Assembly: GCA_950295325.1 (NCBI GenBank) | Contig: OX485805.1 | Coordinates: 18,091,501 to 18,155,500 of the forward strand | Origin: Polytrichum commune | Taxonomy: Eukaryota > Streptophyta > Polytrichopsida > Polytrichales > Polytrichaceae | Direction of reading: 5' to 3' | DNA: 64,000 nt | Part shown: positions 1-64,000 of the stretch, in pieces | How positions within the stretch are numbered: the stretch's first letter is position 1 | Layout: each line of letters begins with the position of its first letter | The notes under the pieces: model-generated | Seen by the model: only the letters and a program-made list of their open reading frames with translations | Database searches by the model: none | What the model was told of the DNA's origin: nothing | Program-made: the position numbers and the translations under genes

Positions 1-901
1 AATCATTTAGTAGCAAATAGGAATTGGGTTTTGTGACTAAGTATACAGCAGTGGACGCAAGCTGCATAACATGATGCTAGTAGTTACAGAACAAATTTGG
101 TATTTTTTAGCTTGAACCATTAGAATTTTCTGCGAGAAAAATTGCAACTTATACCGTAGTTGAGAGTGAAGTTGAAAACCAACACCCCATGAAAACATTT
201 CAAAGTGTTCCTGCAGTGTTCCTAGTATTGTCAAAACTGATCTGAACAGGCTTAACCCATGTAGTGTGGCCTCCCTCAACTGTCTTGTGCTAGGGTTTGC
301 AAGTGTTTCCAACGTGTTTTAAAGCGTTGTCGATTCAAAACGCTAGTCAATGCTAGTCCTCAGCGGTTTCATCTATATGTACAGATCAGTAGAAAACCCA
401 CAAACAACACTAATTTTCAAGATTGAAAAAACATTTCTCTCAACTCCAAAGTTTGTAAGCTCAACGCTCATGTTCCTCGTTTGAGCCACCGATGTGCTCA
501 TGTAATTTCTACTTCATCATAGGATCCCTATATATGCCGAAATGTTGATGTAACATGCATAGGTTTGCCATGGTATAGATTTGATGAACATCAATCAGCT
601 AAGAGTGAGAGAGGTCACTTGAACACGATCGAGCTTGAACATATTTATAAATGCTCAAATTATAATATCTGGGACCACTATCTGCAGGAAAAGTGTGGGA
701 CAACATTAATGATGCTAGGAGGTTTGACCAACTACTGTGGTGGTTATACTTAGCGGTTGAAAGAGAATGCTTGAAGAGGATTGAATCTTCCGCTGTGCCC
801 ATTATCACCTCGTTGTGCAACTTGGAAGGATCTCAAACCCATCTGCCGCTAGCTATAATCAAGGAGCGAATTTTCGACTTGGTACGAGACGTGATATAAT
901 C
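1..901. other. Upstream region of the receptor kinase gene, no gene seen
   Basis: AT-rich sequence before the receptor kinase start codon. Short open frames here lack codon structure or recognisable domains. It presumably contains the promoter and 5' leader of the gene that starts at 902, but I see no site that fixes the transcription start. Confidence 0.4.
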
Positions 902-3900
902 ATGTGGAGCTTCGCTGATTTATTTTTCGTGGGGATTTTCAGCATATTCATCAGCACCTCGATACTTCGAGTTTCAGCTCAAGGAGGTGATCCCCATAAC
1001 CCAACCTTAGTCCGTGCGCCTAGTATAATCTTAATTCCGGAGAATAGAAAGTTCGCTGGCTTGAACATGGGATGTCGATGAATTCCCCCAGTGGGCATGT
1101 ATGATGTGTTCTCGAGCACCCATTAATTCATCAGCTTTTTGTCCACTTCAAATTCACCACATGTTTCCGAATGTGATAAATTGCCCGAAGTTTGCTTGAA
1201 GCAGGTGTATATTTTGAAAGCCAATTGCTTACTAACTTAGGAACTTATGTTCTTTAGGAGTCAAGAGTGAGGACGGTGTAAAAGTTCTTGAGTCTCAACT
1301 ATGGGGCTTATAGTTACTAATACTAAGTGATTTTGTTGTATTCACTTCGAGTTTGAGCACGCTCGTAGAGAAATCATGTTAAGTCAAGCCTTGAAAATAA
1401 ATGACAAGCGCAACATGCATGGTCTCACCGTAGATTTTGACTCTTCTTTGGCAAATCAAATGTATTTTCTATTCAGGCTAAGGTAGGCTTACCAAAAACC
1501 AACACATAACCCTAAACTCAAACATGTGAACTCCCCAATTGTATAACTGCAGTATGCGGTGGTGCTTTTTATAGATTGAACATTGCGTTTTGGCCCATAT
1601 ATGTGTACCTTTTTTGCCATTTTAAAAACCGACTCGTGAACACTACTCCAAGAAATGAAGATATCATTGGTGTCTCTAAGGTAGGCATACCCAAAACAAA
1701 TCATGTATACTTTGTATATGCTTGACACATCAATTCTTCATTGCAACTTCTAGTTAATATGTGGAAAGAGGGAACTATTGCATATAATGAGTGTACCTCT
1801 CATCCATCCAACATTAAAACTTCACCACCCCCCATAGGTTTGTTGTCATTTCATCTCAAATGACTTGGACTAGATTGATTCGAGGTCTTTGAAACTAATT
1901 TCGGTGGCAAGTCAACTAAAAATAGTAACCTCCAAGTTGCATAATATTTCAGGGCTTTTATGTTGGAGGAATGAGAGGTACGTTCGTATGCCATGATTCC
2001 CTCTCCCCATTACCATGCTATGGTAGTTGCTTTGGACCACAACCAACCACAAATTTGATAATCATGGACACATAAATGTGAGGTCAACCCCTAAAGACCA
2101 ACACAAACTAATTTTCTTCAAGGAGTCATCTTTGCCCGACCAAACCAATGTAAATGTTTACATTATAATCTACTGGGTTTTGGACACGTGGAAGGTTATC
2201 ATTTTGTTTGGAGAATCCTAACTTTACAAGGATGCCCTACGTTACGGTCAGTTCCACCACAAAGGCACACATTTTCTTCAATGAGCTATTGATGGATTGA
2301 ACTGAATAATCTTTTAAGGCGATCTTGGGGAGATTTCGCTGCGACCTTTTAGAGAGGTTGAAGATGATCAATTTACGGGATTTCTTAACGGTGATGCAGG
2401 TTTTCTGAATTACGATTGTGGCGGCTCGGCTCAGTACAACGACGTTCAAGTCCCGGGGCTGATATGGGACGGCGATACTCTACACAAGGACATCATCGAC
2501 ACCGGAAGCGTGGCCACAATCACCACCAACCAAACAGGCGTGCCTCGCCAGTTGACGACGCTCAGATACTTTCCAGACAAGAGTGTCCAAAAGTTTTGTT
2601 ACCAAGTGAAGGTGGAGGCGAATGTCGCATATTTCGTGCGCGGGTTGTTTCTGCATGGCGCTTACGACAACACCACCCTCAATAACACGGCTAACGGGTC
2701 CCTCACGATTGGCATCGAACTAGACGGCGTGAACTTGCAGAAACTCATCATGACGAATTCCACGGTCGTCGCCGCGTTCACCTTCATCCTCAGCACCAAA
2801 CTGTCGACGATGGCGGTTTGTTTGCTGCGAAACTCGGCGCGTGAAAATCCCTTCATCTCGAGCTTGGAGCTCAAAAAGTATTTTCCGGATATGTACCCCC
2901 AGTGCACCGTGGAGAACCTCATCTTGACAGTTGCGGGGAGATCGGACCATGGCTCTCTTCAAAGCTACAGGTATGCTCTAAATCAGTGCCGAAGAGGGAG
3001 ACCTCTCCATGGACTGACTCTAAACTGGAGCTTCATAATTGACGAGTTTTGCTTGCCTTGTTTTTCAATCGCTACAAGCATGTGAGTCTTGGGCAATTGT
3101 CTTGCGTCATTGGAAAATTTGTAAATCCTCCGTAGTGGTAGAATTGTATATTTCTTTCACCAATGGAAGATTACCTAGGATTCATATGTTGGTATGGAAA
3201 TCGTTGAACTTTCCTGAGCACATCCTCATCCATGCTGCGCAACTAGCAACTCCATGGAAGTTCGCCAAGCGACCCAGCTTGGAGTTTAACACCATCGTCT
3301 ACTCACTACATTAAATAGTACACTAAAATATTTGATTTTAGTGCGGCACTAAAATTGGTTTGTCATGTGAGATAGAGTGATGTTCATGATGTGTCATTAT
3401 ATATATTGCCAAGCGTCATAATAATGGGACACCCTCTCTAGCAGCCACCCTATGATTGCAAGACAATCAATGTGGGTCAATTGATGATTTACACTAAATA
3501 CGATATTTTAGTGTAGCAACAAAGTGGTAAAACTAACTTTTTGGTGCTTGATCTTTAATTTGCACATAGGTACCCCACGGACCCATACGACCGGACATGG
3601 CAACCGGTGGTGAACGTCAACACGGAAGTGAACACAAGCATCGTGAACTACGTCAACACTTCGGGACCCGCGATCCAAGATGTGAATCCCCAACAACCGC
3701 TCAACTGGAACCGGCCCGCAGCTGCTGCCATGCTCAACGCCCTCACCTCCGCAGTAGTCCCCGCACCGTTGATATTCAGGTTATTGACTTTCTTTTCTAT
3801 AGGTCTATCCCAAGCCTCTTCATCACATTCTATCAATTGACATATCATCAACACATGAATCATCCAAAATCATCATGACACGATATACACATACACGCAC

Positions 3901-6900
3901 ACATACAACATATATACATTGATTGAACATTAATCAACCCATTCACAAGTGTAAACCATTTACAAGAACAATGCAACATACTTGTAGTGCATGCACGTCA
4001 TTAAAGTTATCCACAGAAGTCCTTCAAAGAGGACTCTTCTTGGTAAGAGCTCATTGGAGCTTCTTGTGTCGTGGTCTGATTTTGAAAATTGGATGAAACT
4101 CCTTGGATCTCTTTTTGGGTTGTAAATTTGTTTTAAGAGAACTTTTGGATTCAAAATAGGGATTGATCTGTGGATCCATCACCCTAACCTCACCTCAAGC
4201 CTATTCCAAGCTAACTTGGCCAACTCTTTTAGCATGCTAATGTAGGGTGCAAGCACGGTAAAGTGGACAACTCCTGATCCCTGCCTAGTGTTAAGTGAAA
4301 GTGATTCAATTTTATGTACTAACTTTGAAATTTGTGAGGAAATAAACCATAGACATTTTAAAAACATCTTGATCTACAAAGCCAAGCAATTTATGATGAC
4401 AAAAAGAATTCCAAGAAAAGTCTACCTATTTTAGAAGACGGTGCAAGTGGCGTGCAAGTAGGTGGTATTGAATAAGTGACTGTCTAAAATTTGTTTAAAA
4501 TATGATAAAATTACATTAAATTGATGGTTTTTTACAAAGTTTTGTGGTGATGCCCTCAAGTAGACAATGAATTCAAGAAATATAAAAAAATTCTAACTTC
4601 AAAATAGTTAAGGTCATGAAATCTACGTCCAAAACCAGACTCAACCATTTGTTTTTGAGCATCACTTTTGATGCTAAGTATTGAAGATCTCAACTTGATA
4701 TTCTACATTTGAATATTTAACACAACAATAGAGGTCATCATAAAGAAAAATCCAATTTAAATAACTCTTTGCTACTACTTTTAGGCCTTTGACCAAAAAA
4801 ATTATGGTTTTAGTATACCAGAGCATTTTTTTGGTCCACTTTACCATGCTTGCACCTTGTAAGCCCCCCAAAATTACTTCTTAAGGCTACTCATGGGCAG
4901 TGATCTACGTGTATATTCGACAAAGTTTTTGCAAGTCGTTGACATTTGACATGCAAAAACTTGCTCCAAAAAAAATGCATCTCAATTGACACGCATAATT
5001 TAGAATCTAACACGTAGTGTGACATTTGAAGGAAAAAATTCACATGTCAATCGTCAGGTTAGAGATTGAAAGTGACACGTGCTACTAGGCAACTTAAGCA
5101 ACCCATAATTGAGACGACGTTCTAGAATAGATTGCACATGTCCATTGACATTCATTTTTATTTTTGAAAACATCACTCGACACTTTGGATTTGAAGTTGA
5201 GTTCATGTCAAATGAAATTTGTCAAACATACACATTGGCAACGATTGACCTACATAGTGTAAGAAGAACTCCAATGCCCTACGAACTAGATTCTAGAAAC
5301 TATTATTCTCGTCATGTAGTCGTAAATTCCAATAAATCTCTAACCACCAAGTCACTCAAGTATAACCTAACTAATGAAACCCATGTATTTATTCGACAGG
5401 TTTGGCGGGTTCTTATACAACTTGACCTATGCACAAACGTTCTTTGTGATCATGTACTTTGCGGAGCTTGACACAACGGTGAAAGTGGGCGACCGGGTCT
5501 TTGACATCCTCTTGAATGGGACGGTTGTGTTTCCGGCCTTCGACATTCTAAATAGCACGGACGGGGTTCTTTACAAGGGCATCCAATTGGTGGTGCCGGT
5601 CCCGAGCACGTGGGGCAACAATGAGTTGTTCTATTACACGCTTCGGCCGACCAACACCTCCAAGTTTGGGCCGCTCATCAATGCGGCCGAAGGGTTAGGG
5701 TTTTCAAAGCGGCCTCCGAGCCCGGGAACGAAACCAAGTGTGGGTTTGATCGTGGGATTGGTGGTGGGAGGGGCGGCTTTGTTGCTAATTTGCCTAGTGT
5801 CGGGGCGCTTGGTCACTTTGAGGGTCAAGAGGAAGTCTATGGCCAAGTCCAATGACTTCTCTGATGAACCCGTGTGGACTCCGGTGCCAAGACACACCTC
5901 GGGTTAGAATCGATCTACCATATTAATTTACAAACTTCCAAAGGCGAACTTGTTGTGTAAAACCAATAAAACGTTGAACTAACATCACAAGTTTACATTC
6001 AACCCCGAAACGTCGTGGGGGGTTAGAGCACACAAATTAAAGAGGTAAAAAGGGGCATTATTTAAAGACCCAAGTTTGAAGGTGACGTAGGAAAGAAAAT
6101 CATAAAATGTGAATTCTAGACTACATCTATACAGTTGAAGTTGAAGTGCATTGTTTATGATACTTAAGTGTCACTTATTATTCAGAGTTACGCATTGCTA
6201 TAACTATTCATTGAGACTGTAACAACATTTCACCAAGTAAAGGAATTACTGTTCTATAATGTTCAAACAACCTAGTCAACTTTTGCTAATAGCAATTGAA
6301 TTCTGAAGTAAGAAGGAATTGACACTAGATGTCATAAACGGTGTAGTTGTTTATGGAGTCTACAAATTGAAATCTAGAAGAAATCTTCGTTTGGAAATGT
6401 CTTTTGGGAAATGTGTGATGCGTGTGTATGGCAGAAGCTAAATCATCATCTTGAGTCGTCGCTTCGTGATCGGGGTTTAGATTCACGGCACTGCAGGCGA
6501 ATATATGTGTTTTAACTCGATTATTAGATACTCACGCGGGATCAATTGTTACGTTCAAAAAACAGGTTCGGACACTGGAGGCGGCACGTATAAAGAAGTG
6601 CGGCGATACAATCACAACCAAGTCATTGCAATGACAAATAACTGGAAGGTGGAACTAGGAAAGGGTGGCTTCGGCACGGTCTACTTGGGTGAACTTCCTC
6701 AAGACGACAAACTTTCCGACACTATTCAACCGCCTCAGAAAGTTGCATTGAAGAAACTCAGCCGAACATCTCAACAAGGGAACGTTGAATTCCTGAATGA
6801 GGTAATCAACAGTGTCTGGGGAGATTCTTGGGCATTAATATCGGTCAAAATCCTAGCGTTTCCAAGTCCAATCGGGTACATTTGGCGATCTTTAATAATT

Positions 6901-9900
6901 TGAGTTATTTTCCACAGATTCCTCTATATTGATCACTCACTTTCCTGGAGTCTTGAACTTCAACCAGTTATTTCTCAAACTCAACCGGTTTATCTGTAAC
7001 TAGCGGTCGGTTCTCCCCATTCATTGGTAATCGGTCTTCAGTTTTAAAGGTCGGAGATCTAACTTCGCATTAGGGGGACCGCGCTGTCGTACCACTGGTT
7101 AATTCCCGGCCCGTAGATGGTCACAAATTCTATGAATATGGAATTAGAATCTACTATGTTCACCACAGATAATAAATCCATCTACTGACTCGGAACCAAT
7201 TGTAAGACCATGAGATCCCCACAGTGAATATCAAATTATATGAAATAGACTGCAATATCATATGAGTCAATGCACGAACATTTAAATTCGTCTTATCATA
7301 GGAGTTTTACTTGTGACATATGAAACAATTACTTCACGTGCACCTGCTATGACCATGGTAAGCAAATGAACGTGTGGTACCCGGCCCATAGAAGAAATGT
7401 AGATTTGGTGTTTATATTCTCACATTTTCAATCGAGTCCAATAAATGGTTTTAGTTTGTTCCTCCCGAGTGCTTGAATCTCCTTACAAGGATGTTGCACT
7501 CCACCGATTGTGGTATTTAGTGTCACTTAGTATTTGGAAATACATCAAACATCTGTTTGCTCTATGTAAATGTTTACTAATTAACATTATGTAATTTTGG
7601 AAAATTCAGGTTGACCTTCTCTCCAGGATTCATCATAGCAAATTGGTTTCGCTAGTAGGGTTTTGTGAAGGACCAGTCCAAGTTCTTATTTATGAATATG
7701 TGGAAGAAGGGACGCTTGACCAATGGCTCTACGGTAAGCACTATGCCAGCACTATGCCAACAATGTTTTTGCGTTTTTGGTCCGAGACTTCATTTTTCAC
7801 TAATACGATCAAGCAACTTGTAAATCATATACTCTCCAAAACGTGTCACGTCTACACATGATAAAATCTTGAAGACCTTATGATTGAATGTTTGATACTT
7901 ATCAGGCACAAAACAAGGGAATCCTCGCTTTACATGGAATCGTCGCTTGAATATTGCACTCGATGCGGCTCTAGGTATGTTCACTAATTTCTCAGGATAA
8001 ACTCAATGTGCTGAATTGAAGAAAACTGCTTCCGAGTTTCATTTTAGTAGATGAGGTCATAGTTAAATTTCAGCTTGTGAAGTAACTGCAATGGCAATAT
8101 TGATTGTTTGTGATGTGCAGGGCTTGAATATCTTCATACAGGTGCCAAACCAAATATCATCCATAGGGATGTTAAAAGTAGCAACATTCTTCTCACAAAA
8201 GACCTGGAAGGTAGACTAGCTGATTTTGGGCTCTCAAAGACAGGCTCCGACACCGAAAACAAAGGTCATGTCTCAACAATGGTGAAAGGAACAATCGGTT
8301 ATCTCGATCCAGAGTAAGTGATTCTTGTGCAGTTTTTGTGTTACACTCCTTATGGATATATGTAGGAAACATACATCTATATTCAACGCATTGTTTCATG
8401 TTAACAACCTTGGACATCATTACATAATGTGCAAGATCGAATTACATATTGATTCGAACTTCCACGTGGAATGCGCAGGTATTATGGCTCAGCGCAATTA
8501 ACGAACAAAAGTGACGTCTATAGTTTTGGAATTGTTTTACTTGAGATGGTCACAGGGCGTAGACCACTGGATACATCAGCCACGAACTCTGAATATCGAA
8601 GTATTGCAAAATATGTGAGTGCTCGTGCATTTTGATTTTATTCACATGTTACATGCATGCAACATTCCTCTCCACATAACATTCTTAAGTAGTGTAGTAT
8701 GGATGCTCTCCCTAGACAAGCATCTTGGAGAACATATATACATATATATTGGGTGAGGTTCTTTCAATGGAATCTTGGTAGATGGGAGAAGGCTTGTGTC
8801 CAAAGATAGGCAAGAACGAGGTGTCGCCAAATGAGTTTGCCACTTCACTATGCTCGGCATCAATGCATGTAATCAAGGACCCCCTTGATTACATCCACTT
8901 GGAATTGGAATAGAAAGAGAATGTTCTTACATATGTTTAAGAATGTTTGGCACCTCAACATATTGTATTATAGAAGGCCATGAGGGGAGCACATTATGGG
9001 ATTTGAGGACATTGCCCAAGGGCAAGAACTTGATGGCACGTGCTCGAAAATCCCAAATGCACAATCCTGAAGGCCATTTCCCTACATAAAGATCATGTAC
9101 AACAGGACATAATGTCACCTCAAATGAGTGAGTTCTGTCAAACAATGAACATATGCTTAAGAACATAATAGTACTAGGTCTTTATGTTTATTTAGTAGTC
9201 TCGGATGGGTGACCTTCCTAGCACTTGATTTACAGTGCACCCTATGGTCCACCAAATCATAGGTGGGGTACCTAAGGACCGGATATTCTCAACCTATGGG
9301 GCTTGCCCTTCGGGGAAATAGGTGCCATCTAGCTTGTCCGTACCCATTCAAAATGTCATTTCAAAAAGGAGGTAGTAGTTTTGGGAGGACACTCGAATTC
9401 TCATAATGCACGTTTCAGGATTACTTCTAGACTTAGACCATCTCAAAATTGAAGCGACACCATAATTCACGTTGGTGACAACATCGGAGTCATCTTTGGT
9501 TCTTACTCTCTCTCTTGATGTAGTAACGATACTAACATCTTGTTTACAAATTGAAATGTATCCAGGTGGAATTGAACTATCCAGAGCACATCACAGATAT
9601 CGTTGATAAAAGGATGCCTGGAGATTACAGCCTCAAAAGCATGAAGACGATCATCGACGTAGCCTTAAAATCCTTGGCCATGTCAAGTTTGAACCGTCCC
9701 AGCATGAGTGATGTTGTGATTCAGATCCGAGACGCAATTAAATACGAGCTAGAGACCTCCAGCAATGAGGGAGGTGGTGATGTCAACCATTGGGTTGGCG
9801 GAGATGTGGAGAACCCGCAACATGCCCAAGATATAAACCCTGACTCATGGCAATGGGCTAGCACGTCATCTGCAACACATTCAATAGCATCATCTACTCA

Positions 9901-9940
9901 ATCACAGAATAATTGTTCATCAATTACTATCCCAAGGTAA
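902..9940 (+). CDS. Malectin-like domain receptor protein kinase, 10 exons
   Basis: Predicted plasma-membrane receptor-like serine/threonine kinase of 833 residues. Exons are 902-986, 2400-2970, 3570-3779, 5400-5902, 6566-6801, 7610-7733, 7906-7974, 8121-8313, 8479-8614 and 9566-9940. All junctions are GT-AG and the summed length (2502 nt) keeps one frame to the stop. Residues 1-26 form a signal peptide ending near VSAQG. Residues ~30-395 are a malectin-like region ([21 protein letters not shown]). A membrane segment lies at ~403-423, followed by basic residues. The kinase has the glycine loop GKGGFG at 488-493, Lys519 in VALKK, HRD with Asp616, DFG with Asp634, and YLDPEYY followed by [11 protein letters not shown], so it looks catalytically intact. 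No leucine-rich repeats lie between the ectodomain and the membrane, unlike many malectin-like/LRR kinases. The tail after the kinase is Ser/Thr/Gln-rich. Ligand and pathway cannot be read from sequence. Confidence 0.93.
1767..2004. mobile_element. MITE copy A in intron 1 of the receptor kinase
   Basis: About 238 bp with inverted ends. The left end (AGAGGGAAC, then GTACCTCTCATCCATCCAAC) matches the reverse complement of the right end (GTTGGAGGAATGAGAGGTAC then ATTCCCTCT) over about 50 bp with mismatches. A second diverged copy lies at 11334-11566. It has no coding capacity. Target duplication was not resolved. Confidence 0.65.
6808..7045. repeat. Dispersed repeat in intron 5 of the receptor kinase
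   Basis: Shares several blocks in order with 46424-46640: GTGTCTGGGGAGATT, TTTCCAAGTCCAA, GTCTTGAACTTCAACCAGTT and CGGTCGGTTCT-like text followed by CATTCATTGG. The similarity is patchy, as expected for an old non-coding repeat. Family is unknown. Confidence 0.6.
9202..9510 (+). mobile_element. Truncated TRIM (Cassandra-like) fragment in intron 9 of the receptor kinase
   Basis: Begins at a 5S-rRNA-type box C (GGATGGGTGACC) and then follows the element at 23760-24160 block by block: AGCACTTGATTT, GGTCCACCAAA, GGGGTACC, a GGCTTGCCCTT/GGGTTGCCCTT block, GATAGGTGC-like text, GTCCG.ACCC and GGAGGTAGTAGT. The 5' half of the 5S-like region is missing, so this copy is truncated or rearranged. Confidence 0.65.
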
Positions 9941-11333
9941 AAGCAGCATATCATGTACTAGGTATATATCCGCTTGACGTCGGACTGCGAATTCGAGGAT
10001 AGTGGTTGAAACGCCAATGTAACACTACCAATTAAGAAAATCCCATAATTGGGTTTACTATGTGCTCATTACAGCTCACCGTCCTCCTCTTTTCTCCTTT
10101 TGTTGAGTCCTTTCAACTTGTGCAAAGGACCTATAAGAGTACTGAGTGGCTCATTTTTCATGATTTATGCAACGAAACGTGTATTGCATTAGCAACCTTA
10201 CGAAGAAACATCACAAATCGGATCAGAAATTGAACTTCCCTTGATTCAGTTATGATTATTGAAGATGCATGTGTGTTGATCAATTAATTGAATAATTTTT
10301 AGGTCCCTCCAATTGTGTTGACTATTGAGTCTTGAATGGTTAATAAATTTTGAGCACGTAGTTCAATACCTTTTAAAAGGGTTATGTTCTTAGATCTAAC
10401 CTAACCACACACCACTCAAAATATAGGTGTCCGATTAAGAATAAGACCCATGTCTCTGTATATGATACAGATGTATTGAGTCTTATGTCTGTTTAGAGCT
10501 CCAACTTGGATTTAAGAACCATCACAGCAAACAGGGTAATTAGATTGAACTTGCAGCTTGAATATATTGATTCTTCCAAGTTGAACTCTTACATTATCGG
10601 CAGGTAATCTAATAACCTAGCCCTAGCTTATGGCCTTTCAAGCATTCCTCTGCCTGTTATGAATTATTTTGGTCACACTAGTGATAGATTATCCATTTAT
10701 TTGGTACCACAGGACATCAGTAGCAATTGGGAATTAACAAACATGGTCTTCTGATAACCAATACTAAATCAAGGAAGGTCCAATTTTCAATTCGATTTTT
10801 GTTGATGCTTTATAATACATTTACTAATGCAACAAAAGTTTTGTTGTGTTTATCTAATCGATTTTAGTTGGAGAAGATGAAAAACGAACTGAATAACACC
10901 CACATACCTTAGTTGTAATACAATTTCACGTACTCCTAGAACAATACAAAACTTGGACAATGTGATAGATTGACAATGCCGCAATTATTGTGTTTTCTTA
11001 GGGTGCAAGTGACATGTCAGAGGAACAAGAACTCAATTGTGGCAAGAATTATGTAGAGGTTTAGGGTTAAAGGTCAACAAATAGTTTGAGTGTGGAGTAG
11101 TATGAAAATGCACCCTATAGAAGACACTTGAAAGAATCCATGGTCAGTAAGCTTCATTTCTTAATTCAAACCATTAGTGTTTCACTCCAACTCCAAAATG
11201 ATGCCATGTAGGAGACACCTCACTTTGCCACTTCTTGGTCTTAGACCCTCATCTAAAGGCCTTCATTCCAATTTAAACCTCTCAGCCAATAGAATTCCTC
11301 CATTCTGTTGGACCCTCCACTTTGGACCCAGAG
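9941..11333. other. Intergenic region with part of a dispersed repeat
   Basis: No gene seen. Positions 10305-10440 resemble 43605-43750 (TTGACTATTG, GAATGGTTA, TTTTGAGCAC, GTTCAAT blocks), the second half of a dispersed repeat described at 43190. The rest is AT-rich single-copy-looking sequence. Confidence 0.5.
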
Positions 11334-11566
11334 AGAGGGAATTATCATGTACGAGCATACCTCTCATTCATTCCACACAAAAGCCCTAAAATAGTATGAT
11401 ACTGAAAGGTTACCTTCTTTAAGTTGATTTGACACCAGAATTTTTAAAGACCCCAAATCAGTTTACTCAAGGTCAATTGAGATGAATCAGCAACAAACTT
11501 ATAGGGTCAAGTTACATATGTTCCATGGATGGGAGGTATGCTTGTATACTATAATTCCATATCCCT
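11334..11566. mobile_element. MITE copy B, same family as 1767-2004
   Basis: About 233 bp with ends AGAGGGAATTAT...GCATACCTCTCATTCATTCC and its imperfect reverse complement GGATGGGAGGTATGC...ATAATTCC. A three-base interruption (ATA) splits the right terminal motif. Non-coding. Confidence 0.6.
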
Positions 11567-12381
11567 TGGAACCACCATTTACATCATGTGAAAGACAACC
11601 AAGAGTTGATGCTGTGCATTCGTAATGTGACCTCAGATACCAAACAAAGCTGTGCATGAGGCAAATCTTTCTGCGAACTGATCCTTACTTCCACTAAACC
11701 ATAAAACCTGACCACTGTGATGCAGGTGCGACCAGCACAGATATATAACTTATTTAAGAGTTTGCCATTAAGTCTCCACAAACAGAACCAACAAATGTCA
11801 CATAGAATCTAAGAATTTAAAATATAAAGTGAGAGCTGAGAACACTTGGTTGTAAATCCAGCCTCAAATGCAAAAATTACATCATATTTGCATAGCCATG
11901 GTTTCATATAAAGCGTGAGGACTCTGAAACCAGAGATGTTTGCATATTCACTAGGATGATGCCGCAAGCAGAAGAATTACATTAAAAGGAGAGAGACTCG
12001 TTAACACAAGCAGCCCCTTTCACTGACATTTCCTCATCACAAGCTGTAATCTGGCGCTGCAATAATTGGTAGAATAAATTGTGATTCATGTACAAATCAA
12101 TTCTACTCTATAACAGGTAAGTCTGTTGGTGTGCAGACCTGTGAAACACCCTCTTTAAACTTTATCGATCTATGCTTGTTCAAATGAGGATACAATGAAG
12201 AGAACCAAAGCACAACGCTGCTTCAGCTGCATGCGCTCTTCTCTTGCGAGGCCTACACCTCCCAGCAGCTGCTTGCATGAGTATAGGTGCTCTCGATGTT
12301 GATGTTTGTGGTAACTGCAAAGGCTGTCTATGCAAGGCCTGTACAACACCTCCCCTAAGTCATTCTGCCTGTCTACCACAT
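11567..12381. other. Intergenic region, no gene seen
   Basis: No domain, RNA gene or clear repeat was recognised. Short open frames on both strands have no supporting splice or codon pattern. Confidence 0.4.
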
Positions 12382-13000
12382 CTCTTCCAAAATGCACCAA
12401 AAATATCCAAAATGCTACCAAACAGAACTCCAATTCCACTGCAAGAACCTAAGCCATGTTATATAGGGTGTAGGTTTAGGGGCCACTACACCTAAAGTAT
12501 TCTTAAATCCGTAGGAGTAGAAGTCCAGAAACATCAGTTCTGTCTCCAATAAAGAAATAGGGGTGTTCATCTCACAAAGGTACAGCTTGTGTGAATACAT
12601 CCATATCTCTGCTAGAATGCACCATAGTGGTCCAAAATGCTACCAAAGAGATCTCTAATTCCACTTCAAGGCAGAACCCAAGCCATGTTTCAAAGGGTTT
12701 AGGGTTTTAGGCCCACTACGCCAAATTATCCTCATGACCGGAGAAGTAAAGAGTCACAGAAATATTGGTTCTGTGTCCTGCAGATAATTTGAAGAATTCG
12801 TCTCACAGAGCTACAGCTTGCGTGAATGCATCCAAATCTCTTCCAGAATGCGCTAGAAATGTCTAAAATGCTGCCAAAGATACTCAAATTCGACTTCAAG
12901 AGAGAACCCAAGCCATGTATAGAAGGGTTTAGGGTTGAAGGTCCACTACACCTACACTATTGTCATAACGCCAGAAACATCGGTTCTGTGTCAAAGCTTA
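12382..13000. repeat. Tandem repeat, three units of about 225-230 bp
   Basis: Three successive diverged units start near 12382, 12606 and 12837. Each runs through the same landmarks: TCTTCCAGAATGC-like start, AAAATGCTACCAAA, AATTCCACTTCAAG, AACCCAAGCCATGT, AGGGTTTAGGG-type text, a GCCCACTAC block, and a GTTCTGTGTC block followed by CTACAGCTTG. The third unit is incomplete. The location just 3' of the mS38 gene (minus strand) may make it part of that gene's 3' region. Confidence 0.75.
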
Positions 13001-13276
13001 CAAATGAATTGTCGATGTATTAGCTCGAGTCAGTTAATTTCCGAGAGATCTAGAAACCATCTACTCCACAAATAAAGTCACCATTTACAGGACCTGATTA
13101 GTTCAATATTGAACATGCTTAACTCTCTAATTCTGCCCATTTCTTGCACATTGAGATGGACCTCCAGCACCCGAAATTTCCAAAGCACTTGATTCCGCAA
13201 AGACTTGCAAAACCCTCAATCATCTCTCCAGAAGTCACTGCGACGAAAGGAAGGTGGAGCAATAATCTCACAATGT

Positions 13277-13756
13277 CTAATTTCGATGACGATCCCGCCT
13301 GCGCAGCTTCCGTTGCTTGTGCTTGTTCATTTTCTTCTTCCTCTTCCGCTTCACACTGCTGGCTACCATGTCCCCCGCTTCATGTTGCGCGGGCATGTAC
13401 ATCCCCGATCGTAAAGCTAACCCTAACTTAAACCGCCATACGGGCTCGGAAGGCTCCGAGGCACCTCGCTGTGACACGGGAAAATCGGTAGGTGAGGGAG
13501 AAGGGCGTTGCACCTTGGTGGATGTAGTAGCCGTATTCAAGCTCGCAAGGGCAGACCACGGAAAATTTGGCTGCAAGAGGGTCTGGGAGCGGTCTATGGC
13601 GACATGATGCGAGGGTTGACAAGATTCTGGTTGCCATAGATTAGATAAGAATGCTGCGATGGAAGGGTGAGGAGGAGGAAGGACATTCCGGGAGGGTGCG
13701 AGGAAATGGCGTTGCAGGAGTCGCAGTGCCAGATACTGCGAAGCGCGGGACCCCAT
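13277..13756 (-). CDS. Mitochondrial small ribosomal subunit protein mS38 (COX24/AURKAIP1 type)
   Basis: Single-exon frame of 159 residues ending in a very basic tail (residues ~136-159: SVKRKRKKKMNKHKQRKLRR then RDRHRN). This is the signature of the mS38/COX24 C-terminal family, which binds mitochondrial small-subunit rRNA. I chose the Met at 13756 because it starts an Arg/Leu/Ser/Ala-rich stretch (MGSRASQYLALRLLQRHF) that looks like a mitochondrial targeting peptide. An upstream in-frame Met at 13801 would add 15 residues of less typical sequence. The middle (residues ~20-135) is Pro/Ser-rich and not conserved in the family. A UTR intron is possible but not resolved. Confidence 0.8.
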   Translation of the reverse strand: MGSRASQYLALRLLQRHFLAPSRNVLPPPHPSIAAFLSNLWQPESCQPSHHVAIDRSQTLLQPNFPWSALASLNTATTSTKVQRPSPSPTDFPVSQRGASEPSEPVWRFKLGLALRSGMYMPAQHEAGDMVASSVKRKRKKKMNKHKQRKLRRRDRHRN

Positions 13757-13859
13757 TCCCGATCCCTGCTCCGCAACAATGCGAAACACACATACACACA
13801 CAAGAGAAACAGAGCCCGACGGAGGAGAAGCAACCCTAGCTTAGCTTCACCAAACCCTA

Positions 13860-15020
13860 ACTTCTAAGGTTGAGGCATCTACAACCGATAAAATGACAGA
13901 GTTTGCATCTGTTAAGGAGGAGTAATAGCTTGGGAATTATTTTCTTGCGAAGAGAAACAAATTCAAGAAGAATGAAAAGAAAAAAGAAAAAAGAAAAAAG
14001 AATCTATGAATATGGAAATTGTTAACAAACTTTGAAAGAGGTAAAGTTAGGGTAACATATATTCAATTTATAGGTTAACCCATAACCACTCATCTAAATG
14101 TTAATCCTTGACTATGAAAGTTGTCAAAGCTCTTATGAGAGTAATCAATCACAAGCCACCACCACATAAACCTTAACTATGTTTGCTTAAAAAATATATA
14201 TGAAACCATGTTAGCATTACATGACCTTAATGAGTGGATAGATGAATCTAGTTCATTATGGATGCCTTGGCCTTGAAGACCTTCAAACATTCTAAACAAG
14301 GGTGTCACCATCCCCCTAGCAATATAAGGTGTATGGGCCTTATTTGGTTACTTCATGTGTTTGCTACTTTACACTACTTGGATTTTGCAATAGTGGTAGA
14401 TTTCTAGATGTTTTAGTGATGCAAGACAATTTTCACCAACACAAGACAAGTTGCCTACGTCACATATGTTTGTAGTGTGATCACTATGTAGTAACAAGAG
14501 AAGACAATAAATGTCTATCATAAGATTAATATTAGGACGATGGTTTGGAATGTTAGAATGCCAAATGTGGGCTTAGTTGGTCATGCTTAGGTTGATTACC
14601 CTTCTCGGGGTTGTGTGGTTCCACCGGTCGTGTGCACCTTTACAATTGCTCCGGAATTTTTTTATCCCATGCACTAGTGACTTCTTTTTTTTTTTTGGCA
14701 ATGAAGTAAATGTGTTTCATTTTACTCAAATTAAAAAAATTGTTCAATCTAAGTTGGTGCTCTAAATGGCCAATGAAACCTAGTAGTGCAAGTTGGAAGC
14801 ATTTATCACAAGAGACAAGAGAAGGAAAGTGAGATGTGTGAGCACATAGTAAGCCACTTATGGATTTTTTTTTCAATTGGTAACGTTACATGGTCATGCC
14901 ATACATTGGTGTCAATCACTACCTTCAAGTGCATAGATACCAAGTACGAGACATGTTGTTTTTACCTTTGGATAATAATAAATGAATAGTTTTGTAGTTG
15001 AATAATGGAACATGCTATAG
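13860..15020. other. Intergenic, low-complexity A-rich and T-rich tracts
   Basis: Contains an A-rich microsatellite-like stretch (13974-14003, AAAAAAG units) and a T run near 14685-14696. No gene recognised. Confidence 0.4.
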
Positions 15021-15860
15021 CAAGATGGAGGCCTGAAAAAATATGGGCTAGCCCAATTATAACTAGATCAAGCCCAACCCCACTTGACTTTAGGGCGTTG
15101 TTTTAAATGCTAAAAGATGCCCCATTTGTAGGGTTGGGCCCATTCACACACACAACGGTTCAGTTCGGGCTATTTTGTGGCCCCAATACTGAATGGTTGG
15201 TTTTAAATTTATATGTATTCCTACTTTTGGGTTGTTTCAGCTGAGGAATTGCCATGTCACCCTAGCACTGCCATTTTCTCCCTACCTTCTAAATTTCTCT
15301 TGGTTATTGCTAAACTAGTCTCTTAGTTTTGGTATCGTTCCCTCCACCACCAAAGTGGTTCTTTTTGCTACGGAGTTTTTCTTCTGCTTCATATACACTG
15401 CAAATACCACTAGCCGTTATGAAGATGGCCTCCCCCGAAACCACATTCTTGTATGACTTTAGTAGCAAGCTGGGATAAGTTAGTGCTTGGTGGGGGAGAG
15501 CTTTAAGCTTGGCAATTCGATTGAGCCAGAATCAACTTCTTCATTTGCACAGAAGAGGATCCAATTGGGTTTAGGGTGACCCAACACACAGTGGGGCGCT
15601 TGATGAAACGACGCCTCCTTGAATTCAACATATGAGCTTGTTGAGCTAGCTTTTTAGGTCAACTAGCCCAACTATATGACTAGATCGAGGGCTTGAAAAA
15701 TATGGGCTAGCCCAACTATGGCTAGATCAAGGCTTGAAAATTATGGGCTAGTCTTGCTATGGCTAGATCGAGGCTTAAAAAATATGGGCTAGCCCAACTA
15801 TGGCTAGATCAAGGCTTGAAAAATATGGGCTAGCCCAACTAGCTAATGAGCTATAAAAGG
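15020..15860. repeat. Short tandem repeat of about 42-45 bp plus a detached copy
   Basis: Four adjacent copies between about 15678 and 15850 of a unit containing GGCTTGAAAAATATGGGCTA, GCCCAACTATGG and CTAGATC. A further copy is at 15030-15075 with GCCCAATTATAACTAGATC. The block GGGCTAGCCC inside the unit is itself a palindrome. Non-coding. Confidence 0.75.
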
Positions 15861-17947
15861 TCTGAAACTTATGAACCCAAAAATGAAATAAACTGAGAGT
15901 TGCGGTCTAGAACAAAGCCAATAAATAACACTAGATTAATATATGCAAGGGAGGTAAGAGACCGTAGTGCTCAAATGTGTCCGTGATCAATGCTTCCACC
16001 TTAGGGTCCTCAAATTGGTGCACCATCTCGGACATATTCTTTACCCGACACAAAACATGGACGATTTCCATGCAATATTCCCTTTGAAATTTTCAAACAT
16101 GTCTCTTGCCCGCCACGTAGGCACTTACGGACCCCCGAACCTAGAACCGAACCTAATCATTGTGGATGAGTCACCATTGCCTCCCCCTAGCGAGTGGTGG
16201 CTAACCAATGAGCTATCCTTGTGGTCGTGCCACGTAAGACTCCTACCAGTCATGTGGTAACGGCCATCACATTCTTTGAACGGAGCTTGGATCGCATAAG
16301 ACTTACCAACTTGGCAAGCATAGGACCCAGCCTTTTGGAGGAGAAAACTTCTCATTAAGGAAGCCTTTATTGTTTCCTGTTCGCTGCCCTCCTTGCCGCC
16401 TCAACCCTAAATACAAATAGACTTCTCAGATTTTGAAGCTTCTCAGTCCCTCCATTTCTTTCCATTTCTATCCATTTTCTGTGCGTCTCGCTCAAGATCA
16501 CAACTGCACCTGCAATCTCTCAACCTAACTTATTATTAAGGTGTGTTTTATTCTAACTTTATCCCAACATCTGTTTACTTGGTTGCGACTTTAAGCACAT
16601 CTGCTTGTCTCACCTTTCACAAGCTGTCCGGTACATCAAATGCACTATGATTCAGTGCAGTGATAGGTTTTGGATGTCCAGCGATTTTAGTGTGACTTTC
16701 TTCTTCTTCACATAAGATTAGTGTTGGTCAGTGGTTTCAATTTTGAGCCAGAGTGTGGTGAAGGTCGCCCTTATCAGATGAGGAGAAGGAGTTTGAAATG
16801 CCATTTGCTTCTGATGATGATACTGGAGAAGTAGGTTAGGGATTAACACTCTGCATTAGGTTAAGAATATCGGAACTTGTTACTGAAATTTTTTGATCGA
16901 TTCGTATGCCGTATTTTGAGCTGGACAGTTTTCCTTTTCTTTTCTTTTCATTCTATTCTATATGCTAATGTCTATGAGCGATGACCTATCTGCACATGCC
17001 GCCATGGAAACTGTTTCTCAATTTTCTACATGAGAAACTTTTTTCCTTTGTGGTCTAGTTAATGTCAGATGGAATCCTATTGTGAAAGTGCTGGACAAGG
17101 GCTAAGCGAGGTTTGTAACCATGAACTTAGGGTTTGGGCTTTCGGTCGCAACTTTCTTAGTAGCATTTGCTTCTCGTGTACAGCCTGACCTCCGTCTCTG
17201 CTACTTATAAATTTTTCAAATGAAAAATCTTCTGATATCGCCCTTAATATGCATTTTAAATGGAGTTTGTTGTAATATGGTTGTTTTTGTTCAGGTTGGA
17301 GATGTATGGTTAGCAAGAGAGGTAGATAAAAGGGAATGGAAACTACCAGGTAGCTCTCGTCTCTCCAGCCAGTTGCAGACTGGGGAAAGAAAATATCACC
17401 GGTTTTCAGTTTCTTAATTGCCCTAAATTACTAGAAGTAAAGCTGACATTTCTGCATGTTGTGAACAACCATAAAATCCTGCTAAGCGACAGTCTCAAAT
17501 TTTTTTTCTTCTCTGAAATATACACTAAACCCCATGCTTAAGATGTTGCAGTTTTTAGTTCCCTGACATATTGAAGCTCTCACGATTTTGAAATTACAGA
17601 ACTTTGGAAGGTGCTGCTAATTCTAAAATATGACTTTCATCCTGTGGTAGTTTTGCCTTCCATCCTGATTGTTTTGGTTTATGGAGATTTGGGAATTTGG
17701 TGGATATTAGTTTGTCCTTTGTATTGGAAATTTTTTGTAGGGGTGCGAAGAGTTCAAGGGTTCTGGGCTTAGCACTAACTTCTCAAGTTTGTGATTGGCG
17801 AGAAGACCAGATGAGGAGTTTTACGTGTTTCAGTGTGAAGGAGGAGACAACGAACCAGGGATCAACTGGGTTGCAACAAATACTACATGCCACAATCACA
17901 GCTCATTAATTCCACTTTAGATTTCTGCCCCTCATTTGCCAGAGAAG
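15860..17947. other. Upstream region and probable 5' leader of the zinc-ribbon gene
   Basis: No conserved coding exon seen. CT-rich sequence at 16430-16500 followed by GT-rich text could be a 5' leader with an intron before the ATG at 17948, as is common in plant genes. This is inference only. Confidence 0.3.
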
Positions 17948-18322
17948 ATGGTGTTCCTGTTCTTTTTTGGTGGTGTAACTCAAGAAGTCCGAACAGAGAT
18001 CGAGAGAGGGGTGACTGCATGTCCAGCATGTGAGGCTCAAGCTTCGTTAGTGGAGTATGACAATGTGTTTCGTGCTTTTTTCATCCCAATTTGGCGTTGG
18101 GGCGGTGACAATCCGGCAATAAAGTGCACTTCATGCCCCTTTCTCATGTCTCTGGAGAAGTACACAGCGCTGCAAGAAGCCGTAATTAGGCGCATCAAAC
18201 CATCTCCATCACTTCCACGGCAAGATTGGACGCCCTCGGCTCCTGTGTTTCGATGCTGGTCCTGCTCAGCTCCTATGGATGTAAACTACAGATTTTGCCC
18301 ACAATGTGGATCTGCACAATAA
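17948..18322 (+). CDS. Small plant zinc-ribbon protein
   Basis: A 124-residue protein of the plant zinc-ribbon family that starts with a hydrophobic stretch (MVFLFFFGGVTQEVR). Four cysteine pairs are visible: C25/C28 (CPAC), C60/C63 (CTSC), C103/C106 (CWSC) and C117/C120 (CPQC). Between them is the conserved FFIPIWRWGG. The pairing suggests two zinc ribbons, the last a typical double-zinc-ribbon end (PMDVNYRFCPQCGSAQ). The start was chosen at the second in-frame Met because family members begin M-x-F-F-F-x-G-G; the first Met is four codons upstream. Biochemical role is not established for this family as far as I know. Confidence 0.85.
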   Translation: MVFLFFFGGVTQEVRTEIERGVTACPACEAQASLVEYDNVFRAFFIPIWRWGGDNPAIKCTSCPFLMSLEKYTALQEAVIRRIKPSPSLPRQDWTPSAPVFRCWSCSAPMDVNYRFCPQCGSAQ

Positions 18323-20325
18323 GGGTGGGTTTTCATTAGGGTCCTCTGCTAAAAACTTGGGGTCCAAAACACCCCTCAATGGACCTTATTTTTAAACTCG
18401 GGATTGGACCCAAACTTGAAGATTGGTTTCTCAAACTCGGAACAGCATTTTCTTGAGTGGGAAAGTAATGCCACATTAGCGTCTCTTCATTTTTTCATAC
18501 CTTTGACCTGGACCCTAGTGTAATCTCCCTGTGTTCAAAAGAATTATCTCTACCAATAGGATCGCACGATTCTGGAGTTTCTTTGGTCTTGGACCCTAGC
18601 GTCAACCCATTCTAAGGCCTGCCACAAATATGGAAGAACCAGGGACACTATGTATCTCTGCAGTCTTCAAACCTACAACCCTAAACCCTAAACCGTAAAC
18701 CTTTAACCCTGGAGCAATTTGGGTTGCCCTTGGTGTTTTCTCTCCGAGTCTGTAGGATGTTTTGCTGAGGTGGATCTCGTGGCTGTGCTGCGGGTGGAAA
18801 GAAAGAAAGAGGAATTCACCACCACTACCACAGAAAGTGGTAAGTCTGCAAAAGCAATGTGAAATATGCAGTGTTTTGAATACTGTCATTCACCCATCTG
18901 AGCTCCATAGTTTTCTCACTCGATGCTCTTTGTCTATAGAGTTATTGAACTGTTGGTTGGAATTTTATTTTGTCATGCATTTGTGGGGCCAGTATATATT
19001 TGCCCCAGTGAAACTTTTCTTCCAGTCTTTGTCATCTACTTCATGACAGCTCGGGCTAGAAGGTTTACCCAGGTCTGCATTTCCTTGGAGAAGGGGGCCC
19101 TCATGAAGTTTTTTAAGGGTGAGAATTGGGGATTCTAATTGGTTACTTGCATCTCTTGACAGATATTTCAAGCCTTCTTGATGCTAGTGGAGAATTTTTT
19201 GGGGGCATATTAAAAACCATCGTGTTGTGCTACCAGATGTCACCCTTGAACCACATCGTGGTGTCATGAATGCTGGTGCACTGGAGAACCATTGGTTAAC
19301 AATTTGGGAACTTAGTATCATGGCACTTAGAATCAAGCTTTAGGGGTTTGTTTTGCACATGTAGACCACACATGTCTGCAAATTCATGTATGATAGTATG
19401 CTTGTTTAGTACTTATCCAGGCTCCAAATTTGTTGATTTTCTTTGTGAACAGTTTCAGTGTGTTGACGTTGTCTATGTTGATGAAGTCAATGTATTGATG
19501 GTGTTCTTGCACAACCCTGGGCACATATCAAAGACCTATATTTTCCCAGGAAGGCTTGTTACAGATTTGCAGAGGGGTGCTTGCTGTGTCCGAGGTTATC
19601 ACGCAAAGTTCAGTGTGTTGTCAACTTCAATTTATCTTTAGTTTGTAGTAGATGCCATCTCTGTACAACGTCCATGTACAATGATCTATGTACGATGTAC
19701 AATGGTCTATGTACGTTGCACTCTTTTTGATCCAAGTCTGGATAAAATATTAAAGAGAGTAGATTGCAACTTCTAGCAGTGTGGTCTTTTATTGGTTGCA
19801 TTGGATCCTGAATCCCTACTGGGCATCACATCCTTTCCAGTATTGTAAATTAGTAATTTGGATTATAGAAATCATCAGAAGTCTTCTTGATTGTGTTCTG
19901 GGTAGTTGAGTATCAAAGAACAAACACCATTAAGACACATGCCTCAAAGGAATTGGACTAGATCTTCAAAATTTATTAACTATTCCACACTCAAATTCTA
20001 GATGAACACAATTGGGAGGACCTAAGCCATGGCATGGCCATATACATACATATATATGACAGGTATGCATGGGCATGGGGCCTATGATTGCATAGGCTTA
20101 GGGGGTTGGAGCGGCCTAGATTCTAGTCACATGCACATGTGCAATGGGCTGGGACAGCTAAGGGTCCAAGCTATACTGTTTTGTGTAATTTAGAGTGGGT
20201 TACCATTCGGAGTTATGTGTTGGTATGACTTTTTACATACATTAGCGTTTTTTACCAACCAAGTTATATAATATTCTTCGGTGTGCATACTGACTGCACT
20301 AACTTTGATATTTTGTTTCACAAAT
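18323..20325. other. Intergenic region
   Basis: No gene recognised. It contains a short telomere-like stretch (ACCCTAAACCCTAAACC near 18672-18690) and small duplications of TGTACAATG/CTATGTACG text at 19668-19720. Confidence 0.4.
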
Positions 20326-20600
20326 TCTAGTTGTCCTGCTCAATACTAATTGTAAACTGCCATGTAGTGTCACCAACACTAAATGTTAACCCAACATTAT
20401 TTGTCATTTCTTGTAAAAAATTTCTGGGGTTATAAATTTAAGGTGTTGCAATTACTGTCACATACCAAGTAATTTTAAATCCAAATTCCAATCATCCATG
20501 ACCATATTTGTTCATTTATTCATATGTGTCATCCGAAAAGTTACCATAGTGACATTAAATACTATATGATATTTAATGTACTTATGTCATTTGGGTAAAA
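20326..20600. repeat. Dispersed repeat, partial copy
   Basis: Matches 43190-43530 in order over most of its length: TCAATACTAA.TGTAAAC, GTGTCACCAACACT, ACCCAACATTATTTGTCATT, GTGTTGCAATTA, CATCCATGAC, AAAAGTTACCATAGTGA. The copy at 43190 is longer and carries an extra internal segment. Confidence 0.75.
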
Positions 20601-20752
20601 CATGGTACTCCCAGTAAAATGCTATAGCCATGCGTAAACTCCAAATGGTAACGCACACTAACTAGACAAAACAATGTAGTTGCCTATACTAAAGATCTCA
20701 CATAGATAGGCCCCAACATGTCACCAACTTGTATAAATTTTCAAAAAGTGTA

Positions 20753-20826
20753 TGTCTGATCCCGGGTTCGAACCGGGGACCTCTAGTGTGTGAGACTAGC
20801 GTGATGACCAACTACACCAACCAGAC
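20753..20826 (-). tRNA. tRNA-Val, anticodon CAC (copy 1)
   Basis: On the minus strand a 74-nt cloverleaf folds. The acceptor stem GTCTGGT/ATCAGAC has one G-T pair and discriminator A. The anticodon stem CTAGT/ACTAG has loop CTCACAC giving anticodon CAC. The T arm CCCGG-TTCGAAC-CCGGG is perfect. No intron. A run of five T follows on the minus strand (20743-20747 region), a Pol III terminator. Confidence 0.95.
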
Positions 20827-20927
20827 TGGGTACTTGGTGACAGCCAAGTTGAAAATATCGCATTTGTGGCAACCTCAAAATGGAGGTCCAGTGGGTTGCC
20901 CACCCTCTTGAATTTCAAAAAGGCTCT

Positions 20928-21001
20928 TGTCTGATCCCGGGTTCGAACCGGGGACCTCTAGTGTGTGAGACTAGCGTGATGACCAACTACACCAACCAGA
21001 C
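20928..21001 (-). tRNA. tRNA-Val, anticodon CAC (copy 2)
   Basis: Sequence identical to the tRNA at 20753-20826 and in the same orientation, 175 bp away. It also has a five-T terminator just downstream (20917-20921). Short flanks on both sides are alike too, so about 110 bp was duplicated as a unit. Being identical, both copies may be functional. Confidence 0.95.
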
Positions 21002-21490
21002 TTGCTACTTGTTCTCAATCTCCAGGGCTACCTCTTTGAAACTCCAAGGTGGGAATTTCTCAGTGTCAAAATGGCTTAGATATGGTAGGCTGTTACTTTG
21101 AAAGACAATATATCTAATTATCAAGGATGGCCTCCGTAATATATAGATTTCAATAATCCAACACATTTCCATGAAGAGGTTTTTAACCTCTTCTAGTTAC
21201 TTGGAATAGGTGTCTTGAACTTGGGCAAGTTTCTACTGTATACATAAAGTAAGGTTTCTATCTTAGAATTAATGCAGGAAAAAAGCTTCAATAACCTTAA
21301 AGAGTTGCAATATATATCAGTAAAATGTGCACCCAATTTGTAGTATACCTCAACATATTTGAAACTTAACTTGGTTACAGTCATATCTCAAGTGAAAAAA
21401 GTGTCACTGTACCAACAATTCCAAATCCAAAGACCTGCAACTTTGAGCAGGGTTGCTGGACAGCCAGTATAGGTTAAAACTCCTACACAA
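21002..21490. other. Intergenic, 3' side of SBDS
   Basis: Between the tRNA pair and the stop codon of the minus-strand SBDS gene. Probably includes the SBDS 3' untranslated region. No other feature seen. Confidence 0.4.
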
Positions 21491-24400
21491 CTACCGACTA
21501 TACTCGTCTCTGTCATTGATTCCATAGTCAATATCTGTATCTGCTAAGCATTCTTCTGCAGACAACGGATGCAAACCCTTCATCTTCCTCTTCAAGTTGT
21601 GCTTGTGCCAGTCACTTTTAAAGTGTTCACGATACTGTTTAGCATCTCCAACCTCTCTATTACACGTATTGCAGGTTTGCTGCTTGACACCACCAACAGC
21701 TGAGTCTACCACTTTGGACGCTGTGGCATTGGTAGGTCTACTTCTAGCATTTGTAGCATTGCTTCTAACCTCCTTGTCATCATGGATAGGCGTACTTGAA
21801 ACTGTGGCTCCATCTTTTACTCGTCGAGCCAATCGATCCTCATCCTCGGCAACAAGTGAGACGTGCGCTGCATCATACTCTTCATCATCATTGAAATCGT
21901 CTATGTTACTCTCTCCATCTCCCTGAACAGCCATAGAAATAACTTCAAGAGTCCCTTGCAACTCCCTCACAAGTGCATCGCACTCACGAAAATGACCAGG
22001 GTCCATCTTGCACACCTGCACATCAAACAGATAGAGCATTAGCAATAAGCAGTTAAATCCTCAATATTAAAAAAACGGGGGATCTTTAATGGGGGTGTCA
22101 AGGTGTGAAGTTACTATACAAGTCAAACGAAACACGTTTTGAATACAATCCATTAGCCAAAAAACCAAGTGGAGTATTGAGCACATGAAGAAGATGTAAG
22201 ACGATACAACAAGAAGGTACTCAAGTATACAAACAGTATTTCCTTGCATCTTGGCAATCTGCTGCAAATCACCAGTGGGTGATTGAAATAAGAGCACAAC
22301 AGAAATCAATTGCATCTTCTATGGTAAGTCACAATGATCCCAGCAAGTAGAGCAGCCAGCACATCCATGGAGTCAAGGAAATACCAGGGTAGTGACGGCA
22401 GTCATCTTCTCCTTAGTTTCAATGCGTGCATTCCAAGTATTTAAGGTGGTGGTAAGTCTATCAATCTGATTATCAGGCACTACAAACCGCAACTTCATGC
22501 AAGCTCGTGTAATTGGATACTTTTTCTGCAGCTCCCTGATCAATTCAAGAGCCTGCACCAGCCAAGGGCACCAAATATAAATCAATAAACACCATGTTGC
22601 CCGCTGTATTCTAGAAGTAGAGTACTTAACTAAGTTGTGGACACAAAGGACGTACTTGCATGCATTAAGCACAGAATATCTGTTAGATAGTGTCCAGCTG
22701 GCATTCACATAATTTGCAATACACCGACTACTTGTTTAGTATTGACCTGTAAGGACACATCTAGCCTGAAGTTCACCTGCTGCTTGGAGTTTCTGTGAGG
22801 ATCAACAGCAAAATGCACTTCTCTCATGAGCCGCTCAATCATTGTGATGGTGTATGGGTGTTCAGTCTCCGGATTCACTGTCTTAGCCATAACAATTGTT
22901 GCTATGTCACGAAAATTGTTCGATAGCTGGGCCTCCCTCTCTTTGTCAGCCACTTGCAGCTCTCCTTTATCCAAAATCTACCCCATTACAAACCCAACTT
23001 CAGCATCTTAATGTAGTGATCCGATCCACAGAAGGTAGAAGAACAGTGTGCAACCTAGGTGTCTCAAGTTTAAATGAACGATAATTACAAAACAAGGTGA
23101 CAATGAGTTCCACGCTGGAGGCGTCAAGTAAACTGTAGATTATGAGGATTGATATGCTGGCCCTTATTATCCATAGAAAATGGCATACTATTGAGCATAA
23201 TCAGTTTTCGCCTTCCTGTAGTGTTCGATCCAGTAACTTGAAGCTGTTCAAGTACCAATACTAGAGTAACTGCATTTTAGTATGAAGTACCAGGCACATA
23301 TATAATTCAAGGCTGTGGCAACTTTATCCCCTGACCAGAATGACTTTTTAAATATGCACAAGAATTATTACCTCCAGGCAGACCTGATCTTCATTATCAG
23401 TACCAAATACTTGAATAAGATCTTTAGATTTTGCAAGGACCCCTTTCGACACATTTGTGAATACGGTATGTGTCTGCAAAACTTCGTCAATATCCTTCTC
23501 TCTGTTCATGTAACATGGCATCATATTAGTAAAGTGCTATACCCACTAAGGACACTGCCTTACTCCCATTTGCCAGATCCCAAAAGGGTTTAGAGGTAAT
23601 GAATCAGATTCATGGATATTCAGGACACGACTTCTGCTGCTAGATATTTTGAGGGACAGCCAAGCTACAGAAATTCAGCAAAACTCTTGCTTGATCAAAT
23701 ATACAAAACAAACACTCCTCCACTCATTAGTTCAACCTCATAAAGGGGTGGCTTAAACCCAAGGCCTTACCCAAATCCCATGGGACTCCAAAGTTAAGCT
23801 GCCTCAGGCCGGAATAGTGCTAGGATGGGTGACCTTATAGCACTTGATTTCCGGTACACCCTACCACCTTTAGTCCACCAAAAGGTTTTGGGTACCAGGG
23901 TGATGAACATGATATTTTCAAGCAACCATGTGAGGAACCTAGGGGGTTGCCCTTGGAGCAAGGAGATAGGTGCAGGTCGGCTAGTCCGCACCCGGTCAAG
24001 GTGTTTCCCCTTTGAAGGGAGGCAGTAGTCTTCAGAGGCCGTCTAATTCTTGTGATGCCCATTTCGTTTTAGGATTACATATAAACTTAGACAAACTCAA
24101 AATGAAACAACACCATAAATCACGCCGACCATAAACCTCGGACTCGTCTTAGCTCTTCAACCTCAGGGTAGAAGACAGCACAAAGAGAAGAACATTGCGA
24201 TTCCAGCACAGACTCATTGGAGGGTAGCATCCAATTGTCATCAAGCGGGACACAAACAAAATAAAACTATTCAGCTCATGAAGTACAGAATTCGATGGAA
24301 TTAGTAAGGTAGGAGGGTTAGAGTTCCTACACATGGAATCTCCATGACAGAAATTCAGCAAGACTATTGCTTGAATCAGATATACAAAGCTAACACTCCT

Positions 24401-24761
24401 CCACTCCTCACAACTTCAACCTCGTAGGGGTTTGGTTCTGAGCAGGTAGACGACGCCACAAAGAGAAGAACATCGCAAGTCCCAGCATAGGTTCATTCGA
24501 GGGTAACGACATCCAAGTGCCATCAAGGGGGACACAAACAAAACAATAAAAAACCAAACAAAACTGTTCAGCATATGAAGCACAGATTTAGATGCATTTA
24601 TACAGGTAAGAGGTTTAGAGAGCCTACACATGAGATCTCCATGACAGAACTTTGTTCTTGAAGCACGCAATCTCGAATCGGTGGCCATGCTTGCGGAGTC
24701 GCACCACAGCTACGTTAGTGAGGCGTTTCTGTCCGATCGGCTGTTTCACAGACCGAGACAT
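21491..24761 (-). CDS. SBDS: SBDS ribosome maturation protein, plant type with C-terminal zinc finger, 5 exons
   Basis: SBDS acts with the GTPase EFL1 to release the anti-association factor eIF6 from late 60S subunits. Minus-strand exons in order are 24761-24628, 23501-23372, 22977-22777, 22552-22385 and 22015-21491. All are GT-AG and the phases close to give 385 residues. Exon 1 encodes [20 protein letters not shown], a clear SBDS start, continuing through [17 protein letters not shown]. Exon 2 carries [19 protein letters not shown], exon 3 [20 protein letters not shown] and [17 protein letters not shown], and exon 4 the RNA-binding-fold domain. Exon 5 has [18 protein letters not shown] followed by the plant-specific extension. 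That extension is acidic and then has a C2H2 zinc finger (C326, C329, H342, H348; [18 protein letters not shown]). Intron 1 contains a TRIM element and a local duplication. Confidence 0.95.
23760..24160 (+). mobile_element. TRIM retroelement LTR with 5S rRNA-like promoter (Cassandra-like) in SBDS intron 1
   Basis: Contains a degenerate 5S rRNA gene in + orientation: ATCCCATGGGACTCCAAAGT, TAAGC (box A region near 23792) and GCTAGGATGGGTGACC (box C near 23821). Downstream text is shared with 9202-9510. 5S-derived sequence inside a short non-coding LTR is the hallmark of the Cassandra TRIM family. I could not find a second LTR or the exact ends, so this is probably a solo LTR. It lies in antisense orientation to SBDS. 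Confidence 0.75.
24165..24650. repeat. Local tandem duplication at the exon 1/intron 1 border of SBDS
   Basis: Two diverged copies of about 240-270 bp (about 24165-24405 and 24435-24650). They share GACAGCACAAAGAGAAGAAC-like text, TCATT.GAGGGTA, CATCAAG.GGGACACAAACAA, CAGCTCATGAAG-like text, and GAATCTCCATGACAG. The left copy contains a decayed version of the 3' end of exon 1 with its donor. The phrase AGAAATTCAGCA.AACT also recurs at 23670. Confidence 0.7.
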
Positions 24762-25166
24762 GTTGATGAAGACGATAGCAAGTCCTGAAATCCACGAGAG
24801 GAGTAACCGAGTGAGGATATCTTCTTCACAGTGGCAATTGCGAGATTAGGGTTTGTGTTGTGTGCAGGCCACTACCGAATTGGACATCCTGCGATTGTGC
24901 AGAGTGAAGAAGAATTGTTTGAAGGATCGATTTGCAACAAGTCTTCAAATTGCACAATCGAAAGGAAAGAAGGCAAACCTGATGAGTCAGACTCCACAAT
25001 CCAGAGAGCTCTAACTTAGTTAGAGTTTCGTTGCTTCTTGGCTTCCTCTGGGTTTCGGACTCTTCTGTGTAGGTGACATGGATTTGCAAACCCTAATTTT
25101 CTCTTCCTACTCACATAAAGCTATGTGGGCCTTACCTAAGGGATGGATCACACTGCCTATGGGTAA
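24762..25166. other. 5' region of SBDS
   Basis: Upstream of the minus-strand SBDS start. It should hold the promoter and leader. No specific element was identified. Confidence 0.35.
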
Positions 25167-25661
25167 GGGCCACTTCACACATGAGCCAAGAGCCGTGACC
25201 ATGAAATTGTGAGAGCCCAAAAGAAAGTGTCCAAAGGCCGTCCCAACACACCTCCAAAATCATGTAGTGTGGTCACAGATCCTCAAGTGCAGTGTGAAGT
25301 CACATGTGACCGGGCCCTCAGCCCAATACTATTTCAATGAATTTCTATTCATGTGGGTCCTCACACATGATAAAATAGAATAAATCAACGGTTGTGAGTT
25401 TTCGGAGTGTCATGGTCTCCCAGTTTTGTGTTAGGCCTACCTCCAAGAGATGGTTTTTGAAAATAATCCAAGTGACCATGACACATGATCCATTTGATGC
25501 CATGTAGGAATCCATGTAGACTTTACATCATGCATTCACGTACTCCGTTGGTCCCTCAAACATAGTGTGAAGCGAACTTGGATTAGGTCCGCCGTTACCA
25601 CCAATGAGAGTGCTTGAAGTGTAACGGCCACGGGCTCTCAGTCTCGTGTGTGAAGTGGCCC
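25167..25661. mobile_element. Tourist-like MITE (PIF/Harbinger type)
   Basis: A 495-bp element with imperfect terminal inverted repeats of about 40 bp. The left end is GGGCCACTTCACACATGAG and the right end the reverse complement of GGGCCACTTCACACACGAG. It is flanked by TAA on both sides (25164-25166 and 25662-25664), the three-base TWA target duplication typical of PIF/Harbinger elements. No coding capacity. Confidence 0.8.
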
Positions 25662-25798
25662 TAAGTCCTAATTGTGATTGCTATACTCACCGATCTTAAT
25701 AGTCAAATAACCTAACTTTGAGTTAACCTAAATGTCATTTCATTCACGCGTATAGGTAGCTTTAAACCACACGTGTCACATATCTAGAATGGGATACT

Positions 25799-25860
25799 AC
25801 ACTAAATATGTTATTTAGTGTCACCCATAACACTATATTCGTTAAATTGAGACTTTTTGG
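25799..25860. repeat. ACACTAAAT hairpin and a 24-bp dispersed block
   Basis: The hairpin ACACTAAATA...TATTTAGTGT lies at 25799-25821. It is followed by CACTATATTCGTTAAATTGA plus GACT (25832-25855), which is the exact reverse complement of 43167-43190. This suggests both belong to a longer dispersed family. Confidence 0.55.
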
Positions 25861-25969
25861 GCATTTTGAGACATTCACATAAATAAGAACAAGGATAAAT
25901 GGAACACATATTGGAGAAAGTTGTAAGATGCGAACACTTTGTGTCGGGTATTTAGAACAAGAACCCCAT

Positions 25970-26245
25970 TAATAACTCATATTTGGGATTGTTTAGGATG
26001 CGCAATCCAAACCTTAGGCCAAATTGAAGGGGAAATCTTAAAACATTCATATTATCGCACACAAAATATGAGATCTTGTATGAATATGTTTTAGGTAGGG
26101 CACTCCAAACCCTTAGACCATATTGAAGGGGAACTATGTGAACCAATATAATATAACATACAAAATATTCCAAACTCATATTTGTGATGGTTTAGTTAGG
26201 GCAATCCAAACCTTGGACCATATTGAAGGGGAAATCATGTGACAC
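25970..26245. repeat. Tandem repeat, about three units of ~100 bp
   Basis: Three diverged units share ACTCATATTTG, GGTTTAGGTAGGGCA, ATCCAAACCTTAGACCATA and TTGAAGGGGAAAT. A further partial copy is near 35675-35725, where the same text reads TAGGACGACCCAAACATTAG. Confidence 0.65.
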
Positions 26246-26376
26246 TTATATTATTGCAAAAAAAACATACAAAGTATGGCATGTAAAATGCATAGCATGC
26301 TAACACCACACATACATTGGATAGTGCGACCCAAAATGATGTTGCCTATGGCCCAAAACCCTACGCCTACTATGGC

Positions 26377-27183
26377 CTATCTAGCCTCGGAGATTGCCTC
26401 TTTTTCTTTTGCTTTTTTATCTTTTGCCTCTTTTTCTTTTGCCTCTTTTTCTTTTGCTGCGGCTTCTTTTGCTCGCATTGCTTCAACATTCCTGAAAATC
26501 TCCGCCCCGCGACTATAGCCATTCTTGGGGTGACCGCCATCCATAAGACATTTTGGAGTCCGTCGGCCGCCCGAAATATACGTCGAAGAATTCGAATACG
26601 ATGAAGTGGATTGTCTCGCATTTCTGGTCATGGCGTACATACGCTCGAACTCGATGGACGCACTAGACCGCATAGGTTTACGGGTGGGAGCAACCTGCAA
26701 CGCGTCATTGCAAGACCACATGTGTTAGTTTAGGGAGGAAGACCCAAACGTGTCACACGATCATTTTTTAAGTGCAAAATGATTGTAATGCGCGGTTAAC
26801 CATGTTTTAGAGAGGGGGGGGGGGTTCACCTTGTCACCGGGGGCGTTCCCATCGGAGTTGGCAAGGAGGGGCAAGGCGTCCCGCAAAGGAATAGGAAGGG
26901 TTCCACTCTTCGTTGGCCGTGCGTCCATCCGCAGCCGCCGTTGAGGTGTAATACTTCCGCCGGGCCGAGAGGGGGATGTCCGGACGCATTTGCGATTTAT
27001 GCCCTTGAGCGGCGACGGGGACGGAGATCGCCGTAAGATTTGCTTGGGTGGGGGGCTATCGACGACGCCGGCGTCAATAGGCTCCTTGGAGTAGTCAATG
27101 GTTGACGCGGCGTCGTAAACGGTCTCGTAGAAGAAGCTCCCCAACTCTGACTCGCTGACGATGTCAATCGAGGGCTCCAAACG
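26377..27183 (-). CDS. Two exons of an uncharacterised protein, possibly 3' part of the FCP1-like gene
   Basis: Minus-strand exons 27183-26830 and 26694-26377 join in phase with AG acceptors (TGCGCCAG, GTTGCAG) and an AAG/GTGAAC donor, and end at a stop. The first is acidic and then Pro/Ser/Arg-rich. The second ends in a Lys/Glu/Ala-rich coiled-coil-like tail built from repeats of AKEKE. No domain recognised. GC content is clearly higher than in the surroundings. They lie just 3' of the FCP1-like frame and may be its last exons, but the stop at 27329 separates them unless an unseen splice removes it. Confidence 0.45.
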
Positions 27184-27289
27184 CTGGCGCAAAAAAGGAA
27201 ACGAAACAAAACCCAAAGGAAGAGGGTTTGCTAGAGCGCGTGAAAATCAAGATACATATGAAGCATATATTACACAAAGTGGGCGGGCG

Positions 27290-27291
<2 letters not shown>

Positions 27292-27320
<29 letters not shown>
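27292..27320. repeat. (CA)n microsatellite
   Basis: An uninterrupted run of about 14 CA units lies between the FCP1-like frame and the next exon. Confidence 0.9.
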
Positions 27321-27324
<4 letters not shown>

Positions 27325-27328
27325 TGCC

Positions 27329-28141
27329 TCAAATGAGCTTGTTAAATTTCGCGTGAGAGAACAACTCTCTGTACAAATGGTCTCGTGGATCCAAGTATCT
27401 CTCGCCTATCGGATTATTCCTAACAAAATTGTTTACAGGTAGTCCGCTTCCCCTGAGCGCCTGGAGGTATTTACTAAGGTCTAACAAAAATCGGTCCCGG
27501 ACCTTCTCGACCGTCCACGTAGGGCAAACTATTAAGTTGGCCGTCGGGTTCAACATGTTCTTTGCGGCGCTGTCGTCCACCATGAGCGTGTTCTCCCGGG
27601 TGGGACGGATGTCGTAGGGGACACCTATCAATGACGGACGCTGGTCCCAAAAAATGGGCTTCAAGACCTTGAGGTATTGGGGGGAAGCGGGGTTGTTTGG
27701 TTTTTTGACGACTTTGCCGTCCGGTGTGTACAATATTCTACAGGCTTCCTGTGCTAGGACCATGCAGGGGGGCTCGATGCCCTTGAAGATGAACTCCACG
27801 ACTGCATTGGTGTTCTCGGCCTTCATGGAGCTCCACACGACCACCCACCATCGTTGTTGGGCGATATGGAGGAAGGTCCGAAGCCACGGGCGGAGGTGAA
27901 CTAGCTTGCTCTTTATGAACGTGGGCGGCCCGTCGTAATTCGCGTCCTCGGGTTTGCAAAAGGCCACCGTGGGGGTCCTCGGGCAATGAACGCATTGGAC
28001 GAGGACCCCGTTGAGGTCTAACACCAGGAACCGGGTCTTAGGCGGCAAAGGTGGAACGGGTAAAATGGGGGGGACCATCGCGCTACCTTCCTCGCTTCTT
28101 GGAGAGGCCCGGCGGGGAGCCGCGACGCTATGCTCCGATCC
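27329..28141 (-). CDS. FCP1/NIF-like HAD-family phosphatase domain protein (partial)
   Basis: Open frame with a splice acceptor (CTCCACAG) just before 28141; an internal Met is at 28078. It has the HAD order of an FCP1-homology domain. The nucleophile motif is FLVLDLNGVL (Asp codon near 28018), then LRPWLRTFL, VVVWSSM, a PIFWDQRPSLIG block, and the late acidic motif LMVDDSAAKNM. The usual DxDxT is DLNGV, so the second Asp is Asn, as in a plant subgroup of FCP1-like proteins; activity is therefore uncertain. The C-terminus is RDHLYRELF and ends at a stop at 27329. Upstream exons are missing from my model. It lies in the same orientation as the ParB-like gene. Confidence 0.75.
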   Translation of the reverse strand, partial: GSEHSVAAPRRASPRSEEGSAMVPPILPVPPLPPKTRFLVLDLNGVLVQCVHCPRTPTVAFCKPEDANYDGPPTFIKSKLVHLRPWLRTFLHIAQQRWWVVVWSSMKAENTNAVVEFIFKGIEPPCMVLAQEACRILYTPDGKVVKKPNNPASPQYLKVLKPIFWDQRPSLIGVPYDIRPTRENTLMVDDSAAKNMLNPTANLIVCPTWTVEKVRDRFLLDLSKYLQALRGSGLPVNNFVRNNPIGERYLDPRDHLYRELFSHAKFNKLI

Positions 28142-28483
28142 CTGTGGAGACGAGCGACATAAGGCGGGGGAAGACTATGTCATGCTATGTCCACTTAAAG
28201 TGAATACAATATTTTCTGTGAAAAATACAAGAACCACTATGCATAGGCGGCCATACAAATGCAAGAGGGGGCAAGAGGAAAAAATATACATTTGAACACG
28301 AAAACAAACATAAGGGCACAAAATAATAATTTTATTGTTTGCAATGCTCTATGTACAAAATGCCTAGGGGTGCGAAGCCGCGTTGAACGATCCGTTCAAA
28401 CTATCCTAATTCAACATCTACAAAATTGTGTGCACGCCTCCAAGTTCGAGTAAAATCGTGGGACGGGCGACGTTAGTGATCGT

Positions 28484-28499
28484 CGGGGGGGGGGGGGGG
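28484..28499. repeat. Poly-G tract
   Basis: A run of about 16 G on the + strand, prone to length errors and G-quadruplex formation. Confidence 0.8.
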
Positions 28500-28590
28500 C
28501 TGAAGGGATGCGAGAGCGGATGGACGGGGTGGGGGCAGTTCCTCCTAGCTAGGGGGGACACGACCACGGCAACAAGACAATAGACCAGGA

Positions 28591-29004
28591 GTTTGGGTCG
28601 AGCGACCCAAACTGAGGAGGTCTCAGTGTATTACCTCTCCCTGGTCATGCCTGGACGCCATGGAAGCCTCCACCGCCTCCGCTTGTCGTTCTCTCTTGCC
28701 ACCGCCTTCTCCGACGATGTCAGCACCCCTCTCCTGCAAGCGCTCAGTGTCAGGACCTTCTCCTAACCCAACCTCCGCATGTGCATCATGCATAGGTTCA
28801 TCGATTGGGATAGGAGTAGAGGTATCACCAGGCCCTCGAGGACCTTCAACATCAGGCATGGGTGTGTCTCTTTCAGACCCATGCTGGTCCATTGAAGACT
28901 GAGCGGTAACGGGGTTTGGGTCGGCCGACCCAAACTCTCGTGCATCATGAGATTGGCCTTGTTGCACTGTAAGGGGGGGCGGGTTTGGGTCGGACGACCC
29001 AAAC
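28591..29004. repeat. Three copies of the GTTTGGGTCG palindrome, downstream cluster
   Basis: Copies are at 28591-28612 (centre AG), 28914-28935 (centre GC) and 28983-29004 (centre GA). Each has the 10-bp arms GTTTGGGTCG and CGACCCAAAC intact. They lie 3' of the ParB-like gene. A minus-strand open frame (28623-29006) reads through two of them and may be a further exon or simply a repeat-driven frame. Confidence 0.9.
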
Positions 29005-29018
29005 ATGTGGGGGTCGTC

Positions 29019-32000
29019 CTACTGATGGGGCGGGGGGATCACCAGGGGCGGCCGAAGTGGTGGGGGGGTCACAGGTCTAGAAGACCCGGGAAGGCGCCAT
29101 ATATTGGGGTCATCCGCTTGTTGAACCGGCGGATACGGACGGACGTGGGGGGGAACCATGTGCTGAAAGCTGAAGGAGGATTGCGGCACGGGCTGCGGAG
29201 GAATGTTCTGGGGAGGGAAGCCGGGGGGCAAGTGTGGAAATGAGCCCGGGGGAGCCACCACCAAACCCTGCGCCCACATGCCTCGAATCACTTGCGTGAT
29301 CAAGTCCGCACTAGTTGGAGGTTGCGCCAATGCCCGCAGTCGCTCTTGCTCCAATAAGAGAGCCCTTAGCTCTGCCACTTCGTTCCGCACTGAGGGTTCT
29401 TCAGCAGCGGCCTTTTGCAAGCGGACGCGTTGTTCTTCGTCCCTTAACATCTTCTCGTTGGCTTCTTGCACGGTGAGGACTTCCGGCTTCACCTTCACCA
29501 TCCCTGCGAAGGCACCTGGAGAGGGAGGGTCTGACCTGAGCCGTTTCGCGAGCTCCATGTCGTCCTCGTCTTCGCTGCTAATGGCAATTGTCTCCTCGAT
29601 GGCATAGTCGCCATAGAGTTTCTTGCCTTTTAGTTTCCTCCTCTCCCTGAACGCGGCAGTCGCATCCCTGGAGTACATGTCGCGGGCATCATCAACCGTC
29701 AGGACAGGCACCAACTTACTTTGTGGAGTTGCTACCCGCATTGCCTTCTTTCGTTGAGGGGCTTCAGATTCCTGAGTGAAGCCTGTTCCCCCTTCTTCGA
29801 CCTCGCCCTCCACTTTAGCCTCTTCTTCCTCCTCTTCCACCTCCTCATCCTCCTCCTCCCCCTCCTCGTCACGCGGTCGCCGAGAGGATGTGCCTGGATG
29901 CACTTGGACCAGAGGCTCTGGTACAGCAACTGGAACCTTTATGGCCAATTCTTCAGGGTTGACACGCCTCGCCTTATCCAGCGGGCTCTCACCCCCTTCA
30001 ACAGTCTCCTCGGCGTAGCTCCCAGGGATCCAGTCTAGTATATCCATCTTCTTCGCCAATGATTTTTGGGCCTTGTAGAATTGGATGTCATTAAGGTCTA
30101 CATAGTTGTACACGTTCAGCCCCAGCATCTGCAGAAATCCCACCAGATGTTATTATATGGCATAACATGTGATTCCACCGAAAAGGGGAAGTACATACAA
30201 GACCTAATATCAATTGCAAAGGTTATAGTTTGGGTCGAGCGACCCAAACTAGCATCGGTGTTAGTTTGGGTCGCTCGACCCAAACTATGAAAACAATTAT
30301 GGTAAGGAGCTTACCATGCCAGCGAAGACGGGCTTGGTGCCGCCGAAGACGTTGAATATACAGTCCCCTCTTCTCGTCAAGGCCCTCATTATTCGGAGAT
30401 AGAATTCCATCCGCAACTCGTCCGAATGGTATATGGCATATTTTGCCTCGTCGTAGAGGGACTTACTTGCGCCCAGGCCTTCTGGAACTTGGAATAGTTT
30501 CTGCATCCGGGTTATGGGGTGGTTCTCCACCTTCAGCAAGGTTGCTTTGAACACAAAGTACAAGCACAACAAATTCATGACTTTGGTTTTCTTGTCCTTT
30601 AGTGTCGTGTACACCCCCTCCGCCGGTGCAGCAATGTAGTGAGACTTAGACACCGCATACTCAGGCTGCAATTTCCTCACAATTTCATACACCTGCTCTG
30701 CTCTCCTATCCTCTACTATCCACAGCCACATATCGACCTCCCTAAGCTTAGGGCTTGCATACTCCATGAACTTCGACATGAAGGGCTCGTAGAAGGGTGT
30801 ACCCATTGTGCCCTCAAACGTACTCCCAGGAATGCTCCGGAAGTCTATTATACCAAAGGGGAACCGGTCCGCTGCTCTTACTCGTATTTCTTTCCTGGAA
30901 TCAAGGCCGGGCCATCCCTGGATTTTAATAGGGTCAAAAGCGACAAGGTTGAAATGCGCATCCCCCTCAAAACTTACAATCTTCTTCTCCTTTATAAAGT
31001 TTGAGAAGGCACGCGTCGAGTGTTCTGGAAGAGCCAGGTTCTTCCCACCCTTCACCAGTTCTGACTTTAGGAAGTCTTCTCCTGCCTCCCTGATCAGAGC
31101 TGCCATGGATGCACTGGTGAAGTTGTATTCAGCCTTGAACGCTCTCCAGTTCACCTCGTTCACCTCGTCATCGACAAAAATGTTCTTTTCCGGGATTAGC
31201 TTCTGCAGCTCCTGGACGATCGTTGTTTTCTTCTTCCTATTCTCCGCCCATTCCTTCATTGTGTAGCATGAAGGAACAAAGGATTTCGGCTTGGTGAAGA
31301 CTATTTTGGGGTACACCCAAAATCTCTTAGGGGTCGGGTTGTTGTGCAAGATGTGCGTTGCCGCCTTCCCCATTTCCGCCTCCGAAAGACCCTGCAGACT
31401 TCTAAAGAATTCTCTCATGAGAGGCTTCATCGCCTTGAATCGAGAGGACGAGTTGAAGAGGTTGCATGTGTCAGGATCCATGAGATCCCCTGTCTCGTGT
31501 TTCTCAAACACTGTCTTCCACTTCTGCCAAACCATGTCGGATGATGTAATCAAGTAGATCTCTCCTCTTAGCTCATTGTACTTCTTTTGCTTGTGACTTG
31601 AATTGTCAATTGAGGAGAACTTGTTTATCATTTGGTATTTGAAAAGCTGCACAAGAGCATAGAATGCGTGTTAATTCTCAATATGTTGTTTCCAAACAAA
31701 GAAGAAAAATGATGAACAACAAACTGCGTAGACAAACACAAACTAAAATACAAGGTTTGGGTCGAGCGACCCAAACTGTATGAAGAAACACAAGGTTTGG
31801 GTCGAGCGACCCAAACTGTATGAAGAAACGCAAAGTTTGGGTCGAGCGACCCAAACTGTATGAAGAAACCCAAAGTTTGGGTCGAGCGACCCAAACTCTG
31901 TTTGAGGAACAATGCTCACCTCCCACTTTGGATTCTTGTCTTTTGCATTCTCCCTTTCCTTGGGAGGCCGGCCGTAGAACTCCCACACATCCCGCGATGC

Positions 32001-33248
32001 CATGATGTTCCTAATCCAAGAAGCTTGATATGCCCGCTTCTTGTTATTCATGTTGAAATAGCGGGAGATATCGCTCAGCCGGGTTTCGTCGTCCGACCAC
32101 ACGACCAATGCCTTCCATACCTTCAATTTTTCCTTTAGACCATTAGGATCATTCCACTCCGTCATCAGTTGAAGTTTCTTTGAAGCTTCAACACTGTGCT
32201 GACCGTCAATCAGCCAAAAATCGCCTTTCTCTATAGAAGGCCACATATCCGGTGTAGGCATTCTTTTGTGTCCCTGAGGCATGACAACAATAGTCTGCCT
32301 ATCATGTTTAAACTGGTCGCTCACCATCTGGGCGATTAACCAATCAACATACGCATCTTCCTTTGCCCGAACGCACTTCTCTGGTGGCGCTAGGTGGCAT
32401 TGTGCGATGTTGACATCAAACTTGAATTCTCTGCCCATGAAAAAACAATGTAAACACTTGGTGTCGAAATTGTTGAGTATTTTCTGGATCTCCGATGGCT
32501 CCACTCCTTCCCCGGGCTTGGGCATACGTAGCTCCGGTGAAACAGGCTCATCTGTCATGGCAGATACTGACTCTCTCGGCCTCTTAGATGGTGTCGTCTG
32601 CCGGCTTTGTGATGGCGTCGATGTTTCACTATCAGCAGGAGTTGCCGTAGGTGTTGTTCTCCTCGAGTCAGCTGGAACCGGTCGGGGCTTCCTCACTGTT
32701 TGAGGTCTTGACGACCCTGCGCCCTCTTCAGCAGTCGCCTTGCGCCTCACAGCTTGTTGAGATTTTGACTTGCTTTGCTGGGTCTTGTTTATTGCGTTGA
32801 TTGCCTGCTTAAGTTTAGTGAACCTGGTTGCAACCTTCGTGTTTGAAATGATCGCATCTATGAAGATTGTATCCGGTTTAACAATGTCTGGCTCAGCGCA
32901 GGATTCCTTCACGTATACCGGATCGAATGGCTCGGCTTGCTCATGCATGAACATGTGCACATTTTCCAGAGAAGAATTTTCCAGGATGACGTCAACGTGC
33001 TCTCCTAGAGCATGAACTGATGCCACCTCCCATCCCGTCAAAGCATCCCATGTGTGTTGCTCCTCCGTGCCAACCTTCAAAACAAGGAGGATTTTGAATT
33101 GAGCTGCCTTTACTACAAGAAAGGACCATGCAATTACAAGGTCTTCTTTTGCTACGTAGGATTGGTTTTTAGGAGTTTCGTGCTCCTGCCAGATCGCGTC
33201 TGGTGCCGGCTTGAACCATCGTTCTCCAGGTCTTTTCTTGGGGGGCAT
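29019..33248 (-). CDS. ParB/sulfiredoxin-like and DNA-methylase-like protein, 3 exons
   Basis: Minus-strand exons 33248-31920, 31646-30315 and 30128-29019 join in phase 0 with good GT-AG sites to give about 1256 residues. Residues ~265-440 look like a ParB/sulfiredoxin N-terminal fold. They have LAPPEKCVRAKEDAYVDWLI, then GDFWLIDGQHSVEASKKL (DGQHS at 348-352, where ParB-type proteins have DGEHR), then WKALVVWSDDETR. Across the exon 2/3 joint, NVFGGTKPVFAG (ending at 887) plus GLNVYNYVDLND resembles the SAM-binding FxGxG motif and following acidic strand of N4/N6 DNA methylases. A canonical DPPY-type motif is not evident, so the methylase may be degenerate or I may be wrong. The C-terminus is acidic, then Pro-rich. 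The palindromes lie only in introns and flanks. A donor-like GTAGG at the stop allows an extra exon. Not a family I can name. Confidence 0.6.
30228..30285. repeat. Two palindromes in intron 2 of the ParB-like gene
   Basis: Perfect copies at 30228-30249 (centre AG) and 30264-30285 (centre CT), 14 bp apart. They sit within the 186-bp intron between exons 2 and 3. Confidence 0.95.
31755..31896. repeat. Four palindromes at 40-bp period in intron 1 of the ParB-like gene
   Basis: Perfect copies, all with centre AG, start at 31755, 31795, 31835 and 31875. They are separated by the 18-bp spacer TGTATGAAGAAACACAAG with small changes. The period is exactly 40 bp. The array occupies most of the 273-bp intron. 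Confidence 0.95.
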
Positions 33249-33272
33249 CTGCAAGTAGAAATACATATGTTA

Positions 33273-34087
33273 GTTTCGGTCGGGCGACCCAAACTCTTTC
33301 AAATCATATAGGCTTATGTCTGGGTTTAGTAACATTTATATATGGGGTTACTTTTCACAGGTTTGGGTCGAACGACCCAAACCTGTGCCTACAATGGCTA
33401 ATGAATAATATATTATTTGGCTACGAAAACCAATCTTTAAGTTCATGGATACAACAATCATCACGAGCTACTGTTCTAGTTGTGGGTCATTTCATTATTG
33501 CTTGGGTGTTTGAGTTGTTGTTTATAAGTGTAAGTATTGTTCGTAAGCAGTAAAAATTTACGCAAAGTTTGGGTCGTTCGACCCAAACTTTGTAGCGGTA
33601 TGGAATGATCGGCTATGGCCTTAGATCATACCCAAGATGATGATTACCTAAATTATGAATTACCATTTCATGCGCTGTTTGGGTCGAACGACCCAAACTC
33701 TGCAGATGGATTGGGTCGAGCGACCCAAAGCATGTGCTAGTTTGGGTCGAGCGACCCAAACTCTGCAGATGGATTGGGTCGATAGGGTTAGATATTCACC
33801 CAAGATGATGATTAAATTAATTATAAATGAACATTTGATGCGGAGTTTGGCTAAACCCTAGACCCAAACAATGCTTATGGTTTGGGTCGAGCGACCCAAA
33901 CTCTGCAGATGGATTGGCGCCCACGACCCAGAGCATCTGCTAGTTTGGGTCGAACGACCCAAACCATCTTTAGAGTTTGGGTCGAACGATCCAAACCAGC
34001 TGGAGAGTTTGGGTCGCTCTACCCAAACCAGCTGCAGAGTTTAGTGTTTTAGGGTTTCAAACTGAAGTTTGGGTCGTCTCTCGAAAC
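33273..34087. repeat. Cluster of about eleven palindromes upstream of the ParB-like gene
   Basis: Copies start at 33273 (arm variant), 33361, 33568, 33677, 33709 (end variants), 33740, 33880, 33943, 33975 (one mismatch), 34007 (one mismatch) and 34067 (right arm broken). Centres include AA, TT, AG, CT and GG. Several share the flank CTGCAGATGGATTGG, so part of the cluster arose by duplication. The cluster covers the presumed 5' region of the minus-strand gene. Confidence 0.9.
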
Positions 34088-34304
34088 ACTTTTGATTCCA
34101 GAGACCTTTATAATGTGTTTACGCAGCATATACAATGCTTATGCATTGTAGATGCTGCGAAACTCTAAAGAAATTGACACACATAAAGAAGTTGAAGAAA
34201 TCACCTTGCTTTGCAAACTACACAACAAGCTGTTGTTGGAAGCAGTTCTAACAAGCTAGTCTTGGAAGCTGATTCTAGAAAGGATTGGATATCAGAAAAC
34301 TAAG

Positions 34305-34445
34305 AACGCCTCACAAACATTCACTCTGAATTGAAGAAGCTTTCACAAACATTCACTCAGAATTAAACAATCCCTCACAAACATTCACTCAGAATTAAAC
34401 AATCCCTCACAAACATTCACTCTGAATGTAACAAGTGTTTACAAA
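34305..34445. repeat. Short tandem repeat of about 36 bp, four units
   Basis: Units contain TCACAAACATTCACTC followed by GAATTAAACAATCCC or a close variant, with starts near 34309, 34347, 34383 and 34411. It lies upstream of the palindrome cluster. Confidence 0.8.
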
Positions 34446-34689
34446 CATGAACAAAGAAGCTATCTGAAGGCCACACATGCATCCTGATTTTCGAACAATC
34501 ATTCTAATTCCGAAATCACTCTACACTCACACATGAATGTTTCTAAGACCAGGAGGAACTGACACAACCACTTTGAAACAACACTCACACTCCAAAACAA
34601 CAAAGACGTTCTGAAATGGCTAAAATGTATAGACTTTAATACAAAAACAAACCCTAAACTCATACTACACTCAGAACTCGGTCAATGCG

Positions 34690-34930
34690 CACTCAATGAA
34701 CAACAAAATAGATCAAAAGAAGAAGAGGAGTGAAAGAGAGAATGAGATAATGATGAAGAGGGAAGGAGAGAGGGAATGCGAGTTCGACAAGGAGAGAGAG
34801 AATGCAAGGGAGGAGGCGGCGCTTTCAAGAGCGGCGGCGCCTCCAGAAAGTATGAGGAACGTACAAAGGAGGAGGAGCTTGGAGCGGAGGAGAGAGAAGG
34901 AGAAAGTGCGGAGGGGAGAGTGAAAGGGGG
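34690..34930. promoter_or_regulatory. GA-rich tract, possible promoter/leader of the ParB-like gene
   Basis: A purine-rich stretch on the + strand (GAGAGAGAATG, GGAGAGAGAGAATG) is CT-rich on the minus strand, as is common at plant transcription starts and 5' leaders. It lies about 1.4 kb upstream of the ParB-like ATG on the same strand, with splice-acceptor-like text (CTTGCAG) directly before that ATG. This is inference. It could be simple low complexity. Confidence 0.3.
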
Positions 34931-35976
34931 AAGGTCACTCAAGGGCGGGACCCATTCGGGCCGGCGCCTTTCGTGTCCGTTCGGCTCATGGCCGCCACGT
35001 GTCACGGGGCGCTCCATGGCCCAAACGAATACACAATCTGAGCCATTGGAGAGCCCCAGGCCCATCGACGGTCGATAGGCCTCGCAGGTGGGTATCCTTT
35101 AGCCACCTATCCCATACCATCCTTGAGGATACTAAAAAACCTTTATAGCCTAAGGTTTTTAATTTAATGGTCCCCCGATGGATTTGCTAATATCAAATAA
35201 TGAAACTGTATTGGTTTTGTAATTTTAGTAATCTACACATATGCATGAATCGAGAATGATAGATACTAGACTAAGAGGAGTATTTAATAATTATATTGCA
35301 ATCCTCGTAGGCAATTACATAATGGAATAATATAACTATGGTAACCATTTACACAATGAATGGTTTCGAGTTATATATTGTAATTATCTATGAAGGTTGT
35401 TGGTAAAGGACAATGCTATAGCCTACGATGGATCCGTTAACACATACCATTGAACTAAATCTAATTATACAAGTTTATGTAGTGTCATTCATTATAATAT
35501 GGAATTATGCAATATTAAGTGTTGACAACTTAATATCATTGTTGTTTGCGAAAAGCAACAAAGATGTTGTTTGATTTATAGCATGATGGAACATTAACAT
35601 ACTTATTTACAAGTTTACATATTTATGAGATACAAATATATTGAAGCGGGTGTTTTTGCTGAAGAACCCAATTAAGAACTCATATGAAGATGGTTTAGGT
35701 AGGACGACCCAAACATTAGACAATGTTGTTGTTGTTCATATATTTAGTTGAGACAAGATAAAGTCTACAAATATTGAATATAGTGATAGTAAATGAGAGA
35801 AGCACCATGTATACAAATATGAAGCTATCAAATACTAATATGTGGAGTTCAACATTATATGAAGCCATTTAAGCAATCACTTTGTTGTTGGATGATCCCT
35901 CCACATATATTAAACAACATATCTTATTAGGAAATGAGGCACAAATTACAGTAGATGGTGTTCTATATGGAAGCCA
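34931..35976. other. AT-rich intergenic region
   Basis: No gene seen. It includes a partial relative of the 25970 repeat near 35675-35725. Confidence 0.4.
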
Positions 35977-36525
35977 CACGGGTAGGTCACTCTAAGGCAT
36001 TTTTGTGCACCACGTGCGGCTCAGGGTTTTTTGTTTTGGGGCTATTTACCTTCAAGGGTTGAATTAAAGCCTCCCTATAATTACTTGAATTTCAAAAATG
36101 GCCCATTTGTTTGCACCCTTCCATTACTTATATTGTCCAAGTCACTGCAATTTTTTGTACTCTATATTCCTTTTAAGTAATAAAAGCTAATCTACTTCCT
36201 GTTAAGGGAAACCATGGAAACAAAGAAGGGTGCAAACAATAATATCATTGCAAACAAAGTTATGAAGAAAACACATAGGAGACCATAGCAAACATTATAC
36301 TAAACATACCTTCTAGGAACCTTATCTTCAGCCCCTATATTAATTTTACAAAAAAATAATGGCCCACATTTTATGTCCATCTAACTTACTTATAATGGGA
36401 TTGTCTACATTTAATGGCCCCTTCATTATTTGGAATTCCTTTATAATTTTTATTTCAAATGATTTCAATCCTCTCTATATTATGCCGCACGTCGTTTTTA
36501 AAATGCACTAAGTGACCTACCCGTG
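35977..36525. mobile_element. Non-autonomous DNA transposon (MITE) with 8-bp target duplication
   Basis: A 549-bp element with terminal inverted repeats starting CACGGGTAGGTCACT, continuing imperfectly through GCATTTT and CGTGCGGC for about 45 bp. Flanks GGAAGCCA (35969-35976) and GGAAGCAA (36526-36533) look like an 8-bp target duplication with one change. That length fits hAT-type elements. No coding capacity. Confidence 0.75.
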
Positions 36526-36547
36526 GGAAGCAACCCTGAACAACTAC

Positions 36548-36583
36548 GAGGGTGTAGGGTGTAGGGTTTAGGGTTTAGGGTAT
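36548..36583. repeat. Interstitial telomere-like repeat
   Basis: Tandem GTGTAGG and GTTTAGG units, including two TTTAGGG units, the plant telomere motif. Confidence 0.7.
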
Positions 36584-38452
36584 ATAAATGTGTCTTGTTG
36601 CACTCGAAGCCATAAATGAATGGCGCATAGGTCAAATGAGGGGGCCAAGTCGCTTGTGGTTCTAAAAACAAATGTATATAGATATCACAATAGTCTAATT
36701 CATGAACATGAACGTTGGTTACATTTCATGTTATGTTTGTTATGTATGTTATGTTACGTCGTAGATGCGTTCATATTTAGTGTATAAATCTCTAAATATC
36801 TTATTTAGTGTAGTGACACTAGAACACACCAACATGTATTTAAGGACATGTTTTGCTCAACTTGCATTGAATAGATACAACTATATATGTTTAGATTTTT
36901 CATCAAACATTTGTTAAAACAAATAAAGTTGATTACATTTTTTTTGGCAAGCCAAATCAATAAAAACTATAGGTACAAAACACAACTACAATAAGTATGA
37001 TATTTAGTGTTTGATACACTAAATACAAGTGAATACACAATATATCAATAACCATATGAAAGTAATAAACATTAAATATAAGCTATAGTAATATGTGGCA
37101 TTGACATGTTTGAATTTAGTGTTAGTAAGGATGTGAAAAGAAGAAATATACGTGAGAGTAGAAGGTAGCAACACATTTACTTCTAACACTAACTGTCATA
37201 GGATTGAAAATTAATGTTGAGCATGTAAGGGTGGTAACCATAGTCCGCCAAGAGCCTAAGGCTAGTGTAAATGCAGCCTACAAAATTTGTGACTTAGCCT
37301 ATAAAATTTTGAAAGTGTAGGACAAAGAGCCTATGGACAATTTTAAAACATAGGATATCAACCTATGTGGTAAAAAACATGTAGGAAATTTTGCCTACAA
37401 AGTTTTTAAAAGAGCGGATTTTAGCCATTCATCCTTCTTCAAATTGGGAAATTAGTTGGCCTAAGTACATATCTTTAGGCTAATACTCGGGGCTCTTGAG
37501 TGGCACATAGGCGGATATCAATAATAGCCCTGACTCCCTCCCCGTCGATCTTTACAAATACCACAGCCCAAGCCCCATCACCGCATAGAGGTTGAATCAG
37601 AAGATGGTGAGGACTTTCACCCTTAAACTCATTTGAATTTTAGCAACCTTTCATAACTTATAATCAACTCTTTAAAAAGGAGTTGGTTAATCCTTGGCCT
37701 TCAAACGTGGTGAAGGGCTTAGCCAGGTTCAATTCCTGCCAAGGATACCACTTAGTACTCAAATTTTGAATTTAAAGCCTACAACATTAAAAGATATGAA
37801 GGATTTTAACCTACTAAAAATTAGTTTTAAAGGCAATTGGCAGGTAACTTAAAAACTCAAAAGGTTTTCAACTTACAAAAATTTGATATTGTAGGATGCA
37901 ACCTATGCCATGAGGGAAATAGCCTATGCCCTTTTAAAGAGGTAGGCAATTAACCTCAATAACTTCAAAAACTTTTCGGACACTGGTGGTAACAACACTA
38001 CATATAATCAAATCCACACATCATATTTTGTGTAGTTATTTAATAGCGGAATTAGGAGGTTAGTTGTCCAAGGTCATTTGATGGTTGGCGCCACGAAGAG
38101 GCAAGCTAAATATGGATGCTCTATTACCAACAAGAAGCGGGAAATTCTGTCAGAAGGTTTGAACTTAGGTTTAGGGTTTACGTTCGGGCGGGAAAGGGAT
38201 CCAAAGAGGAAGGCCAAGGCGGAGGCGGGTAGTATAAAGTACCAAACCCCCCAAACTTTGCTCCTTTTTTCTCATCTCTCCATTCTGAAATGGTTGCAAG
38301 CTCTCTCAAGTAGTGGTGGAGTGCAAGGTTCGTGTATGCATCCGTTGATGAGTAGCTAATTACAACAGCCATGCACGGCCTGAATTCTTCCAATTAGTAT
38401 CCACGTAGCTGAATATGGAAGATTACTGCAATTTAAGGCGGAATTTGCGGAA
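36584..38452. other. AT-rich intergenic region
   Basis: No gene recognised. It contains ACACTAAAT/ATTTAGTGT hairpin-type motifs at 36774-36815 and 37001-37025, and several paragraphs of diverged text around CCTAC/AAATTTG words at 37260-37980 that look like an old internally repetitive sequence. Confidence 0.4.
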
Positions 38453-38454
38453 TG

Positions 38455-39402
38455 TTTGGGTCGCTCGACCCAAACCCACCCCCATAGTGAGGTTTGGGTC
38501 GAGCGACCCAAACCCACCCCCATAGTGAGGTTTGGGTCGAGCGACCCAAACCCACCCCTATCACGGGTTGGGCCTGGATTAGCAGGCCCATCCTGTCACG
38601 AGGTTTGGGTCGCTCGACCCAAACCCACCCCCTCTCACGGGTTGGGCCTGGATTAGCAGGCCCATCCTGTAACGAGGTTTGGGTCGCTCGACCCAAACAC
38701 ACCTCCATTGTGAGGTTTGGGTCGAGCGACCCAAACCCACCCCTGTCACGGGTTGGGCCTGGATTAGCAGGCCCATCCTGTCACGAGGTTTGGGTCGCTC
38801 GACCCAAACCCACCTCCATTATGAGGTTTGGGTCGAGCGACCCAAACCCACCGCTATCACGCGCTGGGCCTGGATTGCCAGGCCCATCCTGTCATGAGGT
38901 TTGGGTCGCACGACCCAAACACACCTTCATTGTGAGGTTTGGGGCGAGCGACCCAAACCCACCCCTGTCAGGGGTTGGGCCTGGATTAGCAGGCCCATCC
39001 TGTCACGAGGTTTGGGTCGAGCGACCCAAACCCACCCCTATCAAGGGCTGGGTCTGGATTACCAGGCCCATCCTGTCACGAGGTTTGGGTCGAGCAACCC
39101 AAACCCACCCCTATCAAGGGCTGGGTCTGGATTACCAGGCCCATCCTGTCACGAGGTTTGGGTCGCTCGACCCAAACACACCTCCATTGTGAGGTTTGGG
39201 TCGAGCGACCCAAACCCACCTCCATTGTGAGGTTTGGGTCGCTCGACCCAAACACACCTCCATTGTGAGGTTTGGGTCGAGCGACCCAAACCCACCTCCA
39301 TTGTGAGGTTTGGGTCGAGCGACCCAAACCCACCCCTGTCACGGGTTGGGCCTGGATTAGCAGGCCCATCCTATCACGAGGTTTGGGTTGCTCGACCCAA
39401 AC
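38455..39402. repeat. Satellite-like array of eighteen GTTTGGGTCG palindromes
   Basis: Eighteen copies of the 22-bp palindrome with centre AG or CT (one CA) start from about 38455 to 39381. Spacers alternate between ~15 bp (CCACCTCCATTGTGAG type) and ~52 bp. The long spacer holds a second hairpin (GGGCCTG and CAGGCCC arms around GATTAG). The four variants, at about 38899, 38937, 39082 and 39381, carry single changes. The arrangement indicates amplification of composite units of about 37 and 74 bp. Long open frames here come from the repeats and are not genes. Confidence 0.95.
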
Positions 39403-39594
39403 CCACCCTCATGCACACAATGGGGATGTGCATAGACGGATCCTGAATAAACTGTTGTGCGCTCCATCTTTTTGGAACCCATCGATATAATATTCATACA
39501 ACATGTGTTATGATAAGGTTTCTGTGTTTTTCTATTGGACCCTATAGCTTTTGTCAATTCTTTACAAGGTTCCATGTTCATGTGTGTAGGCAAA

Positions 39595-42500
39595 ATGGAT
39601 GGGTATACTGGAAGAGGGTATTCGTCTGGAGAAGACATGGCCACTTGGCCATCTGCATCTGAGGAAGAGCTAGACATTGTCGGGGAGGCTACTATGGATG
39701 AGAGTTCAGATGAAGAGCATTTCGATATACCTTCGCGTTCCGTACCGGACTGTCCCATTCCAGAGTGTGCCGTGCTTTCAAGAGCTTCATGGGTGAATTT
39801 GGATGTGTTACTTCTTAATGACAATGGGGTTGTTGTGGCGGAGGGTATCTGTCGTAACACCCATCCACAAGATTGCATTGATCAAAATCCGCTTGGCACC
39901 GAGGACGTTGGGATTGTCATATTGGAGTCACTCGTTCTGAGGTGGATCCCACTCATAGGTTCTCCCTCCGCAGGTGGCCATTGAGGAATGTCACAACTGA
40001 TGGAGTTAGCTTGCGTGAACATGAGCAACGACACATGCAACTCGAAAAGGAAATGCAATCAAACATGCGGCCACGCAAGGGTCAAAGAAAGTACGATACT
40101 GTGGCACGTCCTTCTCCATCTGCAACTGATTGTAAACGTCAAAGGCTGCTTGGGGAGGAGTCCATAAGAGAAGTTGCCACAAAGGATTGTTGTGTGCATT
40201 GTTGTTGCCAATTGTTTCCAAGGGATAAATTGAAGGCCATCCGTGAAGAAATGTGGCTTGGAGATTTTCGTCTAAGATCCACAAAAAAACTTGATGTCCA
40301 TAGGGCAATACATGTGAATGGGACGGGTCGCAAGGTAATCACCATTGAAAGCATAGACGTGTGTTGTAAGGCATGGTACACCATTTACGGTGTGTCGAAG
40401 GCGGACTTCTATAGACAAGCTGCTTATGCCAAGGAAGGCCGCCGGTCCCGTCACCATGGGAACGTGGGTTTAAAGAAACCTAGGGAAGCAACAAGGCAAG
40501 CAACGGCAACTCTAGCAACCATCATTGTCCCCCTTGCTGATGCAATGCCGCACAAAACACGCACACTCACAACCGGTAAACATGTTGTGGAGAAAGTTCT
40601 TCCCACAGGCACAAAATGGAAAGACATATTGTTGGACGTTAATGCAGTTGGCGAGAAGATTGGGTTGGAGCCAATTTCATTGTCAAAATTAAGTGCAATC
40701 AAGAAACAAAACTTTAGCGAATACATTACAAAAAGACGAGGGGACAAATTTGCCAGGTGCTTTAATTGCGAGAAGTTGAAGTGCCTCCGGGATGCACACA
40801 CGATGGGTACCGAGTCATATGCAGCGCATCAATTGAACTATTTCAAGCACGTAAACATGCAAGAGGCACACCGTAATGATTACTACACAAATAGAGCTTT
40901 GTCCATCTCCAGGCCCTTGGAGGTTCTTACGGTCATCCATGACAAAATGGACCATGCCAAAACAGCCTCCCCATGTTTTGCAAATCGAATCAAGGCCACG
41001 GATGGGTTTTTTTAAGTTGCCTGTATCGGTTACAGGTGAACTTCGAAACAATGTCATGACATACCCTAAATGTTGTAGTTTTTTATTCCGTGATGTACTG
41101 GAGAACATGGATTCCTTCATAATGGTTTATTCATACATAGATGCTAATCACGTTGGGTTGGCATTGCAGGAATGATTGCACATGGACACGGTGATGTCAA
41201 GTTTGCTCATTATGCTCTTGATTTGTATCCAGCGGATTCAAACCACACGATAGGATCATTTGCAAGGCTTTTACGTGATTTAGAGAAACCACCAGCCTAT
41301 TCTTCAGGATTGTTATTTGAGAACACGGGTTCAACACCTTTATATGAAGCGGTGTTGGATGGAAAAGATGTATGCTTGCATTCGTTGCCCGAGCCACCCA
41401 ATGAACCCGTGATTGCCAAGAAGTTGCCTCCAACTTTGCGTGTCCAATTGGACAATTGTGCCAAGGACAATAAAAGCAGATATGTATTTGCATATTGGTC
41501 GTTGTTGGTTGCGAAAGGCATTTTCAAGGAGGTTTTTGTGTCCTTCCTATTGGTAGGCCACACGCACGATGATATTGATGCATCTTTTGGGCGGTGGAGC
41601 ATGAAGTTGCGGGAGGAGGATTTTCCTACAATCCCATTATTGATGAAGTCGTACATGGATTTGGAGAACGTTCCCGTCATCCCCCATATGATTGAGGAGG
41701 TGCCAGACTTCAAGGCATTTATAGAACCTTATATTCGAAGTGGAGCTCACCGATTGATCGGGCATACGAAGGCACAACAATTCCGGTTCTACATGCGTGA
41801 CGATGGTGTCCCGGCCATGCAATACAAGTTGTTGTGCACGACACAAGACTGGAGCCCGCCGGAAGGTCTTCTTGTGTGGCGCGTGGATGCGGATGGGAAG
41901 ACCATGTTACCGGATGGGGAGCCTAGCCCTTGTAAGCCAATAGCCATGAAGAATTTGGAGGATATTTTGAAAGGTATATCAGGCTTCATACAATATTGGG
42001 AGAGTTTGAAGATAGCGGATGTTGGCGGATCATGTTGGCATCGTTATGGGAGTTGGATACATTATTGGACACGTGTTCGTGCCGCCTTGGTAGACCTCCA
42101 CCAAGATAGCCCTCATACTTTGAGGCATGGATTTTGGCCACAAACACGAGTCGATGTACAAGCTTCAGAGGCTAGTCTTTTGGGAAATGGAGAGGTTCGA
42201 GAGGAGTTTGATGTGGACGACCATTACGTGGGGCCTGCTAGTAGTCGTCCGCCACCATCTTTCCGCATTGCAGTGGATTGTCATGAAGGATATATGCTCA
42301 TTTTGCGTCCTGGAGACGAGACATATGTGAAGCCAGTGTGGGTGGCAAGAGCTTTGTCCAAACCCAATTTTGTAACTTCCAGCCCTCATTTTCGACAAAT
42401 ACAAGTGGAGTACTACCGACCGACGGCAAGGAATGAAGATGTGATTCGGCATTATACAGGCTGGGATACAAACCCTAACTTTCGGTGGAAGGTGGATTCT

Positions 42501-42656
42501 GAGCACGGTCCATCTTGGGTAGATACAGATTCCATATTCATAGCATGGAAACCACGGAAAAATCATAGTGGATCAGTGTCCATCCCTCAAAAGTACATAA
42601 CTTTTGCAAAAGACAACCTTGCTCGGATCGCAGAAGAAGCAACCCACGTTGAATGA
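39595..42656 (+). pseudogene. DUF7869-type transposon-like protein gene with two frame breaks
   Basis: Encodes a protein of the type with a C-terminal DUF7869 domain, which I regard as transposon-associated with a DDE/RNase H-like fold (inference). Coding text runs from the ATG at 39595 (acidic N-terminus) through VCCKAWYTIYGVSKADFYRQ, ATRQATATLA and the Cys region CFNCEKLKCLRDAH. It continues to HDKMDHAKTASPCFANRIK, then, after an intron (41036-41169), VQLDNCAKDNKSRYVFAYWS (near 41445) and VGHTHDDIDASFGRWSMKLR (near 41559), ending at 42656. The frame changes near 39935-39945, where one reading ends and another continues as DPTHRFSLRRWPLRN. It changes again at the seven-T run 41007-41013, where one base too many separates TDGFF from KLPVSVTG. 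Either may be a sequence error, but two breaks suggest a decayed copy. Confidence 0.75.
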
Positions 42657-43166
42657 GAAGTTGGTAGGATTGTGTTAGCATGATTATAGTGTAAACAGTA
42701 ATTCTACGAACATATATTACTCATATGTGTGCTCTTCAAAATTGGGGCAGAGTTTGGGTAGAACTTACGAATACTATATTGTTTTGGAGTTGGATGAATA
42801 TCCATTTACTATATTTCAATACAAATGTGAAGTTCATTTTTTTTATTAAGTTTGGGACTAAATTGTCCATTGAAAAAATATGCATTTATTACATGCACTT
42901 TGTATGTTGCAATGTCTATATTCTATGGAACATGCTAATAATAGAAATCATTATATATATATTTTTGGGTGAAACTTGTTTGGAGTGCTCTACCCAATGT
43001 GTTTTTGTTGATGAAATTGGTGTTGAGTGCTCTACCATATGTGCTTATGTCCGCACATCATAGGTGTGGGATATTAGAACATTTAATATATTTGAGATTG
43101 TTGACAATATAGTTTCAGGCATCTTCATGTTGTTTGATCCATATATTAATTTGAGACTAGAGAAAG
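42657..43166. other. 3' flank of the DUF7869 gene
   Basis: AT-rich, no gene. A small internal duplication of GGAGTGCTCTACC/TGAGTGCTCTACC text occurs at 42980-43035. Confidence 0.4.
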
Positions 43167-43760
43167 TCTCAATTTAACGAATATAGTGTTCCATTCTAAT
43201 TGTCTTGCTCAATACTAACTGTAAACGGCAGTGTGGTGTCACCAACACTTAATGCTAACCCAACATTATTTGTCATTCCTTGTCAATGTTTTGGGGGGAT
43301 TAGAGATTTACAGTGTTGCAATTAATGTCACTTACCAAGTGATTTTTCATCCAAATTTCAATCATCCATGACAATATTTCTTCACAAGTTGTTGACACGA
43401 CAAGGTAGGGTTTTGGCCAATGGATGTACTCATCCCTCATCCATGACAATTTTTGTTCACTTATTCATAAGAAGTGTTATATGAAAAGTTACCATAGTGA
43501 TATAGAATAACATATGACACTAAATATTATATTTAGTGTCTTGTATGAACATCTTATTCATTCTCAAAGTGAAAAAGTTGGTGTCATTAAATGGACATAT
43601 AGGTTACCCAATTTATATTGACTATTGTGCGTAGAATGGTTACCTTATTTTGAGCACATGGTTCAATTTCTTAAAATACGTTTTTCTTTTGTGTGCATTC
43701 TTACATCCACACCTAATCACAAATCATTGAAACATAGTTGTCCAATTCATAAATTAACCA
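43167..43760. repeat. Dispersed repeat, most complete copy
   Basis: The first part (43190-43530) matches 20326-20600 and the last part (43605-43750) matches 10305-10440. This copy therefore joins segments seen separately elsewhere. It begins beside AGTCTCAATTTAACGAATAT plus AGTG (43167-43190), whose reverse complement is at 25832-25855. It contains the 25-bp hairpin with GACACTAAATA and TATTTAGTGTC arms at 43516-43540. Probably a non-autonomous transposon or LTR; boundaries unresolved. Confidence 0.7.
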
Positions 43761-44169
43761 TAAAAGGTTTGCTCACCTTAGATTAAACTAAACTATTGGC
43801 ATACCAACGAAAACACACGCCATGTGCAACTAAAGAGTATGCAAATTTGTGACAACAATGGTTTGACACTTGCGTGCTTGTAGTGCATGGAGTGTCGAAA
43901 TTGTTGGCATCTTTATAGAAAATACGATAATTTTAGGATGCACGTAGAGAAGCTTAAGAAGAGAAAATCAAATGTTTGGTCATTGTTGCATGAACTTGAG
44001 TAAGACTAGGAGTGATTGGTGTAATTGATAGACATCGTCATGCACACCAAGGCAGGCGGCGCCATTCCAACCATGTCCAACCGTCGGTAACTCCTCATTC
44101 CATCGACCCATATCATTCCCACAATCTTTCTTGATAATTTGTTTGTCATCTAATTTTGCAATTGCACAG

Positions 44170-44303
44170 GCCCCGCCTCTTGTCATCCACATCGCCTAGT
44201 GACCTTGCCAAACTCGAAAGAGAGACACACGAAAAGATGCGCAAGTTAGCGGAGGTCCGGTCAGCCGTCGCCGCGGAGCGCCAAATGACAGAGGAAGTTC
44301 GGT
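44170..44303 (+). CDS. Probable exon: charged coiled-coil segment of an unrecognised gene
   Basis: Follows an acceptor (GCAATTGCACAG) and ends at a donor (GTTCG/GTATGC). The open reading SPSDLAKLERETHEKMRKLA then EVRSAVAAERQMTEEVR has strong coiled-coil character and higher GC than its surroundings. It may belong with exon-like pieces at 46150 and 47083. The parent gene is not identified. Confidence 0.4.
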
Positions 44304-45959
44304 ATGCTTATTGTCTTCTCATATTTTAATCCCAAACTCAACATTCTTGTTGGCCACTGCACTATGAGCAAACAAAATTTGACGTATACATTGTAAATGG
44401 CACATGGGCACGCAATGGTTTTGTCATATTGGATGGCAAACATGATGTTACTTCATGACATACTTAAGCATGTTATGTTTAGTGTCATATAAATGACTAT
44501 TCCAATGCAAGCATTGAAGTTGCGAGCATTCACCATCGAGATAACTTCAACTTTCACATCTTAAACATATCCAAGGTGGCACCTACCTCTTCCATGAAGT
44601 TGAAAAATAAAATTGTTTTGCGTATTTCTCTTGTCATGAAGAATAATTTGGTAAAGCGAAATGCACACCAAGACATGATACATTGTATGAATATATCAAG
44701 TACATATAGACCAAAATATCAACATTCATCTGGAATGCATGACTCAAATGTCAAATCAACATGAGTATGTAGAATTACAAATCATAACAATCATAAGTTA
44801 AGATTAAATCACATAAATCATTGATAAGCCATAGCATTTCTTGCATAATAAATTTTGTTGGGAATAGTTCTTTCACATGCGTTGGATCATTAGCAAGGGT
44901 TACTACTTCTTATCCTTTCCAAGAATATTTTTTGATAAAATAAGCACATGAATCAACACCAAAACTCAAGTCAATGGCAACACCAAAGTCATCTCTCTCT
45001 TTAAGCACATGAATGCATTGGGTGTTATGTGTAGGAAAGAAGTAAGCATGAAAGGATGGTGGAATGTTGCGAGCTTGGTACATTTATTGAATTCCTAGAC
45101 CCCAAGCAATTTTGAGTATTATTTTTCCATCTTTAGACTTAATTATTAACCAATTTTGATGACACCACGAACATTGGTGAAAAGTAATCAAAGCCATACT
45201 TCATGTATTATAAGATGCCAAATGATACTCTATGTTGTCTACAACCAACTATAATTGTTTAAGTATTGGGAGCCAATCCAAGGACATAGTCCTTATGTAA
45301 AGAGTTAAATAATGTGTTTATGGATCCATCCAGATGAAATAATTTGGCCTGTGTAGATTGGACATGACAAAGGGGTGAAGACTTCAAGGCAACAACAACA
45401 AATGCCACCAAACTCCTTGAAAACCAAACGCAAGCCATCACCTCCAACCTCTAAAAGCCATACCGGTATATATTATTCCTCTTGTACACCACAACAACAA
45501 CCAAGTATATGAAATGCCCTTTGTCTTGAATCATCATCCTCATGCATGACCAATATCCTTACGATTGTATCAATAGCACCAAATCCCACCAAGTTGAAAC
45601 TCTCGAATTTTCATGTGTATGTGTGTGTGCACGGGGGACTGAAAGCACGGATGTCATTGGATCTAGATTCACATGACTATGACGGTTGTATGTATATACC
45701 GTAAATGGCTTTCAATCCAAACATGAAAATTTATGCCCCAAAATGAGCCATGTGTCACTCTTACATTCGTTGAAACTCACTACAATACCATGTGGAAACT
45801 ATGTTTTAGCACAAGTAAAAGATGAAATATATCACTTTCTACAACATGTTCAATTAGGTTTAACCTAACACAACCTTGTCCCAGGAAAGGAACCCATTTG
45901 GTAGCACCCATAGCCCATTTCAAAATCCTAGCCCACAAAATAATATGCAATGAATGAAT

Positions 45960-46070
45960 ACTCATAACATTATTCAGATCCATAACAATGTTATGTGGGA
46001 CCGACAATATTCTATAGAATATTCCCGGATGTTCTCCACATTGCGTTATGGATCTGAATAATATTATGCT
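45960..46070. repeat. Inverted repeat (hairpin) of about 100 bp
   Basis: The left arm AACATTATTCAGATCCATAA with CAATG(T)TATGTGG pairs with the right arm CCACATTGCGTTATGGATCT followed by GAATAATATT. The centre is near ATTCTATAGAAT. It could be a small foldback element or an RNA hairpin. Confidence 0.7.
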
Positions 46071-46149
46071 CTGTACAGATAATGTGAGTATGGTTGTTTC
46101 ATTCGAAGTTGCAATCATGTTTTTGGGGGCAAAGAAATACAGATTCATA

Positions 46150-46384
46150 CACAAATGAGAATACGTGTGCGAGATCAACACCGCCTCATAGTCACAGTCG
46201 AAACCTGAAGGCGAGTGTCAGTCCCATCTTCAATGAAGAGGAGAGCCGCGCATCATTTGCGGATGCGTTGATGGAGTGGAGGAATTCCGAATGCACTCCT
46301 CGTGCAGGCAAATTCTTGAGGCCCTTTCACTTCATCGTTGCACAAGTGATCGACGGATTCATGTCGATTTCCTCCGAGTCGTGA
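46150..46384 (+). CDS. Probable exon with a SFADALMEWR motif
   Basis: Open reading through NLKASVSPIFNEEESRASFA then DALMEWRNSECTPRAG. An E-S-x-x-S-F-x-x-A-L-x-E-W-R pattern is something I associate with B-box zinc-finger (ZBBX-like) proteins, which would suit a plant with flagellated sperm. That match is from memory and weak. The exon borders are uncertain. Confidence 0.3.
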
Positions 46385-46423
46385 GCATATGGAAGTTGCA
46401 GTGCGTTGGGATGGGAGAAGAGT

Positions 46424-46640
46424 CGAGTGTCTGGGGAGATTTTTGGGTGTAATCGGTCGAGGTCCATCTGTTTCCAAGTCCAACCGGTTGAATGTTTGAC
46501 ATCTCTTGGATTTTCTCTAGTAGTTTGAGGTATGTTCTTTAAATTCCTCCAAATCGATCAGTAGTTTTCCTGAAGTCTTGAACTTCAACCAGTTCATCTG
46601 TACCGAGCAGTCGGTTCTACCTGTTCATTGGAAGAGTGTA
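46424..46640. repeat. Dispersed repeat shared with receptor kinase intron 5
   Basis: Same ordered blocks as 6808-7045 (GTGTCTGGGGAGATT, TTTCCAAGTCCAACCGG, GTCTTGAACTTCAACCAGTT, GTCGGTTCT). Family unknown. Confidence 0.6.
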
Positions 46641-47082
46641 AATGCGTCGATCTTCCTGAAGTTGTTTGTTGGGATAGAATTTGACTCTACAATGTTGTGA
46701 TGTGTGGACACGGCTCTCTTGCATAACGAACGATTCTCGAAGGTGAGTTTTTGTAAGCTCTTTAAATAACAAGTGACTTTTTTGCAGCATTCATTCCTTG
46801 TAGGTTTCAATGGATCTTGAACAAAGAAACTGAAATTCACAACGTAACCACGACATCATTGTTTGTTCATCATGATGTGTTGATGTTTTTGATTCTTGAC
46901 TGGCAGACCCGCAAAATATAGCCAAACCTCAACAACAACAACTTCACGATTTTCCAGAATCGACTCCACACCATGAAGTAGGTGAGCAACATGGGTGTAA
47001 TGGCACAACAAAATACGTCGGAGTGAGTGTGCATATAATCATGCAATAATTTTGACTGTTAAATTTTGGGGTGGTTGCGCAG

Positions 47083-47206
47083 AAAGTACCCAACCGATGG
47101 AAATTGATAGCCGTAGTTGGAGTTGCATGGACACTCAAACGGAGAAACCACAACTTGAGATCGAGGATGAAGTTCCCGCTACTGTCCATGGCACTTACTT
47201 TCAACA
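47083..47206 (+). CDS. Possible exon of an unrecognised gene
   Basis: Lies between an acceptor (GTTGCGCAG) and a strong donor (CAACAT/GTAAGTT). It reads ESTQPMEIDSRSWSCMDTQT then EKPQLEIEDEVPATVHGTYF, acidic and non-repetitive. No domain recognised. It may be part of the same gene as 44170 and 46150. Confidence 0.3.
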
Positions 47207-47339
47207 TGTAAGTTACGGCGATCATCACCGCGTAGGCATTAGAAAAATAACATTGTTTTCTCTCTTGGTTTCAATGAATTGGCGCTGGCTTTTGGCCTTC
47301 TGTCTCGAAAATAAAAATAAAAATAACATTGCCTCTACT

Positions 47340-48860
47340 ATGCTCAACTTGTTATAGTATATATTGACAATAGATTAAAACATAGAGTTTGGGGAGCAAC
47401 TAGGGCCTAATCCTCCCCAAAAACCCCTCATTGAGCTCAACCTCAAAGTGGTCCTTTCTTTGACCATGGATAGCTTGGGCTTGAAGGTATTGACTTTAGC
47501 ATTATAGCACCTTGATGCGTTTAGTTGCACATCTCAACATAGGGTTCACGATTTACATCGTCCACCTCACCACTTCACCTATGAGGGAGAATCTTTTGTG
47601 GATAAATTGCCAAATTCTCCAAGAACTACATATGTTATATCTTCAATGTGATTTTGGGGGGTCTTTTGACCTAAGACACTCATAACCTAGGCTTAACAAG
47701 GGGATGAAACCTTTATTTTCTGAGAATAGGTTCCAAACGATTTGGTCCCTTTTTTTTTAAGAACCTATCAGGGGAGCCAAGAACCCTAGTTGGCAACCGA
47801 TATTGGGACTAAAACCCAACTCCCCCTCCCCTCTTTTGGACTTTTTTGTTAACTCTAATACGACTTGGTATTTGTTGGTCTTTTGAAGTTATGCAACCAA
47901 GACTATCGCAAGGTTCGACCATAGATTGGTTGTTTAACGCACAGTTAACAACAGCAACCACAACTTGAAGATCTTTGTGGCTGAATCTCAACTTATTTCA
48001 TTGAATGCCATTCTTGTTACACGACCAAGAAGTTGACTAAAGTGATTTTCAATCAAGCAACAAGTAGGAACTAAAACAATTGACTATGCAAACAACAACT
48101 TCAACTGATCTAGTTAGGGGCTCTCACATGGATTTAAATGGAAATTGTAACATGGGAAGAGAGAAGTTGTTTGGAAGTACTTATTTTGAGCAAGATCATA
48201 ACATTTTAATTCAAGAATCCTATTTTGGGATGTTTAGGCCAATGTGTGGTTGGTTTGTTTATATAAATGAATGCTATCGATACACAATGTCAACAATGTT
48301 ATCAAGAATGTACTTTGATTGACATCAAAATTGTAATATGAATTATGCTTAATTACTTGGTGGATAATATAAGATGAACAAATCTTTATATATATATATA
48401 TATATATGAGTTATTAATTGTGTCAATACCATCCTAATGCCATGTTGAAGGTTCTTGCATGATATATGAACCCAAATCAATATCAAAAACAAATGGACGG
48501 CCATGGGTTTGTGCAAGACTTGTGCCATTCATACAATTTGAAGGTGAAAACGTTGGGCTCCCTTTGAATCTTGGACAAATAATGTTTTAGCAATTTGACG
48601 ATGGAATTGGCATCATCAACAATGACATAGTCTAATGAGATTAAGTTGGGAGCAATCAACCATATACTTATAGTAGTAGTTTCTCACAAGACTCCTTACA
48701 TGAATGGCACCGTACCAATCTAAAACCAAAAGCATCCTCAAATACATGTGCCCTACCTATATCACATATTGTAAAATCCTCTTACATACAGTAATCTCCC
48801 GCTTAAGTACGCACTTAGTTGGTAGGTGTGCACTTTACTCATATCATTTTCTAAACCCTT
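47340..48860. other. AT-rich region, (TA)n microsatellite at 48388-48408
   Basis: No gene recognised. It contains a short (TA)n run. Confidence 0.4.
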
Positions 48861-48869
48861 TGATTCGAT

Positions 48870-49260
48870 GAATTGCAATAAGAAACGGATGAAACCTGAG
48901 ATAACATGCTTGATCGAAGCCCAACAATGTGAAAACATTGCAAAGTTGAACAAGTTGAACACACCGAGCAAGCATGCAGCGTTCGATGATGCAAACAATG
49001 AAGAATATTGTGTTGTTATGATGAGGATGTTAATGAAGTTTTGGAAACGATGTGAATTAAAGAAGGACCACCTATCGATGACGAAATCCGGCCTATCAAG
49101 ACATTTGGTGAATTTGAAAGTGCTACCGACTTCAAAGGCTTTGAAGCTCTACACATCATTGTCCTCGACATCAAAGACCAATTGCTTTGCTCCGATGTTC
49201 AAACGGAGCTGGGCATATGTATGATGAATTGTAACGATCGTTTGAGACATTTCAGCAAAA
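48870..49260 (+). pseudogene. Coding-like relic, unrecognised
   Basis: Two overlapping frames look protein-like. The upstream part reads CNKKRMKPEITCLIEAQQCE. The downstream part, in another frame and after a TGA near 49059, reads EGPPIDDEIRPIKTFGEFES then ATDFKGFEALHIIVLDIKDQ and LLCSDVQTELGICMMNCNDR. The frame change and the stop suggest a broken gene piece. Family unknown. Confidence 0.3.
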
Positions 49261-50659
49261 CATTTACAAACTGACTTTGAATGTCAAGCGTAAAAAAATT
49301 TATGCATATGCGGAAAATGACTATGCATGACATATTCAAACAATAAATTATGAACCCTAATTTTTGTCAATAAAATTGTGTACTAACAATTAGTGTAGCA
49401 CATTAGGATACTTGAGATGATTGTTTTTTGTTTTAGTATGCAAGGGCAAGATATATTTGAGCATACTAGTGACAACTATCATGTGTTCACATTTCAGTAT
49501 GCAAGAGGAGGATATTCTTGAACATACTAATGCCACAATGTCATTTTTGTACAGTTGAGGCAACTTGTAGACCATTGTGTGATATAAGCATACACTTTGT
49601 AACACTTTGAACATACTCATGCCTTAATATTAGGGAGCGCACTTGCACGCGGCGAACATTAAGTTCCCCCCTACGAACTTTGGGGGGGGGGTCAGATATG
49701 ATAGCGCCAAACGCTGCCCACAACGAAAGACCATAATTGCCCAACGATGACGTCATCCTGCCCGACGAACGGAAAAATCTCCATTCTCAACACTATTTCA
49801 AGGGAATTCATCAACTGGACGATGTTCTTTGCGCCAACGCCATGCAATACCTCTCACTTGGTTTAGGGCATCATATCACATAATTCTAGTTGGACGTAAC
49901 ATGTTATACAAATGTCGTTTTTCAGATTTGTTATGCACGTCCTCAGATCTATTTCCCCTAAAATATCATATCTAGATCTAGGGTTTAGTTGCCTCCAACA
50001 AGCCCAGGTGTCCTTTCTCCATTGTTTTGCACGCTCTATGGAGTGGTATCGTGTCTGCACTGTTTTTTGTTCCCTCCATGTCTTTTCATCATTAGTTTCC
50101 ATATTGTTGTCCTTTGCTCTTTGATTCACATGAGATGTGTACTCCTTAGATGCTTTTCATGGATGGGTTGTTGTTGCGATTTGTAGAGGACCAACTTCAT
50201 ATCATCTCACGCTTGTTTAGAGTTTAGCTTTTATTCCATCCTTCTTTCCACGTCTATGGACTCATTTGGTGACCATTTAGTGAGCATCAATCATCCACTT
50301 CCCATGCCCCATGAAGGGCTCCAATCTGCATGTATTTCATATGATGAACTTGCACAAACTGACCCTATAGTGTTTCATGCAAAACAAACCGATCTAATCA
50401 AGGCATTGAGTGAGAGAGTGCAAATTCCCCCTTCGGGATCATTTTGCATGGAGGACCTTGTATGAGCTGACTATGTGACAAGTGGTAAGGGAAAATACAA
50501 ATTTTCTAAGCTTGCTATCATTTTTTGGGACAAATTGGACGATTTCATTAAGGGGGAACAACATCATCCTCATTTCCCCTGCAAATACACCAAAGAAAGT
50601 GTAAGACTTAACTTGCCGAACTGTTTGAGGTCACCTCATGCACATAGCCTTGCACTCTT
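49261..50659. other. Intergenic region before the CACTA element
   Basis: Repeated CATACTAATG/CATACTCATG text at 49460-49622 and a run of G at 49681-49690. No gene recognised. Confidence 0.35.
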
Positions 50660-51780
50660 CACTATAAGAAACCCGTGTTTTTTGTGATGTTTACAAAAAA
50701 TGTCTACGTCAACATGGACATCTACATTTAAACAGAGAACATCTACAAGAACGTCAGAATGAACGGGACGTTGTAAACAACAACTTAATGTTAGTAGGCA
50801 AACGTGGGCATGTTGGCGGCCAGACATGTGGATGTTAGCCACCAAATGTGGGGATTCGGTCGTGAAACATTGGGATGTTAGCAGTTTAACGCGTAAATGT
50901 CTGGGGTAACTTGAGCGTCGATGGCGACATTATGTAGGACATGGACAGAGGAGTCCATGTGCCACGTCGGCAAGGGCTCCCGGTTTTGACTATGGGGAAG
51001 ACTTTGAAATTTGGTGCCACCTCAGCTACAACGCTGCCCAGCACCAAAAAAGTGAAGTGCCCGGGCAGGTTTTCAAAAATCCAAAAAATATATAGTTTTT
51101 TTTTAATTTTTTTTTTAAAATAATAAATTCCGGGGTTGGTCCGCATTCAATTTCAATACTTGAAAAATGTACAATTTTCATATTTTCATGTTCTTAGTGT
51201 TATTAAAAAAAAATCGAGAATGATATGGAATATTTCAACATGGCAATGACCATGGAATATTTTAGGCTGACTTGGAATTTGGTTTACACATAGATTTCAT
51301 CAAATTGTTATTTCAAGATCCTTTTTCTGCGTGGCCAACGATATTCCATGTCAGCAACGCTGACGTGTTGCACAATGTTAGGGTCAACGTCACTTGCAAC
51401 ATTGGCCGTGGCAGGAACTGTATGCCAATTACACGTCCTAGTAAACGTTGTATCCAATGTCCATATGGACGTCTAGGATGTGGTTTTGGGTGTACACTTG
51501 AATGTCCGCAGTGGCAATGTTACGTTTTCTGGCCACGCGTGCCAATGTTGCCCATGGAGACATTGGCAATGCTGTTGGTGATGTGCCTAGTGGCGTGCAC
51601 GATGGCATTGCCATAAACATGTTGATTTTAAGGTGCAGATTGAGGGCATGTATTCAACTCTGACACAGACAATACTGAGGCATGGTGAACATCTGAACAT
51701 GCTATCATTATCACGTCCAAACTAGTGGACATACATTATCATCAGCAAAGTGATTTGTCTCTGCATAGAAAACCCTATCG

Positions 51781-54700
51781 TTATTCCTCTTCTTGGGTCT
51801 CCGTAAGCGTTGTGTTTGTTGCCGCTGTAACGTAGCTGCCCCCAACGGTTGCGGGTCTTCTGAGCGGTTCCGTTTCTTGTATTGTTGGCTGAAGACCACG
51901 GAAGTCGTCGTCATTCCCCATAGCAATGACGTTGGCAGCGGGTTGAGGTTGATGTATCGGCAGACGTCTCCCCCTGACGTCCGTGCGGAGCACAACCTTC
52001 CATCCGTGTCTCGTCGGATCATCAGATAGGAATACTTGTTGGCAATGCAGTGGAAATGCGAATGAATCGGCGTGCACCCTGCTGTCCATGTGGTTGAAGT
52101 TTGCCACCGTGAAGCCGTACTTGTCGCGTTCAATGTTGGAGAAACGCGCATCACGTGTTGCCTTGACCCACTCACACAACAATACCGTCGTGCAATGATT
52201 CCGGTAATCTAGCTCAAGTATCTCTTCGATGAAGCCGACATGCTCTGCGGTTCTCTCGATGGGCTTCCCGTTGCAAATCCCCCAACGGAGCTGCTGCGTG
52301 AAGGCTGCCACCACACATGAGTCCCTAGTTACGAGACCGCCTTCCGAACTGCGAACACGCAAGTGCATTCCGAAACAATACATTTGTCTGTGCGATGTCG
52401 CGTACCGCTCGGGCGGACAGGCGTATTGTATGACGTCTTCGTGTAAACGCTCTCCTGAGCGTTGGGCGTGTTGCACACGCTCCTTCAACCAATCTGCGAA
52501 GGGGGGGATGTCGCTTAGGTCGGGAGGGTATGTCACAAGACGGCCTGGGCGAAGACGTCTTGAACGTCGCCGAAACGCCTCCCGCTCTTCCCACCTTCGA
52601 GCCTTTGCAACAATGTATTTCCTGCGTAGGGGTCCACGTATTTAGTGTCCGCAACATGCATGCTACTGGATCTCGTCACATAAATTACTATCAACGTGTA
52701 CTGTGCCCTGAAATCGTTGGCTCTCTTTTCTGTTATCCAAGGCGTCTGGTTTGACATATGTTGTGACATGCAATATTTAAGGACTCATCATTCAGCATGC
52801 GCATGATGTCAATGGACACGTCCAGTATGACAGTATTATGTGGTTCAGGGCCTCACTCTCGCCACGGTTCCAGGCACGGCGCATTGTCGATGACAAACGC
52901 ATGGGCGTACGAACGCACCTCATCGGACAACTTGCGCATTGTGTGTTCGTTTCGCCTCAATACCTCATCGTTCATGGTTGCATCTTCATTGGGATCCCAT
53001 ACACGGTGCGTTGTTGCCCGATGCCGTTTCATGTATTCCGTGCAGAAGCCAAGAGTGTCCGATTGCCGATACCCTTCCGCTATGCTCCCTTCCGGGTGTG
53101 CGTAAGCCCTAACGTAGTCTTTCAACGTCTTCATGTATCTTTCAATCGGATACATCCACATGCAGTGGACAGCTCCGCAAATGAACAACTGCTCCACAAG
53201 ATGTACTGGAAGATGTGCCATAATATTCAAAAACGCCGGTGGAAACTCCTTCTCCATCACACATGTTGCCATTATGACGTCACGCATGAGATCCCCCTCG
53301 GCGTCTGCTCGGACCTCTTTCTCACAAATTCGTTGAAACACCCGACACATCTTGATGATTGCCATGCGCACTTCTTCATCAAGGACATTTCGTACAGCCA
53401 CCGGAAGTATCTGCACCCGGCATTTGGATTTCCCATTCAATCATTCAATCATATAGGTGTCATGCGGGTTGTCTGCTCTAGCATCGAGGATGTCTATGTT
53501 CACATGAGAGGTGTTTGTGCCAGCAACTACTCTCAAGAGCGTACATGTACGACGTATGTTAGAATGTCTTACTTGCTGCATGAGTACATGGTAGTCGTGT
53601 GACTTCATGTACTGCAGCTTGCCATCTTCTAGTCGTTTATGAATGGCCCCAACGTAGTTTGTGGGAGTGCGTATACTTGACACAATGGACACAAACTCGC
53701 TCCTCTCCACTGGCTTCAGTATGTAAGGGGCGTGCGGCATGTAATACTGATCACCCTGTCGTCGTGGAGGCTGCAACCAAATCTCGGATCGTATGTTCAA
53801 GTCCTGCACATCTTGACGACTTCCCGGGCTGTCATTCATGCCGAACAAAGTTTTCAATATGTTTTCACATAGATTCTTCTCGCAGTGCATCACATCCAAG
53901 ACGTGTCGGATCTTCAAATGCTGCAAATTATACATCATGTGCAAGTTACATGTCTGAAATGTCAGGACAAAAGGCTAGGTTGCATCGTCTGACCACTGTT
54001 GCAACACGCGTTTTTTCCATTGTTAAAAAAAACATGGCTAAAATTACCATAAACATTGCAAATGTTAACCTGGATGTGCCTTCGACGAACCCCATGTTCA
54101 ATAGTTATTGTCCCCATGTTTGGAAACTAACATGCCAACGTTTTTTTACAACATCACGTTCATTTTGATGTTCATCTACATTTCATAGTCCAACATGTTG
54201 ATGTCCACAAAAACGTCTACGGTTTTTGGTGACGTCGCAAAAACAGTGGTATCTTATAATGGTTGATCAACGATTGCGGTGTGGGGTGTTCAATACAACA
54301 CCTACCAGTACGGAAGTTCAAATAAGGCGCTCAGGCGCTTCACGCCAGTGTTGTGGACAGGGTCGCTCTTCGCTCCTTTTGTGCCACCTAGATCCAGGTA
54401 TGACTGTCGCCATGCGGCGTATTTGATCACATCTGATCCTGAAACGCATTGAGGCCTTGTCTTTGTCTCGCGTTCCCCATTAAAGCGCATGTTCCGTCGA
54501 TATGGATGGTGTCGAGCTAGATATCTACGTATTCCTCCATACACAATCTTTGAACCTTTGGTGCTTCGGTCTGGGCGCAAGTCTCTTGTTTTTGCACTGC
54601 GACCATCCGTGTCGGGGCCGCAGCAGGGACATCCTTTATATCCCTTGCAACACAGGCCTGAAATGAGCCCGTACGCCGGAAAATCGGAGATTGTCCACAT

Positions 54701-56074
54701 CAACATCCCCCTCATGTTGAACTGTCGACATCCTGCGGGTTGGGAAAAATCAAGTGTTGGCACACCATGCCACAATTCCTTCAGTTCATCCAACAAGGGC
54801 CGTATGTACACATCGATGTTTCCGTCATGCGGTGACCGCTTCCCCGAGATCAGGATGCATAGTGAAATGAAGAATTTCTTGGTTACAAACCAAGGCTCCA
54901 GATTATATATCAAGATCAACACTGGCCACGTGGACCAGTTTGTGTTGCTCAACTTGAACGGATTGACACCATCCAATGCCAAAGCTAGCCGCATGTTTCT
55001 CTTCTCGCTGCCAAAGTTGTTGAAAGCAACGTCGTTGTCAATGTGCTTCCAGGCGGGACTATCAACGACTGATCGCATGATGCCGTCTGCGCTGACATGT
55101 TTTGTATAACCAGTCAACATGCCGGCAATCTCCGGTGAACGCCACATACGTTTCAGCCTGGGTATTAGTGGGAAGTGCCGAATCACTTTGCTCGGGACAT
55201 TATTTGTGCCCTCCATCCATCGTGACTTTGAACATCTGGGACAAACGTTTAATTCTGCGTGGTCGCCGTCATAGAGCACACATCCGTCCGGACATGCATG
55301 GATGTTGTTGTAGTTCATGCCCAACTTGCGGATTGTCTTCGCCGCTGCGTATTGACTGCGTGGTAGCTTGTTGCCCTCAAGGAGCAGGTCTTCTGACAAG
55401 TACCGCAGCAATTCGGATGTGAAGTTGTTGCTGACACCAAAGACGACGCACATGTTCATTATGACGATTGTGGCGGAGACAACGCTGCACTTTGAACCTG
55501 TGTACAAAGGGGTGGTGCATTGCCTGAACAATTCCTCCAATCCCTCCACGGTGTCGCTGTCCATGTCGACCTCCATGTCCACGTCGGTTTCAAGGGCGTA
55601 CTCCCTGTACAACGCATCACCTCGGTCCAGAGCCTCCATCACCTGCCTGTGGACATCATGGTATGGGTCGAGTGGCGTGTCGGCGCTGCCAACTGGATAG
55701 GAGCTTTGGACATTTCCGCCGACATCGGCGTTATCCTGAATGTCTGGATTGGCGTCAACTACATCATCGTCAAATGATATGTCCTCGACCCAGATACCAT
55801 CCGGAGGGTATCCATCGGGAGGATCGCCGCCTATGATAGACTTTGTCAAAAATGGATCTCGGCCAACCGAGGTGTGATGCTCTCTGACAACATAGATGGG
55901 TTTACGCAGGCCTCCGTGACAATTGACACATGGGCATGGGTAGGCCACAATGTTCTGCTCTGTTGCAACTCGAAGCTCTGTCTGCAGGATGAGATCGCCA
56001 AGGGGAATATGTCGTTCTGTGCGTCTGTCCTCTGTTATTCGGATGCGAGCACCGCGAGGCCGTGAATCGGCCAT
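51781..56074 (-). CDS. CACTA transposase (Tnp2 type with DUF4218 and DUF4216 regions), at least 4 exons
   Basis: Exon 1 (56074 to ~54302, about 590 residues) starts MADSRPRGARIRITEDRRTE. It includes the transposase core landmarks YAAAKTIRKLGMNYNNIHAC, LNVCPRCSKSRW, PRLKRMWRS, ALALDGVNPF, WHGVPTLDFS, LMWTISDFPAYGLISG, CCKGYKGCPCC and ends SALFELPYW. Exon 2 (about 53923-53573) continues HLKIRHVLDVMHCEKNLCEN to KSHDYHVLMQQ. Exon 3 (53410 to ~52857) has ILPVAVRN and the DUF4218 text MYPIERYMKTLKDYVRAYAH then PEGSIAEGY. The last part (to 51781) is DUF4216-like, with LRVRSSEGGLVTRDSCVVAA and EEILELDYRNHCTTVLLCEW. Junctions 2/3 and the exon 3 donor are clear; the exon 1/2 joint does not close in phase with the best sites. 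Confidence 0.8.
54130..54261. repeat. CACTA-type terminal inverted end inside transposase intron 1
   Basis: The reverse complement (CATTATAAGATACCAC, then GTAGACG, GGACATCAACATG, TGTAGATGAACATC, AATGAACGTGATGTTGTAAA) follows the left end at 50660-50780 in order over about 115 bp with mismatches. It is therefore an inverted partner of the left terminus, located only about 40 bp beyond the end of exon 1. Confidence 0.7.
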
Positions 56075-56167
56075 CTCCCCTGTATCCACGTAGTTGATTA
56101 TAAAAAAGTACTCATACCAGCAGTGCCAAATTGATTCCGCCGTATTCATGTACTAATTGTATTCATA

Positions 56168-56325
56168 CGAATATCTACAGTGACATCACTGCATTCAGGT
56201 ACGATAGTCTACAGTGACATCTTTGATAGTTATATGAATGTCTACAGAGACATCTTTGATAGGTATATGAATGTCTACAGAGACATCTTTGATAGCTGTT
56301 CGAATGTCCACAGTGACATCCATAA
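56168..56325. repeat. Subterminal tandem repeats, ~35-bp period
   Basis: Four to five units of GAATGTCTACAGAGACATCT followed by TTGATAG and variants. The core GTCTACAGAGACATC is partly palindromic (GATGTCTC/GAGACATC type). Typical of transposase-binding subterminal regions in CACTA elements. Confidence 0.8.
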
Positions 56326-56340
56326 GTGCATTTTTTGTAA

Positions 56341-57500
56341 AATATAAGTTATACCACAATGAGCGTACCAATGAGCGAATCACTTGCACGCTCTCCAAAA
56401 GCAGCCAAACTATCTCCGAAAATGTGTACCGTGGACCTGTGGGCGCACTCCGTGGGCGTAAAGTGGTAGTACTGCCACACTGCACAACAAACAACGAAAA
56501 ACACCATCCCAACCAAACCTCTATTCTCCTCAGAATTCTACTATAACCACCACAATATGAATGTTGATGTATTCCAATTGGTATTGATTAGAGATCAAGG
56601 CAGAATCCACTCATGAGCTGTGAGTAAACCTGTCTCAGTGCCCCACTTGTTCGTCAGGTAACACCAGACACGGCTACGTCAAGCAGGTTCAATTCTGAGA
56701 ACAACCTAGCAAAATATGACGCAAATAAAATCCAGAACAGGCAGGTCACACTTGGAAAGCAAACACATGGTATGCACGGTAAAATCGGACCTGTGGCTAC
56801 CACATTTCAACACATTGAGGTACAAGATTTAAAGCACTTCTTAGAAATAACAGTGTGTAGGTCTTATGGAGCCTCAATATGAAACACAAGAAAGCATCAC
56901 TCTATCGCCATAGGCAACGATACGCTGAAATAGGAAGAAGTGCTCCTTCCAATAGTACTAGCACATCTTCAGTGTTTGTGCCACAGCCTGTCACAAATCC
57001 AACCATGCTTTAAGACTGATGTCTCATGTCTAACTCAATATAAAACAAGAGCAAATAGACCAATCAGATGTGTTTTGGTCTCTAGAATTCCAATTCCTTG
57101 TAGTGTCACCAAAATGAAAATGCAAAGAGGTACTACCTGATTTAAAGTGACGCATTTTGCTATTCCAACCATATTACGGTAAAAATCTCTGCATTAAAAA
57201 TTGAAACATTCCACTTGTCAGTTCCACTAAAAGGATATATGTTTTGTGCTCTTGCAGATAATGGAACCTTTGTAGCCTTGAGCCTTTTGAGCACGTTGGG
57301 TGATGGCTGACCCAACAATGGCAATTTGACGAGGTGAAAAATAAATTTTTGGAGTAGGATCTGAAGTACCCATTAGGTAGTATGTGGAGGGTCAAAACCT
57401 CTTTGCAGTTCTTTCATTTTCTTCTTGGAGAGTATCTTAAGGTTACAACATCTGCTTCTTGGAGAGTATTTTAAATCGCAACATTTTGCTCAAATTCTTA
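56341..57500. other. Region upstream of the transposase, no gene seen
   Basis: No recognisable gene. CCTTGTAGTG at 57094-57103 resembles a CACTA right end (reverse complement CACTACAAGG), but it is too short to accept as the terminus. Confidence 0.35.
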
Positions 57501-59575
57501 GTCTAGATAGATGTCCTCAGCAACATGTGTGATGACATCCCCGAAGACGTCGTCGCGTTACGCAGACGACGGATAGGCATTTACCAAAAATCAAGTCGCC
57601 CTCACTTTGCACTTGCACATCCACCTTGGAAGCAACCGACCGTTCTTCCATCGGCACTTGCACTTTAATCGTTGTTTGCGCACGGCGAAATCCAACCCGA
57701 ACGTGCCGTTCAACTGCAACGGACATGTGCAAGGTGGTTTAAGGCAACCCCACCTATCACGGCCACAATCTTGACATAAGCAGTCACAGGGCTTTTTGGT
57801 CTTGGAACACACGTGCTTCATCTGCAAATCACCCCCATTGTCCATGCATAAATATAAGGAATCTCAAGTCTCACTGACGGAATGAACTCCAGCTAGTAGG
57901 GAATGAACTCCATCATGGTGCTGTTTCAATCTTAGGGTATAAAGGATCAGAATTAACTCCTAGTACGCATCAGATTTTTCTCCACCCTGTAGAGCACAAA
58001 TTGATAGATAGCCCATTTGAATTCAAAACCCATTTTTAAAAAGTGCGTATATATAGCCTATTCGCCACCCTGTTTTACCCTGAGCAGCCCTCGATGTTTT
58101 TAGCAATTTTGTGCAGCACATCGGGACAAATATTGTCACCACAAGTGACAATATTTGCAGAGGCTATCCTAAAACCTCGTGAGAGTGTGTGGATGCAACG
58201 AATACAAGAAGTGTCTGCGTGGACATTCATCGTGTCGTCCACAACATCACGTTGATGTTTGTACTTATGTCTAGAATGACATCCAAATTCACAAGTTGAC
58301 AACATGTACAATGTCACGAAGGACATCTACGATGACATCCCATTTTTTGAGCAAACAGACGTTGGGATGAACAAGAGGGCATCCACATTCCACGTGTCCC
58401 ACATATGCTTGTGCTGCAAACGCCACTTCAGGAACGTCCGCACGGTGTACGCAACAATATTTTGGGGGAAGGTTGTCGGAGACCCTAGCTTGCTACATTT
58501 CATTGGTGACAGATCACGTTGTATCATGGCAGCAAGTGCAGAATCCATCCAACATGCTAGGATTGTAGGAGGGAGAGAAGGTGTACCACAATTACAAAGG
58601 GAAGGGTTGGGGGTCACAGAGGCAGCAGTTGATGTTTTCAACAATTTTGTTAAGCACATTGCAGTATATGCTCCAGGCAGAGGTTCAGTGCAGGAAAACC
58701 TCCAGGAAAGCAAACCCCAACTACGGCGGAGCAAGCGGTTTGCAACCACCGTCGAAGCTGAAGCCCCAGGTCCGGTATTGCTGCATGCGCCCCTGCAGCA
58801 GAAGGTACGATCCATCGCCTCCGTGTCGTGTGTCCATGGGCGAGGTTTAGGGTTTGCGGTGCCCTGCATGGCTATAGGCCACGCCCGGTCCATGGTCATG
58901 GGTCCCGCCCGCTCCACGGTCATGGGTCCCGCCCGCAAAGTAGTAATGCGGCCCGTGTGGTCATAATTTCATGGTTGTTGGACGTCTTCAAAACCCCATG
59001 GACGTCGACACAGACGTCGAGTGTGCAGCGGGGGTGCCGCGGCCGTCTGCTGCAGGAAGTGATTGCATTGCTTGCCCAACTGCAATCCGCTAGCTGTGCT
59101 CGCCCACATTCCCTTGTGTGAGATCTCAATTGCCATAGGAGAGAGTTTGGAGAGAGGACATACCTGTGAGGACCCGATCGGCTGTGTGCGGAGGTGCTGA
59201 CTGGCAATTTTTTGTGTGTGGTCCTCCTACCAGGTGCGGGGCGAGGCTTTTGTGCCCTGGCGTGCAGCACGCCTAAGGATGCCTATGCGGAGCGGGACAA
59301 GGACGAAGAGGCCACGGTCCCCACCTCGCCACAGAGTGCAGGTGAGCGAGGAACGCGAGGTGGAGGAGACTGACTGCGACGAAGAGGAGGTCGAGCGTCG
59401 GACGAAGCACCGCCACGATGTACGATATGCGCCTCCGCATGGCAAGGGGAAGGCTCGAGCTCGGACGCCTCCCAAAAGGAAGCGCAGGGTCGTGGACATA
59501 TCCTCCGAGGAGGGGGAACAAGCTCTATCGCCACAGAGAGACGACTTCGAATTCCAACAAGATTTCAGGTGAGTT
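57501..59575. other. Coding-like region of uncertain gene structure
   Basis: Two GC-richer stretches look partly coding. On the minus strand, 57845-57591 is Cys-rich (HVCSKTKKPCDCLCQDCGRD then RWGCLKPPCTC). On the + strand, 59275-59569 is highly charged (RTKRPRSPPRHRVQVSEERE, KARARTPPKRKRRVVDISSE). The segment 58150-58340 repeats words such as GGACATC, GATGACATC and TGTCTGCGTGGACATTC, like the CACTA subterminal repeats. 58870-58935 repeats GGTCATGGGTCCCGCCCGC. I cannot assign functions or exons; it may be the second gene of a CACTA element. Confidence 0.3.
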
Positions 59576-59875
59576 CCTCGCTCGAAGGGTTGGCGCAGCT
59601 GGGAAGATCTGCCTCCATGTTCATCGTTTGTGGAGGCATGTAGTTAAGACGAGACGTTGCCCACGACGTCCGCATGAACATTCGCTACGTCTCGTGAGAC
59701 ATCTTGTGTGCACTGGGAGATGTCCCGCTGGACATCCAGGCTTGAACCTGAGCACATTGTCCTAGAACCCTAAACCTAGGCGAGCTGCTTTACAGTCCCT
59801 TTTTTTGGGTTTCTTTCTCAATCCTCATGTGACACTCATGTTTTTGTCTTTCGTAGCACTCTGCATCCTTGGTTT

Positions 59876-60790
59876 TCTCTTGACGTCTCCCGAAACAGGG
59901 AGATGTCCGTGAAGATGTCTTGCCTGATTGGCGTGCCCATTTTTTCCTTCATGCATGTGGTTTTAGCCATGCTGCATTCTTATATGCATTGAATTTTCTT
60001 TTCTTCTGTCGCTTAGGCCGTGTGTGACATGTGTGTTCTTGTCTTCGCACGCTTCTTCAAATCCTCATCTCTGGGTGTTCATTTTTCTTGGCTTAGCCTC
60101 ATTCGCCGCCTAAGTGTCCCCTTCTGATTTGCTCTTGTCTAGCCTTGTACATCTGTAGTTTAGTTGGACGTCTCCCGAAACAGGGAGATGTCCGTGAAGA
60201 TGTCTTGCCCTATTGGCGTGCTCACTTTTTCCTTCATGTATGTGGTTTTAGCCATGCTGCATTCTTATATGCATTGAATTTTCTTTTCTTCTGTCGCTTA
60301 GGCCATGTGTGACATGTGTGTTCTTGTCGACGAACGCTTCTTCAAATCCTCATCTCTGGGTGTTCATTTTTCTTGGCTTAGCCTCATTCGCCGCCTAAGT
60401 GTCCCCTTCTAATTTGCTCTTGTCTAGCCTTGTACATCTGTAGTTTAGTTGGACGTCTCCCGAAACAGGGAGATGTCTGTGAAGATGTTTTTCCCGATTG
60501 GCGTGCTCACTTTTTCCTTCATGTATGTGGTTTTAGCCATGCTACATTCTTATATGCATTGAATTTTCTTTTCTTCTGTCGCTTAGGCCGTGTGTGACAT
60601 GTGTGTTCTTGTCTTCGCACGCTTCTTGAAATCCTCATCTCTGGGTGTTCAGTTTTCTTGGCTTAGCCTCATTCGCCGCCTAAGTGTCCCCTTTTGTTCT
60701 TGTCAACCCTAGCCTTCTACATCTCTTGTATTGTTGGATGTCTCCTGAGACAGGGAGATGTCTGTGCAGACGTCCTCCCAGACATAGATC
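59876..60790. repeat. Tandem repeat, about four starts of a ~286-bp unit
   Basis: Units begin near 59878, 60165, 60448 and 60736 with GACGTCTCCCGAAACAGGGA then GATGTCC. They continue through CACTTTTTCCTTCATG, GGTTTTAGCCATGCT, TATATGCATTGAATTTTC, GTCGCTTAGGCC, CTCATCTCTGGGTGTTC and CCGCCTAAGTGTCCCC. The last unit is only its start. The opening GACGTCTCCC-GAAACA-GGGAGATGTC is a hairpin with 10-bp arms. The first three units are very similar, implying recent amplification. Confidence 0.9.
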
Positions 60791-60956
60791 CCTAATTGCC
60801 ATGTCTTCCACGATATGCATGAGTGCTTCTCACTTTTGTGCACTTGTCCGACTTGGGACAGCCGCGGGTATGACACACACACAGGCGAGTCCGATTGTCG
60901 CGCACCTCTCCATGAGGAGTGCCCGAAACACCATGGGCACAAGGGGGACCCCGGAG

Positions 60957-61871
60957 TGACACCCGGGACTTGTGGCGCCATTGGTGAGAGGGCCCAAGTG
61001 ATCCTAGTGTGGGTGAGGGCCCCGGGCGTTGGGAACGCCTCCCACCCACGGAGACTAGGAGGCATGAGGGTAAGGCCATGAGCTATGCGTAGCTCATGGC
61101 GTGGTGATTCTAGAATGCTCAAGATCACCTCAATCGGAGGTGTGAGCTAGGAGTTATGGCCATTTGAGTGGGGCGCTGTCCCGGGACAGCGCCCTGGTAC
61201 AGCAGTGCCTGGGAGGGATTCCCGGGACTGCCAAGGTTCAAACAGGCATAACTTCCTCAAGACTTGCCCGAATGGAGCAAGTGAGGAGTCCATCGGCATC
61301 TACGTGAAGCGTAGATGAGGATGGCGTGGTTGGTTGTTATGATCAGACATCATACCAGGAAGTTATGATGGTCTGAAGCTGCTAGGGGGTTCTAGGCCCA
61401 GCAGCTAAAGGAAAATGTCCACTTGGCCCCAACTCTTGGTAGAGAGACAAGAGGTTGGTTGACGGTGGGGTAGGGGCCCCGCGTGAAGTCCTAGAGGCTT
61501 ATATGGGTGAGGTGGTGTGGCCTCACCCACCCGAGGCCGAACGGCAAGGCCTCCATGGGCTTTGGCCTATTGTGAGGCCATAGTTGCCTAGTATGGTTCG
61601 GGTTGTTGTAGTGTTGCTCCGGCAACGCGATGATCAACATAGGAGTGGACTTCCATGGATGGAAGTCCACATTGGGGAAATGGGTTACCGATTAAGGGGT
61701 GAGTTCCGAAAGCAAAGTAGGAGGGTTGGTTCCCTCCTATGAACTATTGGTCCGGGGTTAGAGGAGCTAACCATTAGCATGGCGGTATGCGAAGGGTTAG
61801 CCACTCGTAACCTTTGCTAGAATTGAAAATTGGCAAGATGGTCAAGGGGGGGGCTAGCAAGGGTTGCGACA
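60957..61871 (+). mobile_element. Putative 5' LTR of a Ty3/gypsy retrotransposon
   Basis: Defined on the right by CA at 61870-61871, two bases before the primer site. On the left the best start is TGACACCCGGG at 60957, which resembles common LTR starts, but without the 3' LTR in the window it is a guess. GC-rich, no coding. Confidence 0.5.
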
Positions 61872-61873
61872 CT

Positions 61874-61885
61874 TGGTATCAGAGC
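61874..61885 (+). other. Primer binding site for tRNA-Met
   Basis: TGGTATCAGAGC is complementary to the 3' end of initiator tRNA-Met, the usual minus-strand primer of plant Ty3/gypsy and Ty1/copia elements. Confidence 0.85.
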
Positions 61886-64000
61886 AGGGTTCCAAGTTTT
61901 GAGCTCGCACTTTGAGGGAAACATGGGTATCAAAAATGCGGGTTATGATGGTGAGCCCGGGGTTTCCAAAAGGTTGTGAGGCTCAAATTGGAACAAGGAT
62001 CATGTGCAAATGGAGTTTGACCATACCATTGATTTTAATGGTAATGGTGGGCATGAGGGTGGATTCGGTGAGGAAAATGGAGGTGTCCTTTGAAAGGGCT
62101 CCCGCAAACCTCAAATAGTATTTGGGGCCTAGAATACCGAATGCACCCAAAACCTTGGAGGGTGTTAATGTTGGATTGAAATTTCAATTCGAAATGCTTC
62201 GAAGGTTCGGATGTTGAAATGAACTTGGTGCTAATGAGGCACCCAGGGCCTCTTAAGGCCTATGTGCGCTATTCAAACGCACAAATGAAGGATACACCTA
62301 AAACGGACGAGCTTTCTAAGAAATGCATCGTTTTAGGTGGGGTTTTAAAAGCGGGTGGTGGATGCCTTGTTTAAGTCCCCAAGGCTTCTTGAGGACATGG
62401 TGGGGATCATCAAGTTTGCAAGATCATTGAATCCGATGGTCCCGAAGAAAAGTTTGGCGGCGCATCACCACAAGTGGCTTTAGCCAAAGTTGGTCCCAAA
62501 GAAATGAGTGCAAATTGTTTGGTTCATTTTACTTAGGCAAAATATGTTGGTGCCGCTAACAGAATGTTGAAAGGTGGCTTTATGCTTCCAAGGCAAATCA
62601 TACTCATGCCGCGGACGGAATGTTGGAAGGTGGGTTTGTCCTACCAAGGCAATTCATGTTCGTGCCGCATACGGAGTGTGGGAAGGTGGCTTTGTGCTAT
62701 CAAGGGAAAACATGTTTGTTTTGTGGACAAATTATTGGAAATTGCTTTTGTGGCACTAAACCAACTCGTCCCACGGACGAAATGTTAAAAGTTGGCTTTG
62801 CGGACCGAGCCAAAACATATTGTTGCGGTGGAGGGAGAATTAGATGGTGGCTTTGTGGCCAAGGCTAGTAGCCTTAAGCCAAGGCCAAGTCATGTATACC
62901 TTGAGGCTCAAATGAATGGGAGATATGTCTCATGAGTTGTCAAAGAGGCAACGGACTCTTTCATGAGCCGAAAGCTCACAAGGGGGTTGGGGCTCGCGGA
63001 CGGGTAGAGCCGGCAAGCCCACCAAAGTACGGTTTGCAAAGGGCGAACCGCATGAAGCAAAGGAGGCGGCGATGCATGTAACCTTTTGATGTGGGACATT
63101 GGATTTTTGTCAAAATTTCACACCATGTGAAATAGATGAAATGCATGTCATTGTGAAGGCCGCCTACTTTGAAACTCACATGATAGATGTGAGGTGCAAG
63201 CCGGTGAGCTTGCGGTGCATTATGATGTGTCATAATGGAAAAGAATTGAAGTTCAAATTGACAAGGACTCCTATGGTAGGAGGATCCAAGTTGAATTTGG
63301 TCTTATTGGACCAAATGAAAAATAGAAAACATAATGGTCGTGGTTCAATTATAGCAACTCCAAGGAATGTATGGGGAGGCTAGGAAAGATGGGCCTCCCC
63401 CAAACAACATTGGTGTGATGTTGGTGAGATACAAGGATGTATTCACCAATGTGTTGTCCAAAAAAAAAATTACCGCCAAGGAGTGAAAAATAACTTTGCT
63501 CAACGAGAGATTGAGTTCTTGAGGTATGTGGTGACAAAGGAAGTTGGTGGACGAACATGAAGAATGTCAAGGCAATCCAAAAGGAGAATTGGCCCTTGAT
63601 TCAAAAGGGCTTAGGTCATTTGTTGGCCTAGCCAATTAGTACCACAACTTCATTTGAGAGTTTTCTAAGGTTGCTAGGACCTTATTCAACTTATTGAGGA
63701 AAATGGCTATCCCAAGAGTGGGATGAGCCTTGTCACCAAGCCTTTGGAGGGCTCAAAAACAAGTTCTCTTCGCCGCCCGTGCTTAAGTTCGCGGACTTTG
63801 ACAAACCTTTTGAGGTGCATACGGGGGCGAGTGACTTTAGCATTGGTGGATGTTGAGGCAAAATGGATGGCCATTGCATATAAGAGCATGAATCTCGATG
63901 GTTGTCCGACCTTGTCCAACTTATGCAAGAAATGGCTATCCCAAAAGTGGGATGAGCTTTGCCACCAAGTCTTTAAGGAGCTTAAGACCAAGTTTTCTTC
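61886..64000 (+). pseudogene. Decayed internal region of a Ty3/gypsy retrotransposon, cut by the window end
   Basis: No long frame remains. Near 63600-63840 the broken pol reading is recognisable as the end of reverse transcriptase and start of RNase H. It shows FVGLANYYHNFI-like text, then FGGLKNKFSSPPVLKFADFD and KPFEVHTGASDFSIGG, followed by stops. The order primer site, ~1.5 kb, pol suggests gag and protease were lost or shortened. Positions ~63895-64000 repeat 63680-63770. Confidence 0.75.
62555..62800. repeat. Tandem repeat of ~60 bp inside the gypsy relic
   Basis: Three to four diverged units of GAATGTTGGAAGGTGGCTTT, G..CTACCAAGGCAA, CATGTTCGTGCCGC, A.ACGGA. They replace what should be gag/protease sequence. 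Confidence 0.7.

Follow-up and report, generated by a model that had tools for sequence, protein, structure and literature searches.

The window analysed here, a 64,000-nucleotide stretch of the Polytrichum commune genome, contains a Sola-like DNA transposon of 17,362 bp (25829-43190), bounded by perfect 28-bp terminal inverted repeats (TIRs; left, 25829-25856, plus strand; right, 43163-43190, minus strand) and flanked by the TSD CCAT at 25825-25828 and 43191-43194. Two other copies have the same TIRs, where their alignments to the window end within 3 bases, and a 4-bp TSD accompanies all three copies examined (CCAT in the window, CCCA and GTGA). The element carries three genes. The ParB-like gene singled out by the first-pass annotation is one part of this 17.4-kb transposon; divergent to it, on the opposite strand, lies a transposase-like gene (39882-42656, plus strand, ORFs 39882-41015 and 41148-42656), the second ORF of which matches DUF7869 (PF25273, E 1.2e-42); the third is a NIF/FCP1-type phosphatase gene (27332-28084, minus strand; PF03031, E 3.8e-15), conserved at 92-100% identity in all 150 matches scored among 1,248 genomic candidates. 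The earlier suggestion of a mobile element is borne out by the TIRs, the TSDs, the transposase-like gene and many near-identical copies. In passages of PMC10741241 the Sola superfamily is described by a 4-bp TSD, TIRs of 11-1124 bp and a size of up to more than 15 kb; the values found here agree with this description, and we infer that the DUF7869 protein is a Sola transposase.

The predicted three-exon structure of the ParB-like gene was confirmed on the minus strand (exons 33248-31920, 31646-30315 and 30128-29022), with two GT-AG, phase 0 introns of 273 bp (31647-31919) and 186 bp (30129-30314). Exon 1 encodes a DGQH (ParB/Srx-like) domain at 32492-31920; exon 2 has, in a by-eye alignment, DFRS in place of the beta-class methylase DPPY, followed by the motif-I-like GDCIFNVFGGTKP, and exon 3 starts inside this motif-I-like stretch. 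The gene end proposed at 29019-29021 did not hold, the TAG there being a nonsense codon of the window copy where all five other copies of the same subfamily have CAG; the frame extends to 28623, and in the window copy the TAG cuts off the corresponding coding tail (28623-29018, minus strand).

The element is rich in a 22-bp palindrome, GTTTGGGTCG-NN-CGACCCAAAC, with a CG-N2-CG centre (pal I). The window holds 39 sites with up to 3 mismatches, against 0.02 expected by chance, and exact copies number 9,731 genome-wide, against none for a reversed control. With at most one mismatch, four sites lie in intron 1 (31756-31895, 40-bp period), two in intron 2 (at 30229 and 30265), ten on the upstream side of the ParB-like gene (33274-34027) and three on its 3' side (28592-29003; at 28592, 28915 and 28984). 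A second array, missed in the first-pass annotation, places eighteen sites 5' of the transposase gene (38455-39401). The statement in the first-pass annotation that exons are palindrome-free is true of exons 1 and 2 only, because the sites at 28915 and 28984 fall inside the coding tail of intact copies, and exon 3 of four relatives (L009, L011, L020 and L022) holds two palindromes each. Exon 1 contains none in the five loci where it is bounded, and exon 2 none in the five of seven loci with both ends located (the window, L009, L010, L011 and L022; the ends are not bounded in L020 and L021). Array periods are regular: the window shows 32 and 40 bp, other loci 57, 64 and 78 bp, and one copy (L060) has lost one unit between two palindromes. 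Across 213 sites drawn from ten loci (159 exact), the information content is 1.5-2.0 bits at ten positions per arm, 0.3 in the 2-nt spacer and less than 0.5 in the flanks, with only the outermost G/C unbiased by site choice, since sites were picked with up to 4 mismatches over nine positions per arm. The centre dinucleotide varies inside single elements and was dropped as a specificity determinant. CpG transitions gave no sign that palindrome CpGs are protected from methylation, their rate equalling that of other non-coding DNA in a comparison of eight distinct copies with little power (3 of 416 cells in palindromes, 7 of 1,060 elsewhere). Pal I is absent from viral_contigs. It is present in all three DGQH relatives selected by protein (L020-L022); L020-L034 were picked by protein alone, and L009-L011 and L016-L018 for holding pal I.

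Comparison of subfamilies A and D sets this palindrome beside the genes that travel with it. At least 37 elements have all three genes (type A, at least 20; type D, at least 17), counts that are lower bounds because only 48 of the 150 phosphatase matches, chosen by eye near exon-1 matches, entered the tally, together with 91 of 95 exon-1 matches (four partial ones dropped) and all 85 transposase matches. Between A and D, dS is 0.042-0.045 for the transposase and 0.18-0.19 for the phosphatase; exon 1 of the ParB-like gene has reached synonymous saturation, with dN of 0.125-0.128, and in its computable parts dN/dS is 0.06-0.07, denoting strong purifying selection. The ParB-like gene has been exchanged between elements. 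Despite the saturation of this gene, the palindrome arms do not differ between A and D (those of L009, a type D locus 99.5% identical to two D genes, are identical to those of the window), and palindromes are kept in the same introns across the saturated gene lineages. We consider it very probable that selection maintains the palindrome as the target of a protein.

For the window protein, the evidence for both domains consists of motifs and one weak ParB profile match. The sole PHROGs match of its DGQH domain is phrog_1033, 'ParB-like partition protein' (E 0.04), which suggests the ParB-like assignment made earlier; neither Pfam nor the PDB gave a match for this putative ParB fold. Pfam and NCBIfam searches with the ParB-like domains found nothing credible, a PF20608 match (E 0.0016) in one of eleven members being treated as chance; PDB profile searches (A1 and A3) and phmmer with pieces of P0003, L019 and L047 gave nothing significant, and the AlphaFold model of window exon 2 from a five-row alignment (pLDDT 35) was unusable. 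No methylase match to the window protein was found in Pfam, and its methylase-like region scored 14.0 in hhalign against second-family methylases, the shuffle mean being 13.8. The catalytic motif of N6_N4 DNA methylases (PF01555), which we take to be [DNS]PP[YFW], is replaced at the by-eye aligned place by DFRS in the window and DFRN in its relatives, which weakens the proposal that the protein nicks or methylates the palindrome. The C-terminal region is probably an N4/N6 DNA methyltransferase that has become catalytically worn down; that the window protein derives from a methylase is something we infer.

The methylase assignment of the first-pass annotation, undetected in the window protein by profile, is supported in a second ParB-like family (DGNHR), in which L038 and L047 exceed the Pfam cut-off for N6_N4_Mtase. 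The counterpart of DPPY in this family is DIPYG (L047), DIPDG (L038), DIPEG (L048) or QFPDG (L019). As many as 53 of 115 chromosomal N6_N4_Mtase matches lie 0.5-20 kb downstream of a DGNHR exon on the same strand, 44 of them within 10 kb, where random placement gives a mean of 0.5 and a maximum of 3 (three of the 118 PF01555 matches, on contigs C10 and C12, were dropped; the ParB-like exons came from two lists, seven of them from the second). In PHROGs, the DGNHR domain matches phrog_1033 at 0.2 in one of eleven members, ranked under phrog_9020 (no function, 0.011); it has no relatives in viral_contigs or genome_contigs (A3), and its AlphaFold model from an 11-row alignment (pLDDT 45) was unusable. 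Kinship between the DGQH and DGNHR domains is not significant, the real score being reached by 7 of 100 shuffles in local and 32 of 100 in global alignment, and the palindromes of DGNHR clades therefore bear on the window protein by analogy only.

In this second family, different palindromes stand beside different clades. They carry CG-N4-CG centres, as against CG-N2-CG in pal I: palindrome II at L023, III at L024, II' at L028, VI at L029, V at L031 and VII at L033. Taking the CG-N4-CG palindrome as the likely DGNHR target was partly our choice among recurrent palindromes, and four without this centre were set aside (CTTAAATCTGATTTATG at L023, TTGAAGCCTCGGCTTCAA at L024, GGCACCCCCTGGGATGCC at L029 and AATGAAGAAGCTTCATT at L033). 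A matrix of 26 loci by eight palindrome types is near-diagonal except for the mixed loci L017 and L018; in it, the type IV palindromes of L018 and those of L058 are classed as 'neither' because their commonest form lacks one CpG. Of 100 pal I sites listed on contig C1, 81 have a DGQH gene within 12 kb; among 50 listed sites of palindrome II, 36 are near L023-type genes, none near L024-clade genes and 13 near an L019-type gene instead, and among 50 of palindrome III, 29 have an L024-clade gene nearby and 3 an L023-type one. Of the nine L023-type genes in the listed stretch of C1, only four have exact palindrome II. Palindrome VIII lies within 12 kb of all ten methylase matches taken as L047 type on the basis of score and profile range; for three of these the gene was inspected (L038, L047 and, in its upstream part, L058). 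These proximity counts use hand-picked gene lists and the first 50-100 palindrome places listed. Homologues without any palindrome, named in the first-pass annotation as evidence against self-recognition, occur in part in the second family: five of twelve protein-selected DGNHR loci (L025, L027, L030, L032 and L034) have no recurrent palindrome in a uniform scan, and the rest have a different one. At least one of the five, L025, is a decayed relic, and L032 has three type VII palindromes once lost CpGs are allowed. L018 and L019, both MULE-like, have pal I and palindrome IV even though their ParB-like protein is of the DGNHR kind and no DGQH gene is seen in 15 kb. For the elements of L023 and L024, no transposase was recognised by eye among ORFs of at least 120 aa in 18.8-kb flanks.

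The constant arms and the clade-specific palindromes of the second family lend indirect support to self-recognition, as first suggested, with binding itself putative, and on these sequence patterns the ParB-like protein is probably what binds the palindrome. We regard it as unlikely that the palindromes are instead internal transposase binding sites or a transposition enhancer and that the ParB-like protein has another job. Pal I arrays do flank the DUF7869 gene, neither the transposase nor the palindrome arms change much between A and D, and L018 and L057/L058 have in common a transposase (88-89% identity) and the core TGTGCG-N4-CGCACA; however, pal I also fills L016 and L018, whose transposase is quite unlike the DUF7869 type (we take that of L018 to be MULE-like from its motifs, its only Pfam match being SWIM at E 0.21), arrays occupy both introns of the ParB-like gene, and no intact pal I occurs in the outermost 2.7 kb on the left or 3.7 kb on the right, where the only copy is one with 3 mismatches at 26316. 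Somewhat less likely still is an active N4/N6 methyltransferase marking its own palindromes, as proposed for an Ectocarpus protein discussed below: the degenerate DPPY position of the window family and of L019, L048 and L038, and the lack of a methylase match in the window protein, speak against it, whereas the above-cut-off profile in L038 and L047 and the DIPYG kept in L047 favour it.

The regular periods and the unit lost in L060 might suggest tandem repeats that multiplied through unequal exchange and are bound by no protein. We consider this improbable, given that the arms stay conserved across differing spacers and periods, that the same introns are occupied in gene lineages saturated at synonymous sites, and that palindrome type largely follows gene clade. 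Least credible to us is a true parS-like partition or bridging system tying dispersed copies together, for which the weak ParB profile match and the short palindromes near the gene could be cited; parS arrays of dozens are unusual, a chromosomal transposon does not need partition, and no ParA-like gene was recognised among the seven element ORFs scanned.

Our preferred reading, held tentatively and at slightly less than even confidence, is that this three-gene Sola-like transposon contains a self-recognition module resembling VANC, which would coat its own element against silencing. The accessory protein, a ParB-like domain joined to a C-terminal putative worn-down methyltransferase, would bind pal I, probably as a homodimer; its predicted targets are arrayed in the non-coding DNA of the element, both within introns and upstream of genes as well as between the two divergent genes; and coating would hold promoters open despite silencing by the host, in the way that VANC acts on Arabidopsis VANDALs. 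Anti-silencing as the outcome is itself a possibility to which we give not quite half our confidence. According to passages of PMC5735166 and PMC10398659, VANC is likewise a transposon-encoded protein, and its short motifs crowd introns and upstream regions and expand by tandem repetition; its target differs between families, and the transposase is better conserved than the accessory protein. It differs in having DUF1985/DUF287 domains and a non-palindromic 9-bp motif (PMC5735166), whereas the module here is ParB/methylase-like, palindromic and CpG-cored and is described from its sequence; up to E 1, Pfam shows neither VANC domain in the three exons.

A transposon-borne ParB-methyltransferase accessory gene has already been published in Ectocarpus (Sola1-1_Ec32), in a paper that also cites similar proteins from transposons of green and red algae (PMC12477816). 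That element is likewise a large transposon with its accessory gene, ParB-like plus N4/N6 methylase, on the strand opposite to the transposase, and the suggestion was made that its protein binds the element and modifies it; the word stem 'palindrom' is absent from the main text of that paper. What is added here are candidate target arrays, clade-specific palindromes, a degenerate catalytic motif and gene exchange between elements. No description of the target side of transposon ParB-methyltransferases was found in the largely open-access literature searched. Fungal transposons of many superfamilies carry TET/JBP genes, comparable in being epigenetic accessory genes passed between superfamilies; the enzyme is unrelated, and the relevant passages of PMC12730594 do not mention target-site arrays. 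A phage-type fusion in the same assembly (L036, contig C12, outside the seven large contigs) has its domains in the same order, with ParB_N (E 2.1e-11) followed by N6_N4_Mtase (E 2.2e-19), but differs in its intact DPPY and in having no pal I in its 3.6-kb locus.

Similar proteins elsewhere in the genome often lie beside different palindromes, and each may therefore recognise its own element. More speculatively, and with about one-third of our confidence, diverse ParB/pseudo-methyltransferase proteins, each with its own CpG-centred palindrome (CG-N2-CG for DGQH, CG-N4-CG for DGNHR), might form a system of DNA addresses that travels as a module between transposon superfamilies; a bacterial-type DNA-marking enzyme would have become a sequence-specific CpG reader that shields the element from silencing, and some elements of the L018 type, with the palindrome of a second system, may borrow its protein. 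The candidate targets can be read directly from sequence, and several natural protein-palindrome pairs are available within one genome, so that simple binding assays could address both the role of the protein and how an element tells itself from its host. If anti-silencing is true, VANC-like systems would have originated a second time here, and these transposons could supply epigenome tools that are sequence-specific.

The mobile element suggested by the first-pass annotation proved to be a 17,362-bp transposon that spans 25829-43190 and is bounded by perfect 28-bp TIRs; two further copies bear identical TIRs, where their alignments to the window end within 3 bases, and all three copies have 4-bp TSDs (CCAT, CCCA and GTGA). 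The element carries the ParB-like gene, a DUF7869 gene (E 1.2e-42) on the plus strand and divergent to it, a second array of 18 palindromes between these two genes (38455-39401) and, as its third gene, a NIF-type phosphatase gene on the minus strand (27332-28084), of which 150 copies were scored among 1,248 candidates, every one 92-100% identical and mostly with open frames. This NIF/FCP1-type protein is possibly an RNA polymerase II phosphatase used by the transposon. The accessible text of PMC10741241 gives the Sola superfamily 4-bp TSDs, short TIRs and sizes above 15 kb; by TSD, TIR and size, the window element fits this superfamily, and we infer that DUF7869 is the Sola transposase. An inverted repeat with 41-nt arms (TATTTAGTGTA...) was also seen inside the element (36774-37025), as were similar TTTAGTGT repeats just beyond both of its ends (25799-25838 and 43500-43539). 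Elsewhere in the window, and unrelated to the finding, lies a CACTA/EnSpm-like element on the minus strand (51781-56152; Transposase_21, E 1.1e-61, and DUF4216).

The 22-bp palindrome TTTGGGTCG-NN-CGACCCAAA (palindrome I), already noticed in the window, was borne out by 39 sites at up to 3 mismatches, versus 0.02 expected, and by 9,731 exact copies across the 408-Mb genome, versus none of the reversed pattern. In the range first described, its sites lie where they had been placed, in both introns of the ParB-like gene (four in intron 1 and two in intron 2), upstream (ten) and downstream (three). Across 213 sites from ten loci, the information content is 1.5-2.0 bits at ten positions per arm, 0.3 bits at the central pair and less than 0.5 bits at all flanking positions; the conservation of nine of the arm positions is partly by choice, because sites were admitted with up to 4 mismatches over these nine positions per arm, the outermost G/C being exempt. 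The central dinucleotide differs even inside one element. This profile looks like the site of a dimeric protein, which the palindrome may be. A scan of the whole window also returned six copies of a further palindrome, TGGGCCTGGATTAGCAGGCCCA, which to judge from the ORF text probably lies in the second array (38455-39401), and four 32-bp direct repeats (CACAAACATTCACTC...) lacking palindrome I lie upstream of the ParB-like gene (34302-34461).

The three-exon structure proposed for this gene was confirmed; its two phase-0 introns, 273 and 186 bp long, both have GT-AG ends. The accompanying claim that its exons are free of palindromes holds for exons 1 and 2, which contain none in the loci where they are bounded (five each), and fails for the coding tail of exon 3. 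The stop at 29019-29021 is TAG in the window copy and CAG in all five other subfamily copies, and is private to the window copy among the copies looked at; the reading frame runs on to 28623, and therefore two palindromes sit in the coding tail. Exon 3 likewise holds two palindromes apiece in L009, L011, L020 and L022. In a further copy, L060 (C4:41922700-41923900), the segment between the two coding-tail palindromes is deleted in frame, as expected from palindrome-palindrome recombination.

Three clusters from the genome-wide list of palindrome I (L009-L011) also carry this ParB-like gene, and each of its two introns again holds palindromes; the transposase lies outside the stretches fetched. 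Three other clusters (L016-L018) represent a different kind of element, with a MULE-like transposase in L016 and L018 (a label that for L018 is based on sequence motifs) and a different ParB-like gene, of motif DGNHR, in L017 and L018/L019. Palindrome I was also found in all three loci picked by protein only (L020-L022, from subfamilies at 78-82%). The MULE-like element L018 holds both palindrome I and palindrome IV, CTGTGCG-TTAA-CGCACAG (1257-1417 and 6612-6968; 5353-6356), and possibly borrows another element's protein.

Relatives of the DGNHR protein reach down to about 41% identity, and twelve loci of this second family (L023-L034) were fetched by protein alone and subjected to one uniform palindrome scan. 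Recurrent CG-N4-CG palindromes appeared in seven of them: GTGTCTCG-GNNC-CGAGACAC in L023 and a variant of it in L028, GGKTTCG-GNNC-CGAAMCC in L024, GGTGTCG-TTTA-CGGCACC in L029, GGCCTCG-GATC-CGAGGCC in L031, AGTCTCG-GTTC-CGAGATT in L033 and, in L026, which is a relic, TGTGCG-TTAA-CGCACA. Their CpGs are separated by four bases and those of palindrome I by two. The scan found no recurrent CG-N4-CG palindrome in L025 (a relic), L027, L030, L032 or L034, nor any in shuffles of the twelve loci (five each) or in seven control segments of the window; L032 has three palindromes of the L033 type once lost CpGs are allowed, and four more recurrent palindromes lacking CG-N4-CG occur in DGNHR loci. Exact genome-wide copies number 997 for the L023 type (reversed, 0), 552 for the L024 type (reversed, 1) and 54 for TTGTGCG-N4-CGCACAA, the palindrome of L047-type elements (control, 0).

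The palindrome type mostly changes with the gene clade. Among the sites listed on contig C1, 81 of 100 for palindrome I lie within 12 kb of a gene of the window's DGQH family and 14 near L019-type genes; of the 50 of the L023 type, L023-type genes account for 36 and an L019-type gene for 13, and no L024-clade gene has one nearby, and of the 50 of the L024 type, 29 are near L024-clade genes and three near an L023-type gene. Seen from the genes, the L024 palindrome occurs at all three L024-clade genes of C1, and the exact L023 palindrome at only four of nine L023-type genes in the listed part of this contig. All ten methylase matches that we assigned, by our own judgement, to the L047 type have its palindrome within 12 kb, and 39 of its 50 listed sites lie close to such a match. 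A matrix of 26 loci by eight palindrome types is near diagonal, with L017 and L018, of mixed types, as exceptions.

Compared with 38,880 PHROGs families, the window DGQH domain gave one match, phrog_1033 'ParB-like partition protein' (E 0.04). The same family matched three of six DGQH domains and one of eleven DGNHR domains (E 0.2, ranking below a function-unknown family at 0.011), and these matches are only suggestive of a ParB-like window domain. The relation between DGQH and DGNHR domains was not significant when the two were compared, and structure models of window exon 2 and the DGNHR domain (pLDDT 35 and 45) were unusable. The methylase motif read into the window protein found no backing there, since no Pfam profile reports a methylase in it and the profile-profile score of the methylase-like region equals that of shuffles; the idea survives for the second family. 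An independent genome search with Pfam N6_N4_Mtase gave 118 matches, 115 of them on seven large contigs, where 53 lie on the same strand 0.5-20 kb downstream of a DGNHR exon (44 within 10 kb), versus none upstream, three on the opposite strand and a random mean of 0.5 (maximum 3). L047 (E 1e-7) and L038 (E 1.5e-8) score above the Pfam cut-off, and a DGNH exon lies upstream in L050, which runs on into L047, and in L058. The catalytic motif of the second family reads DIPYG, DIPDG, DIPEG or QFPDG; the corresponding stretches of the window protein, aligned by eye, read DFRS and GDCIFNVFGGTKP. L047-type elements also have an ORF between the transposase and ParB-methylase genes (L050, 800-1961; L058, 5351-6859), which we take to be protein-kinase-like from its motif GRGSYGVVWKC. 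Outside the seven large contigs, loci L035-L037 on C10 and C12 carry genes of prokaryotes or phages, and one contig has a textbook fusion of ParB_N and N6_N4_Mtase; these two contigs are probably assembly contamination.

Among the elements listed with all three genes, 37 in number, 20 are window-like and 17 are of another type, in which the ParB-like exon shows 77-78% identity, the transposase 98-99% and the phosphatase 93-96%. When two elements of that other type were compared with the window, the transposase had a dS of 0.042-0.045 and the phosphatase one of 0.18-0.19, and the ParB-like exon, with a dN of 0.125, was saturated at synonymous sites. It follows from these contrasting identities and rates that the ParB-like gene has been swapped between elements and is both constrained and old. 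L009 belongs to the other type (99.5% identity to two genes of that type) and shares its palindrome I arms with the window. The eight distinct copies of window type agree with their consensus at 99.6-99.8% identity, and in L001-L008, which include the window copy as L001, transitions occupy 61 cells at C/G versus six at A/T positions, which suggests cytosine methylation; the C-to-T/G-to-A excess is strong among young copies and extends beyond CpG. CpGs within palindromes gave no signal of protection, because they mutate like other non-coding CpGs (3 of 416 versus 7 of 1,060 cells, a comparison of little power).

In the most likely model, the ParB-like protein would attach to the palindromes of its own element and, once bound, would counter the silencing of that element. 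The nearest working model for the window system is VANC: the accessible text of PMC5735166 describes VANC21 as binding short motifs that are densely placed in non-coding DNA, these motifs as multiplying by tandem repetition within introns and ahead of the transposase gene, and VANC as less conserved than the VANDAL transposase; the comparison also draws on the accessible part of PMC10398659. The main doubt is that the transposase may bind the palindromes instead, an alternative favored by L018 and L057/L058, which have both a common transposase (88-89%) and a common palindrome core. Binding by the ParB-like protein is still, in our analysis, the likeliest reading.

A ParB-methyltransferase accessory gene is already known from the Sola1 transposon of Ectocarpus, according to the accessible text of PMC12477816, which suggests that the protein acts on the transposon carrying it by binding and modifying it and points to comparable proteins in transposons of green and red algae. 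The exchange of the ParB-like gene between elements has a parallel in the fungal TET/JBP genes, which the available part of PMC12730594 presents as an epigenetic accessory gene exchanged between transposon superfamilies. Neither target palindromes nor clade-specific pairs were described in the literature within reach of our search, which left many subscription papers outside it, and the cognate-looking palindromes of these transposons and their change between clades appear to be new.
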